Below are positions 1-46,355 of a DNA stretch of 46,355 nt, piece after piece (within the stretch, counting starts at the first letter, position 1; each line of letters opens with the position of its first letter). The position numbers and the translations under genes are program-made. The notes under the pieces are model-generated. The model worked only from the letters and a program-made list of their open reading frames with translations, was not told the DNA's origin and did not search any database. Origin of the DNA: a virus. The DNA lies in the IMG/VR virus record IMGVR_UViG_3300037245_000763, positions 1 to 46,355 of that record; one strand, written 5' to 3'.

Positions 1-127
1 GACAAACTCCCCTTCATCAAAAGGTGACATGAAATGCCCAAGACATGCCATTTCAAGTCCATCGGCATCGATACCGACTTGCACCCACCCTGGTCGGGGG
101 CCGAAAAGTTCTCGACACTCGGGGCCG
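1..127. repeat. terminal direct repeat, left copy (assembly overlap)
   Basis: These 127 bases are identical to 46229-46355. The DNA polymerase reading frame passes through the repeat without a break. The length equals a common assembler k-mer size, so I read this as the overlap of a circular contig and not as the phage's physical terminal repeat. Unique genome length is then 46,228 bp. Confidence 0.93.
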
Positions 128-1230
128 TAGGGTGAATAGGGTGCTGGTACTTGCCCAAGATTTGGCTTAAAGTGGGCCATTCTCCTGGTGATTGCTCCCA
201 TCGTGTTGACTGCGCCATGAATTTTCCCTTCCGGCGTAACGTGATTGAGCCACGCTTCTTTGCCTTCGGCTATCTGGCCGATACGTTTGTTTAAAGTTAA
301 GAACTCTGTAAGCGGTTTCGCTTCCTCATAATCGAGCGCACCTAAAATATCATCATCGACCTTAGGCTTGCCGGTCTTTGTGGTGAACTCCACCGGCTCC
401 CATCCGTACTTCTTAATGAGCATTTCAGATATGTGATCATGTGATGCAGGGTTGAAGTCTGTCAGTTCAATCTTGGTCATGGTTGCACCGGCAGTGTAAT
501 GCAGTCGCGCATTGTCGCGCTTAGGGGTGAAGGATTTGCCCTTCTTATAAAATGGTGGGAATGTCTCAATCATTTGGGTGCGGAGTTCTTCGCGCTTATT
601 GAGCAGCTTAATGTAAAGCAGTTGCGCTTTATCCTTATTGAAATGAATACCATTGGCCGTCTGTCTGTGAATGATCTTCTCTACCTCATGCTCAATATCC
701 TTAGCCTGGGCAGAACAGTTCTTGCTATCAATCTTATCAAGCAGGGCCAGCGTCACGCTGACATCTTGCTCACAGTAGTCGGACATTGCAGGAGTCCATT
801 CCTGCCAATCAGTAGTCTTTGCGTAATCTCCCTTTAGAATACCCAAACGAAAGCCCCAGGCTTCCAGCTTGTGCGTTCCGGCCAACCGGTAGGACATAAA
901 ACATTTCGGCAGTCGGCCCCTTTGGTATGCACCAAAATCTAAGTCTCTGATATTAGGCCACAGCAGACGCGACATAATCTTCGTGTCTGTAATTTTTCCG
1001 GTGTAAACAAACGCCGGATACATTATCTTAATGGCCGGTAAATCGAAGTCTATAATTGAGTGGCCGCACACATGGTCAGCCAGTTCAATCTTGCTCACAC
1101 CCACTGACACCGGCAAGTTGGCCTTGTCATATCGGGTGTGCTTATTCGTTTCAGTATCATAAATGTTGATGCAATGAATAACTTTAAGGTCAGGGAGAAG
1201 CCCATTTGTTTCTATATCAAAGACAAGCAT
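1..1230 (-). CDS. DNA polymerase, family A (T7 gp5-like), N-terminal 410 codons
   Basis: This is the first part of the replicative DNA polymerase. It continues in frame at 46228 and ends at 45641, giving 605 residues. The start ATG follows AAAGGAGAAGTTC. The N terminus has exonuclease motif I (LVFDIETNGLL), then ExoII-like HSIIDFDLPA and ExoIII DYCEQDVSVT near residue 150, so the 3'-5' proofreading domain looks intact. Polymerase motif A (GIDADGLEMACLGHFM) begins near residue 389. T7 gp5 has 704 residues. Roughly 64 of the missing residues fall between ExoIII and motif A, where T7 carries the thioredoxin-binding loop, so that loop is probably absent or reduced. The gene lies downstream of primase-helicase and small genes, as in the T7 replication cluster. 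Confidence 0.95.
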   Translation of the reverse strand, partial: MLVFDIETNGLLPDLKVIHCINIYDTETNKHTRYDKANLPVSVGVSKIELADHVCGHSIIDFDLPAIKIMYPAFVYTGKITDTKIMSRLLWPNIRDLDFGAYQRGRLPKCFMSYRLAGTHKLEAWGFRLGILKGDYAKTTDWQEWTPAMSDYCEQDVSVTLALLDKIDSKNCSAQAKDIEHEVEKIIHRQTANGIHFNKDKAQLLYIKLLNKREELRTQMIETFPPFYKKGKSFTPKRDNARLHYTAGATMTKIELTDFNPASHDHISEMLIKKYGWEPVEFTTKTGKPKVDDDILGALDYEEAKPLTEFLTLNKRIGQIAEGKEAWLNHVTPEGKIHGAVNTMGAITRRMAHFKPNLGQVPAPYSPYGPECRELFGPRPGWVQVGIDADGLEMACLGHFMSPFDEGEFV

Positions 1231-1246
1231 GAACTTCTCCTTTCGA

Positions 1247-1585
1247 TTATAATGGTTGACCCGGGTTTTCGCAGCCTAACTCGGCCACGCACACATCCCA
1301 AAGCGCCTTAAGGCTTTCACAGGTTAGCATTTGGTATGTGTAGTCGGTATTGTCCAAAATGAACCCAACACATAAACCGTCTTTGTTCTCCATCCACACT
1401 GACACGTCACCTCTCGGATCATCAATGGCTCCAAGAATTGTGAAGCCACGTTCTTTCGCTTGATGCAAGAAGCCAAGCGTCTGCGGATTGGTTTGCGTCC
1501 GGTAGGGATAGTCCTGAGCTACTGCAATGGTGCCGCCCAAGAGAAAAATACCAACAACGATTGTCGCTAAGAATTTTCTAAACAT
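1247..1585 (-). CDS. small exported protein
   Basis: The product has 112 residues. It opens with a clear signal peptide: a basic MFRK start, a hydrophobic stretch to about residue 20 and an AVA-Q cleavage-like site. The mature part is about 88 residues with three cysteines and no family I recognise. AAAGGTGGTG precedes the ATG. It sits just upstream of DNA polymerase and overlaps the preceding gene by 19 bases, so it is co-expressed with replication genes. Export suggests a role at the envelope, such as superinfection exclusion, but this is a guess. Confidence 0.75.
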   Translation of the reverse strand: MFRKFLATIVVGIFLLGGTIAVAQDYPYRTQTNPQTLGFLHQAKERGFTILGAIDDPRGDVSVWMENKDGLCVGFILDNTDYTYQMLTCESLKALWDVCVAELGCENPGQPL

Positions 1586-1965
1586 TTTTTACACCACCTT
1601 TGGGTTTGGATTTCAAGATACGGCTGGCCAATACGATCAGCTTCGATCGGATAGTCAGGGTAATTCGCATCCAGCGTAAAGCGCACCATTTTGGGTGCCT
1701 TTAACGGTAAGATTTTCCAGTATCCCTCTCCTAAAAAATGTAACTTTACTGCGCTCCACCAATCAGCCGGAACGTCAATCATGTCCAGCCTTTGTGAAAC
1801 AACGTAGCGTGACAGTTCAACCACAAGATGCCTTGACTGCTCGCTGAAATAAGACTCAATGCAGTATTCATCCGCAATCTTAGCTTCGTCCACTAAAGCC
1901 CTCGACATCATTAGCTTCAAGCGCATCCGTATTGTGTCGGTGTATAATTTATCGTTTAACATCAT
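1567..1965 (-). CDS. hypothetical protein
   Basis: The product has about 132 residues. I chose the start at 1965 because it follows GGTGGAAA and overlaps the end of the preceding gene; an open frame extends to 1986 without a ribosome site. The middle reads as a folded helical/beta domain rich in aromatic residues (DWWSAVKLHFLGEGYWKI). The C terminus ends in a CKKC pair. I see no recognisable family. Confidence 0.7.
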   Translation of the reverse strand: MMLNDKLYTDTIRMRLKLMMSRALVDEAKIADEYCIESYFSEQSRHLVVELSRYVVSQRLDMIDVPADWWSAVKLHFLGEGYWKILPLKAPKMVRFTLDANYPDYPIEADRIGQPYLEIQTQRWCKKCLENS

Positions 1966-2164
1966 TTTCCACCAGCACTTTCTCACACTCGGTCGTGTGC
2001 TTCGGGGTCTCGTCCGGGCGCGGAGTCATGTGCGCCTTGCACCGGGGGCAAACAACTACCCAACCATCAGAGTACGCCCAACCAGTGAACGGGCAGGGTG
2101 ATACGGTGACAGCTTCTTCGCCACATTCCGGACAACGTAAGATTAACTTTTTGCTTTTCGCCAT
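1949..2164 (-). CDS. small zinc-ribbon protein, Lar-like pattern
   Basis: The product has 71 residues with CPECG, CPF and CPRC knuckles spaced around a DGWVVVC strand. This resembles the zinc ribbon of Lar-type restriction-alleviation proteins and other small phage zinc ribbons. GGAAAGGGAGAATAATC precedes the ATG. An anti-restriction role is inference from the cysteine layout only; a structural zinc ribbon of unknown role is equally possible. Confidence 0.75.
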   Translation of the reverse strand: MAKSKKLILRCPECGEEAVTVSPCPFTGWAYSDGWVVVCPRCKAHMTPRPDETPKHTTECEKVLVENDVKR

Positions 2165-2166
2165 GA

Positions 2167-2379
2167 TTATTCTCCCTTTCCAAGTATATCTATCAAGGTA
2201 GAAAATTGTAGCACTATGGATAGAAGACTTTTTGCTTTCTTGTCTCCTTCGGTAGCCAGTTCTTGCAATGCTGCGATACCGCTTCGGGCGTTCAGAAATT
2301 TACTTATGTCTGCGCCGCCAGCCAGGGCAACGATATCGTCAAAGGCTGCAAGGTACTTTCCTTTAGCATAATCTGCCAT
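2167..2379 (-). CDS. hypothetical small helical protein
   Basis: The product has 70 residues and is predominantly helical and Ala/Leu-rich. The ATG overlaps the stop of the preceding gene (TAATG) and follows AAAGGGGAAGAACTA. I do not recognise the family. It sits in the run of small genes between primase-helicase and DNA polymerase. Confidence 0.7.
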   Translation of the reverse strand: MADYAKGKYLAAFDDIVALAGGADISKFLNARSGIAALQELATEGDKKAKSLLSIVLQFSTLIDILGKGE

Positions 2380-2579
2380 TAGTTCTTCCCCTTTCTGCGC
2401 TTAGTTTTCTGTTGGCCGACTCGCTCTTTTACCTTTAGCACTTTTTCTTTCGGCATGTTGAACGGGCATTTGCACAGGTTTATAAAGAGTGAAGGTGGAG
2501 AAGCGTAAACGCCGCATGTTAGGAACACTTTGTTTACCTTCGTACACCCTTCGCAGATGTATTCTATGTTCGATGTCAT
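2379..2579 (-). CDS. small cysteine-containing basic protein
   Basis: The product has 66 residues. I placed the start at 2579 because AAAGAGGAGATTGAGAGA lies directly upstream; the longer frame to 2588 would need a TTG start. It has CEGC, then CGVY and CKCPF, and a very basic C terminus (TKRRKGKN). The layout suggests a zinc-bound nucleic-acid-binding peptide, without a known family. It overlaps another open frame (2401-2697) for most of its length. Confidence 0.65.
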   Translation of the reverse strand: MTSNIEYICEGCTKVNKVFLTCGVYASPPSLFINLCKCPFNMPKEKVLKVKERVGQQKTKRRKGKN

Positions 2580-2697
2580 TTCTCTCAATCTCCTCTTTGA
2601 ATTTATCGATTAGTACTTTCACCGACATGGATGGAAAAGCCTTCAGGAATCCTTCCATCCACCCAATGACTTCATCCAGGTTAACCCCGGGCCGCAT
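2401..2697 (-). CDS. hypothetical protein with long out-of-frame overlap
   Basis: The product has 98 residues if it starts at the ATG at 2697, which follows CAGGAAGTACTTG. The first 40 or so residues look like a genuine amphipathic domain (VNLDEVIGWMEGFLKAFPSM). From about residue 40 the frame overlaps the 66-residue gene 2379-2579 in another frame and becomes basic and low in character. Either the two genes truly overlap for 179 bases, or this gene was truncated and reads through. The ATG lies inside the end of the zinc-finger gene 2681-2914. Confidence 0.5.
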   Translation of the reverse strand: MRPGVNLDEVIGWMEGFLKAFPSMSVKVLIDKFKEEIERNDIEHRIHLRRVYEGKQSVPNMRRLRFSTFTLYKPVQMPVQHAERKSAKGKRASRPTEN

Positions 2698-2914
2698 CAA
2701 GTACTTCCTGCCGGGATTTGGGCGCATGACCGAAGGTCGCATCCTGGCAACCCTGGCACATCCCTGAGATGTGAAACTCTTTGACGGAAAGAGCGTCATT
2801 AAAATCCAGTGATGTCACAGCACCACTACACATCGGACACCGGCCCTGATCGATTAGATCACCGGCAGTCTCCGAACCTTTACCAATCACCATTGCTCTC
2901 GCTAACGGATTCAT
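2681..2914 (-). CDS. small zinc-finger protein
   Basis: The product has 77 residues with CPMC near residue 26 and CQGC near residue 55, a two-knuckle zinc motif separated by a segment with EFHISG. I chose the start at 2914 because AAAGGGAGAGGAAAATA precedes it; the upstream extension to 3064 overlaps primase-helicase and has no support. The pattern is common among small phage proteins of unknown role. It overlaps the end of primase-helicase by 35 bases, which suggests coupled translation. Confidence 0.75.
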   Translation of the reverse strand: MNPLARAMVIGKGSETAGDLIDQGRCPMCSGAVTSLDFNDALSVKEFHISGMCQGCQDATFGHAPKSRQEVLDAARG

Positions 2915-4526
2915 TATTTTCCTCTCCCTTTGGTATTTCGTTAAGGTCAGTTGGCAACAACCTTCCGCTGAACGGTGAGTATTCCAGAATGTCAGCAACG
3001 CCGGTATCGCCGGTTCTCCGCATCTTAAGTAAGCGAAGACGAGAATAGTTCTTGGATGCTTCATCTTGCTGATCCCTTTCCATTGCTATAACGGCATCGG
3101 ATAGCTGCTCTAAAGATGCGCTACCTCTCAAGTCAGTGAGACTCACTGCGCCACCTTCATTGTATCCCTTGCCGCTACCCATCTTTCTTTTCAGATGGAC
3201 GATTGCTTGAATGCCACACCCGGTCTCCTCAACCAGCGAGCGCAGCTTGGTCATTAGTCGATCGATCATCAATCTTTCGTTGTCTCCTAAGCCAAAATCA
3301 AGAGCAGAAACCACGATAGAGATATGATCAAGAAGGATAAAGGAACAACCCAGGCCGACAACCATGTATCTAATTTTTGCCAAAAGATTTTCGATCTGAG
3401 TGGAACCAAAATGGTTATAGAAGAAGTATCGACCATTTCCCACAGTCTCGTCATACGCTTGTCTAAGCTCGTCTTCATCAACGTCTCTCCTTGTCTGCAT
3501 CGGCATCTTCAAATGGATACCAATGTGTCTCTCTGCGGCAATCTTAACGCTCTCCTCAAGCGCCATGATGCCAACAGTTTGGTTATGCTTCATCGCTAAA
3601 TCATAAATTATTTCATGGACAGCGGTTGATTTGCCTATGCCGGAGCCAGCCGTCCACACCCACAATTCACCCTTTACAATCCCTTGTGTTCGTTGGGATA
3701 ACTTCGGGTAGGGCATCTCAAAGCCTTTTTCCGGAACCTTCATGATCGTATCCCACAATGATTTGCCGGATATGATACCGTCAGGCCGCCATGTTTCCGC
3801 ATCATAAATGCACTGCATGACACGCTTAGGGTCTTTGAGAAACAACTCGTTAGCGTCCTTGTACCCATCGTATTTCATTATCTTGGTCTTGCCTGGGGGC
3901 AATAAGGCAGCAACCTTCTCCCCGGCTTCTTTCCCGGCTTCATCATCGTCAAACGCCAGGATAACTTCATCAAAACTGCAGACAAACTCAAGGTTCTTTT
4001 TGATTGCCTTCGGTGCGCTCTGAGTTCCAGAAGGGATGCTGACCACCGGCCATTTGTTTCCCTGGACTTGGCTGATAGTCATACAGTCTATCTCGCCTTC
4101 CGTGACGATTAGTTTTTTGCCAAAGGATTTCCAAAGGTGTTGGCCCCATAAACCAGCTTGCCTGAAGGAACCAATCCACGTAAAGTCTTTGGACGGGAAG
4201 CGAAGATGTTGTCCAACAAGATTCCTCTTTGAATCAAAATAACAAGCAACTTGAACAGGGGTGCCGGACAATTTGGAAACACGGTAATCAAACTTTTTAC
4301 AAGTCGTAACGCTAATTCCACGTTTGTTAAGGGGCTGGTAGGAACCATCGAGAAAAGCGACAGTTGCTTTGGGATTGTCTTCTTCTGTCCACTGTGGCTT
4401 CTCTCCGGTATCGCCTTTGGTTGACTTTTCGCAGGAGAAGCAGAAGGTACTGTTGTCTTCATAGACTGCAAGTGCGTCTGAACTGCCGCAGTCGGGGCAG
4501 CTTCGGTGTTCGATGAAAGTTCCCAT
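2880..4526 (-). CDS. bifunctional DNA primase-helicase (T7 gp4-like)
   Basis: The product has 548 residues, near the T7 gp4 length of 566. An N-terminal zinc-binding domain uses C10, C13, C29 and C32. A TOPRIM primase core follows (LIVTEGEID, then ILAFDDDEAG). The C-terminal RecA-like helicase has Walker A (GSGIGKST, about residue 295) and Walker B (FILLDHIS). In this family it unwinds the fork and makes primers for the phage polymerase. The start at 4526 follows GGAGAGGAGAAAAC. That ribosome site lies inside the open frame of the upstream HNH gene, whose frame runs 418 bases into this one. Confidence 0.96.
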   Translation of the reverse strand: MGTFIEHRSCPDCGSSDALAVYEDNSTFCFSCEKSTKGDTGEKPQWTEEDNPKATVAFLDGSYQPLNKRGISVTTCKKFDYRVSKLSGTPVQVACYFDSKRNLVGQHLRFPSKDFTWIGSFRQAGLWGQHLWKSFGKKLIVTEGEIDCMTISQVQGNKWPVVSIPSGTQSAPKAIKKNLEFVCSFDEVILAFDDDEAGKEAGEKVAALLPPGKTKIMKYDGYKDANELFLKDPKRVMQCIYDAETWRPDGIISGKSLWDTIMKVPEKGFEMPYPKLSQRTQGIVKGELWVWTAGSGIGKSTAVHEIIYDLAMKHNQTVGIMALEESVKIAAERHIGIHLKMPMQTRRDVDEDELRQAYDETVGNGRYFFYNHFGSTQIENLLAKIRYMVVGLGCSFILLDHISIVVSALDFGLGDNERLMIDRLMTKLRSLVEETGCGIQAIVHLKRKMGSGKGYNEGGAVSLTDLRGSASLEQLSDAVIAMERDQQDEASKNYSRLRLLKMRRTGDTGVADILEYSPFSGRLLPTDLNEIPKGEENNESVSESNGDW

Positions 4527-4879
4527 GTTTTCTCCTCTCCTATGGAATGATGTAAGTGACTATGTGTCATTGGATGCAATGCTTCCAAATTATCTGCGCG
4601 GTTATTTAAAGAGTTACCATCGATATGATGCACATGATTTTTCTTAGGTATCGGGCCAACAAACGTCCGGTAAATCACAATGTGTAGCGCCCGACTGTAT
4701 TGCTTCCCGTTTTTATTGAATCGAACTTTCCGGTACTCAGTTAAGTGGTCGTTTGCAGGAGTACGCATACTGCATGTTCCAAGCCGTCTCAAAACCTTTT
4801 TAACCTTGCTGTAAACGTGGCCATACGGTGTAGCATAATAGCCAGGGAATCCCGGTACTTTTTTCATCACATTATCCAT
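4109..4879 (-). CDS. HNH homing endonuclease, frame extending into primase gene
   Basis: The open frame has 256 residues and starts after AAGGGGGTCTATCTG. Residues 1-25 hold a NUMOD4-like segment (PGYYATPYGHVYS). Residues about 75-115 hold the HNH nuclease core with HHIDGNSLNNRADNLEAL and a trailing THSHLHH. Free-standing HNH nucleases of this type usually end there. From residue 118 the frame overlaps primase-helicase in another frame for 139 codons, with low-complexity content. The functional endonuclease is probably the first 115-120 residues. It sits between a terminator (4902-4932) and gene 4, typical of an inserted homing gene. Confidence 0.85.
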   Translation of the reverse strand: MDNVMKKVPGFPGYYATPYGHVYSKVKKVLRRLGTCSMRTPANDHLTEYRKVRFNKNGKQYSRALHIVIYRTFVGPIPKKNHVHHIDGNSLNNRADNLEALHPMTHSHLHHSIGEEKTWELSSNTEAAPTAAVQTHLQSMKTTVPSASPAKSQPKAIPERSHSGQKKTIPKQLSLFSMVPTSPLTNVELALRLVKSLITVFPNCPAPLFKLLVILIQRGILLDNIFASRPKTLRGLVPSGKLVYGANTFGNPLAKN

Positions 4880-4901
4880 CAGATAGACCCCCTTAAAATA
4901 G

Positions 4902-4932
4902 AAAAAGCCCCCAAGCCGTTAGGCTCAGGGGC
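4902..4932 (-). terminator. rho-independent terminator upstream of the HNH gene
   Basis: Read on the minus strand, GCCCCTGAGCC and GGCTTGGGGGC pair around a TAAC loop, with a G-U pair allowed, and are followed by five T. It lies between the HTH gene and the HNH gene, so it would reduce read-through into the helicase unless bypassed. Confidence 0.8.
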
Positions 4933-4940
4933 AATTAAAA

Positions 4941-5183
4941 TTAACTACACCATTTGTCTTGCCCTTTGGGCATCTTGGTGGAGTATCTTCCGTAACGAGT
5001 ACCATTCACAGCGACACGCATTTCCGTCCAGATTCTCATTCCTCTGGCACGAAGCGTATCGATAATCACCGGCAGCCGAAAGAGTGAGTACTCTTGGATG
5101 GCTTCCAGTTGTGTGATGGATCGGCCCGATTTCAAATGAGCCATTACTGCTGCGGTTTTCGTTTTGTAAAGATTATGTAGCAT
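4941..5183 (-). CDS. winged-helix / HTH_39-like DNA-binding protein
   Basis: The product has 80 residues. The pattern AVMAHLKSGRSITQLEAIQEYSLFRLPVIIDTLRARG followed by a beta-hairpin with NGTRYGRYS matches the small helix-turn-helix family found in many phages (HTH_39 type); the match is from memory of the pattern. The start at 5183 follows CAGGAGAGGACTATTAAC. It is the only clear DNA-binding regulator candidate I see, but nothing shows it acts as a repressor. A terminator follows it. Confidence 0.8.
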   Translation of the reverse strand: MLHNLYKTKTAAVMAHLKSGRSITQLEAIQEYSLFRLPVIIDTLRARGMRIWTEMRVAVNGTRYGRYSTKMPKGQDKWCS

Positions 5184-5184
5184 G

Positions 5185-5454
5185 TTAATAGTCCTCTCCT
5201 GGGGCAGCCTTTTTCTTCCGGCTTCCCTGTTTGAATTTTGTTTGGCGCAAGTCCAGGCCAAGCTGAACCTCTCCTTCCATTCGGATTACCTCATACGCCA
5301 AAGCCAAGATATAATCCTTTATCCAGTTGATCTGTGGGATCGTTCCCATTGTCCTCTGGATAGTGTGCATAATGCGGTGAGCATCTCCTCGGATACCCAC
5401 CGTAATCTCAGGTTTATAGGAAATGTGATGCTTCTGCAACTTTGGATCGGCCAT
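5185..5454 (-). CDS. hypothetical protein downstream of SSB
   Basis: The product has 89 residues. The ATG overlaps the SSB stop (TAATG), so translation is probably coupled. The N-terminal half is basic, the middle is a helix (WIKDYILALAYEVIRMEGEV) and the C terminus has a lysine cluster (SRKKKAAPG). T7 has endonuclease I (gp3) next to SSB, but I see no gp3 motifs here, so function is unknown. Confidence 0.7.
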   Translation of the reverse strand: MADPKLQKHHISYKPEITVGIRGDAHRIMHTIQRTMGTIPQINWIKDYILALAYEVIRMEGEVQLGLDLRQTKFKQGSRKKKAAPGEDY

Positions 5455-6122
5455 TAGAAATCGCCGTCTCCATCAGCCGGTTTTTCCTCGTCACCCGGCT
5501 CGAAGTCTTCTCCACCGGCCAGTGCTTCACCGTCAGTGTCAAAGCCCATGCCAGCGGCATCTGCACCATACTCGACAAGCTCCCTGATCTGAACAGCACC
5601 GATGTACAGGGTGACTCCGATGTTCTTGATCTTGGTTTTCTTGCCGTCAACAACAGCTTCCTGATCCATCACATACGGTTTGATCGTGGTTTTGATGCAA
5701 AGGATGGAGCCATTCCCAATGTTGATCCGGCGTTTTAACTGGTTGCCAGCGGCATCAAAGAGAACGGGTTTCAGGTTGATGGTCTCTCCGTCTTTTTCAA
5801 ACGAAGCGTTGGATTTGAAATGGACATAAATTTTTCCGGTTTCTTCCTTATCGTCATTCAAATCGTCACCATAAGGATACTGTTTGAAGATGCGCTCAAT
5901 CTGAGCCGGTTTCAGGCCGTCAATGACATCATCGTACTTCTCTTGCGTGAGTTGATCGATGATCTTTTTGAGTTCCATCTTCTCAAATTCTTCCGGCAGC
6001 CATAGCAGCTTGGTGGTGTACACGCCCTTCTTGTTGAAGGTGGTATCCGGTGTCACAAGATGCGGCCATTTGGCTTCTCCTGGTTTGGTGACCAGTTGCG
6101 GAAACTTAGATTTTTTAGCCAT
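5454..6122 (-). CDS. single-stranded DNA-binding protein (T7 gp2.5-like)
   Basis: The product has 222 residues from the start at 6122, which follows AAGGGGAGTTAAACAA; the longer frame to 6185 lacks a ribosome site. Its length, beta-rich OB-fold body and very acidic tail ending in an aromatic residue (DGDGDF) match gp2.5-type proteins, where the tail contacts polymerase and helicase. Position upstream of primase-helicase fits. It overlaps the next gene by one TAATG. Confidence 0.85.
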   Translation of the reverse strand: MAKKSKFPQLVTKPGEAKWPHLVTPDTTFNKKGVYTTKLLWLPEEFEKMELKKIIDQLTQEKYDDVIDGLKPAQIERIFKQYPYGDDLNDDKEETGKIYVHFKSNASFEKDGETINLKPVLFDAAGNQLKRRINIGNGSILCIKTTIKPYVMDQEAVVDGKKTKIKNIGVTLYIGAVQIRELVEYGADAAGMGFDTDGEALAGGEDFEPGDEEKPADGDGDF

Positions 6123-6126
6123 TTGT

Positions 6127-6294
6127 TTAACTCCCCTTCTCTGTTTGTTTGTGGTGATAGGAACGCAGCACTTCAAGAGGGTCAATCCCTACTTTTGAGC
6201 AGCGTTCAAGAAATCTTGGAGACGGTGGGAATAAGCTCCAAGCCCTTTTCCAGTATAATCTTAACATCTGTCGGACAAAATTAAATTCATGCAT
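6127..6294 (-). CDS. small hypothetical protein upstream of SSB
   Basis: The product has 55 basic, aromatic residues (LYWKRAWSLFPPSPRFLERC). I placed the start at 6294 because AAGGAGAGGAAAAAGA precedes it. No family is recognised. Its stop lies five bases before the SSB start. Confidence 0.65.
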   Translation of the reverse strand: MHEFNFVRQMLRLYWKRAWSLFPPSPRFLERCSKVGIDPLEVLRSYHHKQTEKGS

Positions 6295-6543
6295 TCTTTT
6301 TCCTCTCCTTGTTTGGTACAGGGCAAGCCTAAGAGAGCAGGGAGTTCCCATTGGGTCAACCCCCGGGCTTACAGAATCCACCGTCTCGGCGATGTAATCC
6401 GGATCAGTCTATATTCTGCTATCTCTAATGTCTCCATCCACACTTCCCGGCATCTGTGGTTTCAAAGCGAACCGTCAAAGTAAGCTCCACCGTTATCATA
6501 TCTGTGCGAAGTGTTTAGCTTGTGACTTTCCCTGTGGTTTTAA
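6295..6543 (-). other. non-coding gap between tRNA array and SSB operon
   Basis: I see no convincing gene. Two tiny frames of 24 and 22 residues overlap on the minus strand around 6380-6500 but have no ribosome site. No terminator-like hairpin with a T run is evident. Confidence 0.5.
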
Positions 6544-6617
6544 TGGTGTTGGATAGGGGATTTGAACCCCTGTCTTCCAGCGTGAAAGGCTGGCATCCTA
6601 CATTAGACGAATCCAAC
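6544..6617 (-). tRNA. tRNA-Glu (TTC)
   Basis: The 74-nt minus-strand cloverleaf has a 7-bp acceptor stem GTTGGAT/ATCCAAC, an anticodon stem CCAGC/GCTGG with loop CTTTCAC, and a T arm AGGGG-TTCAAAT-CCCCT. CCA is encoded. The GTCTA of the D arm is typical of tRNA-Glu. Confidence 0.92.
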
Positions 6618-6621
6618 AAGG

Positions 6622-6699
6622 TGGCAGCCCGTAGGGGATTTGAACCCCTGATCTCTGGCTTGACAAGCCAGCGCTGTAACCTGACTCAGCTAACGAGCT
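6622..6699 (-). tRNA. tRNA-Asp (GTC)
   Basis: The 78-nt minus-strand cloverleaf has an acceptor stem AGCTCGT/ACGGGCT, a D stem GCTG/CAGC, an anticodon stem CTGGC/GCCAG with loop TTGTCAA, and a T arm AGGGG-TTCAAAT-CCCCT. Discriminator G and CCA are encoded. It lies four bases upstream of tRNA-Glu. Confidence 0.9.
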
Positions 6700-6702
6700 A
6701 AA

Positions 6703-6774
6703 TGGCACCCAGGCCATGAGCTACATCCAGTCGATGTTTGGCTGGTAAACTCACGGTTGCAACTGACCCGGGAT
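6703..6774 (-). ncRNA. degenerate tRNA-like element with encoded CCA
   Basis: This fills a tRNA-sized gap between tRNA-Asp and the next tRNA-like element. Possible acceptor strands ATCCCGG and CCTGGGT pair at six of seven positions, followed by G and CCA. A 4-bp stem GTTT/AAAC with a 7-nt loop (ACCAGCC) sits where an anticodon arm would be, but U33 and a purine at 37 are missing. The T arm is poor. It could be a pseudo-tRNA or no tRNA at all. Confidence 0.35.
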
Positions 6775-6779
6775 TTGAT

Positions 6780-6862
6780 TGGTGGACGTGGGTGGAGTCG
6801 AACCACCGTCCGGCGCAGTGTCTCATATAGAGCCTTACTCGCCGTCTAAACCGTTCACGCCC
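6780..6862 (-). ncRNA. non-cloverleaf tRNA-like element (83 nt) ending in ACCA
   Basis: Read on the minus strand, a complete 7-bp acceptor stem GGGCGTG/CACGTCC (one G-U) is followed by A and CCA. The T arm is perfect, GGTGG-TTCGACT-CCACC. Between them is no D arm and no 5-bp/7-nt anticodon arm. Instead there is one long hairpin, GGCG-AGT against ACT-G-CGCC, capped by CTC/GAG around TATAT. The 3' part resembles a tmRNA tail (GGACG-N-GG-TTCGA), but the 5' partner strand lies only 83 nt away. Confidence 0.55.
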
Positions 6863-6867
6863 GTTAT

Positions 6868-7001
6868 TGGTCTGAGAGCGACCGGACTCGAACCGGCATT
6901 TCGTACCCATATTGCCCCTCTTTCGCATCAGTTTAGGACTTACAGCCCTACCAGCACTGGCCTTGTGATCACTGTTGATGCAATACCCAGGCTACGCTCC
7001 C
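6868..7001 (-). ncRNA. oversized tRNA-like element with GUA anticodon-like arm
   Basis: An acceptor stem GGGAGCG/CGCTCTC and a T arm GCCGG-TTCGAGT-CCGGT are clear on the minus strand, with CCA two bases past the discriminator. Inside is a 5-bp stem with 7-nt loop CTGTAAG (6934-6950), which has U33, GUA and A37 as in tRNA-Tyr. It is carried on an extra helix GCATCA/TGATGC (6976-6981 with 6925-6930). Total length is about 134 nt, roughly 45-50 nt too long for a tRNA. It may be a modified tRNA-Tyr, a degenerate gene or a decoy. Confidence 0.5.
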
Positions 7002-7011
7002 ACATTATCGG

Positions 7012-7060
7012 TGGGTGGCATCGGGAATCGAACCCAAGCAGACCACTGCCATGCCACCCA
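7012..7060 (-). ncRNA. mini tRNA-like element: acceptor stem, short hairpin, T arm
   Basis: The 49-nt element starts three bases after the RNA polymerase stop codon. An 8-bp stem GGGTGGCA/TGCCACCC, extended by one T-A, stacks on a T arm TTGGG-TTCGATT-CCCGA. In place of the D and anticodon arms is a 4-bp hairpin GCAG-TGGT-CTGC. The T-stem G-U pair exists only on the minus strand, which supports this direction. No normal tRNA can be drawn here. Confidence 0.55.
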
Positions 7061-7063
7061 TAA

Positions 7064-9619
7064 TTATCTACAAAAATATGTTGAGGTTAATATTGCGTTA
7101 AAGTCAATGCTACCAAGCTTCGGCCTGTCAATCTCAAGAGTTTCTGTGCAGTCCGGCGCTATGCCCTGAAGGAACTTATAAAGAAAGTCCTTCTCCTCAT
7201 ACATCATCACGAATTGCTCACGGACAACCTTATGTAAGTCCGGTAAGTCAGCGGCATGTGTACCGAAAGAGTCATGCACCGTTGTCAGAGCGCCACCGTG
7301 GTCTTTCCAACCCAAGGCTATAAATAGCAAATGGCTGGCATCCATAGAATGAATGAAATTAGGAGCGATACTTTGCTCTGCTTTTTTCACCTGGATACCG
7401 CGCTCAGGAGCTTCGTGACTAAGGTTCAAACGAACTCGGTCACCCTTCTCCTTGTTTGACTCCCGGCGTATATCGACACTTAACCAGTAGGTGTCCACTC
7501 GCTGAGTACGGGTCTGCCAGTAGGTTTGCTCAATCGGTAAACCGATCGGTGACATCCATTTGACAGCCTTTCCAGCTTCGGCCAGCGTCTTAGCACATGC
7601 CTGAACATATTGCATCCCCTCGTCAGCCTTCTTGACAACCTCTCGCATAGCTTCGTTGTTCTTGCCAGCGATGTACTGCGCCATTTTGTAATTATCTTCC
7701 GGCGCATCTTCAAGGTAGCGTGGAGAGTGCTTTTTGTCCAGGTCGTTCAACTCTTTGAGAACCTGATCGCGCATCCCGGGAAGGGTTGCACCATACAGCT
7801 TGGTCATGACGTTCCTTTTGGTTATTGTCCTGGTAACGTGATCGCGCCAAGCAATCGCCATTGGGTCAGTGTCAAACTTAAGACGCGACTCCACTTCATC
7901 GGCCACGGCCTGATAAACGTCATCAGGCATCGGCTTATCAATCATTCCTACCTGTGCGCCGCCCTCACCGTCATGTAAGACGGCAGACCAGTGCTGCAAG
8001 CCGGAACACGTTTGATCGATGTGGCATATCAGGCGAGACTCATGCTTCGGGTCTCTGAGATACGCCGCATAATCAAAGCAGAAGGCTAAGAACTGAAACG
8101 GTTTGTCAGCGTTGCCCCAAAATTCCATTGAAGTTTCGCCATAAGGAACCGAGTCAACCAACTGGATTAATTCAGCATGGTCAATAATCCAATTCACACG
8201 CTCATGCTCTGAAAGCTTGTCCTCTCCATACACATTAGCGCCATGAATCATGAACTCTTTGACCGCATCACCTTCAATGCGTTTACCTTCGGCATACTCA
8301 AGGCAACCCTTTGCAGGATCGTCTCCTTGCGGAGTCAACACTGGCGTACTCATGCAGAAGGTGCGTCCTCTCCAATCAAGATTGACGGGGAAGTATATCG
8401 TGCTGTATTGCTCAAACATTTTTGCTATCCGAATTTCCTCAAGCAAACGTGTTCGTTTTGACTTCTCGTTCCAATAGGTTTGATATCTTTTGTGAGCATC
8501 AATTTTCCAGGCTTTCACAACGTCAGGATGCTCCACGGAAAATTCTTCGTAAGATAATACGGCCTGTTGCTCCCAAGGCTTTGGCAAAAGGGCGAGCTTC
8601 GGTAATTTGCCGTCAGGCAGCCCTGCCTTGCCGGACATTTTGAGTTCTTCCAGCACGTCCACAACACGCTTATTTATATGGTACTTGGTCTTTTGAAGTG
8701 AGTTGACCGCTTCATAAACCAGCGGATCAATACGGCCAGCGTTCTGTTTCAGCCATTCCTGATCCACGTTCCGAATAAGGCGGCAGCTTCGGTAGCCTTT
8801 GGCAAACTTCTGGCTAACGTATCCACCCTTCCAAGGATTGACCCAATCAACAGGCGGCACAACCATTGGTTTTAAGATAGGTACTAAGATGCTACAAAAT
8901 TCATGGTTCTTATCAAGCCATTTCGTTGTCCACTCGGTCGGCTTCAGTGTAATACCTTTCAGTTGAACCTTCCGGCCTAACCGTGGCACGTACAGCTTGT
9001 GCGGCTTCGGGAACTCGTCCAGGTAAAATAAGCCGCCGGTATTCAGAAAGAAATCGATCAGCGTTTTGCCAATCAATAATTTTTCCTGTTTGTTCCAGTT
9101 GGTGTCAACCATTCCTTTTGTGGCAAACATTTTCTTACGGGCATGAGTTAGAACCTTGTGCCTATGCCCCGGGTGATCCGTTTGAAGTGACCGCATGACA
9201 ACTGCGCGATACGCTTTGAAGTCTCTCTTAAATCTCTGATCATCCTTGTGGACTCGCACATCATCGGCCAGCTTAATGCAAATGGTCTGCATGGTCTGAT
9301 CGCCCAGGTAATGATTGAAGCAGTGACGGATAGTCAGCACTGCCAATTCGACAGGCCGGATGTCACCGTAAGCTGACCTTAGGAGCTTTGCAGACCGGCC
9401 CCCGGCTTTCGCCAGATCATCAGCTATCATTTTCTCCAAAGGCGGCACATGCTCCATTAAAAGCTTCATTTCGGGCGTGAACAAGAGCATGTCCTTGTCA
9501 CCCGTCTCGGCTTTGGCCAAATCTTTGTAATACCTGACCACAGCTTCTTTGATAGCTCCTGTCTCAAAGCTATCCTCATGCTCTATCAAAGTATCGATAC
9601 TTAAGTCTGTATCAGGCAT
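7064..9619 (-). CDS. phage single-subunit RNA polymerase (T7 gp1-like)
   Basis: The product has 851 residues (T7: 883). The catalytic core is complete: the LDWRGRTF segment, the motif A aspartate in IDQTCSGLQHWS, the motif B lysine and tyrosine in TKRNVMTKLYG, and the second aspartate in TVHDSFGTHA. A specificity-loop region precedes APNFIHSMDASHL. The enzyme transcribes the later phage genes. The end reads ILTSTYFCR; many relatives end in an FA-type foot, so the last two residues are unusual. AAAGGAGAACTTC precedes the start, and a copy of the phage-specific 23-mer lies 43 bases upstream. Confidence 0.97.
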   Translation of the reverse strand: MPDTDLSIDTLIEHEDSFETGAIKEAVVRYYKDLAKAETGDKDMLLFTPEMKLLMEHVPPLEKMIADDLAKAGGRSAKLLRSAYGDIRPVELAVLTIRHCFNHYLGDQTMQTICIKLADDVRVHKDDQRFKRDFKAYRAVVMRSLQTDHPGHRHKVLTHARKKMFATKGMVDTNWNKQEKLLIGKTLIDFFLNTGGLFYLDEFPKPHKLYVPRLGRKVQLKGITLKPTEWTTKWLDKNHEFCSILVPILKPMVVPPVDWVNPWKGGYVSQKFAKGYRSCRLIRNVDQEWLKQNAGRIDPLVYEAVNSLQKTKYHINKRVVDVLEELKMSGKAGLPDGKLPKLALLPKPWEQQAVLSYEEFSVEHPDVVKAWKIDAHKRYQTYWNEKSKRTRLLEEIRIAKMFEQYSTIYFPVNLDWRGRTFCMSTPVLTPQGDDPAKGCLEYAEGKRIEGDAVKEFMIHGANVYGEDKLSEHERVNWIIDHAELIQLVDSVPYGETSMEFWGNADKPFQFLAFCFDYAAYLRDPKHESRLICHIDQTCSGLQHWSAVLHDGEGGAQVGMIDKPMPDDVYQAVADEVESRLKFDTDPMAIAWRDHVTRTITKRNVMTKLYGATLPGMRDQVLKELNDLDKKHSPRYLEDAPEDNYKMAQYIAGKNNEAMREVVKKADEGMQYVQACAKTLAEAGKAVKWMSPIGLPIEQTYWQTRTQRVDTYWLSVDIRRESNKEKGDRVRLNLSHEAPERGIQVKKAEQSIAPNFIHSMDASHLLFIALGWKDHGGALTTVHDSFGTHAADLPDLHKVVREQFVMMYEEKDFLYKFLQGIAPDCTETLEIDRPKLGSIDFNAILTSTYFCR

Positions 9620-9661
9620 GAAGTTCTCCTTTCATTGGATTTTCGGTTAACTTAAGGGCAG

Positions 9662-9684
9662 CTTGTACTAAACGTGGGGGGAAT
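9662..9684 (-). promoter_or_regulatory. candidate phage promoter, copy 1 (before RNA polymerase gene)
   Basis: The minus-strand 23-mer reads ATTCCCCCCACGTTTAGTAC followed by AAG. It is identical to copies at 18359-18381 and 40860-40882. All three are intergenic, point the same way and lie upstream of a gene block. Exact repeats of this length upstream of gene blocks are how T7-type RNA polymerase promoters normally appear. The transcription start is not known. Confidence 0.7.
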
Positions 9685-9740
9685 GGCCCCGACAATTTTC
9701 CCGACAGTGCCAGCCAATCCAGCACTGCCTTGAGTTTATC

Positions 9741-10736
9741 TCAGGGTTTGACCCTGGATCGATACGCTTTGACCATCTCGGCTTCATCCACATGCACGTA
9801 CCTTTCGGTCTCGGTTATCGATGCGTGACCAAGCAACTTCTGGATGTATTTCAAGGACATACCAGCAGCCAACAGGCGTGTCGCATAAGTGTGTCGCAAA
9901 CAATGAGGTGTTAATTTTGCCGTTATGGCAGTAGGAAGGGCCAATTTAAACATTTTGCTGATGTTATTTGACCGTAACTGCTGATTTTTACTGTTAACAA
10001 AGCAAGTTTCGGTCTCCCTATCCCACAGATATACCATTAAAACGCTCACTGCTTCACTGTACGGAACAACACGGCCAGTTTTAGCCTTGGTGATGTCAGT
10101 GGTCAGCCGGACAACTTTGCTCTCAATGTCGATCATCTCAGGGCGCATTTTGAGTATTTCACCAATCCGCATCCCGGTATCCAGGGCCACCATTAAGATA
10201 TCCTTTAAAGTGCCTTCGCAGTTCTCGAACAGCAAACGCTCCTGGTCAGCGCTCAGGGTGTTGACGATCGATCGCGTCTTTGGCTCGTCTGCCATATCAA
10301 AGTGCGGTAACGTGTCCAATAAACCGTCCTTCTTGCACTCGTTCAGGACAGTCTTGAGGTTCCCCATGTAGCGATTCACCGTGACAGCAGATCGACCAAC
10401 ATTGAGTAACGCTCTGATTTTCTTGAGCAAAGGTCTGTCAATATCACAGACATTTATGTTGCCAACCAGCTTGATGATCTGGCGTACACGCTCGGCTGAC
10501 TGCTCGCCAGCTTCGGATTCGTTCCAGCGTGACCAGTAGGTATCTTCAAGGGCTTCTGACAATAGGCATCCGGGCAGCGTAGGCGCATACATAATTTCAA
10601 GTATCGCGTCTCTGGCAGCATCTTCAACTTTCAGCGCCAGCTTCTTTTTGGTGACCCCGGTGCTTTTGTTCACTCGTTTTCCCTTCACTGTAAAATCCAT
10701 GTAAAGGTTCTTCGAGCCTTTTCGCTTGTAAATCAT
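9741..10736 (-). CDS. int: tyrosine-family integrase
   Basis: The product has 331 residues. The catalytic domain shows the full active-site set: Arg in [11 protein letters not shown], a lysine in the TKAKTGR turn, H278-x-x-R281 in [12 protein letters not shown]304 in LLGHAS and the nucleophile Y313 in ETERYVH. The N-terminal region is a SAM-like core-binding domain. It would integrate the phage into a host chromosome, which T7 cannot do. It lies just upstream of the RNA polymerase gene, as in integrase-bearing T7-like phages of marine bacteria. A loxP-shaped inverted repeat lies 35 bases upstream of the start. I find no repressor gene. Confidence 0.95.
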
Positions 10737-10751
10737 AGGCTTATCCTTTCC

Positions 10752-10767
10752 CCTGTTAAATGACAGG
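10752..10767. repeat. short inverted repeat upstream of integrase
   Basis: CCTGT and ACAGG flank a 6-base spacer directly ahead of the integrase ribosome site. With the larger repeat at 10771-10806 and TGAT-CT-ATCA at 10808-10817 it makes three palindromes in 66 bases, which may be protein-binding sites. Confidence 0.5.
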
Positions 10768-10770
10768 TAC

Positions 10771-10806
10771 GGAAACTATTGTTAACGAATTGAAACAATA
10801 GTTTCC
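10771..10806. repeat. 13-10-13 perfect inverted repeat, candidate recombination site or operator
   Basis: Arms GGAAACTATTGTT and AACAATAGTTTCC are perfect complements across the spacer AACGAATTGA. The layout (two 13-base arms, short asymmetric spacer) is like loxP or FRT sites used by tyrosine recombinases. It lies between the integrase start and the preceding gene. No T run follows on either strand, so a terminator is less likely. Confidence 0.6.
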
Positions 10807-10818
10807 TTGATCTATCAT

Positions 10819-10974
10819 TTAGATTCTGCATTTGTCAATCAAAAGACCATCGAACCACAACTCAAAGCCGATCAGCACTTCTTCTCGAGTGCCGCCAATC
10901 TTATACTGCTTCTTTTTAATCGGCTTGACGGTCAAATTCTCTGCCAATAATTCCCTCAGTTGTTCTTTCGACAT
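10819..10974 (-). CDS. small hypothetical protein upstream of integrase
   Basis: The product has 51 residues with a lysine-rich centre (VKPIKKKQYKIGG) and ends in DKCRI. CTAAAGGAGTTTCCA precedes the ATG at 10974. Its size and position fit a small DNA-binding or excisionase-like protein, but I see no motif to confirm this. Confidence 0.65.
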   Translation of the reverse strand: MSKEQLRELLAENLTVKPIKKKQYKIGGTREEVLIGFELWFDGLLIDKCRI

Positions 10975-10985
10975 TGGAAACTCCT

Positions 10986-11351
10986 TTAGCGGATAATGTA
11001 AGTCATTTCGCTCAGTTCATCGTAAACGGATGTAATCCCACGGCGTAACAGGTTGCGCGGATGCGCTTCGCCGCCAGGAATGCACTTCATAAAGAACTGG
11101 TAACCAATTTTCGAGTCAATGCCCGGGCTGAACCGGCCACGCATGGTCACAAATGAGCCGTCCTTTTTGAAATAGCCAAGCTCAACCATGCCGTTTTCGA
11201 CTGCCATGATTGCTTCGGCCAGCGTTACGTTCTTCTGAGTGGGCTTGCATTCATGATTGAGAGCCGTCAAGTTAAGCTCGCCGTCTTCCATTTCAGCAAA
11301 TCCCTGTACCATTTTCTCGCCACATTCTGCACAAATAATATTGATAATCAT
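10986..11351 (-). CDS. hypothetical protein with N-terminal zinc knuckle
   Basis: The product has 121 residues. It starts with a CAEC knuckle and has further cysteines near residues 35 and 89. The body is a mixed alpha/beta domain (LAEAIMAVENGMVELGYFKKDGSF). GAAAGGACAAACAAA precedes the start. The family is not recognised. Confidence 0.75.
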   Translation of the reverse strand: MIINIICAECGEKMVQGFAEMEDGELNLTALNHECKPTQKNVTLAEAIMAVENGMVELGYFKKDGSFVTMRGRFSPGIDSKIGYQFFMKCIPGGEAHPRNLLRRGITSVYDELSEMTYIIR

Positions 11352-11502
11352 TTTGTTTGTCCTTTCAAATTAAACGTACATTGTTTGTCTTCAAGGTGTA
11401 GGCAAAATTCCTTCTCTACGATTTCCTCACCCTTCTCTTCCGAAGCCGCGAGGACTCTGCCTTGACGTGAAGGGCAGAATCCCCGGCCTAATGCATTACA
11501 CT

Positions 11503-11685
11503 TCAATATAACTCCTTTCCGTTTCGATAGTTCCTGAACAGTCGATCGCTCAGGTGATTTGGGTCACAACCATAATGCCAGCCCTGCTCAACGTAGTATT
11601 CATGGTAGTTGAAGGGCTTGGCAGCCTGTGAACTGGCTGTCAGCATGACGATAGAGACAATTAGTATTATGAATTTAATAACCAT
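11503..11685 (-). CDS. small exported protein
   Basis: The product has 60 residues with an N-terminal signal peptide (VIKFIILIVSIVMLTASSQA, then AKPF). The mature part is about 40 residues, aromatic and with one cysteine. TTAGGAGCATC precedes the ATG. Periplasmic location is predicted from the signal only. Confidence 0.7.
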   Translation of the reverse strand: MVIKFIILIVSIVMLTASSQAAKPFNYHEYYVEQGWHYGCDPNHLSDRLFRNYRNGKELY

Positions 11686-11692
11686 GATGCTC

Positions 11693-11917
11693 CTAACACG
11701 TTGCCAGCGTGGTTCCCTTTGGCATTTTCTTCTGTTTAATTCGCATGTTGATGTCAGCTTTGTTCTTCACTGAATTATCGATCACATGGAATTTCTCAGG
11801 ATTATTTTGGATGTGCAACACTTCCCCATTCACACATGCCGTACACTTGAAGGCATGAGTGGCTGCAGGGCTAAGGTTGCCGGTGACTTCCGCGCCACAC
11901 ACATGACAGTTTTTCAT
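11693..11917 (-). CDS. small zinc-ribbon protein
   Basis: The product has 74 residues with CHVC at the N terminus and CTAC near residue 26, a simple four-cysteine ribbon, then a basic tail. I chose the start at 11917, after GAGAGGAGATG, over a longer frame that overlaps the upstream gene. Confidence 0.7.
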   Translation of the reverse strand: MKNCHVCGAEVTGNLSPAATHAFKCTACVNGEVLHIQNNPEKFHVIDNSVKNKADINMRIKQKKMPKGTTLATC

Positions 11918-12099
11918 AGGCTTTTCATCTCCTCTCGAACGCTTCTTGCCGATTCGTAAAAGGCTTGTTCCTTGCCAGCCCAATACTCACGGTTGTTTGC
12001 GGCATCAAAGCTTGTGAGCGCAATGTTATTCTTGGTGTTCATGCAGGATACCATTTGCGCTTCAAACTCCCGGGCCAGTTTCTCCAATAGTTCAAGCAT
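11914..12099 (-). CDS. small helical hypothetical protein
   Basis: The product has 61 residues, nearly all helical (LELLEKLAREFEAQM). The ATG at 12099 follows AAGGAAGG; a GTG nine bases upstream is less well placed. It overlaps both neighbours by a few bases, as in a translationally coupled operon. Confidence 0.65.
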   Translation of the reverse strand: MLELLEKLAREFEAQMVSCMNTKNNIALTSFDAANNREYWAGKEQAFYESARSVREEMKSL

Positions 12100-12268
12100 C
12101 GTTTTCACCTTCCTTCGCCTTTGCTAAGGCTTTCCGGTTACGGTGCAGCCGGTTGCCCCGGCAGTAGTCGCAACTGTTGTGATTCCGGCAGCCCTTGACC
12201 CACCGTTTTGCTTTGCGGTAGGGCTTCCGGTGTTCTTCGCCGCTTTCAATCGCTTTGTCGTGGCTCAT
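12092..12268 (-). CDS. small basic zinc-knuckle protein
   Basis: The product has 58 very basic residues with a CRNHNSCDYC cluster followed by RLHRNRK, suggesting nucleic acid contact. I placed the start at 12268, downstream of GGGGAGC; the frame extends to 12301 but overlaps the preceding gene. Confidence 0.65.
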   Translation of the reverse strand: MSHDKAIESGEEHRKPYRKAKRWVKGCRNHNSCDYCRGNRLHRNRKALAKAKEGENDA

Positions 12269-12269
12269 T

Positions 12270-12380
12270 TTAGTAGCTCCCCGGCCAAGTGTAATTGCCA
12301 ACTAAATACGCTATCCAAATTGCATGAAATAGCACATGCCAAATCATGTGGATATCGTCATTCGGTTCTTTTGTTTTCAT
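12270..12380 (-). CDS. 36-residue putative membrane peptide
   Basis: The frame starts in an ATGA overlap with the preceding gene. The centre (MIWHVLFHAIWIAYLVGNY) is hydrophobic and could span a membrane. No strong ribosome site of its own is visible, so it would depend on coupling. The short length limits certainty. Confidence 0.5.
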   Translation of the reverse strand: MKTKEPNDDIHMIWHVLFHAIWIAYLVGNYTWPGSY

Positions 12381-12553
12381 TTCTTTTTATCCCACTTCTC
12401 ACGGAGTTGTTTTGAAGTTTGCCCCTTGTCGCATGAGGTTGACGCTGAAACGTCCTCAATGTCCTTGCCAGTTACGCCACACCAATAAACTAATTTCCCT
12501 GGTGTGCTTTTATCGTCTGAATAATTGGTACGCAAACAGTTAATGCACTTCAT
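12377..12553 (-). CDS. small cysteine-containing protein
   Basis: The product has 58 residues with CINC at the N terminus, WCGV near residue 25 and another cysteine at 41, then a lysine-rich end. The start lies in an ATGA overlap with the preceding zinc-ribbon gene. Confidence 0.6.
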   Translation of the reverse strand: MKCINCLRTNYSDDKSTPGKLVYWCGVTGKDIEDVSASTSCDKGQTSKQLREKWDKKK

Positions 12554-12672
12554 TTTTTGATCTCCTTCTCTGTTCGGACACCCACCTGATCATCCTTGCC
12601 GCATCTTGGGCAGTGCCAAGAGACGTGGCTGGTAAAATCAAGTTTGCACCGATAGCAATAAAATTTTCCCAT
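12550..12672 (-). CDS. 40-residue zinc-ribbon peptide
   Basis: CYRC and CPRCGK form a minimal treble-clef-like ribbon in a 40-residue frame. AAAGGAAAGGAATTTAATC precedes the ATG, and the folded element 12687-12767 lies directly upstream. Confidence 0.65.
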   Translation of the reverse strand: MGKFYCYRCKLDFTSHVSWHCPRCGKDDQVGVRTEKEIKK

Positions 12673-12686
12673 GATTAAATTCCTTT

Positions 12687-12767
12687 CCTTTTAAGTTGCG
12701 TCCGGGCATCCTGGCTGATGTGGTCATGAACCACAGTACAGTGGATACCCGGAAACCAGTTAAAAGG
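12687..12767 (-). ncRNA. intergenic folded RNA element (early family, copy A)
   Basis: Three nested helices are visible: CCTTTTAA/TTAAAAGG (12687-12694 with 12760-12767), an 11-bp helix 12701-12711 with 12743-12753 that includes a G-U pair valid only on the minus strand, and TGTGGT/ACCACA around a 5-nt loop. It fills the gap between two genes and ends at the next ribosome site. It may be an RNase III processing site of T7 type, or a translation-control structure. Confidence 0.65.
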
Positions 12768-12972
12768 ACTTTACAGGCAGACCGGCCACAATGCGCTTTT
12801 TGCGCGGATTGGAGTTAACGAAATGTGCGCGAGCCGCTTCTTTCCTGCAGTGACATTCATAGCAATATTCGATTTTCTCACTGTCAGCGAAACGAGCCTT
12901 GATCAGCTTCGGGCAGCCCGGTTGGGCGCATACACGGTCAGACAATTCATCAAACTTGTGTGATTTCTTCAT
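12760..12972 (-). CDS. small zinc-finger protein
   Basis: The product has 70 residues with CAQPGC near residue 15 and CYECHC near residue 37, a DksA/TraR-like four-cysteine spacing, and a basic C terminus. GGGAGATTTTAATT precedes the start. Confidence 0.7.
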   Translation of the reverse strand: MKKSHKFDELSDRVCAQPGCPKLIKARFADSEKIEYCYECHCRKEAARAHFVNSNPRKKRIVAGLPVKSF

Positions 12973-12974
12973 AA

Positions 12975-13184
12975 TTAAAATCTCCCTGTCATGACGTTAT
13001 GGTACAACGCCCGGTTGGCCGCATGTTTGCGCTCTACGGCGAGTTTAAAGCTATCCTGCTGGCTTGGTGTCATGGCATCGAAGGTTGCCTGACCGTCAAC
13101 CAGCTTGCTGATAACCATTGCCAGGACTACATCGGCATCATCATCAACATGGCATCTGTCTACGATATTCTCTATGATTCCCAT
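12975..13184 (-). CDS. small helical hypothetical protein
   Basis: The product has 69 residues with an acidic N-terminal half (DDDADVVLAMVISKLVDG) and a basic C-terminal half. CGAAAGGCAAAGT precedes the start, directly after the folded element 13210-13292. Confidence 0.7.
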   Translation of the reverse strand: MGIIENIVDRCHVDDDADVVLAMVISKLVDGQATFDAMTPSQQDSFKLAVERKHAANRALYHNVMTGRF

Positions 13185-13209
13185 ACTTTGCCTTTCGATT
13201 AAGGTTGCG

Positions 13210-13292
13210 TTAGCTTGTGATTATTTTCCCTACTGGACTCTCCACTGCGAGTCCGTGACAGCCGAAGCCTACGGGATTTCATCACAAGCTAA
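13210..13292 (-). ncRNA. intergenic folded RNA element (early family, copy B)
   Basis: A perfect 12-bp closing stem pairs TTAGCTTGTGAT (13210-13221) with 13281-13292. Inside are GGACTC/GAGTCC (13235-13240 with 13249-13254), a TCCC/GGGA pair and, on the minus strand, a C-UUCG-G tetraloop, which together make a branched structure. It fills the whole gap between two early genes. Confidence 0.65.
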
Positions 13293-13299
13293 AACCACA

Positions 13300-13521
13300 C
13301 TAATCGCGTGGGTCATGTTCGGATAAAATGAAGTGTCGGAGAGTGCCGCCCATCGGTGGCAATTCCACTCTCAAGTCCGGCCAGCGTGGACAGAGTGCTG
13401 AGTGCGGTGTATATTCGGTGTACGTGCCGCCTGACAGCATCCGGCCCCCGGCAAACGCTTTGTACAGTGTGCCATTCCAGATTTTATCGAAATGGACGGC
13501 ATCAATTTGGATCCACTTCAT
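13300..13521 (-). CDS. small hypothetical protein
   Basis: The product has 73 residues with several aromatic and glycine residues and no recognised motif. The ATG overlaps the stop of the preceding gene (TAATG) and follows AAAGGGGGCAAATA. Confidence 0.65.
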   Translation of the reverse strand: MKWIQIDAVHFDKIWNGTLYKAFAGGRMLSGGTYTEYTPHSALCPRWPDLRVELPPMGGTLRHFILSEHDPRD

Positions 13522-13823
13522 TATTTGCCCCCTTTCAATGGGTCAGTCGGTATCCCGGCAACTTCCCGGGTGTCTTCTTCAAGCGCTTTTACCAGTTTGG
13601 CAGCCGTAACGATCGCTGCTTTGATCTCGGTTATACGGTGCATCGGCACTGTGCGGTTAATGCCTTCGGTGTTCGGAAGGGCAGCCGGTCGCAGTTTGCC
13701 GATCGCAATGTCAGCAGCCGCTAATGCGCTCAATGCGCTTTCCAGCTTTGCAAGGTTATAGCCATTAAGAACGTCCAGGTAATTGTGATTGAGCATAAGC
13801 TCGGGTGGTGTGTGAAATCCCAT
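13521..13823 (-). CDS. helical hypothetical protein
   Basis: The product has 100 residues from the ATG at 13823, which follows GAAAGGAAACAACAAA, the ribosome-site style of this block. An in-frame ATG at 13925 follows GGAGCAAAAAAC and would add 34 residues, so the longer form cannot be excluded. The protein is Ala-rich and helical. The family is unknown. Confidence 0.7.
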   Translation of the reverse strand: MGFHTPPELMLNHNYLDVLNGYNLAKLESALSALAAADIAIGKLRPAALPNTEGINRTVPMHRITEIKAAIVTAAKLVKALEEDTREVAGIPTDPLKGGK

Positions 13824-13978
13824 TTTGTTGTTTCCTTTCAAGGAGTTAGTAAGTTTTTTGGATTCTGTCCGGGTGATTCCGGCTGCCTTGCGATTTCCTA
13901 ATGTTCGACTTGATGTGAATAACATGTTTTTTGCTCCATATCATTGTGAAAGTTAGTGTGCAAAATCTTGTGCGGAAA

Positions 13979-13996
13979 CGTACAGTTTCTTGTACG
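13979..13996. repeat. inverted repeat CGTACA-N6-TGTACG
   Basis: A perfect 6-6-6 inverted repeat lies in the 193-base gap 13825-14017, which otherwise holds no clear gene. It could be a protein-binding site or a short hairpin. Confidence 0.45.
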
Positions 13997-14017
13997 CTCC
14001 CGGGCCTGACTTTGCCG

Positions 14018-14269
14018 TTAATAATCAATCAATTCAATGTGATCGCCACGTTTGCGTGGTGTGTCGAATATCATCATGGACTCGCTGGCCGGTGTGTAAT
14101 ATGCCACATCGTTTCCGTCTCTGTCAAGATAATAAATGTGGATGCCGAAGTCCGGGCCGCCGTAAGCCAGCCGCCCGACAACCTCACGAACTCGCCGGTG
14201 CCACTTAACGCCGTGATATTTCAGCTTGATTTCAGTGATGTACATGGTCATTGCTGGATGGACTGACAT
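14018..14269 (-). CDS. small hypothetical protein
   Basis: The product has 83 residues, beta-rich, with many Tyr/His (IHIYYLDRDGNDVAYYTPAS). AAAGGCGGCATAATT precedes the start at 14269. An internal ATG six codons in is an alternative start. The family is unknown. Confidence 0.65.
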   Translation of the reverse strand: MSVHPAMTMYITEIKLKYHGVKWHRRVREVVGRLAYGGPDFGIHIYYLDRDGNDVAYYTPASESMMIFDTPRKRGDHIELIDY

Positions 14270-14271
14270 AA

Positions 14272-14430
14272 TTATGCCGCCTTTCTTAAAATCGTCTGAG
14301 GTTTGACACGCTGCACACGCTCGGCTTCATCCTGCAGGGCATCTTTTTGCTGGTCGGTCTCGGTTGCCATATTGTTGATTTTACGATCATGATACATATT
14401 CCAAAAATGGACTTTGTTTGATGTTCTCAT
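14272..14430 (-). CDS. 52-residue hypothetical protein
   Basis: The frame starts in a TAATG overlap with the preceding membrane peptide, behind AAAGGGTAAAATA. It is charged and helical in its second half (DQQKDALQDEAERVQRV). Confidence 0.6.
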   Translation of the reverse strand: MRTSNKVHFWNMYHDRKINNMATETDQQKDALQDEAERVQRVKPQTILRKAA

Positions 14431-14573
14431 TATTTTACCCTTTCGATTAGTTGATTAATTTCATGGACTTTTGAATTAAATACTGACATTTCATAATTGA
14501 TAGTTGGCATCAGTTTGATGATCACCATCACCGCCAGCGCGATAGCCACGCAGTAAATTATTAGTGCTTTCAT
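14430..14573 (-). CDS. 47-residue membrane peptide
   Basis: One transmembrane helix (ALIIYCVAIALAVMVIIKL) starts at residue 3. The remainder is a short helix. ACGAAAGGAAACAGC precedes the ATG at 14573, and a folded element (14603-14654) lies upstream. Confidence 0.7.
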   Translation of the reverse strand: MKALIIYCVAIALAVMVIIKLMPTINYEMSVFNSKVHEINQLIERVK

Positions 14574-14602
14574 GCTGTTTCCTTTCGTGTTAAGGGTTTG
14601 CG

Positions 14603-14654
14603 TAATGTCCTGCATCGAAAGGCTCATAGCTATTACATCGACAGCAGGACATCA
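14603..14654 (-). ncRNA. intergenic folded RNA element (early family, copy C)
   Basis: ATGTCCTGC (14605-14613) pairs perfectly with 14644-14652. One more wobble pair, valid only on the minus strand, and one further base pair extend the stem to 11 bp. The loop is about 30 nt. It lies between a stop codon and the next ribosome site. Confidence 0.6.
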
Positions 14655-14663
14655 AGTAAAACC

Positions 14664-14996
14664 TTAGCAGCCAGCGTTATATTCGGCCAGTTCCCCGGCG
14701 GTCTCATGGTCGCGTACCATGTCAAGCCAGAGTTCGGTTTCAGTGTCGCATTTGCCGCATACGTGCCACGCGACTTGTTTTTGATGCGACTCACAATCAT
14801 AATTTGGGCAAAATCTCGCGGCATCTTCGGCATCTTCCACGCTGGTCGATATCTCGCGGAGCCGCAGCCGCAAGTCTTCCACGTTCATGTGGTTGTCCGG
14901 ATAGCCGAATTTGCTGCTGTTCGCGTAGTCTTCCAGCAGTTTAAAACCAGCTTTCATGAGACTATTCTCGAGTTCCAAACGTAAGATATAATTCAT
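14664..14996 (-). CDS. zinc-ribbon hypothetical protein
   Basis: The product has 110 residues from the ATG at 14996 after AAAGGCGAATT; the longer frame to 15134 covers the folded leader and part of the preceding gene. The N-terminal half is helical. The C-terminal half holds C-x4-C and H-x-C-x2-C (CPNYDC, WHVCGKC), a likely zinc site. Confidence 0.7.
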   Translation of the reverse strand: MNYILRLELENSLMKAGFKLLEDYANSSKFGYPDNHMNVEDLRLRLREISTSVEDAEDAARFCPNYDCESHQKQVAWHVCGKCDTETELWLDMVRDHETAGELAEYNAGC

Positions 14997-15023
14997 AATT
15001 CGCCTTTCGGTTGAGGTTAATTC

Positions 15024-15078
15024 AAGACTAAATCCGTGTAAGCCCACGGCATCCGTGAGCTTAGGCTGATCGAGTCCT
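15024..15078 (-). ncRNA. intergenic folded RNA element (early family, copy D)
   Basis: The apical 10-bp hairpin TAAGCCCACG/CGTGAGCTTA (15039-15048 with 15054-15063) has one mismatch on the plus strand that becomes a G-U pair on the minus strand. An outer 6-bp helix (15024-15029 with 15073-15078) and an ATC/GAT pair enclose it. Its architecture and flanks match copy E at 15326-15379. Confidence 0.7.
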
Positions 15079-15295
15079 ACCATTTGAGCGACTGCATGGT
15101 ATGGATACTGTCGGCCAAATCCTTCGTGGCCCATTTGTCCGGGCTGTCAAGCTTCTGGCTGCCAGCCTGAATATGGAGCGCAACCACTGTTGCCGCTTGG
15201 CCGTCTGTCCAGCCCTTCGCAACAAGAAATTTCTCGGCATCAATTCTGTCCATGCCCTGCATTGCCATTGCCCACTTAAATGAAAATCCTATCAT
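15077..15295 (-). CDS. small hypothetical protein
   Basis: The product has 72 residues and looks helical (IDAEKFLVAKGWTDGQAATV), possibly a UBA- or HTH-like bundle, but I cannot assign it. ACGAAAGGAAATAATC precedes the start. Confidence 0.65.
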   Translation of the reverse strand: MIGFSFKWAMAMQGMDRIDAEKFLVAKGWTDGQAATVVALHIQAGSQKLDSPDKWATKDLADSIHTMQSLKW

Positions 15296-15325
15296 GATTA
15301 TTTCCTTTCGTTTCGGTTAGTTGCA

Positions 15326-15379
15326 AGATTAAATCCATTCGAAAGCTTAGTTGCCTAAGCCTTCGCGTTGATCTAATCT
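15326..15379 (-). ncRNA. intergenic folded RNA element (early family, copy E)
   Basis: An 11-bp apical stem CGAAAGCTTAG/CTAAGCCTTCG closes a loop that is GCAA on the minus strand (a GNRA tetraloop). The single A/C mismatch on the plus strand is a U-G pair on the minus strand. The outer AGATTA/TAATCT helix and inner ATC/GAT pair match copy D, with a T-A to C-G exchange between the two copies. Confidence 0.72.
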
Positions 15380-15380
15380 G

Positions 15381-16022
15381 TTAATGTATTGGAAACACTA
15401 TGTTTCGGCCATCGTGTTTCTTGCAGTAATTGCACACGCTGCAATCCGCAAGGCATACGGTGTACTTTTTGCCGTTCTCCGTGTACGTTCCCTTGTGTGA
15501 CTTCCCGGCCAGCACTGATTTAGGTCGTGCTATCGCTTCGCCGTTATTCCCGGCAGTGTGTCCACTTCCCTTGACTGAAAAACTGTTGATTTTGCCGAAG
15601 TTTAAATCTTTTCGTGCGGTGTACCCATAAATAAAGACTCCCGTACATGCTCGCACGTAGTCGGCAACTTTCGCCAGCTTTTCGACACATAGTTGACTGT
15701 AAAAGTCACCGGACTCATTAAAGCGCACGTATGAGATAACACGCTGTTTTTTATTGCGTTTATTGATGATTGCAATTAGTGCGGTGGCAATATCCCGGGA
15801 GCTTGTTTTCAGCCAATACGCCGCTTGGCGCTGGCGATAGGGCAGACAACCCGGATAAATTCTTTCAGGTTTCGCGGCATAACACTTTTTGCCAAGCTTG
15901 CAGAACCCTCTGATTTTACTCGGACAATACGCTGCTGAACCCATGTTGAAAATTAGCGTGTCGGTGCCAATTTTACTGTTTCCCTGGCTCACTTCGCATC
16001 CGTTATTCTTGAAATAAGGCAT
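15381..16022 (-). CDS. cysteine-rich protein, phage GP88-like family
   Basis: The product has 213 residues and is the first gene after the non-coding region, so it is probably expressed first. The pattern is CPS...GFCKLGKKCYAAK, then a helix, then YVRFNESGDFYSQ and a YGYTARKD strand, and a C-terminal CLADCSVCNYC cluster. This is the pattern I associate with the GP88 family of phage and plasmid proteins of unknown function. The conserved cysteines could bind zinc or an iron-sulfur cluster. CGAAAGGGAAAAATC precedes the start. Confidence 0.75.
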   Translation of the reverse strand: MPYFKNNGCEVSQGNSKIGTDTLIFNMGSAAYCPSKIRGFCKLGKKCYAAKPERIYPGCLPYRQRQAAYWLKTSSRDIATALIAIINKRNKKQRVISYVRFNESGDFYSQLCVEKLAKVADYVRACTGVFIYGYTARKDLNFGKINSFSVKGSGHTAGNNGEAIARPKSVLAGKSHKGTYTENGKKYTVCLADCSVCNYCKKHDGRNIVFPIH

Positions 16023-16108
16023 GATTTTTCCCTTTCGGTTTGAAGGTTAAATTCAAGTAATTCGATAGGTTAATTAATTGGAGTTAACTTTCAAAATTGT
16101 GCTGGACT

Positions 16109-16283
16109 CCGTTTTTTGGCTTCGCAGTATTGCCGCCGTTTCCTGCCGCCGGTTATTTCGCGCCGTTTGGTGCTCTGTGCTTAAACTGTGCTACCCGGTG
16201 GCCTTTTGTTTCCGCTGGCTGTAAAGTTTTTGCGGAGTCCGTTTGCGCGATTTTAAGATTGTTTCCGTTTTATGCCGCCGTTT
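16109..16283 (-). repeat. cluster of AAACGG hexamers
   Basis: AAACGG occurs six times on the minus strand (plus-strand CCGTTT at 16109, 16136, 16163, 16239, 16265 and 16278). Two copies belong to a longer repeat GGAAACGGCGGCA. The stretch directly precedes the first early gene. Confidence 0.6.
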
Positions 16284-16466
16284 CCGGCGCGACGTTCCGT
16301 GATCGCATCTTGGGTATGTGCGAATGCCATGCCAACTATTAAAATAAGATGCAAATAAATATGCCAACATGCCGTCAACCCCCGGAAACAGTGGCTTGAC
16401 AGTGATTAAAATAAGTTGAAATTAATTAATATCATTAAATAATACATGCCAAAAACCACTGAAATA

Positions 16467-16544
16467 GTGACGTAAAATGTCACCTTTGACGAAAATTGTC
16501 AAATTGAGCACGAAATAACGATTATTGACTGACAATTATTGTCA
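16467..16544. promoter_or_regulatory. three TGAC-N7-GTCA palindromes (operator-like)
   Basis: TGAC and GTCA flank exactly seven A/T-rich bases at 16468-16482, 16487-16501 and 16530-16544. The first extends to GTGAC/GTCAC and the second to TTTGAC/GTCAAA. Equal spacing in three neighbours points to a dimeric binding protein. Confidence 0.6.
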
Positions 16545-16980
16545 AGAGGTTAACCGGCTGCTGCCCAAATAGTTCAAGATAATGAACCGTTTTAGGAATT
16601 GAGCACGAAATGAGGTTTAAAATAATGAACCGATTATTGATTTGAGCACGAATTGAGGTTTAAAATAATGAACCTCTGTTTCCAGCCTTCGGGATATCCA
16701 GCAGCCAGCAGCCAGCAGCAGCCAGCAGCAGCCAGCAGCAGCCAGCCGGTAGGATATCCAGCAGCCAGCCGGTAGGAATAGCGGTCGATATCCAGCAGCC
16801 AGCAGCCGGTTAACCAGCAGCCAGCCGGATGTTAATTGCTTGTTGGCTGCAGCCCTTTAATGGAGAGCTATATTGTAGCTGCATTATAGCTGCTGTGTGT
16901 GTGCTGGCTGTGTGTGTGCCTGGAATATAAAAAATATAGATAATAGAACGAATAGACAGAAACAAATAAATTGAGCACGA
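16504..16980. repeat. iteron-like TTGAGCACGA repeats
   Basis: TTGAGCACGA starts at 16504, 16599, 16642 and 16971. The middle two belong to a 43-base unit that also holds GAGGTTTAAAATAATGAACC; an extra ATAATGAACCG lies at about 16579. Such units occur at replication origins and at genome ends. Confidence 0.65.
16692..16830. repeat. CAGCAGC-rich short tandem repeats
   Basis: Runs of CAGC and CAGCAGC are punctuated by three copies of GATATCCAGCAGCCAG (from 16693, 16753 and 16787) and by CCAGCCGGTAGG twice. The repeats have no fixed spacer length, so this is not a CRISPR array. Confidence 0.75.
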
Positions 16981-17182
16981 TATATAATGATATCAGACAA
17001 GGTGCAATGTATATTCGTAACGATATCATATACTTGGCGCGAGGTGTCGTAATTAATTGAATGAGATCAAAGCAAAAACCACTTGAAAAAGGAACGGAAA
17101 CAAACGGACGGGCGCAAGGGGGAAAATCCTGCGTCTTGATAGTACGATACCCTAACAGAAATTGTTACTAAAAATTTTATCA

Positions 17183-17258
17183 TGGAGCCGGTGGGAGGAA
17201 TCGAACCCCCGACATGCGGCTTACAAGGCTGCTGCTCTGCCAACTGAGCTACACCGGC
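17183..17258 (-). tRNA. tRNA-Thr (TGT)
   Basis: The 76-nt minus-strand sequence has acceptor GCCGGTG/CACCGGC, D stem GCTC/GAGC, anticodon loop CTTGTAA and T arm GGGGG-TTCGATT-CCTCC, with CCA encoded. The anticodon stem GCAGC/GCCGC has one A-C mismatch. It stands alone beside the non-coding genome-end region. Integrating phages often carry tRNA sequence as an attachment site, so that role is possible. Confidence 0.88.
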
Positions 17259-17285
17259 AGTTTACAATAGGGGAATACATGCGGT

Positions 17286-17322
17286 CAACATCCCGTCAAC
17301 CCCACGATACCGTGGCTTCACA
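17286..17322. repeat. imperfect direct repeat, copy 2 (copy 1 at 16365-16401)
   Basis: The 37-base sequence starting CAACAT-CCCGTCAACCCC and ending GTGGCTTCACA matches 16365-16401 at about 29 positions. The two copies bracket the repeat-rich region and the tRNA-Thr gene. Confidence 0.5.
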
Positions 17323-17382
17323 TCAATGGCGTATAAACCCCTTAGGTTAACCCTCATTGGCCCTGAGGGAGTTCGACAAACT

Positions 17383-17413
17383 TGTGGAGACGTGGTTTAC
17401 CACGCTCTCCACA
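17383..17413. repeat. strong hairpin beyond the last gene
   Basis: TGTGGAGA-CGTGG pairs with CCACG-C-TCTCCACA with one bulged base. No T run follows in either direction. It lies between the last gene (17464) and the tRNA, near a second stem CCCTCA/TGAGGG at 17351-17369. Confidence 0.6.
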
Positions 17414-17463
17414 GGCAGTCGGATAAGGTTATAAATAAAATTCGGTCGAGTGCGTACCGGGTG

Positions 17464-17757
17464 TTATGCGCTGAAGTATCCACCGATCCAACCAATGCCG
17501 ATAATGGCAATGACGATCAGGCCACCAATGACGATGTACTTTCCGTAAGCCTTGAAGAACACCTTGGCTTTACCGGCAAGCTCTTTGGCTTCGGCAAGTT
17601 TGCCATTCAGTTCATCAATGGCTTCCAGGTATTCCTTTTCAATCTTGGCAGTTGCTTCGGTTCCGGCTTCTACCAGGGAAACATACGTGGTTTCGACCTT
17701 AAGTCGGGCGATGTTGACGGCTTCCTTCGCGTCATCTCGCAGTGATTTCATGCTCAT
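17464..17757 (-). CDS. coiled-coil protein with C-terminal membrane anchor
   Basis: The product has 97 residues: a helical, charged N-terminal 65 residues (coiled coil likely) and one transmembrane helix (YIVIGGLIVIAIIGIGWIGG). AAAGGAGATTATTAAC precedes the ATG. It is the last gene of the virion block and is transcribed from the third 23-mer. A lysis-accessory role is possible but not shown. Confidence 0.75.
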   Translation of the reverse strand: MSMKSLRDDAKEAVNIARLKVETTYVSLVEAGTEATAKIEKEYLEAIDELNGKLAEAKELAGKAKVFFKAYGKYIVIGGLIVIAIIGIGWIGGYFSA

Positions 17758-17758
17758 G

Positions 17759-17953
17759 TTAATAATCTCCTTTCGCTTCTTCTTTATAATTAGGGTTGGG
17801 GTTTAAGATGTGAGACGGGGCGCTGGCCATTTGACGATATTCCTTCGATTCAAATTGACGGAGAGCCTGTTTGCCGCAGGAAGGACAACGGGTTGCTGAC
17901 AAGCAAGAGGATACATGGTGAGAGCAACGGCGGCATCGGTAGGTATAAGGCAT
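17759..17953 (-). CDS. FmdB-like small zinc-ribbon protein
   Basis: The product has 64 residues. CRRC and CPSCG form a zinc ribbon after an MPYTYRC start, very like the start of FmdB-type regulatory proteins. ACGGAGCCTACC precedes the ATG. It lies next to a second ribbon of the same type (17978-18256). Confidence 0.75.
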   Translation of the reverse strand: MPYTYRCRRCSHHVSSCLSATRCPSCGKQALRQFESKEYRQMASAPSHILNPNPNYKEEAKGDY

Positions 17954-17977
17954 GGTAGGCTCCGTGGTGGGATAAAA

Positions 17978-18256
17978 TTAAGCTCGGTCGTGGTGATCGA
18001 TCGCTTTGGTTTCGACCTTCGATGAACTGAAGGTGTGGCCTGAGGTCTCGTTGGTTTCTCGGTTGCGGCTCGGAGTATCAATGAAGTTCAGCCCGTATCC
18101 AGAAGCGGCTCTGAAGCCTTTGATCTTAAAGCTGGCAATGGTTGGGAGTTTGTAAGTCTGCGCTCCACAGTTCCGACAAGGCACATCGTCTTCAAATTTA
18201 TAAAGACCCTCGAAGGTATGCAGACAGGCAGGACATTCGTAATCGTATAAAGGCAT
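17978..18256 (-). CDS. FmdB-like zinc-ribbon protein
   Basis: The product has 92 residues. The MPLYDYECPACLHTFE start and CRNCG second knuckle are typical of the FmdB/CxxC-CxxC-SSSS family. The start at 18256 follows GAGGAAATCAAA; an upstream in-frame ATG lacks a ribosome site. It is the first gene after the third 23-mer promoter candidate. Small FmdB-like proteins are frequent in T7-like phages, with unknown role. Confidence 0.8.
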   Translation of the reverse strand: MPLYDYECPACLHTFEGLYKFEDDVPCRNCGAQTYKLPTIASFKIKGFRAASGYGLNFIDTPSRNRETNETSGHTFSSSKVETKAIDHHDRA

Positions 18257-18358
18257 TTTGATTTCCTCTCTCTCAGGGTACATAAGGGATATGTTGTTAG
18301 GGTGAGGTAAGTCCTAAGCTAAGGCTTACAGTTAACATATAGTTATACTTTCGGCTGC

Positions 18359-18381
18359 CTTGTACTAAACGTGGGGGGAAT
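18359..18381 (-). promoter_or_regulatory. candidate phage promoter, copy 3 (after terminase)
   Basis: This 23-mer is identical to those at 9662-9684 and 40860-40882, and it lies between the terminase stop and the FmdB-like gene. It shares TTG directly upstream and AAGTATAAC about 10 bases downstream with the 40860 copy, so the conserved unit may extend beyond 23 bases. Confidence 0.7.
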
Positions 18382-18393
18382 CAACTTGTATAA

Positions 18394-20133
18394 TCATCTC
18401 CGGTGGTTATCACCCCCTCGCCCCCGGCTCTCGTTGAAGCTTGAGCCAAGCTGTGCTTTCATAAATGATTTCAACTCCTTATCTACTTCTCGCTTCTCCC
18501 ACTGTTTCTTGCTCCGAATCGCATCTTGTGCTAATGCGTCCAACCAGTATCGTACCATAATTGCTAAGGCATCGAGACGATCATCATGCTTCAGTGCGCC
18601 TTTCTCTCGCGTGAGCCGTGTCATTTGATAGAACAAGGAACGGTTAAGGTCTTCATCCACCACTTCAATATCCTTATCGATCACGCTTCGGTCAAAGATA
18701 AGTCGGTGCTGATTGAGTGGTGGCTCGAGTGTATCGATAATACGAAGCTCCTTCTGGGTTTGGTGGCGTACTTCTTCAATAGAACAAGGGTGCCACTTTT
18801 GTAGAATGGGTTGAAATAGCTTTGTGAACATCCCATCACCAAAGTTGGATTCGATGATGATATGATTTATGTCGTGTCGTTTCGCTATCTTAGCTAAGAA
18901 GTTTAAAGTGGTGTCATCATAGCCGCCGGTCAAGCCCCCGACTTCGGGAACCCAAATGTTACCATGCAGCATGTAGCCGATAGCGTAAGCAGTCTCATCT
19001 GTACCCCGGCCAGCAGGATCGATTGCCATTGCCTTGCCGGTGTATTCAGTCCACTGCTTCTCATCGAAGTACATTGGGCCATACCATTTGTCACCCGTAA
19101 AGCCAACATTCCGAATATCTCCAAGTAGTTGCTGGCCACCGGAGCCATACGAAATGGCAACCGGAGCCTTGTCTCGGTGTACGGAAGTCACAATGATATC
19201 AGCAGTCTTCAAGGGATACTTTAAAGCATCACTCAAAGAAGTATCCAACATGAACTGCAGAGCGAAGGCAGATTTGCCATACGCTGCTTCCCTGTCAGAT
19301 AGGTCAGCACCATCGAACCGTTTTGGATCGGTAGGCTCACCAGTGATCGCTGACGTGGTTTTCAGGGTGTTTGCTATGGTTGGGCATAGCTGACCCCTAT
19401 AAATATCATCCTGCATCACCTGAGGGAATCTGGCTGGCCAAATACGTCTCTCGTAGCCACGCTCCACCAGCTTATTGTAAATGGACTCCTCGGTTTGCGG
19501 AGTTCCCAGGTAAGTGATCTGCCCGGTGTCCGGCATCATAATGGCTTCAAACTCCATTGCCGTCTTCAGCAGCTTCTCGCGCAAGTCCTGAGTCGCTGAG
19601 TTATTTGGAACCTCAACATCATCGGCCACAACTTCATCGGCTCGAGAGCCAGCTAACTGGCTGAATATACCCAGGGATTTACATGAGGGTGCATGGGCGG
19701 CACTGGCCGGTCGCACATCAAAGGAAGTCTTGGATGATCGATCGCCAAGCCCCTTGTCAGGCATTAAGTACTGTAATATCGGGAACTCCTGAATGATCTT
19801 TAAAGTAAAGGTTGTGAAATCATCAGACCGCATCTTGGATGCCGACACCACAAGGATTCGGTAATTGCATTCCTTATACCAGCACCAAGCGCAGTAGACT
19901 GAGGTAATCCATGATTTGCCAACGCCACGGAATGCCTGGATAATCTTACGTCTCCTGGCCTTTTCCAGCGGCTTCTGGCTTCGGTGACTCCAATCTTGAA
20001 GGTAGTCAGCGATTGCGTATTGTACTTTGGTGGGCGGCGGCAAATGTAATTGATTCCAGCTATATGCAAGGAACTTCTTAAAGTCAGCCTTTAAGTCTGC
20101 TTCGTACCACCCATTATAAATTGCTCTCTCCAT
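18394..20133 (-). CDS. terminase large subunit (T7 gp19-like)
   Basis: The product has 579 residues (T7: 586). The ATPase domain has Walker A FRGVGKSW (residues 68-75), close to FRGIGKSF of T7. The C-terminal nuclease half has candidate metal-binding acidic residues in MAIDPAGRGTDETA, IIIESNFGDG and KHDDRLDALA. It packages DNA and cuts concatemers. It is the last large gene, as in T7. An ATP-dependent motor acting at the portal is established for the family. Confidence 0.95.
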   Translation of the reverse strand: MERAIYNGWYEADLKADFKKFLAYSWNQLHLPPPTKVQYAIADYLQDWSHRSQKPLEKARRRKIIQAFRGVGKSWITSVYCAWCWYKECNYRILVVSASKMRSDDFTTFTLKIIQEFPILQYLMPDKGLGDRSSKTSFDVRPASAAHAPSCKSLGIFSQLAGSRADEVVADDVEVPNNSATQDLREKLLKTAMEFEAIMMPDTGQITYLGTPQTEESIYNKLVERGYERRIWPARFPQVMQDDIYRGQLCPTIANTLKTTSAITGEPTDPKRFDGADLSDREAAYGKSAFALQFMLDTSLSDALKYPLKTADIIVTSVHRDKAPVAISYGSGGQQLLGDIRNVGFTGDKWYGPMYFDEKQWTEYTGKAMAIDPAGRGTDETAYAIGYMLHGNIWVPEVGGLTGGYDDTTLNFLAKIAKRHDINHIIIESNFGDGMFTKLFQPILQKWHPCSIEEVRHQTQKELRIIDTLEPPLNQHRLIFDRSVIDKDIEVVDEDLNRSLFYQMTRLTREKGALKHDDRLDALAIMVRYWLDALAQDAIRSKKQWEKREVDKELKSFMKAQLGSSFNESRGRGGDNHRR

Positions 20134-20174
20134 CGTTCAATTTCTCCTTTCGTACAGTTTTCGTGAACAAGAAA

Positions 20175-20390
20175 TTAGTGTACAGTAGGAAATTCTCCAA
20201 TATCTTCCTCAGTCACATTGTCCACTTCGTGCGCCGGGATATCTGTCTTTTTCCCATTGCCACGATCGTTGATCAAAACGTCAATCTTCAGTTTCGTTTT
20301 GTCAGCCGGAGTTTTTAGCTCAGGGTCAGTCAGGTCATTGATCACGGACTCCCTGATTTTCTTACGTTCTTCTTCGGTTAGGTCTAACAT
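20175..20390 (-). CDS. putative terminase small subunit (T7 gp18-like)
   Basis: The product has 71 acidic, helical residues. The pieces INDLTDPELKTPA and VTEEDIGEF resemble ADLSDHERRSPQ and LTDDDIYTL of T7 gp18, and the position directly before the large subunit fits. T7 gp18 is 89 residues, so this is short. AAAGGAGAG precedes the start. The assignment is an inference from weak similarity plus position. Confidence 0.5.
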   Translation of the reverse strand: MLDLTEEERKKIRESVINDLTDPELKTPADKTKLKIDVLINDRGNGKKTDIPAHEVDNVTEEDIGEFPTVH

Positions 20391-20412
20391 TTTATTATAA
20401 CTCTCCTTTCCA

Positions 20413-20520
20413 TTATTGCCACATCCTTACCGCGACAATTATTAGCAACAGGCTGCCGGAAATGCCGATCGCCCAGAAGCTTCGTATGAGCCATTTGGCT
20501 ATCCAATCTAAAATTTCCAT
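20413..20520 (-). CDS. 35-residue membrane peptide
   Basis: The frame starts in a TAATG overlap with the preceding tiny gene. After a short aromatic N terminus it has one hydrophobic span (AIGISGSLLLIIVAVRMW). It lies where T7 has lysis accessory genes between the tail fibre and terminase genes. Confidence 0.55.
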   Translation of the reverse strand: MEILDWIAKWLIRSFWAIGISGSLLLIIVAVRMWQ

Positions 20521-20603
20521 TATGGGCCACCCGGTGTCGGTTTGTTTCGCTCAGGTGGACTCCCACCCGGCGAAGGTTTGTTGAATACTGTTTCGTCACT
20601 CAT
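20520..20603 (-). CDS. 27-residue proline/glycine-rich peptide
   Basis: The frame is linked by TAATG overlaps at both ends and follows GGGGATGTCA. It contains the motif NKPSPGG and its near repeat NKPTPGG. No membrane span, signal or cysteine is visible. Expression is plausible from the coupling but not proven. Confidence 0.45.
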   Translation of the reverse strand: MSDETVFNKPSPGGSPPERNKPTPGGP

Positions 20604-20818
20604 TATGACATCCCCTTATATGCTGCCGCAATGGCAGATAGAACGGCAGGAACGCCAATCCCTAATCGTTTAAGCCATGACACATTCGTTTCGAGCTTTG
20701 CAACTCTCGCTGGTATGTCGGCTTTCACTTCCCGATCAATGTGAGCATCCAAGGTTGTCTTGATGTGCTTGGTGCGCTCGTCTAATCGGGCCAATATCGT
20801 TTCTGCACTTTCAGCCAT
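20603..20818 (-). CDS. small coiled-coil plus membrane-span protein (holin-like / XhlA-like)
   Basis: The product has 71 residues: a charged coiled-coil part, then one hydrophobic helix near the C terminus (LGIGVPAVLSAIAAAYKG). The layout matches XhlA-type haemolysin/holin accessory proteins. The position after the tail genes and before terminase matches the T7 holin gene 17.5. CAGGAGAAAGTC precedes the start. Confidence 0.65.
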   Translation of the reverse strand: MAESAETILARLDERTKHIKTTLDAHIDREVKADIPARVAKLETNVSWLKRLGIGVPAVLSAIAAAYKGMS

Positions 20819-20839
20819 GACTTTCTCCTGTTATAGTTT

Positions 20840-20897
20840 GGGGGCTTAGGGTATATTAAACTACCCGGAAGCCCCCGGAAGGTACATTATAATGTAC
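20840..20897 (-). other. two strong inverted repeats ahead of the holin-like gene
   Basis: GGGGGCTT/AAGCCCCC (20840-20847 with 20869-20876) encloses GGGTA/TACCC. A perfect 16-base palindrome GTACATTATAATGTAC lies at 20882-20897. No T run follows. The layout resembles the folded gaps of the early block but is not clearly homologous. Confidence 0.6.
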
Positions 20898-20925
20898 GTT
20901 AATTGGTTACTAAATGATTAGCCAA

Positions 20926-21402
20926 TTATTTCTTGTTCTTTTTCACGTAGTTGCTCGGAAGGTCACCTTTCGATTTCAAGCTGTCGATTGCCAGTTTGAA
21001 CATTTCGTCAAGGATCAGGGTGTCAGTCCGAATTACCTCGTCCATCTCAGCCTGTCTGATATCCGTTATGATCCAAGAGTCGGTATCAATGTCAAACGTA
21101 TGATCCGGAAATTCCTTGGTGATTGCAGCAGACGCGACCACTGCCAAGCGTGACTTCAGGTGAGCCATAACTGCATATTCTGACACGTTCTTTATGGAAA
21201 AGCAGTTGTCCGGCGTGTCGATAGCGTACACATAAAGTTCCCGGCTCGGCTCGTAAGTCAAGCTGAAAAGGTTTTCCGGTATCGCTATGGCAAACTGTTG
21301 GGCAAATTCATCCCTTGTCCATCCACAAGCAAAGCGTCCAAAATCCTTGTGCTTGGTGTCCTCGTAAAAGACATCTTGTTCAGTTAATTCAATGAGTTTC
21401 AT
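20926..21402 (-). CDS. hypothetical protein next to adhesin
   Basis: The product has 158 residues and is acidic alpha/beta with no recognised family. It lies directly downstream of the collar-domain adhesin, a usual place for a fibre-assembly chaperone, but I see no chaperone motif. GAAAGGATAATAAA precedes the start. Confidence 0.7.
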   Translation of the reverse strand: MKLIELTEQDVFYEDTKHKDFGRFACGWTRDEFAQQFAIAIPENLFSLTYEPSRELYVYAIDTPDNCFSIKNVSEYAVMAHLKSRLAVVASAAITKEFPDHTFDIDTDSWIITDIRQAEMDEVIRTDTLILDEMFKLAIDSLKSKGDLPSNYVKKNKK

Positions 21403-21406
21403 TTTA

Positions 21407-22522
21407 TTATCCTTTCATTATGAATGCCAGAGCATAATAATCCGGCAGCCAAGTGTAGTTTGTGCTGATTGAGTGAGCAGCCATCTTGTAATTTGCGGTA
21501 TGTCGCTTCTGAGTCGTGCCACCGTAACCCTTCGCTTGCCCACCATTATGATTATGGTTTGCTGATATGATCAGGGTTCCTGCAGCGGTCACCGTACCAT
21601 TACCGGAAGCTACATCCGCATCGCCATAGGCCACGTTCTTGACAAAGTAATTTCGCAAGTCCGGGGTTCCGTTATTGCCGTCACACAAGAACCATCCCAA
21701 GGGCGGCGATGTGTTTTCAAACATAGCAATCATGTTGGTCTCAAAGTTGAACGCTGAAGCAGCATCCTGATAAGCGGCCAGGGCATAGCGGCGCAAGGTA
21801 TTTGTCATGTTCATGGTTATAGATGAATGGGAGTGACCACCCGTTGTGGCAGCTTTCGCGCCAGAGTTATCGATACTCACGTTCCCACCAGCGCCACTAC
21901 CATGATTATGGTTAGCTTGTGAAGTGGAAGACCGACCAGTGATTGCGTCTGTGCCGCCAGTTGAAAGGCTGGCGAGCGCCCGAAACATCTTCGCTTCCGT
22001 CCAGATGTTTGTCAGCGAAGCATGTTGCAACGCTTGCCAAATAACGCCACCGGCTGGAAACTCGGTCTGTCCGATATCAGATTTAATTAAATAGCAGTTC
22101 TGCCGTGGGGGCTGGTAGGTAAAAGTCACATTATGTGAATGATTCCCAACGGTGTTATTTCCTGCCGATGAACTTTCACTACAAAATGCTCCCGTTGAAG
22201 GGGCATGATTGCCGGTCGTGTTACTGGTTTTAGCCACTGCCCCGGTGCCACCATTGGCTCCGACAGCGTATGTGTCACCAGCGCCAACGATATACTTTCC
22301 GTCAGCAGCGGAAAACAAGCTCCATCCGTCCGGCGCACCACCGGCTCCGGCAGTATAAGGAATGATGAGACCTTCCGGCAAGACCCGGGCAAATAGAGAT
22401 TTCCATTCACTCTGATTTTTCAGCCATACCTTTCTAATATCATCATACCAAACACCAGCGACCTTCCGGTGATACTTAGTTACTTCCGTCCAGTTCCCAC
22501 TGATTTTCTTGTGGATAGGCAT
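21407..22522 (-). CDS. tail-collar-domain adhesin with HxH motifs
   Basis: The product has 371 residues. An N-terminal segment (WTEVTKYHRKVAGVWYDDIRKVWLK) may attach it to the fibre or virion. It contains two collar-type segments, GGAPDGWSLFSAADGKYI and SPPLGWFLCDGNNGTP followed by DLRNYFVK, suggesting internal duplication. Four NHSHN/HNH/HSH motifs (GNHSHN, NHNHG, GHSHS, NHNHNG) resemble the metal-binding HxH sites of T4-type fibre tips. It probably forms the receptor-binding tip downstream of the T7-type fibre. AAAGGAGAATTTACT precedes the start. Confidence 0.85.
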   Translation of the reverse strand: MPIHKKISGNWTEVTKYHRKVAGVWYDDIRKVWLKNQSEWKSLFARVLPEGLIIPYTAGAGGAPDGWSLFSAADGKYIVGAGDTYAVGANGGTGAVAKTSNTTGNHAPSTGAFCSESSSAGNNTVGNHSHNVTFTYQPPRQNCYLIKSDIGQTEFPAGGVIWQALQHASLTNIWTEAKMFRALASLSTGGTDAITGRSSTSQANHNHGSGAGGNVSIDNSGAKAATTGGHSHSSITMNMTNTLRRYALAAYQDAASAFNFETNMIAMFENTSPPLGWFLCDGNNGTPDLRNYFVKNVAYGDADVASGNGTVTAAGTLIISANHNHNGGQAKGYGGTTQKRHTANYKMAAHSISTNYTWLPDYYALAFIMKG

Positions 22523-22537
22523 AGTAAATTCTCCTTT

Positions 22538-23563
22538 TTAATATTCGTACCAAAGGTCTCCATCGTTGCCGCCCGAAGGTGCATCGTCAGAGATAGTGGG
22601 AATGGTTGCTTCTGCGGCGGCCTGAGCAGCTTCAGCGGCAGCTTGTGCCGTTTCTGCATTCGTCTCAGCAGTTTCAGCATTGGTCTCAGCGGTCTCTGCG
22701 CCTGTCCTCGCGGTTTCTGCAAGGATACGATCAGCGTCAGCGGCGGCAGCATCAATGCCAGTTAAGACAACATCGGCAGCCGTATCGATTGCATCCTGAT
22801 TGGTGATTGCCACATCATCGCCGGTCAACCCAACGTCAATGCCGGTCAACACAACATCAGCATTTGTAAGAACCAAGTCAGCGGCAGCGCCAGTTTCGGC
22901 GGTCTCTGCGTTTGTCTCAGCCAATTCAGCAGCCGTTTGTGCGGTCTCAGCTAAACCTTGAGCCGTCTCTGCATTTGCTTCAGCAGTTTCAGCGTTGGTC
23001 TCGGCGGTCTGTGCATTGGTCTCTGCGGTCTCAGCATCGTCTTTCGCTATGACAGCAGTATCCCTGGCAGCTTCAGCCAAGCCCTGTGCGGTTTCGGCGG
23101 CATCTTTTGCAGCTTCAGCAGCAGTTTGAAATGGGCCGATTTGGCCAACATTAACTGCTTCATCATCTGACACGCCGTCAGCAAGGTTCTTGATGGTTTT
23201 GTTATCCGCATCAAACTCATCGGTATTCGGATCATACTGAAGGGCATTCGCCAGATCATCAAAGGCTTCCTGCACCACATAGAACAACTGGTTAGAATCC
23301 AAATCCAGGGATGCTTCATCCAGAATAGAAGCAGCCGTGAAGTCAACCAATCGGTCTTCATTTTCCGTGGTACGATATACCAGGATGACTGCATCAGTTT
23401 CGGGAACCAAGTCCAGGTTGACCTGAGCCGGATTATCCCAAGTGAAGTCAACGGACTCACCGTCCACCGTCACGTCAACATCGTCTTGCGTGATGTAGCC
23501 AAAGGTCACAGCGAACTGATAAGTGCTGTCATTGCCTACATAACCTACGGATGAAAGTGCCAT
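22538..23563 (-). CDS. tail fibre with T7 gp17-type N-terminal domain
   Basis: The product has 341 residues. Residues 1-150 match the T7 fibre attachment domain (YVGNDSTYQFAVTFGYITQD, then ILDEASLDLDSNQLFYVVQEAFDDL and the NVGQI segment). Residues about 155-325 are an Ala/Glu/Thr/Asn repeat (AETAETN type) interrupted by an LTGIDV/VVLTGID section, probably a long trimeric coiled coil. The end SGGNDGDLWYEY is a common closing motif. No receptor-binding head is present, so the next gene likely supplies it. The start lies in a TAATG overlap with the gp16-like gene. Confidence 0.92.
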   Translation of the reverse strand: MALSSVGYVGNDSTYQFAVTFGYITQDDVDVTVDGESVDFTWDNPAQVNLDLVPETDAVILVYRTTENEDRLVDFTAASILDEASLDLDSNQLFYVVQEAFDDLANALQYDPNTDEFDADNKTIKNLADGVSDDEAVNVGQIGPFQTAAEAAKDAAETAQGLAEAARDTAVIAKDDAETAETNAQTAETNAETAEANAETAQGLAETAQTAAELAETNAETAETGAAADLVLTNADVVLTGIDVGLTGDDVAITNQDAIDTAADVVLTGIDAAAADADRILAETARTGAETAETNAETAETNAETAQAAAEAAQAAAEATIPTISDDAPSGGNDGDLWYEY

Positions 23564-26500
23564 TATTTATTCTCCTTTATATTGAAAAACTTATTCGACC
23601 AATACTCGTTAAGTGATTTAGGGTCTTTACGATACTTCATACCCTGTGCAATTTCCATTTCGCGTTCCATGTCTTTCTCGAACTTCTCGCGTTCATCGGA
23701 GAACTCCGGTGCATCCATAAACGCCATATCCCTGGCCATCATTCTATAATCAGAAATGATTTCCATGATTGACTCGCGTTGTACTTTTATGTCAGTGAGG
23801 TTCTTGTAAGCATCGCTCATTATCCACTCACTCAGCGAGTGCTTCAGGTCAGACTTCATGATGTTATCTTGAATGCGATCATAGGCATCGAAGTCTTTTG
23901 AGATATCAATTTCAATCCCGTCCATTTTAAACTTATCAGGAACTCGCTCAGGGCTTGCTTTGACTCTCCACATTTCCTGTACGATTGGATCGTCAGATAT
24001 CTCCCGGGTATTCATGAGAGCTAAGGCACGTTCAACTCTGGGAACTTTCGTACCGTAAACCAAATGTCTTTTAGGGTGCGCTCGATCGTCTGCATCTGCA
24101 ATCGTACCCCATTTTCGATTCCATGCTTCCATGATTGAACGGGCTTCCAGCATTTCCGGTTGGTGACCTGACATTTCAGAAGCAAAGTTAAGCATCCGTG
24201 GCATGAACTTCTCCACCTGTTTAACTACAACTTTATCCCAGTTCAACCGTTCGGGAGCCATGACGATATCCACACCTTCTTTAACGCCCTTCATGACAGA
24301 CTTCGCCAGGACAGGCTTAACGAAAGCATTGAGCCAACCCATCATTACATTGTGCAGCTCCATCTCTGCTTCTTCACGGAGCTTCGGGTCACGGATGTAT
24401 GTCACGGTGTCTCCATAAGCTCGCGCCATATCAGCGCTGATGCCAGCCAAATAAGCCAGCGGTTCAATCTTACTTATGTCGATCATTTTACCATCTTCAG
24501 TGATGTAGGAATATTCTTGCACACCGGCTATTTCAGCAGCACCACGATGGGCTGCCGGGATGTGACCAGTGAGTTTACCTTTGGTGAACATAGCCCATGA
24601 TGCGGCCATGATAGTCATACCCATTGACCACCGGGCATAAATTTCATACTTCGCCTTACCACCTTTCTTAATGGCTTCACGTTGCCATTTTGCCATTGCA
24701 CCTAACGGAGTCTGCTGCAAAGCATACTTCGGTAAATTGACAGCAATCTTAAAGAACGGTAGGACAGCCATTCGTGCCATTGGGCCAACCACCGGAGCGT
24801 TTAGAGCTTTCTCAATACCACCAGTTACTTGATCCAACTCATTTGTAAAGGTCTCTCGGCGCTGTACCTTCATTGCTTCGGTAAGCATTTCATCCGTGGG
24901 GTTCTTCATCTGCAAATGTACTGCAGAATCCAGGGTCTCAGGAGACAGTTTAAATGTGGCAGTGGTTCCTGTTCCGGTATGGACGGTGCCACCATTCTTA
25001 ATGACTTCCCGATACGCCAACTCAGCCAGTGCTTGCCGGAAGTTGATCGTCTTGAACAACTCATCGCCAGCGGTCAGGCCATGAAAGTTTAAGCGTATGA
25101 GATTGCCAATGGGCATGTTCATGACCCGGGGAAACTTAGCCCAAGTCTCACCGATCGTCTTCGGCCCTTCCAGGCTGCCCTTTGAGAACGGGATTAGGAT
25201 GTCATTGATATCATTCGGCAGTGCGCCTTTAGACTCCTCAGCGTATTTAGCCATACGATCCAACTGCGGATCACCTGACCACGCTGCTTTGAACACGGAG
25301 CCAACTTCATCGACACCCATAATTACATCGTTTATGTTTTTGCCAATGTGAGCTTTCTGCGCTCGAGACTGCTTGAAGGCATTTTTCATTTGGCCAACCG
25401 GGAGTCTGAACGAGTCGATGATTGCGTCACCAAAGGAAGTCAACTGATAATGTGCGGCTCTCTTTGACATCTCATCTCGAGACAAGGGCCGCCGCCAGCT
25501 ACCGGCTTTCACCCAGGCATCGGTTTGTGTGGCTGCATAAGCCGCCATGTTTCTCCATGCCAGAGTTCCGGTGTTACCGGCTAAATTGACCACCTGAGTT
25601 ATAGGATGCGACAGCAGGAAGGCTTGCTCGATTTCCAACATGCCAAGCAGGAATTTCCCACGGTTAACATTTCGCGCACGTAGCGCCTTCATACGGGGAT
25701 TCTTAGCCGACTTAAAAGCCGACAGGATTTGCTGTACTCGTTTACGTTCTGACGGATCAATGAGCTTCATCTTATCCGCTGGCATCGCATCAAAATCAAA
25801 GCCGGATTTCATCCACGGCATCTTATATGATTCGAGACCACGGCCCCATTCAGAACGCACACCATAAACCACCCGGGTCATTTTCCCGAATAGTCTGATA
25901 TGTTCAAGGGCTTTCAACTCGTCAGCGAAGGTTGCGCCAGCACCGTCCAGCTTGGTGATCAGCTTATGAATTTCATCGGTGTACTGGCTGAATACCTGAT
26001 TAAAAGCTCGGGTCTGTCTCCTGGCAGTTCTCATTGCTCCCTGAAGATTCTCACCCCAACCGATAATTTCCTTCATATCTTTGACACGTTGGCCTGTCCA
26101 CTGAGCCATTTGCTTCAGTTCGACATTGGCTTCCGCTTGCTGTTTCTTGTGGCTAATTTCGGTGCCGGTCTCGGGATGCTTCTCAGTTCCTTTACGGCCC
26201 CCACGTCTCGCTAAATCGATATCTTCTTTAAAGGTTTTCCGGACTTCATCGATCAGGTCAACCGCCTTTACGTTCCCACGTTTCTCAATGTTTTCTATCA
26301 GCTTTGACGGTTCTGCGCCTTCAACATTGGTCTCACCCTTCTTCATAGCTTGCATGATTGAGACTGATTTAATAGCTTCTTCGCCAGTGGCAACGTCAAG
26401 GTGTTCCAAATTGCGTGGCGTGTCGGTCTGCTCACGGACTTCAATCTCTTTGGATTTGGGTTTATACAGTTTAAACTCCGCTTCTACCGGCGCAAGTTCT

Positions 26501-27303
26501 GCTTCGCCAAGCTCCTGGCGTATGAGACGTGCCAGATCATCGTCCGGGTCAGCAGATTTTAGGCCGTCCAGCAGTTCTTCTTTCATTTTCGGGTTGTTCT
26601 TTTTGATGCTTTTCAGCCATTGCTTCAGACCATTTCGGCCCATCCCCAGGACAACAGAAGCTCCAAGAGGAGTGATCAGGCCGGACAGCAGTTGAACAGT
26701 TCCAGAGTCCGTGATGAACCCTGCTCCGGTCATTGCGCCACCGGCTGCTAATCCAAAGCCAGCATCGACAGCCGCCGCTTTACCAAGCGTCTTTACACCT
26801 TGTTTCGTACCTTCCTGAAAAAGTTTCTTGGCCCCGGTACGCATCAATGAAATGGTGCCACCAGTTATAATATCAGCCACAAGGTCTTCTGGCCCGTACA
26901 TTGGGATTTGCACACCCTCAAATTCAGTCAGGATGGTGTCTTTCTCCCGGCCACGGCCAAGCTCATAAACTAAATACTGGCCCATTGATACATTGATATC
27001 GTACTTCATTTTCTTAAAGTCAATATAAGCGTTGGCTTGCTCATCGCTGATAAGCTTTTGGCTATGTGCATACTGAGCATCTTCTTTGTTTAAGCCCCAA
27101 ACGCCGCCTTCATTCATTGCGTCAATGATCAGCCAATTTTTAGCAGTGGCATGATCCACTTCTCCTTTCGCGTGGCGCTGTTGGGCTTCCTCTTTGGATA
27201 ACTCATAATACGGATTATCCCAAGCTGTTTCAGTCGGGGTCATTTGCTTCTTCAGAGTCTCGGCCCTTTCAGCAAAATTCCCTATGTTGCTTTGATCAGC
27301 CAT
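23563..27303 (-). CDS. large internal virion / ejection protein (T7 gp16-like)
   Basis: The product has 1246 residues (T7 gp16: 1318). Size and position after gp14- and gp15-like genes and before the fibre identify it. The N terminus does not show the transglycosylase motif that T7 gp16 carries. A Gly/Ala-rich hydrophobic stretch lies near residues 180-230, and another near RWSMGMTIMAASWAM. In T7 this protein enters the cell first and forms part of the DNA conduit. AAAGGAAAGGTAAACCA precedes the start. Confidence 0.85.
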   Translation of the reverse strand: MADQSNIGNFAERAETLKKQMTPTETAWDNPYYELSKEEAQQRHAKGEVDHATAKNWLIIDAMNEGGVWGLNKEDAQYAHSQKLISDEQANAYIDFKKMKYDINVSMGQYLVYELGRGREKDTILTEFEGVQIPMYGPEDLVADIITGGTISLMRTGAKKLFQEGTKQGVKTLGKAAAVDAGFGLAAGGAMTGAGFITDSGTVQLLSGLITPLGASVVLGMGRNGLKQWLKSIKKNNPKMKEELLDGLKSADPDDDLARLIRQELGEAELAPVEAEFKLYKPKSKEIEVREQTDTPRNLEHLDVATGEEAIKSVSIMQAMKKGETNVEGAEPSKLIENIEKRGNVKAVDLIDEVRKTFKEDIDLARRGGRKGTEKHPETGTEISHKKQQAEANVELKQMAQWTGQRVKDMKEIIGWGENLQGAMRTARRQTRAFNQVFSQYTDEIHKLITKLDGAGATFADELKALEHIRLFGKMTRVVYGVRSEWGRGLESYKMPWMKSGFDFDAMPADKMKLIDPSERKRVQQILSAFKSAKNPRMKALRARNVNRGKFLLGMLEIEQAFLLSHPITQVVNLAGNTGTLAWRNMAAYAATQTDAWVKAGSWRRPLSRDEMSKRAAHYQLTSFGDAIIDSFRLPVGQMKNAFKQSRAQKAHIGKNINDVIMGVDEVGSVFKAAWSGDPQLDRMAKYAEESKGALPNDINDILIPFSKGSLEGPKTIGETWAKFPRVMNMPIGNLIRLNFHGLTAGDELFKTINFRQALAELAYREVIKNGGTVHTGTGTTATFKLSPETLDSAVHLQMKNPTDEMLTEAMKVQRRETFTNELDQVTGGIEKALNAPVVGPMARMAVLPFFKIAVNLPKYALQQTPLGAMAKWQREAIKKGGKAKYEIYARWSMGMTIMAASWAMFTKGKLTGHIPAAHRGAAEIAGVQEYSYITEDGKMIDISKIEPLAYLAGISADMARAYGDTVTYIRDPKLREEAEMELHNVMMGWLNAFVKPVLAKSVMKGVKEGVDIVMAPERLNWDKVVVKQVEKFMPRMLNFASEMSGHQPEMLEARSIMEAWNRKWGTIADADDRAHPKRHLVYGTKVPRVERALALMNTREISDDPIVQEMWRVKASPERVPDKFKMDGIEIDISKDFDAYDRIQDNIMKSDLKHSLSEWIMSDAYKNLTDIKVQRESIMEIISDYRMMARDMAFMDAPEFSDEREKFEKDMEREMEIAQGMKYRKDPKSLNEYWSNKFFNIKENK

Positions 27304-27320
27304 TGGTTTACCTTTCCTTT

Positions 27321-28991
27321 TTAGTGAATGTTATCTGCCGGAAGTCTATCCCAATCCACATCACCAGCAGAGACGGCCCGTTTCTTATCAACCTTTGAGG
27401 GGTCATCATAATGCGGTGCTTTACCGACAAGTTGTGGATGCTCCCTGTATGCTTCAAATTGAGTCTTCTGTACCATCTGCTCAAGCTCAACCTTTCCTGG
27501 CCATTTGTTTTTGTTGGGATTTTTCAGCCAATCGATTTCCCCACGTTGCCATCTTTCCAGCAAGTCATCAAAGAAAATACCACCAGTGATGATTCGCTGT
27601 GCGCCAGCATAAGGATCAACGTATCGGTCAAATTTGTTCTTGACGTTCAGCGTTGCTTTCAGTCCAGTTCTGGCCCGGCCAACTGTGCTTTCCGCAGGGT
27701 CAGCTTTACCTGAGGTTCGGGTACGCTCCTTTTCCGAAGCGTTTATCATACGGTCAAGAATTTCTTTATAGTGATTCGGCTCAAGGAGATACTTGGCATC
27801 ATTCAAATCATCATATTCCAACGTCCGATCGACAGCACCTTCTTTGAGTTCGTGATATTTCCGGAAGTCAGTTACTTTTGCAAAGCCTTCACCGGACGCA
27901 AAGTCCTGTAAGTCCTTGACCATCTTATCAATAACTGTCACCGGCAGAATATCTTGCAGCTTCATAAGGTTCTGCGTTGCGGTAATCAGGTCAGCCTTGT
28001 CACCGGATGCCATAGCGAAACTCATGCCCCGGCCAGCGTCTTCAATCAGTTTCTTCCGGGCCTTATCGGCTTTAGCTTCGGCTGTCTTAACGTCAGCCCT
28101 GCGTTGATTCTCGGCCACATCCATTGCCTTGAAAATTGCATCCCCGGCTGCCGTGTTGATAATCTTCTGGCCGGTTCCATCGTCAATAAAAGCATACGAG
28201 AATATTGCCGGATTCCCCTGCGCCTGGGCGATCGGTGCCAGATGTTTTGTCATGCTGGCATTCACCATGTTACGGTCGAGATTATACTGGCTCATTCCCA
28301 ATTCCTGCAGGGAAGTCACCACGTTACGGGCGGCAATCGCTTGCATCATTTTGTCTCTGGAAGTCAGCGAAGGCATGGCAGCTATCTCTTGAAATTTAAT
28401 ATCAGTGATACCATTGATATTATAAAGCCCCTTTGCTTGTAAGCGTTTAAACTGAGCTTTGGCATATTCAGCGGATAGGTTCTTTTGGATTTCTAAAGCT
28501 CCACCACGTATTGCGCCTTCGGTATAAGCATCTGACCCGGAAGCCATAAACTTTTGTTCCTGGCCAAGCATCGCCTTTTCGTATTCCTGGGGTGACGCTT
28601 CGTTGGCAATAAGTTCCTGGTGCTTCTGAACCATCAGATTATTAAAGTTTGCCACGGCTCCCATACCGGTTGCCATTTCATGACCTTTAATAAAGGCTTC
28701 GGTAGCGCCTGGATTAACAGGCTCCTTTCTGGCTCCGGCAAGTTTACCTTCGGTAATATGGGCAGCATCAATCGTTTTCCTGGCTTCTCCATATTTGGTG
28801 ACCAATTCCCCGGCCAACCCTAAGCCTTCCAGCAGTGCTTGAGCAGCACCACCTGATTGACTCTGCGCTCTGACCGATGTATCGTAACCAACAGGTCGGG
28901 CGGCCACTTCAATCTTCGGGCCAAACTCAAACACGTCCTGCTGTCTGACCGGCCCACGTTTGCTCTTTTTAATTTTGGTTAATCTTGGCAT
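27321..28991 (-). CDS. internal virion protein (T7 gp15-like)
   Basis: The product has 556 residues, mostly helical (T7 gp15: 747). It is assigned by position between gp14-like and gp16-like genes and by composition; direct sequence similarity is not obvious by eye. GAGGAGTTAAAAA precedes the start. Confidence 0.78.
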   Translation of the reverse strand: MPRLTKIKKSKRGPVRQQDVFEFGPKIEVAARPVGYDTSVRAQSQSGGAAQALLEGLGLAGELVTKYGEARKTIDAAHITEGKLAGARKEPVNPGATEAFIKGHEMATGMGAVANFNNLMVQKHQELIANEASPQEYEKAMLGQEQKFMASGSDAYTEGAIRGGALEIQKNLSAEYAKAQFKRLQAKGLYNINGITDIKFQEIAAMPSLTSRDKMMQAIAARNVVTSLQELGMSQYNLDRNMVNASMTKHLAPIAQAQGNPAIFSYAFIDDGTGQKIINTAAGDAIFKAMDVAENQRRADVKTAEAKADKARKKLIEDAGRGMSFAMASGDKADLITATQNLMKLQDILPVTVIDKMVKDLQDFASGEGFAKVTDFRKYHELKEGAVDRTLEYDDLNDAKYLLEPNHYKEILDRMINASEKERTRTSGKADPAESTVGRARTGLKATLNVKNKFDRYVDPYAGAQRIITGGIFFDDLLERWQRGEIDWLKNPNKNKWPGKVELEQMVQKTQFEAYREHPQLVGKAPHYDDPSKVDKKRAVSAGDVDWDRLPADNIH

Positions 28992-28997
28992 TTTTTA

Positions 28998-29041
28998 ACT
29001 CCTCAGAGTTGTAAAACGTGTTTATAGGTTGTAAAACGTAT
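28998..29041. repeat. tandem 18-base repeat between gp14- and gp15-like genes
   Basis: GTTGTAAAACGTGTTTAT is followed, after two bases, by the same sequence with one change (G to A). The copies fill most of the 50-base gap. The ACGTTTTACAA core on the minus strand faintly resembles the ACGTTTAGTACAA part of the 23-mer. Confidence 0.6.
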
Positions 29042-29677
29042 TTATTTCCTGGGTGACCAACGAGCCTTAGATATCTGAGTCACACCTGTCGGGCCTTGGG
29101 CCGATCCAGCAGAAGCCACTGGCGTTCCAGCGCCGTCAAACGGAGAACTCATCGATGCTCCCTGTGCGGCACCCCCGGCTCCGGCAAGTCCAATGTTCAG
29201 TCCTTGCATCCAAGTCGGTGTTGATAAAGGTACGCTGGCTCTCCCCCGGGCTATTTGTGCTCGGGTGCTAATTTGTGTAGCCTTAGCTTGTCGGCTGAGT
29301 TGCTCTGATCTGGCTCTTAAATTATAATCAAGGATGCCTACATCAAAACCTTCTGCCACCTGGGAAGCAGATATCTCTTTCAACATTGAGTTCCCAAATG
29401 CGCCGGACTCGCTGGCGGCCACACGAATCTTTGCACGTTCGCGCATTGCCTGTCTTTTACGATCAAGCTTGGCCAATTCAGTCTTATCGGTCTCTTGTTC
29501 CATTTGTTCTTCCAGTGCTTTCAACTGATTCGCTTCCGCTTCTAAAGACAACTTCTCTTGTTCAGCAGCAGCATCCTGGGCAGCATCTCGAGCTTTGTTG
29601 CTCTGATATGCTTGTACGCCAGCGGATGCGGCGGCTATAACCATCATTGCTATCATTGGTGCAGCCGGGTGACACAT
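29042..29677 (-). CDS. internal virion protein (T7 gp14-like)
   Basis: The product has 211 residues. A hydrophobic N terminus (MIAMMVIAAASAGVQAYQ) is followed by an Ala/Glu/Lys helix and then DYNLRARSEQLSRQAKATQ, a pattern typical of gp14-type proteins. The C terminus is Gly/Ala-rich. In T7 gp14 forms the outer-membrane pore during ejection. AAAGGAGAAATAAC precedes the start. Confidence 0.88.
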   Translation of the reverse strand: MCHPAAPMIAMMVIAAASAGVQAYQSNKARDAAQDAAAEQEKLSLEAEANQLKALEEQMEQETDKTELAKLDRKRQAMRERAKIRVAASESGAFGNSMLKEISASQVAEGFDVGILDYNLRARSEQLSRQAKATQISTRAQIARGRASVPLSTPTWMQGLNIGLAGAGGAAQGASMSSPFDGAGTPVASAGSAQGPTGVTQISKARWSPRK

Positions 29678-29678
29678 G

Positions 29679-30158
29679 TTATTTCTCCTTTATAAAGTAC
29701 TGGAACGGGGTGCCGTCTTTCATGATCACCTGTTGATCCGGCGGCAACTCAAAGCCAAGTTCTATCAGCCATTGAATATGCGCCACATTACGCAAGTCGA
29801 TCAAGTTATAAATCGCCCCGAATTTGTTAAGCCAGTTGTCTCTAATTATTTTGGTGATGGCCGTAAACTCATGCCGATAATCCAGCAGTGCCGGTGTGCC
29901 AGCAACCCATACACATATTCCTTTCAGTGATGGTTCAACGCTGTACCCGAAAATGCAAATCAATCGCATGTCTTTTCGACCATACATTAGCCATGATTTT
30001 TCTGAAGCAAGCACTGCTTCAACCAGCGCCAGCCCGGGATCGTGGCCCGTTGCGCTTGTTAACTCACGCTGGTCTTCAGGCCGCAAGAGTTGTTCCCCCA
30101 CAGCTTCAATCTGCCATAGGGGAATGTTACCAGTGGGCCTTATAATAAAGTCACTCAT
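29679..30158 (-). CDS. gp13-like virion-associated protein
   Basis: The product has 159 residues (T7 gp13: 138). Position between tail tubular B and the gp14-like gene fits. The fold looks like an acetyltransferase relative (VEPSLKGICVWVAGTP, then HIQWLIELGFEL), as seen in many gp13-like proteins. GGAAAGGAATCATAA precedes the start. Confidence 0.75.
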   Translation of the reverse strand: MSDFIIRPTGNIPLWQIEAVGEQLLRPEDQRELTSATGHDPGLALVEAVLASEKSWLMYGRKDMRLICIFGYSVEPSLKGICVWVAGTPALLDYRHEFTAITKIIRDNWLNKFGAIYNLIDLRNVAHIQWLIELGFELPPDQQVIMKDGTPFQYFIKEK

Positions 30159-32609
30159 TTATGATTCCTTTCCTCTGGGATAATAGAGACCTTCCCAAGA
30201 GCCAGCCTGGAACGCAACCGGGATGTACGAGTCGGTCACAAGGTCAACTATAACCTCAGTGTTCCTTGACTTAATGGTATGCCTTTGCTCCCCGGTATGC
30301 AAACTCACTGCACCCAGAACGGACACACCAATAATTGCTCCTGAGAAAACATCGATGGATTGCTCACGCCCAGTGGGAGTGACTTCAACCCTATAATACC
30401 CAGTATCTTTAAAGTTAATGACTAAGGTTCGCACCTGTAAACGGCCCTGCAATAGCGGTGTGCCTTGCTGGTTCCGTAAGTACCAAGTGGTTAACCGATA
30501 GCGCATCTCGAATTGAAATGCGATATGATACTCAACGTCTGAGTAGTCACCAGTGACCGTGATCGTATTGGCCGTAGCTATCGCGGCTTCAATCACAGGT
30601 CGGCCAGTGGACGGATGAACAACTACAAAGGTCTCATTGTCGGTTTGCATTTCGTACTCAGTTGTCCATGTAGTTAAATCTGTCGGCTCATCATACACGC
30701 CTTGAATATCTATTGCGCGATCAGCATGGACTCTAAAGTCCAAACTGTTAGTCTTCGTGGTTTCCAGTTCCATTGACTCCATGCAAATCTCACCACTGTC
30801 CGTATTCTCTATAATGAAGTAAGCGACAGTTCCAATAATGATCATGCCAAAGATGTCTCCATCGAAAGTCCAATGACTCCAAGATGCCTGAGCCTTTTCT
30901 TCGCCAGCCCAGAAGTACTTGTATAAGTAAATAGCATTCGGGTCAGCATCGGTATGAAGTAAAAGCATATCCAGTGAATTACATGCAGTCATCTGTATAT
31001 GCCCCATTGGTATGTATTGAGGAACATGTGCAGTAATATCAGCAGCATCATTAAGCAGACTATCCGGCTGAATGTAGTACTCTCTGACAGTTGCAAAGTC
31101 AGTCTTCGGACAAATGAAGTAAACATTTGGGCCAGCCGTGACAGGTTCGCACAGTTGGCAAATATTAAATCTGGTCGTTGGAGTGATCGAGACCGTGGTA
31201 GGCGTGAGGTTTGCATCGCCTGAACCAAAATCAAACTGCTGCTGATCAGCCAACAGTATTAGTGACTTATCAAAGACAGCAACGCTCCGCAAGTTCTCGA
31301 CTTGCTTACTTGTTGCAGACACATCGATCGGGTCGGAATCTAATACGTCCAGTGCGGTCTCGGAATAGAAGTTAAAGTATTCTCCTGTCCGGCTCATGAC
31401 AACTTTATCCTCACTTAAGAAGGACAGCCGGTTTTTAAAGAAGAACACATTTTGAATTACTTGATTGACAAAAGAGGGAGTTGGGGTAGAATTTAGATCA
31501 CCCACCTCGCGGTCTTGCCATATACATGGAGCAAAAGTGAAGGTTGTGGTTCCCGTATGAACCAATCGATAGGGCATTGTGAAGTCCATGAAGCGTCCTA
31601 AGGACACCCCCGGCGCTCGCGTCTCATTCCAGACATCACTGGTATCGTCATATTGCACATACCAATCATCGAAGCCGGAGAGATCATCGCCAGTGATACA
31701 GGCATTGTCCTCATCAGCCGCGCCTTCGGGTAGGTCTGCAAAGGTCTGTACGGTGTGATCAAGCGGTTCCTCATCGACATCACCCGTTATCCCAACGGTT
31801 ATCGCTCGGTTGACTACAAAGGTGTTGTCGGCAATCGTAACAGCCTTGAAGATTTGAGAAGGGTTGGTCTCGGTGTCTAATTCCTGCACCAATATGTTAT
31901 CAACTATCCCCTCAAAGTCGGCATCTGCTTTAATATAGAAAGTGGTCGAGCCTTCGGCCAGGATCATCTCCTGGTAAGAGCCGTTGGCTGATCGATTAGT
32001 TCCTATTCCAGTACCAGCGTTTCCGCACATTGGCTGGCAATTTCCGGAGACGTAGCCGGATAAGGTGAAAGTCACTAAGTAAGTTTTACCAATAGTCACA
32101 GCAGTCGTTTGCTGTAAATAAGAAACAGCCGGGTCTTGTGTGCCATCGCAATCAGCAACGCCGTCAGCGATCGTCCAGCCAGTTCCTTTTGACCATCCGG
32201 TGTCGGTGTCAAAGGTTCCATTGTTTAATTCGCTGGCAAGCCACGGCAGCGCATACGCTTTCTTCTCATCATCATTGGCGTACACATCATCAGCATCCAG
32301 CGTTCCGTACTGAAGGGTTTGCTTCACACCAGCAAGGTCGAAGATTTCAATAGGCTCAGTGACATCCCCTGTAAACATCACGATGAACTGCTCGTCAACG
32401 TCTCGATTGATCGGATGTGCAAACACACCGTTGGCCGCATTTGAGGTGAGGACGGCAAGATGGTTGGTTCCTGGGCGCTGCATCAAGCCGTCAACCAAAG
32501 TACCCAAGCCATTGACTTGGAGTTCCCCCTGGTTTGACCGGCGGTTGGTGGGTGACTGCTGACTGATGCCATTATTGAATCCCGGGATTACAGTGGATTG
32601 AAGTGTCAT
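30159..32609 (-). CDS. tail tubular protein B (T7 gp12-like)
   Basis: The product has 816 residues (T7: 794). The opening GFNNGISQQSPTNRRSNQGE and early LVDGLMQRPGT are hallmarks of gp12-type nozzle proteins, as are the later KNRLSFLSEDKVVMSRTGEY and a DPIDVSA segment. It forms the tail nozzle below the gp11 ring. AAAGGGGGAATTTAATC precedes the start. Confidence 0.94.
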   Translation of the reverse strand: MTLQSTVIPGFNNGISQQSPTNRRSNQGELQVNGLGTLVDGLMQRPGTNHLAVLTSNAANGVFAHPINRDVDEQFIVMFTGDVTEPIEIFDLAGVKQTLQYGTLDADDVYANDDEKKAYALPWLASELNNGTFDTDTGWSKGTGWTIADGVADCDGTQDPAVSYLQQTTAVTIGKTYLVTFTLSGYVSGNCQPMCGNAGTGIGTNRSANGSYQEMILAEGSTTFYIKADADFEGIVDNILVQELDTETNPSQIFKAVTIADNTFVVNRAITVGITGDVDEEPLDHTVQTFADLPEGAADEDNACITGDDLSGFDDWYVQYDDTSDVWNETRAPGVSLGRFMDFTMPYRLVHTGTTTFTFAPCIWQDREVGDLNSTPTPSFVNQVIQNVFFFKNRLSFLSEDKVVMSRTGEYFNFYSETALDVLDSDPIDVSATSKQVENLRSVAVFDKSLILLADQQQFDFGSGDANLTPTTVSITPTTRFNICQLCEPVTAGPNVYFICPKTDFATVREYYIQPDSLLNDAADITAHVPQYIPMGHIQMTACNSLDMLLLHTDADPNAIYLYKYFWAGEEKAQASWSHWTFDGDIFGMIIIGTVAYFIIENTDSGEICMESMELETTKTNSLDFRVHADRAIDIQGVYDEPTDLTTWTTEYEMQTDNETFVVVHPSTGRPVIEAAIATANTITVTGDYSDVEYHIAFQFEMRYRLTTWYLRNQQGTPLLQGRLQVRTLVINFKDTGYYRVEVTPTGREQSIDVFSGAIIGVSVLGAVSLHTGEQRHTIKSRNTEVIVDLVTDSYIPVAFQAGSWEGLYYPRGKES

Positions 32610-32649
32610 GATTAAATTCCCCCTTTATCTTTCGGGCAAGTCGGTTTCA

Positions 32650-33231
32650 TTATGCTCTCCTATTGAGGGTCTCGCGTACTCCTGGTGAATTGAGGATTGA
32701 GTCTCGGTGTTTGATCAGTTCCCATCTCATCATATCAGACCGGGCTTCCCCTTCGTCAACCTGGGAGAAGTTCCAAAGTATCTGAGAGCCAACTGCTTCT
32801 GCCTGAAAGCGTCTGCCAGCTTTGACAGCCACATAGCGCCGGACATGCTCAGGTAAGTCAGACCACTGCAAGAACGTGGTGATATTGAGATAAACTACGG
32901 TCGTGAAAATGTTGGTCTGATTGTCTCGATCGTAAAGTTTTCGGTTCCGGGTGGCATAATCAAGATTGCCATACCATGCCCAAACTCGCAGAGCATTTGT
33001 GGGGATATTAATATAGCCGTCAGCATCCGGCGAGTATTCAATTCGATAATCGGTGTTAAACTTCAGGCCCATACCTTGAACTTGCCGGTTGGTCTCATGA
33101 AGCTTATCCCTGGCTGACGCAGCATCACTCACACCGGATGCCGGTATGTCACTGACAGGGGTTTCGCCGATCGAAGCAAGCATCTGGTTGACTGCTTGGA
33201 GTTCGGTTGTGGGTGTATAGGTAAGTGCCAT
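32650..33231 (-). CDS. tail tubular protein A (T7 gp11-like)
   Basis: The product has 193 residues (T7: 196). The N-terminal TPTTELQAVNQMLASIGE and the middle YINIPTNALRV are diagnostic of gp11. It forms the adaptor ring between portal and nozzle. The start overlaps the stop of the preceding gene. Confidence 0.94.
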   Translation of the reverse strand: MALTYTPTTELQAVNQMLASIGETPVSDIPASGVSDAASARDKLHETNRQVQGMGLKFNTDYRIEYSPDADGYINIPTNALRVWAWYGNLDYATRNRKLYDRDNQTNIFTTVVYLNITTFLQWSDLPEHVRRYVAVKAGRRFQAEAVGSQILWNFSQVDEGEARSDMMRWELIKHRDSILNSPGVRETLNRRA

Positions 33232-33800
33232 TAGATTTCGGTCTCCTTTGAAATATGTTCATACCACCAGAAGTCAACGTCCAGCCAGTTAACGCCGGAA
33301 TCGACCTTCTCGATTTTATAAAGGTAGTTGGATTCTGTTTTAGCAATGATTTCATAATTATTGAAAATGGAAACACCAGCAGACTTCCCACCGGCAACTT
33401 TGGCGGCCCAGATTTGTATGCCTTCATCAGACACGGTTGGCCCAACGGACGGTAACAGTGCGTGAGTGCCGGTATTATTCTGATCATTATTCTGGCCAAG
33501 GATAGGCGTACCAGCATCCGATATCACAGCATCCCTAAAAATAGTTATGTTAAACTCTGAGTTGGCAGCGATATTAGCATAAGCATGAATCCGTATCGGC
33601 ATAGGCGGCGTGTTGAACATCATGTAAGACGTGGGGTCTGCGGATTTATCAATATCCATCCACAGCTTTACGAACCAGTGTTTCCCCTCATGCATGTGAT
33701 GTTCTTGGTCTTCTACCATTATGATAGCGTGTGTCTGAGGGTCTAAACGAATCTCTCGCGCATCGCCTTCACTGATATTGCCTTGAATTACGAAAGCCAT
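33231..33800 (-). CDS. predicted beta-rich virion protein
   Basis: The product has 189 residues, beta-rich, with an N-terminal MAFVIQGNISEGDAREIRLDP start and a WFVKLWMDIDKSAD strand. It sits between the capsid-associated proteins and gp11. The pattern resembles small head or tail decoration proteins, but I cannot name the family. AAAGGAGACCCTC precedes the start. Confidence 0.7.
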   Translation of the reverse strand: MAFVIQGNISEGDAREIRLDPQTHAIIMVEDQEHHMHEGKHWFVKLWMDIDKSADPTSYMMFNTPPMPIRIHAYANIAANSEFNITIFRDAVISDAGTPILGQNNDQNNTGTHALLPSVGPTVSDEGIQIWAAKVAGGKSAGVSIFNNYEIIAKTESNYLYKIEKVDSGVNWLDVDFWWYEHISKETEI

Positions 33801-33812
33801 GAGGGTCTCCTT

Positions 33813-33830
33813 TACAACAAACGTGTTGTA
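33813..33830. repeat. inverted repeat TACAACA-AACG-TGTTGTA
   Basis: A perfect 7-4-7 inverted repeat lies just upstream of the ribosome site of the 33231-33800 gene. Its ACACGTTTGT core is somewhat like the 23-mer core, so it could mark a weak promoter or an operator. Confidence 0.45.
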
Positions 33831-33867
33831 CGATTTGGATTATTTACTACATCTTTATAGTAAAATG

Positions 33868-33912
33868 AAAAAAAGGGGAACGCAAGTTCCCAATTAGGAA
33901 TTTGAGTTCCCC
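33868..33912 (-). terminator. terminator with two alternative hairpins
   Basis: On the minus strand GGGAAC-TTGC-GTTCCC is followed by C and seven T, a good rho-independent terminator (33868-33891). A second partner for the same GTTCCCC arm lies at 33906-33912, so an alternative longer hairpin of similar strength is possible. It ends the transcript of the two capsid-associated genes. Confidence 0.8.
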
Positions 33913-33927
33913 TTAGGGGTTGTTAGA

Positions 33928-34779
33928 TTATGCCGACAGGTCGTAATCGGTAATCGGTTTGAACATAAGCTCGGAAGGACTGAGCGACACGCCGATGATT
34001 TGATTCATGTCATTGGTCGTTGCCGGTCTGCCAGCTAAACACGCCGGTTTTCCAACATCGCCACAATAGACGATACCAGCATCAGTTCCACCAGCAAGTA
34101 AGACTGCTCCACCCGTCCACTCCATATTGGTATTGGATTCGGCAATGACGATCGCGTTACCAGCTATGCCAGCCTGAATAGCCGCGAAGGAAAGATCATT
34201 ACCAGCCCAATCGGTTTCGACACGAACTTCGGTGTCACCAATCGCAATCAAAGCAGCATTGACGATCGCTAAGGTCATTGCGGTTTCGCAATTTGCTTGC
34301 GAACTGGATGCCGGAAGCAACAGAACGTCTGCTCCGGCAACGCCGTCAGCAGAGATATCCCATCCGAAGATGGTTCCATTAACGGTCACGGTGTCTTCAT
34401 CCACACCAATTCCGGTCGTGGTGAACAGCATACGGGCTTTAGAAGCCATATATTCTGTGGTCAACCATGAGGTGTACTTCATGTAACCTTCAAACAGAGC
34501 CAGAGAGTACTTCCCATTGGCTCCACCTTCCAGCATGATCGCCTGTACCGGGCCTTTGATTGCGGCCTGGGTCGGATCAGCAAGCATGAACTCCTGCGCG
34601 GCACTGTTGGGATACACAAGGTCTCCGGCCACAACAGTTTCGCCCATTTTGATTTGCCCAACCATACCGGAAAAGAGGATGTCGGGGGTCATGAGACCGG
34701 GGGTTCCGGTGCCATAAGTCCTGCCCGTCCACATTTTTCCGTTGGCTTTAAAGTATATTCCACCTAATATCATACTCAT
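33928..34779 (-). CDS. capsid-associated protein, paralogue 2
   Basis: The product has 283 residues. It shares the overall plan and the closing motif (SPSELMFKPITDYDLSA) with the upstream gene, so the two are tandem duplicates. The C-terminal half contains FAAIQAGIAGNAIVIAES followed by a LAGGT turn, a motif seen in several phage surface and sheath-type proteins. Position just after the major capsid gene suggests head decoration. AAGGAGAATTTAAA precedes the start. Confidence 0.75.
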   Translation of the reverse strand: MSMILGGIYFKANGKMWTGRTYGTGTPGLMTPDILFSGMVGQIKMGETVVAGDLVYPNSAAQEFMLADPTQAAIKGPVQAIMLEGGANGKYSLALFEGYMKYTSWLTTEYMASKARMLFTTTGIGVDEDTVTVNGTIFGWDISADGVAGADVLLLPASSSQANCETAMTLAIVNAALIAIGDTEVRVETDWAGNDLSFAAIQAGIAGNAIVIAESNTNMEWTGGAVLLAGGTDAGIVYCGDVGKPACLAGRPATTNDMNQIIGVSLSPSELMFKPITDYDLSA

Positions 34780-34807
34780 TTTAAATTCTCCTTACTTTCA
34801 TTCGTGG

Positions 34808-35644
34808 TTATGCACCTAAGTCATAATCGGTGACAGGGTTAAAGAAAATGCTTCTCGGCGTGAGTGCGTGACCCAACACCTGAAGCACGTCATTTTGCGT
34901 ATCAGGGATTGCCAGCGTGAATAGGCCGGTGGTCGCGCCTTCTTCAAGATAGATGTTCCCGGTTCCGGCACCATTCGCAAAGACACTTCCGGTGAACGCA
35001 AGGTTCGTTCCGGTGGTCTTCGTGGTGACCCACAGATTACCGGCTGCTCCTGCTTCGACAGCAGAGATAACCAGATCATCAGAGTTCCAGGCAGTCGTGA
35101 TTTCGATTTCCGGATTTGCTACGGCCAGAACCAAATCAAAAGCAGTCTGAAAGGTTCCCTTTGCAGTGTCGGCCACGGCAACGGTAAACAGTTTGCCCAA
35201 AGCGGCGGCGGCTATCATGGTGGCTGAACGAGTTATGCCAGCACCAGCAACATCCACAGCATAGACGGAACCATTGATATTAATTTCATCATTCTGAGTC
35301 GTAACGCCGTCAGCGGTCAACGTGGTGGTTGCCTTAACAGCGCCCAAGATAGGGGTCATGGCCCACGGTTTGTAGTCCACATGACCATTGAACATAGCCA
35401 GCACATAGCCAGCACCAGTTCGGGCTTCGAGACACATTGCAACGCCCGGGGCAATAACTCCACCCACGGTAGCAAGGCAACGCATCCAAGCTTGATCAGC
35501 GCTCGAAGGCTTGACGATCGAACCAATCAGAACAGTCTCACCCACATAGATTTTTGCAACCATGCCAGTGTAACGTAGGGGATAACCAGAGGTTTTCCTA
35601 AGGTTACCATTGGCAACAAAATAAAGATTATTTGCATATAACAT
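34808..35644 (-). CDS. capsid-associated protein, paralogue 1
   Basis: The product has 278 residues from the ATG at 35644, which follows GGGAGAATTAAA; the 17-codon upstream extension would read through the capsid terminator and is rejected. The YFVANGN start corresponds to YFKANGK in the paralogue, and the end TPRSIFFNPVTDYDLGA matches its end. A VEAGAAGNLWV segment mirrors the AGIAGN motif. It is probably a head decoration or fibre protein made in smaller amounts than the major capsid protein. Confidence 0.75.
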   Translation of the reverse strand: MLYANNLYFVANGNLRKTSGYPLRYTGMVAKIYVGETVLIGSIVKPSSADQAWMRCLATVGGVIAPGVAMCLEARTGAGYVLAMFNGHVDYKPWAMTPILGAVKATTTLTADGVTTQNDEININGSVYAVDVAGAGITRSATMIAAAALGKLFTVAVADTAKGTFQTAFDLVLAVANPEIEITTAWNSDDLVISAVEAGAAGNLWVTTKTTGTNLAFTGSVFANGAGTGNIYLEEGATTGLFTLAIPDTQNDVLQVLGHALTPRSIFFNPVTDYDLGA

Positions 35645-35670
35645 TTTAATTCTCCCGTATTCATTCATTG

Positions 35671-35700
35671 AAAAAAAGGGGATGCCCGAAGACACCCCCT
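35671..35700 (-). terminator. strong terminator after major capsid gene (T-phi-like)
   Basis: On the minus strand AGGGGGTGTC-TTCG-GGCATCCCCT forms a 10-bp stem, with two G-U pairs valid only in this direction, closed by a UUCG tetraloop and followed by seven T. It occupies the same place as T-phi behind gene 10 of T7. Confidence 0.92.
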
Positions 35701-35737
35701 GTTAACCTTCAGATTTCTAAGGTATTAACTGCTGGTA

Positions 35738-36709
35738 TTAAGCAGTGTCGAGCATGGTGGCGCAAGATTCGGGGCGCAGATAACCGTGACCCATTGCGTA
35801 TTTCGCAATCAGCAACGTACCCTGCCGTCTTCCGTCATAAATACTTTCCATTCCCAGGTCAAGCAATTTGACCGTGGCAACAGCGTCAACGCCGAAGGCA
35901 AGACCATCAATCAGAAGTGAATTGATTGCATGGAAGTCTTCGCCGGAATAATCTGCTTGGGGCAGCATCGGGGTTCCGATCAGGTCGATCCCACCAATCC
36001 GGATAATTTTACCGTCAGCATAAGAACCCTGACCGTCATAATCCCGGTTGATTGCGGAGAAACCACTGGACTGAACGGTTCTCAGAAGGTTGTTATAAAC
36101 TGCCGGTTTGATAACCAGGAAGCGTTCCTTCGGCACGAACTTATTGTCGAAGTTTTCGGCGGTCTCAAAGATTGCATCTTCCCATGCGGTAAACATGGTG
36201 GCTGCGGTTCCATGATCGAAATTCGCATCCGTGGTCTGATACCCACCGTCCAGGGTGGAGACAGTTGCCGAAGCAGCCGCGCCCAACATGGCTTCACGCA
36301 TTACGTGATTGTCAAAGGTTTCGGCCAGCTTGCGGCCCTGCATGTCGGTGTACTGTGAACGTACATCAAAATGCGTCATGATTTCATCCAAGTTGTCGAT
36401 GAAGATATGGCTGATCAGAAGTCGATCGATCAGGATAACTCTTTCGCCGTGAAGGATGTCCTGGCCCAGAATTTCTGCGCCGGGGGTATGATACTCAGCG
36501 TCAGGCATACGGCCAATGACGGGGAACTGAGCGCTCTTACCGGATTTAATCGTGCGAACATTGTGCTTGTCCAGCATGACAGTGTGTTTCTCGAAAGCGG
36601 TGACAACTTCGCCAGCATAAACTTTAAGCTGAAGTTCTCTTTCCTCGGTCATATTCGCCGGGGTAGAGTCGTTGTCAGAGCCTAACCAAGTGTTATTAGC
36701 ATCGGACAT
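35738..36709 (-). CDS. major capsid protein (T7 gp10A-like)
   Basis: The product has 323 residues (T7 gp10A: 345). The pattern EVVTAFEKHTVMLDKHNVRTIKSGKSAQFP and the following ADAEYHTPG-like turn are typical of this HK97-fold capsid family. The C-terminal YAMGHGYLRPESC strand is also conserved. No slippery site or downstream extension like gp10B is visible before the terminator. AAAGGAGAACCTAATT precedes the start, and a 306-base leader lies upstream. Confidence 0.95.
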   Translation of the reverse strand: MSDANNTWLGSDNDSTPANMTEERELQLKVYAGEVVTAFEKHTVMLDKHNVRTIKSGKSAQFPVIGRMPDAEYHTPGAEILGQDILHGERVILIDRLLISHIFIDNLDEIMTHFDVRSQYTDMQGRKLAETFDNHVMREAMLGAAASATVSTLDGGYQTTDANFDHGTAATMFTAWEDAIFETAENFDNKFVPKERFLVIKPAVYNNLLRTVQSSGFSAINRDYDGQGSYADGKIIRIGGIDLIGTPMLPQADYSGEDFHAINSLLIDGLAFGVDAVATVKLLDLGMESIYDGRRQGTLLIAKYAMGHGYLRPESCATMLDTA

Positions 36710-37015
36710 AATTAGGTTCTCCTTTAAGATTCGTTTAAGTTATTTTGAATTACATTGATAGATTTACTTACATTTCCATCTCCGTGTAGGTATTCCTATC
36801 TTAAAGGTGTCCGTCCGTCAGCGTGACTCATCACACTTTGGTAGGGCTTTGTAAGGAAAGAGGAGAGTGGGAGCGAGTTCCAGAGGTAAGTCCAGAACTG
36901 TACACTCCCACTCAAGAGGAGAGGAGAGGACAACTCGGTGAGAGCCGTCCGAAAGGGTTAAGGTGGGAAATTTGTAGCGGCATGTTTGCTATCAATATCT
37001 CCCAACCTTCATTTG
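36710..37015 (-). other. 306-base untranslated region between scaffold and capsid genes
   Basis: No gene is visible. A hairpin pairs GAGTGGGAG (36865-36873) with CTCCCACTC (36905-36913), with an inner AGTTC/GAACT. Purine-rich GAGGAGAGGAGAGGA follows on the plus strand. T7 has promoter phi10 here, but no copy of the 23-mer occurs. The region may be a processed leader that stabilises capsid mRNA. Confidence 0.6.
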
Positions 37016-38077
37016 TTATATTTTCCCAAGCCGTATTTTCTCTTTCACTTCGGCCCGGAAGGCGGCTGACGCTTTGTAACGGGGATCGCGTTGGTCAGCC
37101 TTAAGTTGATCAATGTGCGTATAACCGGAAACTGCTCCGGCAGTATTCACATCGGTAGGTTCGATTCGTTTACCTGGGGCAGTCTTCTGGCCAGCGGTCA
37201 CAAATGCAGTCTTCAAGGTGTTCACCGCACGTTGCATCTTGGCCGGTTCCCCGGTGTTAAGGTCTTCATTAAACAGGGCAATATCGCTTTCTGACATGCC
37301 GCCGTCTTCGGATGCCCATTCAGTCATCTGAAAGAAATTCTCTTTGCCGCCCACGATTTCAAACAACTGGTCACGTTGTACTGTGATTCCAGCCATATAC
37401 GTGTCAACCATAGCGCGATCATAGCCAGCAGTATTGAGTTTGGTGTAACTCTCGTCTGACAGCTTGCCGTCTTTGTTGTATTCAGTGACAAAATTGTTCA
37501 TGTCTTCAGTGTTGCCAGCATCACCTTCGTTGCCCGTTTGGGCATCAAGGGCCGCCTGGGCATCATCGGCTTCTTTATCAGCTAACTCTTTGGCAGCGTC
37601 AGCGGTCTTCTGAGCGTCTGTCCTGGTGTCGGCATCAGCAGCAGCTTTATCAGCGGCAGCCTTTTCAGCGGCAGCCTTTTCTTCATCGGTCTGTGAGTCG
37701 TTTGTGTTCGTATTCGACTCAGAGCTAAGGTCACCAGTGAGGGTTTTGAAGGCGGCTTCCACGTCATCACCGTGTTTCTTGCGGTAAGCTGAAACGATCG
37801 CCTTGTCGAACTCCTCTTGGGTTTTATATTTCCCGGCAATTAACTCCGACTGAGTGTTGGTGTCAACTCCGGTCTCAGCCTTTTTAATCATGGCTGCTTC
37901 ATGCGCCAACTCCTCGGCAGATTTTCCCTGCGCGGCGTTAGCGTCTCCCATTTGAACAGTATTTGATTCATCACCGGGTTGGACTGAGATGTTTGCATCC
38001 TTCTCTGCAGCTTTCTTCTTGGCTTCAGCATCGGGATCAAACGGAACAGTCTTCACGGTTGCGGTAGGTTCTGGCAT
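37016..38077 (-). CDS. scaffolding protein (T7 gp9-like)
   Basis: The product has 353 residues and is strongly acidic, Ala/Glu/Asp-rich and low in aromatic residues in its first two-thirds, as expected for an internal scaffold. The C terminus becomes basic (RDPRYKASAAFRAEVKEKIRLGKI), the part that contacts capsid in this family. Position between portal and capsid genes fits. GAGAGGAGAGAATCA precedes the start. Confidence 0.9.
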   Translation of the reverse strand: MPEPTATVKTVPFDPDAEAKKKAAEKDANISVQPGDESNTVQMGDANAAQGKSAEELAHEAAMIKKAETGVDTNTQSELIAGKYKTQEEFDKAIVSAYRKKHGDDVEAAFKTLTGDLSSESNTNTNDSQTDEEKAAAEKAAADKAAADADTRTDAQKTADAAKELADKEADDAQAALDAQTGNEGDAGNTEDMNNFVTEYNKDGKLSDESYTKLNTAGYDRAMVDTYMAGITVQRDQLFEIVGGKENFFQMTEWASEDGGMSESDIALFNEDLNTGEPAKMQRAVNTLKTAFVTAGQKTAPGKRIEPTDVNTAGAVSGYTHIDQLKADQRDPRYKASAAFRAEVKEKIRLGKI

Positions 38078-38097
38078 TGATTCTCTCCTCTCAATGG

Positions 38098-38259
38098 TTA
38101 AGGTTTGTTAGCGGCTTCGAGAGCCTTCTTACGTTTCTTTTTGGCATCGATTGCCATTCCAAGGTTCGGGAACTTCTTTTTGTCGTTGGCTTTCTTTTTC
38201 TTTTTGGTAATCCCGAGCCGTTTCAGCATGGCCTTGCCTAAATTCTTAAGCGTTCCCAT
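38098..38259 (-). CDS. 53-residue lysine-rich protein
   Basis: The product is highly basic (ITKKKKKANDKKKF, DAKKKRKKALEA). AAGGAGCTTAACTA precedes the ATG, overlapping the portal gene end. It lies between portal and scaffold genes, so it may bind DNA in the head or the acidic scaffold; this is inference from charge and position. Confidence 0.7.
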   Translation of the reverse strand: MGTLKNLGKAMLKRLGITKKKKKANDKKKFPNLGMAIDAKKKRKKALEAANKP

Positions 38260-38262
38260 TAG

Positions 38263-39834
38263 TTAAGCTCCTTGTGGTTGTTGAGGTTGCTGACCACCAG
38301 ACGGGGCTTGGCCACCAGATTTCATTTGCTCGGTGACGGCGGCTGCCAACTGCGGTGCCACCTTCTCAATAAGTGCTGCCTGTTCTTTCTGCTGCATCAT
38401 CTTAGCGACTGCATCAGCAGGGGTGATCAGGCCGGTCTTATCGATACCAAGTGCCACACAAACTCTTGCAATATAATCGTCCATTTGTAACCACGTCTGT
38501 ACGGTCTCAGCGCCTAATGGCATAATGAAGTCCATGAGACCCTGTAATTTTTGCAAGTCATGACCACGGCCTAAAGCTTCAAAGCCGGTGACAACAGAAG
38601 GACTGACCGCTTTGGGAAGGTCAGGTAGCTGTGCAACTATCCGAAGTGCCAAGGGATATTGTAATTCCTGGCTTAACACTGAATAGACACCCCCCAGGGA
38701 ATCTTCAAGGTCTTGCGCCATAAGTCGCAACTCAGTCGCAGTAACCCTTTCAGCGTCTCTCCTTATCGAGTCGGTCAGCAAGAATGCATTGGCCAACCTT
38801 CGTTCTATTCTGTTTGATTCATCGAAAGCAACTTTGAAATCAGCGTATTTCTCAAGTTGTAACACGGTGACATCATCCTTGTTTCCAGTGACAAAACCAC
38901 CATTGACACAATTCTTGAGATCATCGATATTGGTAATTCCATTGGAGCCAACCAAAAAGATGATCTTAGCCATCGCTGCTGCTCCTTCAAGCAAATGCTG
39001 AGAGAGACCATCCAAAGAGATGAAGTCTCCAAGATATTCCTCAACGTGTCCACGTCCATAATTTTCTCCCTCAGTGAGTGTCCAGGTGAGGGGCAGGAAC
39101 GGGAAGTTTTCAGGCTTATAATTACCTTCAGTATCCGGCACCATTTGGCCAAAGATTTCCTGAAAGACATACCACATTTTGCCGTCAAATTTACAGTAGG
39201 TGTATAAATCAATGTTGTCTTCATCATACGCTTTCTGTCCTTCCTTCTCCGCGACAGGCCGGTTCAAATCTTCCGGCACTTCTTCAATGGAGATTTTCTC
39301 TTTCAATATGATTTCAAGAGGTTGACTCGAAGGTGACCGCCGGATAACATAATGATCCACACGGTGAACCTTGAGCTTTCCTTCAACGGGCTTGCCATTC
39401 TTTACCGGGGTCTCGATCATAGCATTTCCGGTAGAGATTAACAGCCGTAGGATTTTAAACATCTGAACTCTATACGCATTTCGTTCAACCAGCTTCACGC
39501 CCATTGCTTCGTGGGTTGCCAGCTTCTCATCGATTTGCGTCTTGAATTTCTCATCGCCAAGCTGCTCGCGTAACTCCGCGATAACCTCAGGGTCAACATC
39601 AAGACGATAGAAAGGCGAACCGGCTGGTAACAACGTCAGCAGAAGTTTGGCTGACAGATTGTTAACTGCTCGCGCACCTAAGCCCTGATAAGGAGTATCA
39701 AGTTGATCGGTCTCCTTATGGTTCAAAGGCGGCAACAGTGAAGGGATGGTAAGGCCAGCACATCGCCGGAATCTATCCAGCATTGTTGACCGTGAACCAT
39801 CCAATTTATTATACCTTTTCGCGGCTAACGCCAT
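38263..39834 (-). CDS. portal (head-tail connector) protein (T7 gp8-like)
   Basis: The product has 523 residues (T7: 536). The N-terminal ERF-type segment is replaced by RFRRCAGLTIPSLLPP, followed by the conserved YQGLGARAVNNLSAKLLLTLLPAGSPFYRL and later VTATELRLMAQDLEDSLGGVYS, all typical of podovirus portals. The C terminus is Gln/Pro-rich. It forms the dodecameric ring at the packaging vertex. AAGGAGATAAATC precedes the start. Confidence 0.96.
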   Translation of the reverse strand: MALAAKRYNKLDGSRSTMLDRFRRCAGLTIPSLLPPLNHKETDQLDTPYQGLGARAVNNLSAKLLLTLLPAGSPFYRLDVDPEVIAELREQLGDEKFKTQIDEKLATHEAMGVKLVERNAYRVQMFKILRLLISTGNAMIETPVKNGKPVEGKLKVHRVDHYVIRRSPSSQPLEIILKEKISIEEVPEDLNRPVAEKEGQKAYDEDNIDLYTYCKFDGKMWYVFQEIFGQMVPDTEGNYKPENFPFLPLTWTLTEGENYGRGHVEEYLGDFISLDGLSQHLLEGAAAMAKIIFLVGSNGITNIDDLKNCVNGGFVTGNKDDVTVLQLEKYADFKVAFDESNRIERRLANAFLLTDSIRRDAERVTATELRLMAQDLEDSLGGVYSVLSQELQYPLALRIVAQLPDLPKAVSPSVVTGFEALGRGHDLQKLQGLMDFIMPLGAETVQTWLQMDDYIARVCVALGIDKTGLITPADAVAKMMQQKEQAALIEKVAPQLAAAVTEQMKSGGQAPSGGQQPQQPQGA

Positions 39835-39845
39835 GATTTATCTCC

Positions 39846-40622
39846 TTATATTCCTAAGCCAGTTCCAGCGCCACCCAAGCCAGTTTGAAGTCCTGTGGCT
39901 CCGGATTTAAGCACGTCTCGAGTCTTCTTGGATTGCTGGCGTTCTTTAGAAATTTGCATGTCAGCAAAGCGCTGACGGTAGGACTGTCTCTTTTCGGACA
40001 GGGCAATACGTTCATGAACATTCAACTGCTCATTATAAGCGCCCATCCATTTGGCGGCTGACACTTTACGATCCGCTGAAGCTTTGGCCATACCGGCTGA
40101 AATGCCAGCGGTTTGCTTTTCAAAAGCATCAACATCACCCTGAGAATAAAGCGTTCCAGGTTCATCAACTCCTTTAGGTTTGGAACTGTAAGATACTGTA
40201 TCCTTTGAACCTTCTGAGCCTGGGGTTGTGATTGTTTTCAGGCCGCCAGCCTTATGTTGGACGTACTGCTGATATTCTTTGGACTGTGCGCCGATGGAGA
40301 ACTTGCTTTTTTGGGTCTCGAAGCCAATGGTGGCATCGTACATGTGCTGTGAGACGGCATCCATTTCCTTACGTTTGGCCCAATCACCCCGGGGAGCATA
40401 CGCTTGTCGAAGCGCCTTGGCACCACCGGAAAAGGTTTTGCCCCAATCCGTATCTGAACGCTCGCCGTGTTGTAAAATATCCTTCCATTCTTCTTGTCGG
40501 GTGCCGGGGCGAATCGTCCTGGTGCCGTAGGGGTCTATATTGAGATCACTGTACGAACCCCGTTGGCCGCCGAACTTTGCTGCAAACCTTCCAGCAGTTT
40601 TCTCATACGCTCGATATCCCAT
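39846..40622 (-). CDS. putative virion / ejection protein upstream of portal
   Basis: The product has 258 residues, basic and helical, with a Gly-rich C terminus (LQTGLGGAGTGLGI) similar in style to the end region of the gp14-like protein. T7 has small virion proteins gp6.7 and gp7.3 in this place; this product is much longer. An ejected or head-tail junction protein is likely but unproven. GAAGGGGAATAACA precedes the start. Confidence 0.65.
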   Translation of the reverse strand: MGYRAYEKTAGRFAAKFGGQRGSYSDLNIDPYGTRTIRPGTRQEEWKDILQHGERSDTDWGKTFSGGAKALRQAYAPRGDWAKRKEMDAVSQHMYDATIGFETQKSKFSIGAQSKEYQQYVQHKAGGLKTITTPGSEGSKDTVSYSSKPKGVDEPGTLYSQGDVDAFEKQTAGISAGMAKASADRKVSAAKWMGAYNEQLNVHERIALSEKRQSYRQRFADMQISKERQQSKKTRDVLKSGATGLQTGLGGAGTGLGI

Positions 40623-40624
40623 TG

Positions 40625-40819
40625 TTATTCCCCTTCGAGAAGTGTTTTCTCTGTGTTTTCTATTCGTGATATTAATAGGTTAACTGCTCGTCTCTCACCA
40701 GCTTTCATCCACATTTCCGCTGTGGTGTCCTTAGGATTAGGACAGCGCTCAGGGAAAATATCGTTTAGCCATTTGATAAGAGCTTCAGTATCTTGTAAAG
40801 GAATTATTGAATAATCCAC
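40625..40819 (-). CDS. small hypothetical protein, first gene after promoter copy 2
   Basis: The product has 64 residues from a GTG at 40819 that follows GAGAGGAGACACC. The longer frame back to 40885 would translate the promoter 23-mer and is rejected. The protein is helical and acidic/basic mixed, without a known motif. Confidence 0.7.
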   Translation of the reverse strand: MDYSIIPLQDTEALIKWLNDIFPERCPNPKDTTAEMWMKAGERRAVNLLISRIENTEKTLLEGE

Positions 40820-40859
40820 GGTGTCTCCTCTCGTTAACTTAATGTTATACTTTACGGCT

Positions 40860-40882
40860 CTTGTACTAAACGTGGGGGGAAT
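40860..40882 (-). promoter_or_regulatory. candidate phage promoter, copy 2 (before virion block)
   Basis: This 23-mer is identical to 9662-9684 and 18359-18381. It sits between a terminator-like hairpin and the first gene of the portal-scaffold-capsid block, the expected place for a class III promoter. Confidence 0.72.
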
Positions 40883-40892
40883 CAATTAAGTG

Positions 40893-40924
40893 AAAAAATA
40901 GAGACACTTACATGCCCCTATTTT
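40893..40924 (-). terminator. weak terminator-like hairpin before promoter copy 2
   Basis: On the minus strand AAAATAGGG pairs with CTCTATTTT (one G-U), and two further T follow the T-rich arm. It would end transcripts of the lysis/replication block just before the virion promoter. Stem stability is modest. Confidence 0.5.
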
Positions 40925-40950
40925 ACGGCAAACTGCCGGGAAAGTTACCC

Positions 40951-41100
40951 TCAATCCTTGCACTCCGGCTCGTTAATGTATTCTTTTCCTTCAAGATTCT
41001 GTCCTTTAATGTGGGTTAATAGGACGGATGCTTGCTGTAAGCTCCGCATGGCATCCAGCAGATGCCTTTCGATAGCGATTATTTTATTCTCAACGATCAT
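40951..41100 (-). CDS. 49-residue helical protein
   Basis: The product is mainly one long amphipathic helix (IIAIERHLLDAMRSLQQASVLL). GGGGAGTATT lies 12 bases upstream of the ATG. The family is not recognised. Confidence 0.6.
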   Translation of the reverse strand: MIVENKIIAIERHLLDAMRSLQQASVLLTHIKGQNLEGKEYINEPECKD

Positions 41101-41124
41101 TTTTCATAATACTCCCCGGTGGTT

Positions 41125-41187
41125 GGGGGGGAGCCACTAAGCTAACCCGTTGGTGCTACCCAACTAAGGTATGCCGTTAGCCCCCCC
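41125..41187 (-). other. G7/C7-closed nested hairpin
   Basis: Seven G (41125-41131) face seven C (41181-41187), with inner GCTAAC/GTTAGC and GTTGG/CCAAC. No T run follows on the minus strand. It lies between two small genes and may be an RNA processing or stability element. Confidence 0.55.
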
Positions 41188-41194
41188 GTCACAG

Positions 41195-41584
41195 TTATTT
41201 AGATTTTGATTTAGATTCCGGCACCTTACCGGCTCTTGCGTTTGCCATACGTTTCTTCAATGCTGCTTCCTTCTCAGCATATTCGAGCGCATCCTTCTCG
41301 GCCTGGATGGTCTCAGCTTCCAGCTTCTCGAGACGGTCGGCGGCAATCTTTTTGATCGTTTGGTTGGCTTCACACTGCAAGCAACCCGGGTCACCGTCCA
41401 GTTCATTGTAACCATATCGGATGGTACACACCGGACAGGTCACCTTCATGATTTTGGTGCCAGCGTTCCGGCGTATCGGGCTTCGGTCTTCATCCGGGTT
41501 ACCCTGGTCAACCTTATATTTCACATCAACTCCATCGGATGTGTCTAATCGTTGCTGCTTAATGCTTGGTTTGGCGTTAGCCAT
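41195..41584 (-). CDS. zinc-ribbon coiled-coil protein
   Basis: The product has 129 residues. CPVC and CLQC (about residues 50 and 68) form a zinc ribbon in the middle. The C-terminal half is a charged coiled coil ending in KSKSK. AAAAGGAGAGTTGAACAA precedes the start. The role is unknown. Confidence 0.75.
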   Translation of the reverse strand: MANAKPSIKQQRLDTSDGVDVKYKVDQGNPDEDRSPIRRNAGTKIMKVTCPVCTIRYGYNELDGDPGCLQCEANQTIKKIAADRLEKLEAETIQAEKDALEYAEKEAALKKRMANARAGKVPESKSKSK

Positions 41585-41588
41585 TTGT

Positions 41589-41699
41589 TCAACTCTCCTT
41601 TTGATCCCAATATTTCCAGGTTAAGTATGCCCAATAAAGGCAGACAATACAAAACGAATAGAAAGAAATATGGATCATCAGTTTTAGGAAGGAGTCCAT
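41589..41699 (-). CDS. 36-residue membrane peptide
   Basis: The frame starts 16 bases inside the exonuclease gene after AAGGAACC. It has one hydrophobic, aromatic span (ISFYSFCIVCLYWAYLTW). Coupling to the upstream gene is likely. The cysteines in the span are unusual. Confidence 0.55.
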   Translation of the reverse strand: MDSFLKLMIHISFYSFCIVCLYWAYLTWKYWDQKES

Positions 41700-42412
41700 A
41701 GGATTGGTTCCTTCGTTTCAAAGTTATAGTCTTCGACTCTGCAGATGCGAGCCACTCTTGCCATTTGCAAGGCGTACTTCTCGGTGTAACCTTTCTCGAG
41801 AAACAGTTTGAGAATTGTGGGCCACCGTTCATGCTTTGGGGTCTCGTCTAAAACCTTCTTAGCCTTCACAGGGCCAACGCCTTTGATTCCAAAGTAATTG
41901 TCAGTGGGGTCACCGGCCATTATCTGAGTGTAAAACAGCCGGTCAGCCTTAAGCACGTTCTGAGTTGTCATTGTGTCGTGCATCCAATTATAATGTTTAC
42001 CAGGGATTTGCATTAAGTCCTTATCGATCGTTGCGATCACATGTTCCCCGGGTTCCTTGGTGGCTATGATGCCCATTACATCGTCAGCTTCAAGGAAGTC
42101 CATCCGTAAACAGTTGTATCTGCCTTCCATCCACTCGAGAAGGATAGGAAATAACTCCTTGCGCTCAAACACACGGTTGGCTTTGTATTCAGGATAGACA
42201 TTATATCGAAAGTTTTTTCTGGATGTGAAGCACATCGTCACGGACTCGCACTCATTAAGCTTCGCATACTTCCTGATCATGTGAGCCAGCCGTGACTTCG
42301 CTATATGTGGTTCCATTTGAGTTGAAACCACTCCGTCTCCCCAATCAATCGTCTTCTCATGGGCATGACACATGCGAAATACCAGGATATCGGCATCGAC
42401 TAAAAGGTTCAT
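41684..42412 (-). CDS. 5'-3' exonuclease (T7 gp6-like / FEN fold)
   Basis: The product has 242 residues (T7 gp6: 300). The N terminus MNLLVDADILVF, the EADDVMG motif, TIDKDLMQIPG and the helix-hairpin-helix segment GDPTDNYFGIKGVGPVKAKKVL are classic for 5'-3' exonuclease/flap nucleases. It removes primers and degrades host DNA in T7-type phages. GGAGAGGAGTTTAA precedes the start. Confidence 0.93.
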   Translation of the reverse strand: MNLLVDADILVFRMCHAHEKTIDWGDGVVSTQMEPHIAKSRLAHMIRKYAKLNECESVTMCFTSRKNFRYNVYPEYKANRVFERKELFPILLEWMEGRYNCLRMDFLEADDVMGIIATKEPGEHVIATIDKDLMQIPGKHYNWMHDTMTTQNVLKADRLFYTQIMAGDPTDNYFGIKGVGPVKAKKVLDETPKHERWPTILKLFLEKGYTEKYALQMARVARICRVEDYNFETKEPILWTPS

Positions 42413-42601
42413 TTAAACTCCTCTCCGTAAGACTTCCGAGAGTTCTTCACCAATAACCCACACGGTGTATCCCGGCCAAGCTAAAGAGCCAATAGGACAC
42501 AAGTTGTATCCATCCGGTAGGTACTCAGCAGGGTTATGCTGCTGTATAAACCCAATGAAGTCCTCGAATTTCATTACGCTGGTTAGCTCTTGGCTTTCCA
42601 T
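42413..42601 (-). CDS. small hypothetical protein
   Basis: The product has 62 residues from the ATG at 42601 inside the end of the holin gene; no good ribosome site is visible there or at an internal ATG, so translation would be coupled. It has FEDFIGFIQQH and a WPGYTVWVIGEE strand. The family is unknown. Confidence 0.6.
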   Translation of the reverse strand: MESQELTSVMKFEDFIGFIQQHNPAEYLPDGYNLCPIGSLAWPGYTVWVIGEELSEVLRRGV

Positions 42602-43014
42602 AACTTTGTGATGGTCTCGCCTGAGCGTCCGACAACGTATCCACCAACGCCAATCTTAAGGAGCGCCCACATATTCTCAGGTATATCGAGAGCGACTGAA
42701 TGCTCTCCACCTGTGAACAATGACACATACGGGTGGATAATATAATTGTTTGCAATGATGATCATGAAGATCAACATAAGCAACGGTCTCCAATTTCGTT
42801 GCAGCCAGGATTGGCCGTTCGCTTCTGCCATAATGATGCCAGCCTGAGCCTTGATCAGTGACGTAAACTTGGTAAGGTCAGCGTTCTGAAAGACGGCAAT
42901 CATCTGCGCCTTCAGTTTGTTGGCTTCATCCTTGTCTTCAACAACTTGGTCGATTAGGCCAACCACACCATCAATTACTTTCCCGATTATCGGTATCGCT
43001 GTGAACCATGCCAT
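42583..43014 (-). CDS. holin of the 3-TM / GTA-holin type
   Basis: The product has 143 residues from the ATG at 43014 after AAAGGAGAATAAAG. The segment QAGIIMAEANGQSWLQRNWRPLLML is the hallmark of the GTA_holin_3TM family. It is followed by hydrophobic IFMIIIANNYII and a C-terminal LLKIGVGGYVVGRSGE. It would form the lesion that frees the M15 peptidase encoded upstream. Confidence 0.88.
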   Translation of the reverse strand: MAWFTAIPIIGKVIDGVVGLIDQVVEDKDEANKLKAQMIAVFQNADLTKFTSLIKAQAGIIMAEANGQSWLQRNWRPLLMLIFMIIIANNYIIHPYVSLFTGGEHSVALDIPENMWALLKIGVGGYVVGRSGETITKLWKAKS

Positions 43015-43300
43015 CTTTATTCTCCTTTGTGGCTGCAATCAAAGCATCAGCCAGTTTGTTAACTGCATTCCGGGCTTCATTCATTTCAACAGCTTCATCC
43101 CAATCTCTCCGGAACATAACCTGAATGACAGCCCGGGCTTCTTGGATGCGCTCCTGAATATGAGCCGCTTTCTTCGCCAACCGGTCACAGATTATTGACC
43201 GTCCAGCTTCCTTTGCATAGTTGTATTTCAGTTCCAGCATCAGGAAGTGGTGACGTAATCTTTTCAGTGCGTGGTACGGGTCTGTGCTTCGTTTGCTCAT
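42971..43300 (-). CDS. helical protein in lysis cassette
   Basis: The product has 109 residues from the ATG at 43300 (ATGA overlap). It is charged and helical with no membrane span. A long frame reaches back to 43462, but the upstream part overlaps the small membrane gene and peptidase. It may be a lysis regulator or structural chaperone; nothing decides. Confidence 0.65.
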   Translation of the reverse strand: MSKRSTDPYHALKRLRHHFLMLELKYNYAKEAGRSIICDRLAKKAAHIQERIQEARAVIQVMFRRDWDEAVEMNEARNAVNKLADALIAATKENKDGMVHSDTDNRESN

Positions 43301-43437
43301 TGTGTCACACTCCAATCCATAATGAAAATAGTTACGATGAACAGCAAAACTGGCCCGGCCATTACGCCAAACAGCAGCCAGTACGGTATCCAATCGATAA
43401 TTTTCCGTTGTCTTTCGGTTAGGTTTAATAAAGGCAT
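43297..43437 (-). CDS. 46-residue membrane protein in lysis cassette
   Basis: A charged N terminus (TERQRKIIDWIPYW) is followed by a strong transmembrane helix (LLFGVMAGPVLLFIVTIFIM). The start lies inside the end of the peptidase gene. A pinholin-like or i-spanin-like role is possible; the short length after the span argues against a full spanin. Confidence 0.65.
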   Translation of the reverse strand: MPLLNLTERQRKIIDWIPYWLLFGVMAGPVLLFIVTIFIMDWSVTQ

Positions 43438-43793
43438 AGGATTTCCAAGGGCTTCGTACCATCTATATCCGCATGGATAAAGGTTTTATAAATGATGATC
43501 CTTGTGAAGCCTACGGCCAACAGGGCTTTAACAATGTGGAAGCGACTATGGTTATTTGCACAGGCGATATCCACGGCCAGCCCAAACGTATGAGCAGACC
43601 CCTTCCGGCCACCTTCATTCTCATTGTGTTGAATGCAGCGATACGCTGAGTTAATTGTGAATGGGATACGAGCTAATTCTCTCGCGCCGTCCAGCATTCC
43701 AATAAGAACCACACTCATGGTGCCGGTTCCGCAGCCACACTGACATTCAAATTCACTGGTCACGAAATGTCTTGCATGAACAATGGTATTCAT
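43425..43793 (-). CDS. M15-family peptidase endolysin
   Basis: The product has 122 residues. Zinc ligands H68 and D75 in GSAHTFGLAVDIAC and H107 in IHADID, with SAYRC upstream, fit peptidase family M15 (VanY/L-Ala-D-Glu type). It cleaves peptidoglycan peptides, in contrast to the T7 amidase lysozyme. It opens the lysis cassette and starts in an ATGA overlap with the preceding small gene. No signal peptide, so it needs a holin. Confidence 0.9.
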   Translation of the reverse strand: MNTIVHARHFVTSEFECQCGCGTGTMSVVLIGMLDGARELARIPFTINSAYRCIQHNENEGGRKGSAHTFGLAVDIACANNHSRFHIVKALLAVGFTRIIIYKTFIHADIDGTKPLEILCLY

Positions 43794-43939
43794 TTCGGTT
43801 CACCATCTAAAGATTTAAGGTCAGTCAACACAGCATGAAGTCCGGCTATCTTTTGAATAGCCTGAGCCTTCTTATATGGGTCACACGCATTGCCGTGAAG
43901 AACTGATCGAGCGATTTGTAACGCTTCTATTAAAGACAT
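43790..43939 (-). CDS. 49-residue helical protein
   Basis: The frame sits between two genes with overlaps at both ends; GAGGGAAAACAC precedes the ATG. The sequence (LIEALQIARSVLHGNACDPYKKAQAI) suggests a small helical bundle. The family is unknown. Confidence 0.6.
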   Translation of the reverse strand: MSLIEALQIARSVLHGNACDPYKKAQAIQKIAGLHAVLTDLKSLDGEPK

Positions 43940-44049
43940 GTGTTTTCCCTCGCTTTCTTCGCCGCCAGCTTACGTGCCTTTTTCCTGGCTCGCATTACGG
44001 CCTTGTCTTTGGGTTTATTTCTTGAACGCTTTACAGTTTTGGTTTTCAT
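43930..44049 (-). CDS. 39-residue highly basic peptide
   Basis: Almost half the residues are Lys or Arg (KTVKRSRNKPKDKAV, RARKKARKLAAKKAR). AAGAGGAGAAT precedes the ATG, which overlaps the preceding stop. Nucleic acid binding is likely from charge alone. Confidence 0.6.
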   Translation of the reverse strand: MKTKTVKRSRNKPKDKAVMRARKKARKLAAKKARENTCL

Positions 44050-44216
44050 ATTCTCCTCTTTTCCATATCGTTTTCAAACTCATGTTCAGGGGTCTCATGT
44101 GTCTCTCCTATGCAGTCAACCCCGTCTTCTTGCCTGTGGCAGATTGCTATGCAGCGTTTCCCGTAGGAATCAAGGATAGCGAATTGACAGTGTTCTGTTC
44201 TGCGGTCGTGACTCAT
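44046..44216 (-). CDS. small hypothetical protein
   Basis: The product has 56 residues with three cysteines (CQFAI, CIAIC) and an acidic C terminus. AAGGGGGTTATC precedes the start at 44216. The family is unknown. Confidence 0.6.
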   Translation of the reverse strand: MSHDRRTEHCQFAILDSYGKRCIAICHRQEDGVDCIGETHETPEHEFENDMEKRRI

Positions 44217-44232
44217 GATAACCCCCTTCACA

Positions 44233-44403
44233 TTAAGTTAAAATGTATTGTTGATCAAACGTGGACATCTTTAGAACTTCAGGATGCGCCTTATAAAACT
44301 TCATGCGGTTGCGCTTGTACTCAATTCTGTACTGCGCTGAGAGCCACATTACCTTAGCCGATTTATGCGCTTTCGGTCTTCGCATCATCTTTGAGGATTT
44401 CAT
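44233..44403 (-). CDS. small basic hypothetical protein
   Basis: The product has 56 basic residues (WLSAQYRIEYKRNRMKFYKAHPEV). The ATG at 44403 follows CAGGAGAGACGTG and lies inside the end of the preceding gene. The family is unknown. Confidence 0.6.
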   Translation of the reverse strand: MKSSKMMRRPKAHKSAKVMWLSAQYRIEYKRNRMKFYKAHPEVLKMSTFDQQYILT

Positions 44404-45484
44404 CACGTCTCTCCTGCATTTCAGTTGTCGGATCATCACCATCGAAGTCAATCATGTCACCTGACTTCAACCATTCATTAAGATAACCCATTGCGTTAAA
44501 CAGCAGACCACACACGGCAGCGATACCGGCGTTATTCATTTCCGGTGTTCGGTTGTCGCTTTGATGATAGCCAAGCCACTCAAGGTAGTGCCGAAAGGAA
44601 GACTCCACGTAAGACTCCATTGGAAAGCCTTTCTTCCAGTTGTCAGCGTCTCTGATGTTACCATCGGATTGCAGCCGGTTCATGTTCATGTACTTCGCAT
44701 ACTGCTTAAGGGCTGTCAGGGATAGAAACCCTGCATAATTTAACTTACCGTCAGCGGTATCCCGGGTTGCACCGGACTCGAAGGTTCGCATATTCCCATC
44801 GTCTTCCTTGGGTTTGCCATAGAGTTCATCGTCCAGCACATCTAACTTATCACCGGGTGATAACCTCACGTCCACCCCTTGCTTCATTAGGATGATCTCT
44901 GAAGGCTTCAGCATAGCCACTTTCAAGTCCTGATCGATCATGGTTTTGATTTGCTTCTGCAGGGCTTCCACCTTGTCGCACTCGTTGCAGTCCGGAAAGA
45001 TTGACATGCGCTTTTGCATTCCAGTTGCTTCACGGCATTCAGTTCCAGTGATGTATTCTTTATCCACCTTAATGCTGTCCGGCCACGGCCTTGCTTCATG
45101 GTCATGGTCGTATGCCCCATCAGAATCGTCTTCCCGGTTCCACTCTTTTTTGGCAGTGCTTCCCTGAGTCTTCGGGTTCAGGCTCAGTTCATCAGCAACC
45201 ATATCATCCGTGAGCATCTGCTGGCACTCCTGCATGGTCTCACAGTCGATACACTTATCATATCTCGAATCGTTCATGCAAAAACCAATGCCGTTTATGA
45301 ATCCAACCATTGAATTAATGGCCTTACCTTCGGCCACCAGCTTCTCAGCCACGGCATCACCATTGAACGGTTTAAATTCAGAGCCACGTCTGCACTTATC
45401 CATGCAAATCTCTGAATCAATGTCGGGCGAACCCAGGTTAAGCGAGTGATTACATCCGAAACAGGTTTGTTTATCATATAACAT
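44363..45484 (-). CDS. dATP/dGTP diphosphohydrolase-like protein with N-terminal cysteine region
   Basis: The product has 373 residues from the ATG at 45484 after AAGAGGAGAGAGATA; a frame to 45574 lacks support. The C-terminal 130 residues (FESGATRDTADGKLNYAGFL, NMNRLQSDGNIRDADNWKKG, ESSFRHYLEWLGY) match the domain named dATP/dGTP diphosphohydrolase in phages. The N-terminal half holds many cysteine pairs (CFGCN, CIDC, CNEC), probably zinc-bound. Family knowledge suggests nucleotide-pool control. No PurZ or DatZ gene is present, so a Z-base genome is not indicated. Confidence 0.8.
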   Translation of the reverse strand: MLYDKQTCFGCNHSLNLGSPDIDSEICMDKCRRGSEFKPFNGDAVAEKLVAEGKAINSMVGFINGIGFCMNDSRYDKCIDCETMQECQQMLTDDMVADELSLNPKTQGSTAKKEWNREDDSDGAYDHDHEARPWPDSIKVDKEYITGTECREATGMQKRMSIFPDCNECDKVEALQKQIKTMIDQDLKVAMLKPSEIILMKQGVDVRLSPGDKLDVLDDELYGKPKEDDGNMRTFESGATRDTADGKLNYAGFLSLTALKQYAKYMNMNRLQSDGNIRDADNWKKGFPMESYVESSFRHYLEWLGYHQSDNRTPEMNNAGIAAVCGLLFNAMGYLNEWLKSGDMIDFDGDDPTTEMQERRDEILKDDAKTESA

Positions 45485-45543
45485 TATCTCTCTCCTCTTT
45501 AATTGGAGCCAGCCGCAGGGCTTTCGCCCCACTAAGCCAGCAA

Positions 45544-45639
45544 TTAATCTTTGGTAATGAACCAACCGGCCCACAGTAGGAAAATAAACAGGCCGATTCC
45601 AAAATACAATTCTTGAACTTGCGTTAAAGGTTCAAACAT
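45544..45639 (-). CDS. 31-residue membrane peptide
   Basis: The ATG lies two bases beyond the DNA polymerase stop. The sequence has one span (YFGIGLFIFLLWAGWFI). No ribosome site is clear, so expression would rely on re-initiation after polymerase. It is a possible small membrane protein. Confidence 0.45.
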   Translation of the reverse strand: MFEPLTQVQELYFGIGLFIFLLWAGWFITKD

Positions 45640-45640
45640 T

Positions 45641-46355
45641 TTAATGACAGTCAGCCCAGGTGTCACCAATATCAAATGATCCGGTGAGTGGGCATCTAAA
45701 GTTAAAGTTCTTACCAGCTTCCGTGATTGCCAAGCAACCAAGGCGGCCAATCTTCTCGGCTATGTCAGGACGGCATTCGACTTGCCATTCATCATGGACG
45801 TTCAGCAGGAACTCATAATCAACCCCGGGTTTAAAGCCGGAGTCCTGAATGAACCGGTCGAAGATGATCAGAGCCAACTTCATTATGATTGCACCGGCCC
45901 CCTGGCACAGCGTGTTGAGTGCTGAGTGTAGGGAACGAGTCGGTATTGGGTGTTTATCGAGCGACATAAGGTAGCCGTGGGATTTCGCTTTGAGCTTAAC
46001 TTTCTCCACAAGCTCGCCCAACGCCGGTAATCCTTTCTCAAACTTGCGGCGCATTTTGCCACCATACGCAGCCGACTTCTTGGCGATAGCTCCGAGCTTT
46101 CCATTTCCAGCGCCGTATAAGTAAGCGTAGAACCACGTTTTTGCATCGTCTCGGGAAAGGTCAAGGATTCGACTATTGACCGTATGCTGGTCTGTACCCT
46201 TTTTCTTATCGCCTTCTTTAAAGACGGTGACAAACTCCCCTTCATCAAAAGGTGACATGAAATGCCCAAGACATGCCATTTCAAGTCCATCGGCATCGAT
46301 ACCGACTTGCACCCACCCTGGTCGGGGGCCGAAAAGTTCTCGACACTCGGGGCCG
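45641..46355 (-). CDS. DNA polymerase, family A, C-terminal part
   Basis: This is the polymerase domain of the gene that starts at 1230 on the other side of the circular join; residues 411-605 are encoded by 46228-45641. Motif A carries GIDADGLE, motif B reads RDDAKTWFYAYLYGAG and motif C is VHDEWQ. The residue equivalent to E. coli Pol I 762 (T7 Tyr526) is Tyr, the fourth residue after the motif B lysine. The protein ends in ADCH, close to the T7 end AICH. The stretch above 46228 duplicates the start of the window. The next gene starts over the stop codon. Confidence 0.95.
   Translation of the reverse strand, partial: GPECRELFGPRPGWVQVGIDADGLEMACLGHFMSPFDEGEFVTVFKEGDKKKGTDQHTVNSRILDLSRDDAKTWFYAYLYGAGNGKLGAIAKKSAAYGGKMRRKFEKGLPALGELVEKVKLKAKSHGYLMSLDKHPIPTRSLHSALNTLCQGAGAIIMKLALIIFDRFIQDSGFKPGVDYEFLLNVHDEWQVECRPDIAEKIGRLGCLAITEAGKNFNFRCPLTGSFDIGDTWADCH
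46229..46355. repeat. terminal direct repeat, right copy (assembly overlap)
   Basis: Identical to 1-127. See the left copy. Confidence 0.93.

Follow-up and report, generated by a model that had tools for sequence, protein, structure and literature searches.

Directly after its T7-like RNA polymerase gene, the virus contig IMGVR_UViG_3300037245_000763 (IMG/VR; 46,355 bases, analysed in full and referred to here as the window) carries three minus-strand shells that keep the ends of a tRNA and have no cloverleaf. Two of the three are recurring viral RNA types: one belongs to a kind that is known but rare and has a tested relative, and the other is apparently undescribed. We favour, with some reservation, the view that the array makes tRNA-mimic RNAs and not decayed tRNAs.

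The array and its genomic setting

The phage, which carries an integrase, is probably temperate. The features discussed here are as follows.

2880-4526, minus strand: primase-helicase
6544-6617, minus strand: canonical tRNA-Glu (UUC) (ARAGORN; Rfam 63.3 bits)
6622-6699, minus strand: canonical tRNA-Asp (GUC) (ARAGORN; Rfam 68.7 bits)
6703-6774, minus strand: spacer proposed as a fourth element, without a T arm; not supported
6780-6862, minus strand: predicted TLD-only tmRNA (mini-tmRNA), 83 nt (Rfam RF00023, recurrence, P2 covariation)
6868-7001, minus strand: tRNA-like shell with enlarged centre, 134 nt (shell scan, constrained fold)
7014-7058, minus strand: predicted mini-tRNA without anticodon arm, 45 nt (shell scan, fold, family covariation)
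7064-9619, minus strand: T7-like single-subunit RNA polymerase, 851 aa (PHROG 414, E 2.6e-187)
9741-10736, minus strand: integrase (PHROG 1, E 5.8e-59)
18394-20133, minus strand: terminase
35738-36709, minus strand: head protein
38263-39834, minus strand: head-tail adaptor/portal

The closest isolate proteins, from Roseobacter and Pelagibacter phages, are distant, with about 30% identity for the polymerase and about 50% for the terminase. The RNA polymerase as query found no relative in IMG/VR or in genome contigs. TerL and primase queries each found a close relative (L291, 83%, and L354, 91%, respectively), the contigs of which end before the array region, and no relative extending over the array was found. 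Promoter and terminator scans around the array stayed near chance level. A single tRNA-Thr (UGU) was called by ARAGORN at 17183-17258, remote from the array.

A first-pass annotation, made from the letters of the window, had described three elements with full acceptor stems and T arms after the polymerase gene. Our shell scan, which demands a fully paired 7-bp acceptor and a 5-bp T arm with a TTCRANY loop, confirms them at 7014-7058, 6874-7001 and 6784-6862, each with an acceptor paired at 7/7 positions, a T stem at 5/5 and a TTCGA loop. Over the whole contig the scan returned five sites, namely the three shells and two canonical tRNAs, so that only canonical tRNAs were found beyond the array; the canonical tRNA-Glu falls below its thresholds. 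The same scan gave no match in 20 dinucleotide-preserving shuffles of the whole contig. The polymerase stop codon lies 4 nt before base 7059, so close that the first shell begins 4 nt past it, and ARAGORN places two canonical tRNAs, tRNA-Asp and tRNA-Glu, after the array; that two such tRNAs follow had been proposed. The earlier description of intact ends around rebuilt centres is correct; the observation is partly confirmed, and its interpretation is partly supported.

The 83-nt element has the architecture of a mini-tmRNA

Rfam model RF00023 matches 6780-6862 with 52.5 bits (gathering threshold 47; E 1.5e-19), the match running over model positions 1-374 with about 290 internal positions absent. 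The acceptor (GGGCGUG, 6862-6856, against CACGUCC, 6790-6784) includes a G3:U70 pair and leads into the D-loop AACGGUUUAGAC at 6855-6844, which fits GG..UU.GAC and has no D stem. P2 takes the form of a closed 32-nt hairpin (6843-6812), which occupies the site where a full tmRNA has its P2, pseudoknots and tag frame; a tag reading frame is absent, with just 32 nt separating the D-loop from GGAC (6811-6808). The T arm follows at 6807-6791 (GGAC-GGUGG-UUCGACU-CCACC), then A73 at 6783 and CCA at 6782-6780. This D-loop is a tmRNA signature, as is the GGAC that precedes the T arm, and G3:U70, A73 and CCA together form the alanine identity set of tmRNA. The signatures, the identity set and a P2 helix with neither tag frame nor pseudoknots are the features by which a TLD-only tmRNA is recognised, and 6780-6862 has all of them. 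The fold itself is only moderately better than that of shuffled sequences (z -1.96). Judged from its sequence, the element is very probably a mini-tmRNA, that is, the tRNA-like domain of tmRNA.

Two details of the first-pass annotation bear on this element. Its argument that the G-U pairs fit a minus-strand RNA agrees with G3:U70 here and G2:U71 in 6868-7001. Its claim that two elements encode CCA stands for 6780-6862, where CCA comes right after the discriminator, and fails for a second one: in 6868-7001 CCA is shifted by two bases (A-GA-CCA), and the 3' end of 7012-7060 reads C-ACC.

Two papers that cite Mao et al. 2009 (PMC4131195, PMC11915505) describe a TLD-only tmRNA of Mycobacterium phage DS6A. 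In E. coli, a similar RNA is reported to be a strong inhibitor of tmRNA whether or not it can be charged, perhaps because it titrates SmpB. DS6A is the only phage discussed as having such an RNA in the literature searched, and a 2025 tmRNA database holds just nine standard-form genes without a tag frame. By its description in those papers, the DS6A RNA resembles the 83-mer in being phage-encoded, in comprising little beyond the tRNA-like domain of tmRNA and in having no tag frame. The two differ, again by description, in that our phage belongs to a different, T7-like group and places its RNA inside a tRNA array, and in the closure of P2 as a hairpin, a trait common to about 24 distinct viral elements. 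Full-length phage and bacterial tmRNAs (RF00023) share with the 83-mer the acceptor with G3:U70, the D-loop motif, the T arm and A73-CCA, whereas the 83-mer lacks tag frame and pseudoknots and measures 83 nt. The CDS-less tmRNAs of mitochondria and plastids, the latter of ~65 bp, likewise have no tag frame, but they are organellar and, in mitochondria, mostly permuted (PMC11915505).

Mini-tmRNAs recur in viral contigs

IMG/VR pattern scans followed by a structural filter that required G3:U70, supplemented with loci from among the matches listed in a wider scan for 45-mers, yielded 24 distinct mini-tmRNAs of the same architecture in viral contigs, the 83-mer included. When the G3:U70 requirement was dropped, 25 of 28 candidates still carried the pair; the exceptions are L009, L074 and L202, the last of which is apparently the L184 RNA in a shifted register. 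The outer five pairs of P2 are formed in 101 of 120 cases across the 24 elements, against a shuffled mean of 63, and 0 of 2000 shuffles reach 101. Acceptors are paired at 140/140 positions (105 when shuffled), acceptor pairing being a selection criterion. Matching of 5' halves to their own 3' halves gave 30 matches, compared with 3.6 when halves were swapped among loci. Many of the hairpins share one kinked layout, in which a purine-rich internal loop on the 5' side (UAAG or GAAAG, for example) separates the outer stem from a short inner one that is capped by a small loop.

The same pattern and filter applied to 84,980 bacterial and archaeal species genomes returned two mini-tmRNAs only, one in contig L331 of Cellulosimicrobium cellulans and one in contig L334 of a Mycobacterium sp. 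MAG. Genes near the one in L331 match phage-type glycosyltransferase families (PHROG), and the one in L334 has no recognisable PHROG neighbours. ARAGORN reports full-length tmRNAs at L006:2976-3318 and L087:10221-10616, but their tags are implausible and their 3' end is that of a mini-tmRNA; other tmRNA calls in phages may conceal mini-tmRNAs in this way. A 91-nt family that resembled mini-tmRNAs (L026, L033, L035, L123, L132, L134, L140 and L143, with a shorter variant in L049, L138 and L142) was set aside as probable coding DNA because its middle, by eye, reads as an acidic low-complexity protein.

A family of 45-nt mini-tRNAs

The element closest to the polymerase gene pairs GGUGGCA (7058-7052) with UGCCACC (7020-7014), an eighth acceptor pair being possible at 7059:7013. 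It has no anticodon arm: between the acceptor and the T arm (GGG-UUCGAUU-CCC, 7035-7023) there is a single 5-bp hairpin with a UGGU loop (GGCAG-UGGU-CUGCU, 7050-7037). The segment 7011-7060 folds with z -3.52 relative to shuffles, 0 of 200 of which are as stable. UGGU matches G18-G19 of a D-loop, the part that docks on the T loop, and the 45-mer could therefore form an elbow.

BLAST with the 45-mer gave weak, full-length matches (82% similar) to unannotated elements in Erwinia Loessnervirus phages, and the Erwinia copies led to further 45-mers in Klebsiella phage 05F01, Citrobacter phage Tr1 and Aeromonas phage phiA050; all these copies in isolate phages are unannotated or misannotated. Three more, in L162, L179 and L180, came from an IMG/VR scan for UGGU plus a T arm in which only acceptor pairing was then tested, and their 5-bp hairpins had thus not been selected for. 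Looser cases are L166/L167 and L196/L246. A wider scan under strict structural rules produced no further clear 45-mers among the matches listed, and the family is at least of this size, spanning Chaseviridae and Stephanstirmvirinae phages as well as metagenomic contigs.

Covariation was counted on hand-set segments because MAFFT misaligned the 45-mers at their ends. On these, 34 of 35 hairpin positions pair across seven distinct stems (20.3 when shuffled, a level of 34 being reached in 2 of 2000), with double changes at all five positions. The acceptor is paired at 56/56, which for the IMG/VR members was a selection criterion. Among the Erwinia phages the 45-mer is conserved at an identity of 0.94 against 0.58 for its flanks, and it sits in noncoding DNA, with the annotated genes hundreds of bases away. 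Most copies lack an encoded CCA. It is very probable that the 45-mer belongs to a conserved family. Its origin is pointed to by the T-arm half of the Klebsiella copy, which is 90% identical to phage tRNA-His genes; compared with the tRNA-His of enterobacterial phages, the 45-mer is only 45 nt long, lacks the anticodon arm and has its D arm reduced to a 5-bp UGGU hairpin.

Rfam gives no tRNA match to 7014-7058 at gathering. The best sub-threshold matches to 7012-7060, at 20-21 bits, are mascRNA/menRNA (RF01684) and tRNA-Sec (RF01852), which share an acceptor, a T arm and a reduced centre with the 45-mer; the 45-mer differs in scoring below both gathering cut-offs, and mascRNA is a eukaryotic lncRNA product. 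No description of the 45-nt type was found in the literature searched, coverage of which is incomplete, and the family is apparently undescribed.

The 134-nt shell and the spacer

The third shell pairs GGGAGCG (7001-6995) with CGCUCUC (6880-6874). Positions 8-9 are UA, the D start is GCCUGGGUA-like, and the T arm occupies 6897-6881. With acceptor and T arm fixed, its centre folds to a long helix bearing a Tyr-like hairpin (UAGGG-CUGUAAG-UCCUA), much as the first-pass annotation had drawn it, with a branched arm and a GUA loop; the hairpin sits inside what is a possible branched arm. The element as a whole shows no excess stability over shuffles (z -0.34), no homolog was found, and neither ARAGORN nor RF00005 matches a cloverleaf in it. 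A group I intron was considered for its approximately 56 nt of extra sequence and rejected, as Rfam reports no Intron_gpI match. Shells of ~275 nt in L386-L389, whose carriers are relatives of the contig's primase carriers, were likewise rejected as parallels, because they resemble tRNA-Leu genes interrupted by a group I intron, which Rfam matches in L386. The 134-nt shell may be a decayed tRNA or a tRNA with an insertion; it probably belongs to the same set as the other two, and its centre is without independent support. The fourth element proposed at 6703-6774 is not supported: it lacks a T arm, and its fold does not stand out from shuffles (z -1.45).

Other shells in viral contigs

L289 (IMGVR_UViG_3300033076_001145, 208,634 bp) carries nine tRNA-Leu-like shells of 87-154 nt on its minus strand, from about 271 to 9303, with near-constant ends (AGTCAGGTGGCGGAATTGGTAGACGC...ACAGGTTCGAATCCTGTCCTGACT) and unrelated centres. 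The 5' ends are 81% and the 3' ends 93% identical, against 50% for the upstream flanks, and the centres, at 46%, are at the level of shuffled centres (45%); by a simple test, the anticodon arm is missing in eight of the nine. Such constant ends with unrelated centres support the notion that phages can keep tRNA ends while swapping middles. Similar shells occur in L247, L278 and L060, and L060:12531-13023 is a GOLLD RNA (185 bits); this viral contig is rich in tRNAs and carries a full tmRNA as well.

By eye, L162:345-978 (IMGVR_UViG_3300009488_000019) is an array with a 45-mer and a tRNA-Tyr, as well as possible long shells of 285 nt (GTCGGTG...CACCGGC) and 183 nt (GGGTGCA...TGCACCC), which could be due to chance or contain introns; Rfam finds no intron in this segment. 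Four tRNA-like genes of ~116 nt (L208:4998-5113, L231:1616-1728, L214:3166-3280 and L262:2318-2435) have differing acceptors and a similar middle insert, and are missed by ARAGORN. A 147-nt shell with encoded CCA (CGGAACG...CGTTCCG-ACCA) lies at L371:3986-4132, shortly after a primase that is 48% identical to that of the array-bearing phage.

Discussion

Trans-translation is the tagging and degradation of proteins made from broken mRNAs. We propose that the 83-mer would be trimmed by RNase P, charged with alanine and bound by EF-Tu and SmpB, and would then rival the host's tmRNA in binding SmpB and stalled ribosomes, such that host trans-translation would be damped during infection. Inhibition of trans-translation is the best reading of this element from our analysis, and we hold it as marginally the more probable outcome. 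For the 45-mer we envisage an anticodon-less mini-tRNA that selection would have retained in several unrelated phages and that would most likely occupy a host protein binding tRNA ends or elbows; this decoy function is put forward tentatively. Alternatively, the 45-mer may act behind the polymerase mRNA as a signal for RNase P/CCA processing.

Decay of tRNAs and of a tmRNA by internal deletion, with ends persisting by chance and no function, would be the simplest route to odd centres between intact ends, and the unremarkable fold and lack of homologs of the 134-mer, as well as the tRNA-His-like half of the Klebsiella 45-mer, are in keeping with it. Yet two of the architectures recur in unrelated phages with compensatory changes, the Erwinia 45-mers are conserved while their flanks have diverged, and the tmRNA identity bases are retained in nearly all mini-tmRNAs. 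Decay is accordingly improbable for the array as a whole and unlikely for 6780-6862 and 7014-7058; the earlier preference for mimics or decoys over decay is upheld for these two, and decay is still possible for 6868-7001.

The shells could instead act as RNase P/RNase Z cut sites, parting the polymerase mRNA from whatever is transcribed downstream or shielding its 3' end. An acceptor plus a T arm is the minimal RNase P substrate, the first shell begins just past the polymerase stop codon and short spacers separate the others. Such punctuation would leave the tmRNA D-loop, G3:U70 and the P2 hairpin unexplained, and would not suit the Erwinia 45-mer in its noncoding surroundings; we give it little weight.

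A decoy role against anticodon nucleases or other defences that target tRNAs, suggested in the first-pass annotation, would be in line with the view that phage tRNAs answer tRNA-cleaving defences (PMC10264068). It speaks against the suggestion that the 83-mer and the 45-mer have no anticodon arm; at most the Tyr-like GUA hairpin of the 134-mer might give an anticodon nuclease a plausible place to cut. For the 45-mer, enzymes acting on the acceptor end may be targets. Overall we consider such decoys unlikely, and SmpB and trans-translation are likelier targets than anticodon nucleases because 6780-6862 corresponds to the tRNA-like domain of tmRNA, which the first-pass annotation had missed. Finally, it is highly improbable that the 83-mer is the core of an integrase attachment site derived from the tmRNA gene of a host. 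An integrase is encoded by the phage, and phages often integrate at tmRNA genes (PMC11915505), but such copies normally carry the 3' part of the gene only, the 83-mer also has the 5' acceptor strand, the D-loop and a closed P2, all paired, and the polymerase gene lies between integrase and array.

More speculatively, phages may hold a wide and largely unannotated repertoire of tRNA shells as dedicated RNA effectors, in which mini-tmRNAs, as a common class, would jam trans-translation, 45-mers, as a new one, would bind another host tRNA protein and the present array would be one cassette. Current tRNA finders miss both mini-tmRNAs and 45-mers, or report a mini-tmRNA as a full-length one whose tag is implausible. 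The 45-nt family provides a tRNA mimic of minimal size and conserved fold, the partner protein of which can be fished out, and the mini-tmRNA is short enough for direct testing. The existence of about 24 distinct viral mini-tmRNAs suggests that the blocking of ribosome rescue may be a common phage strategy.
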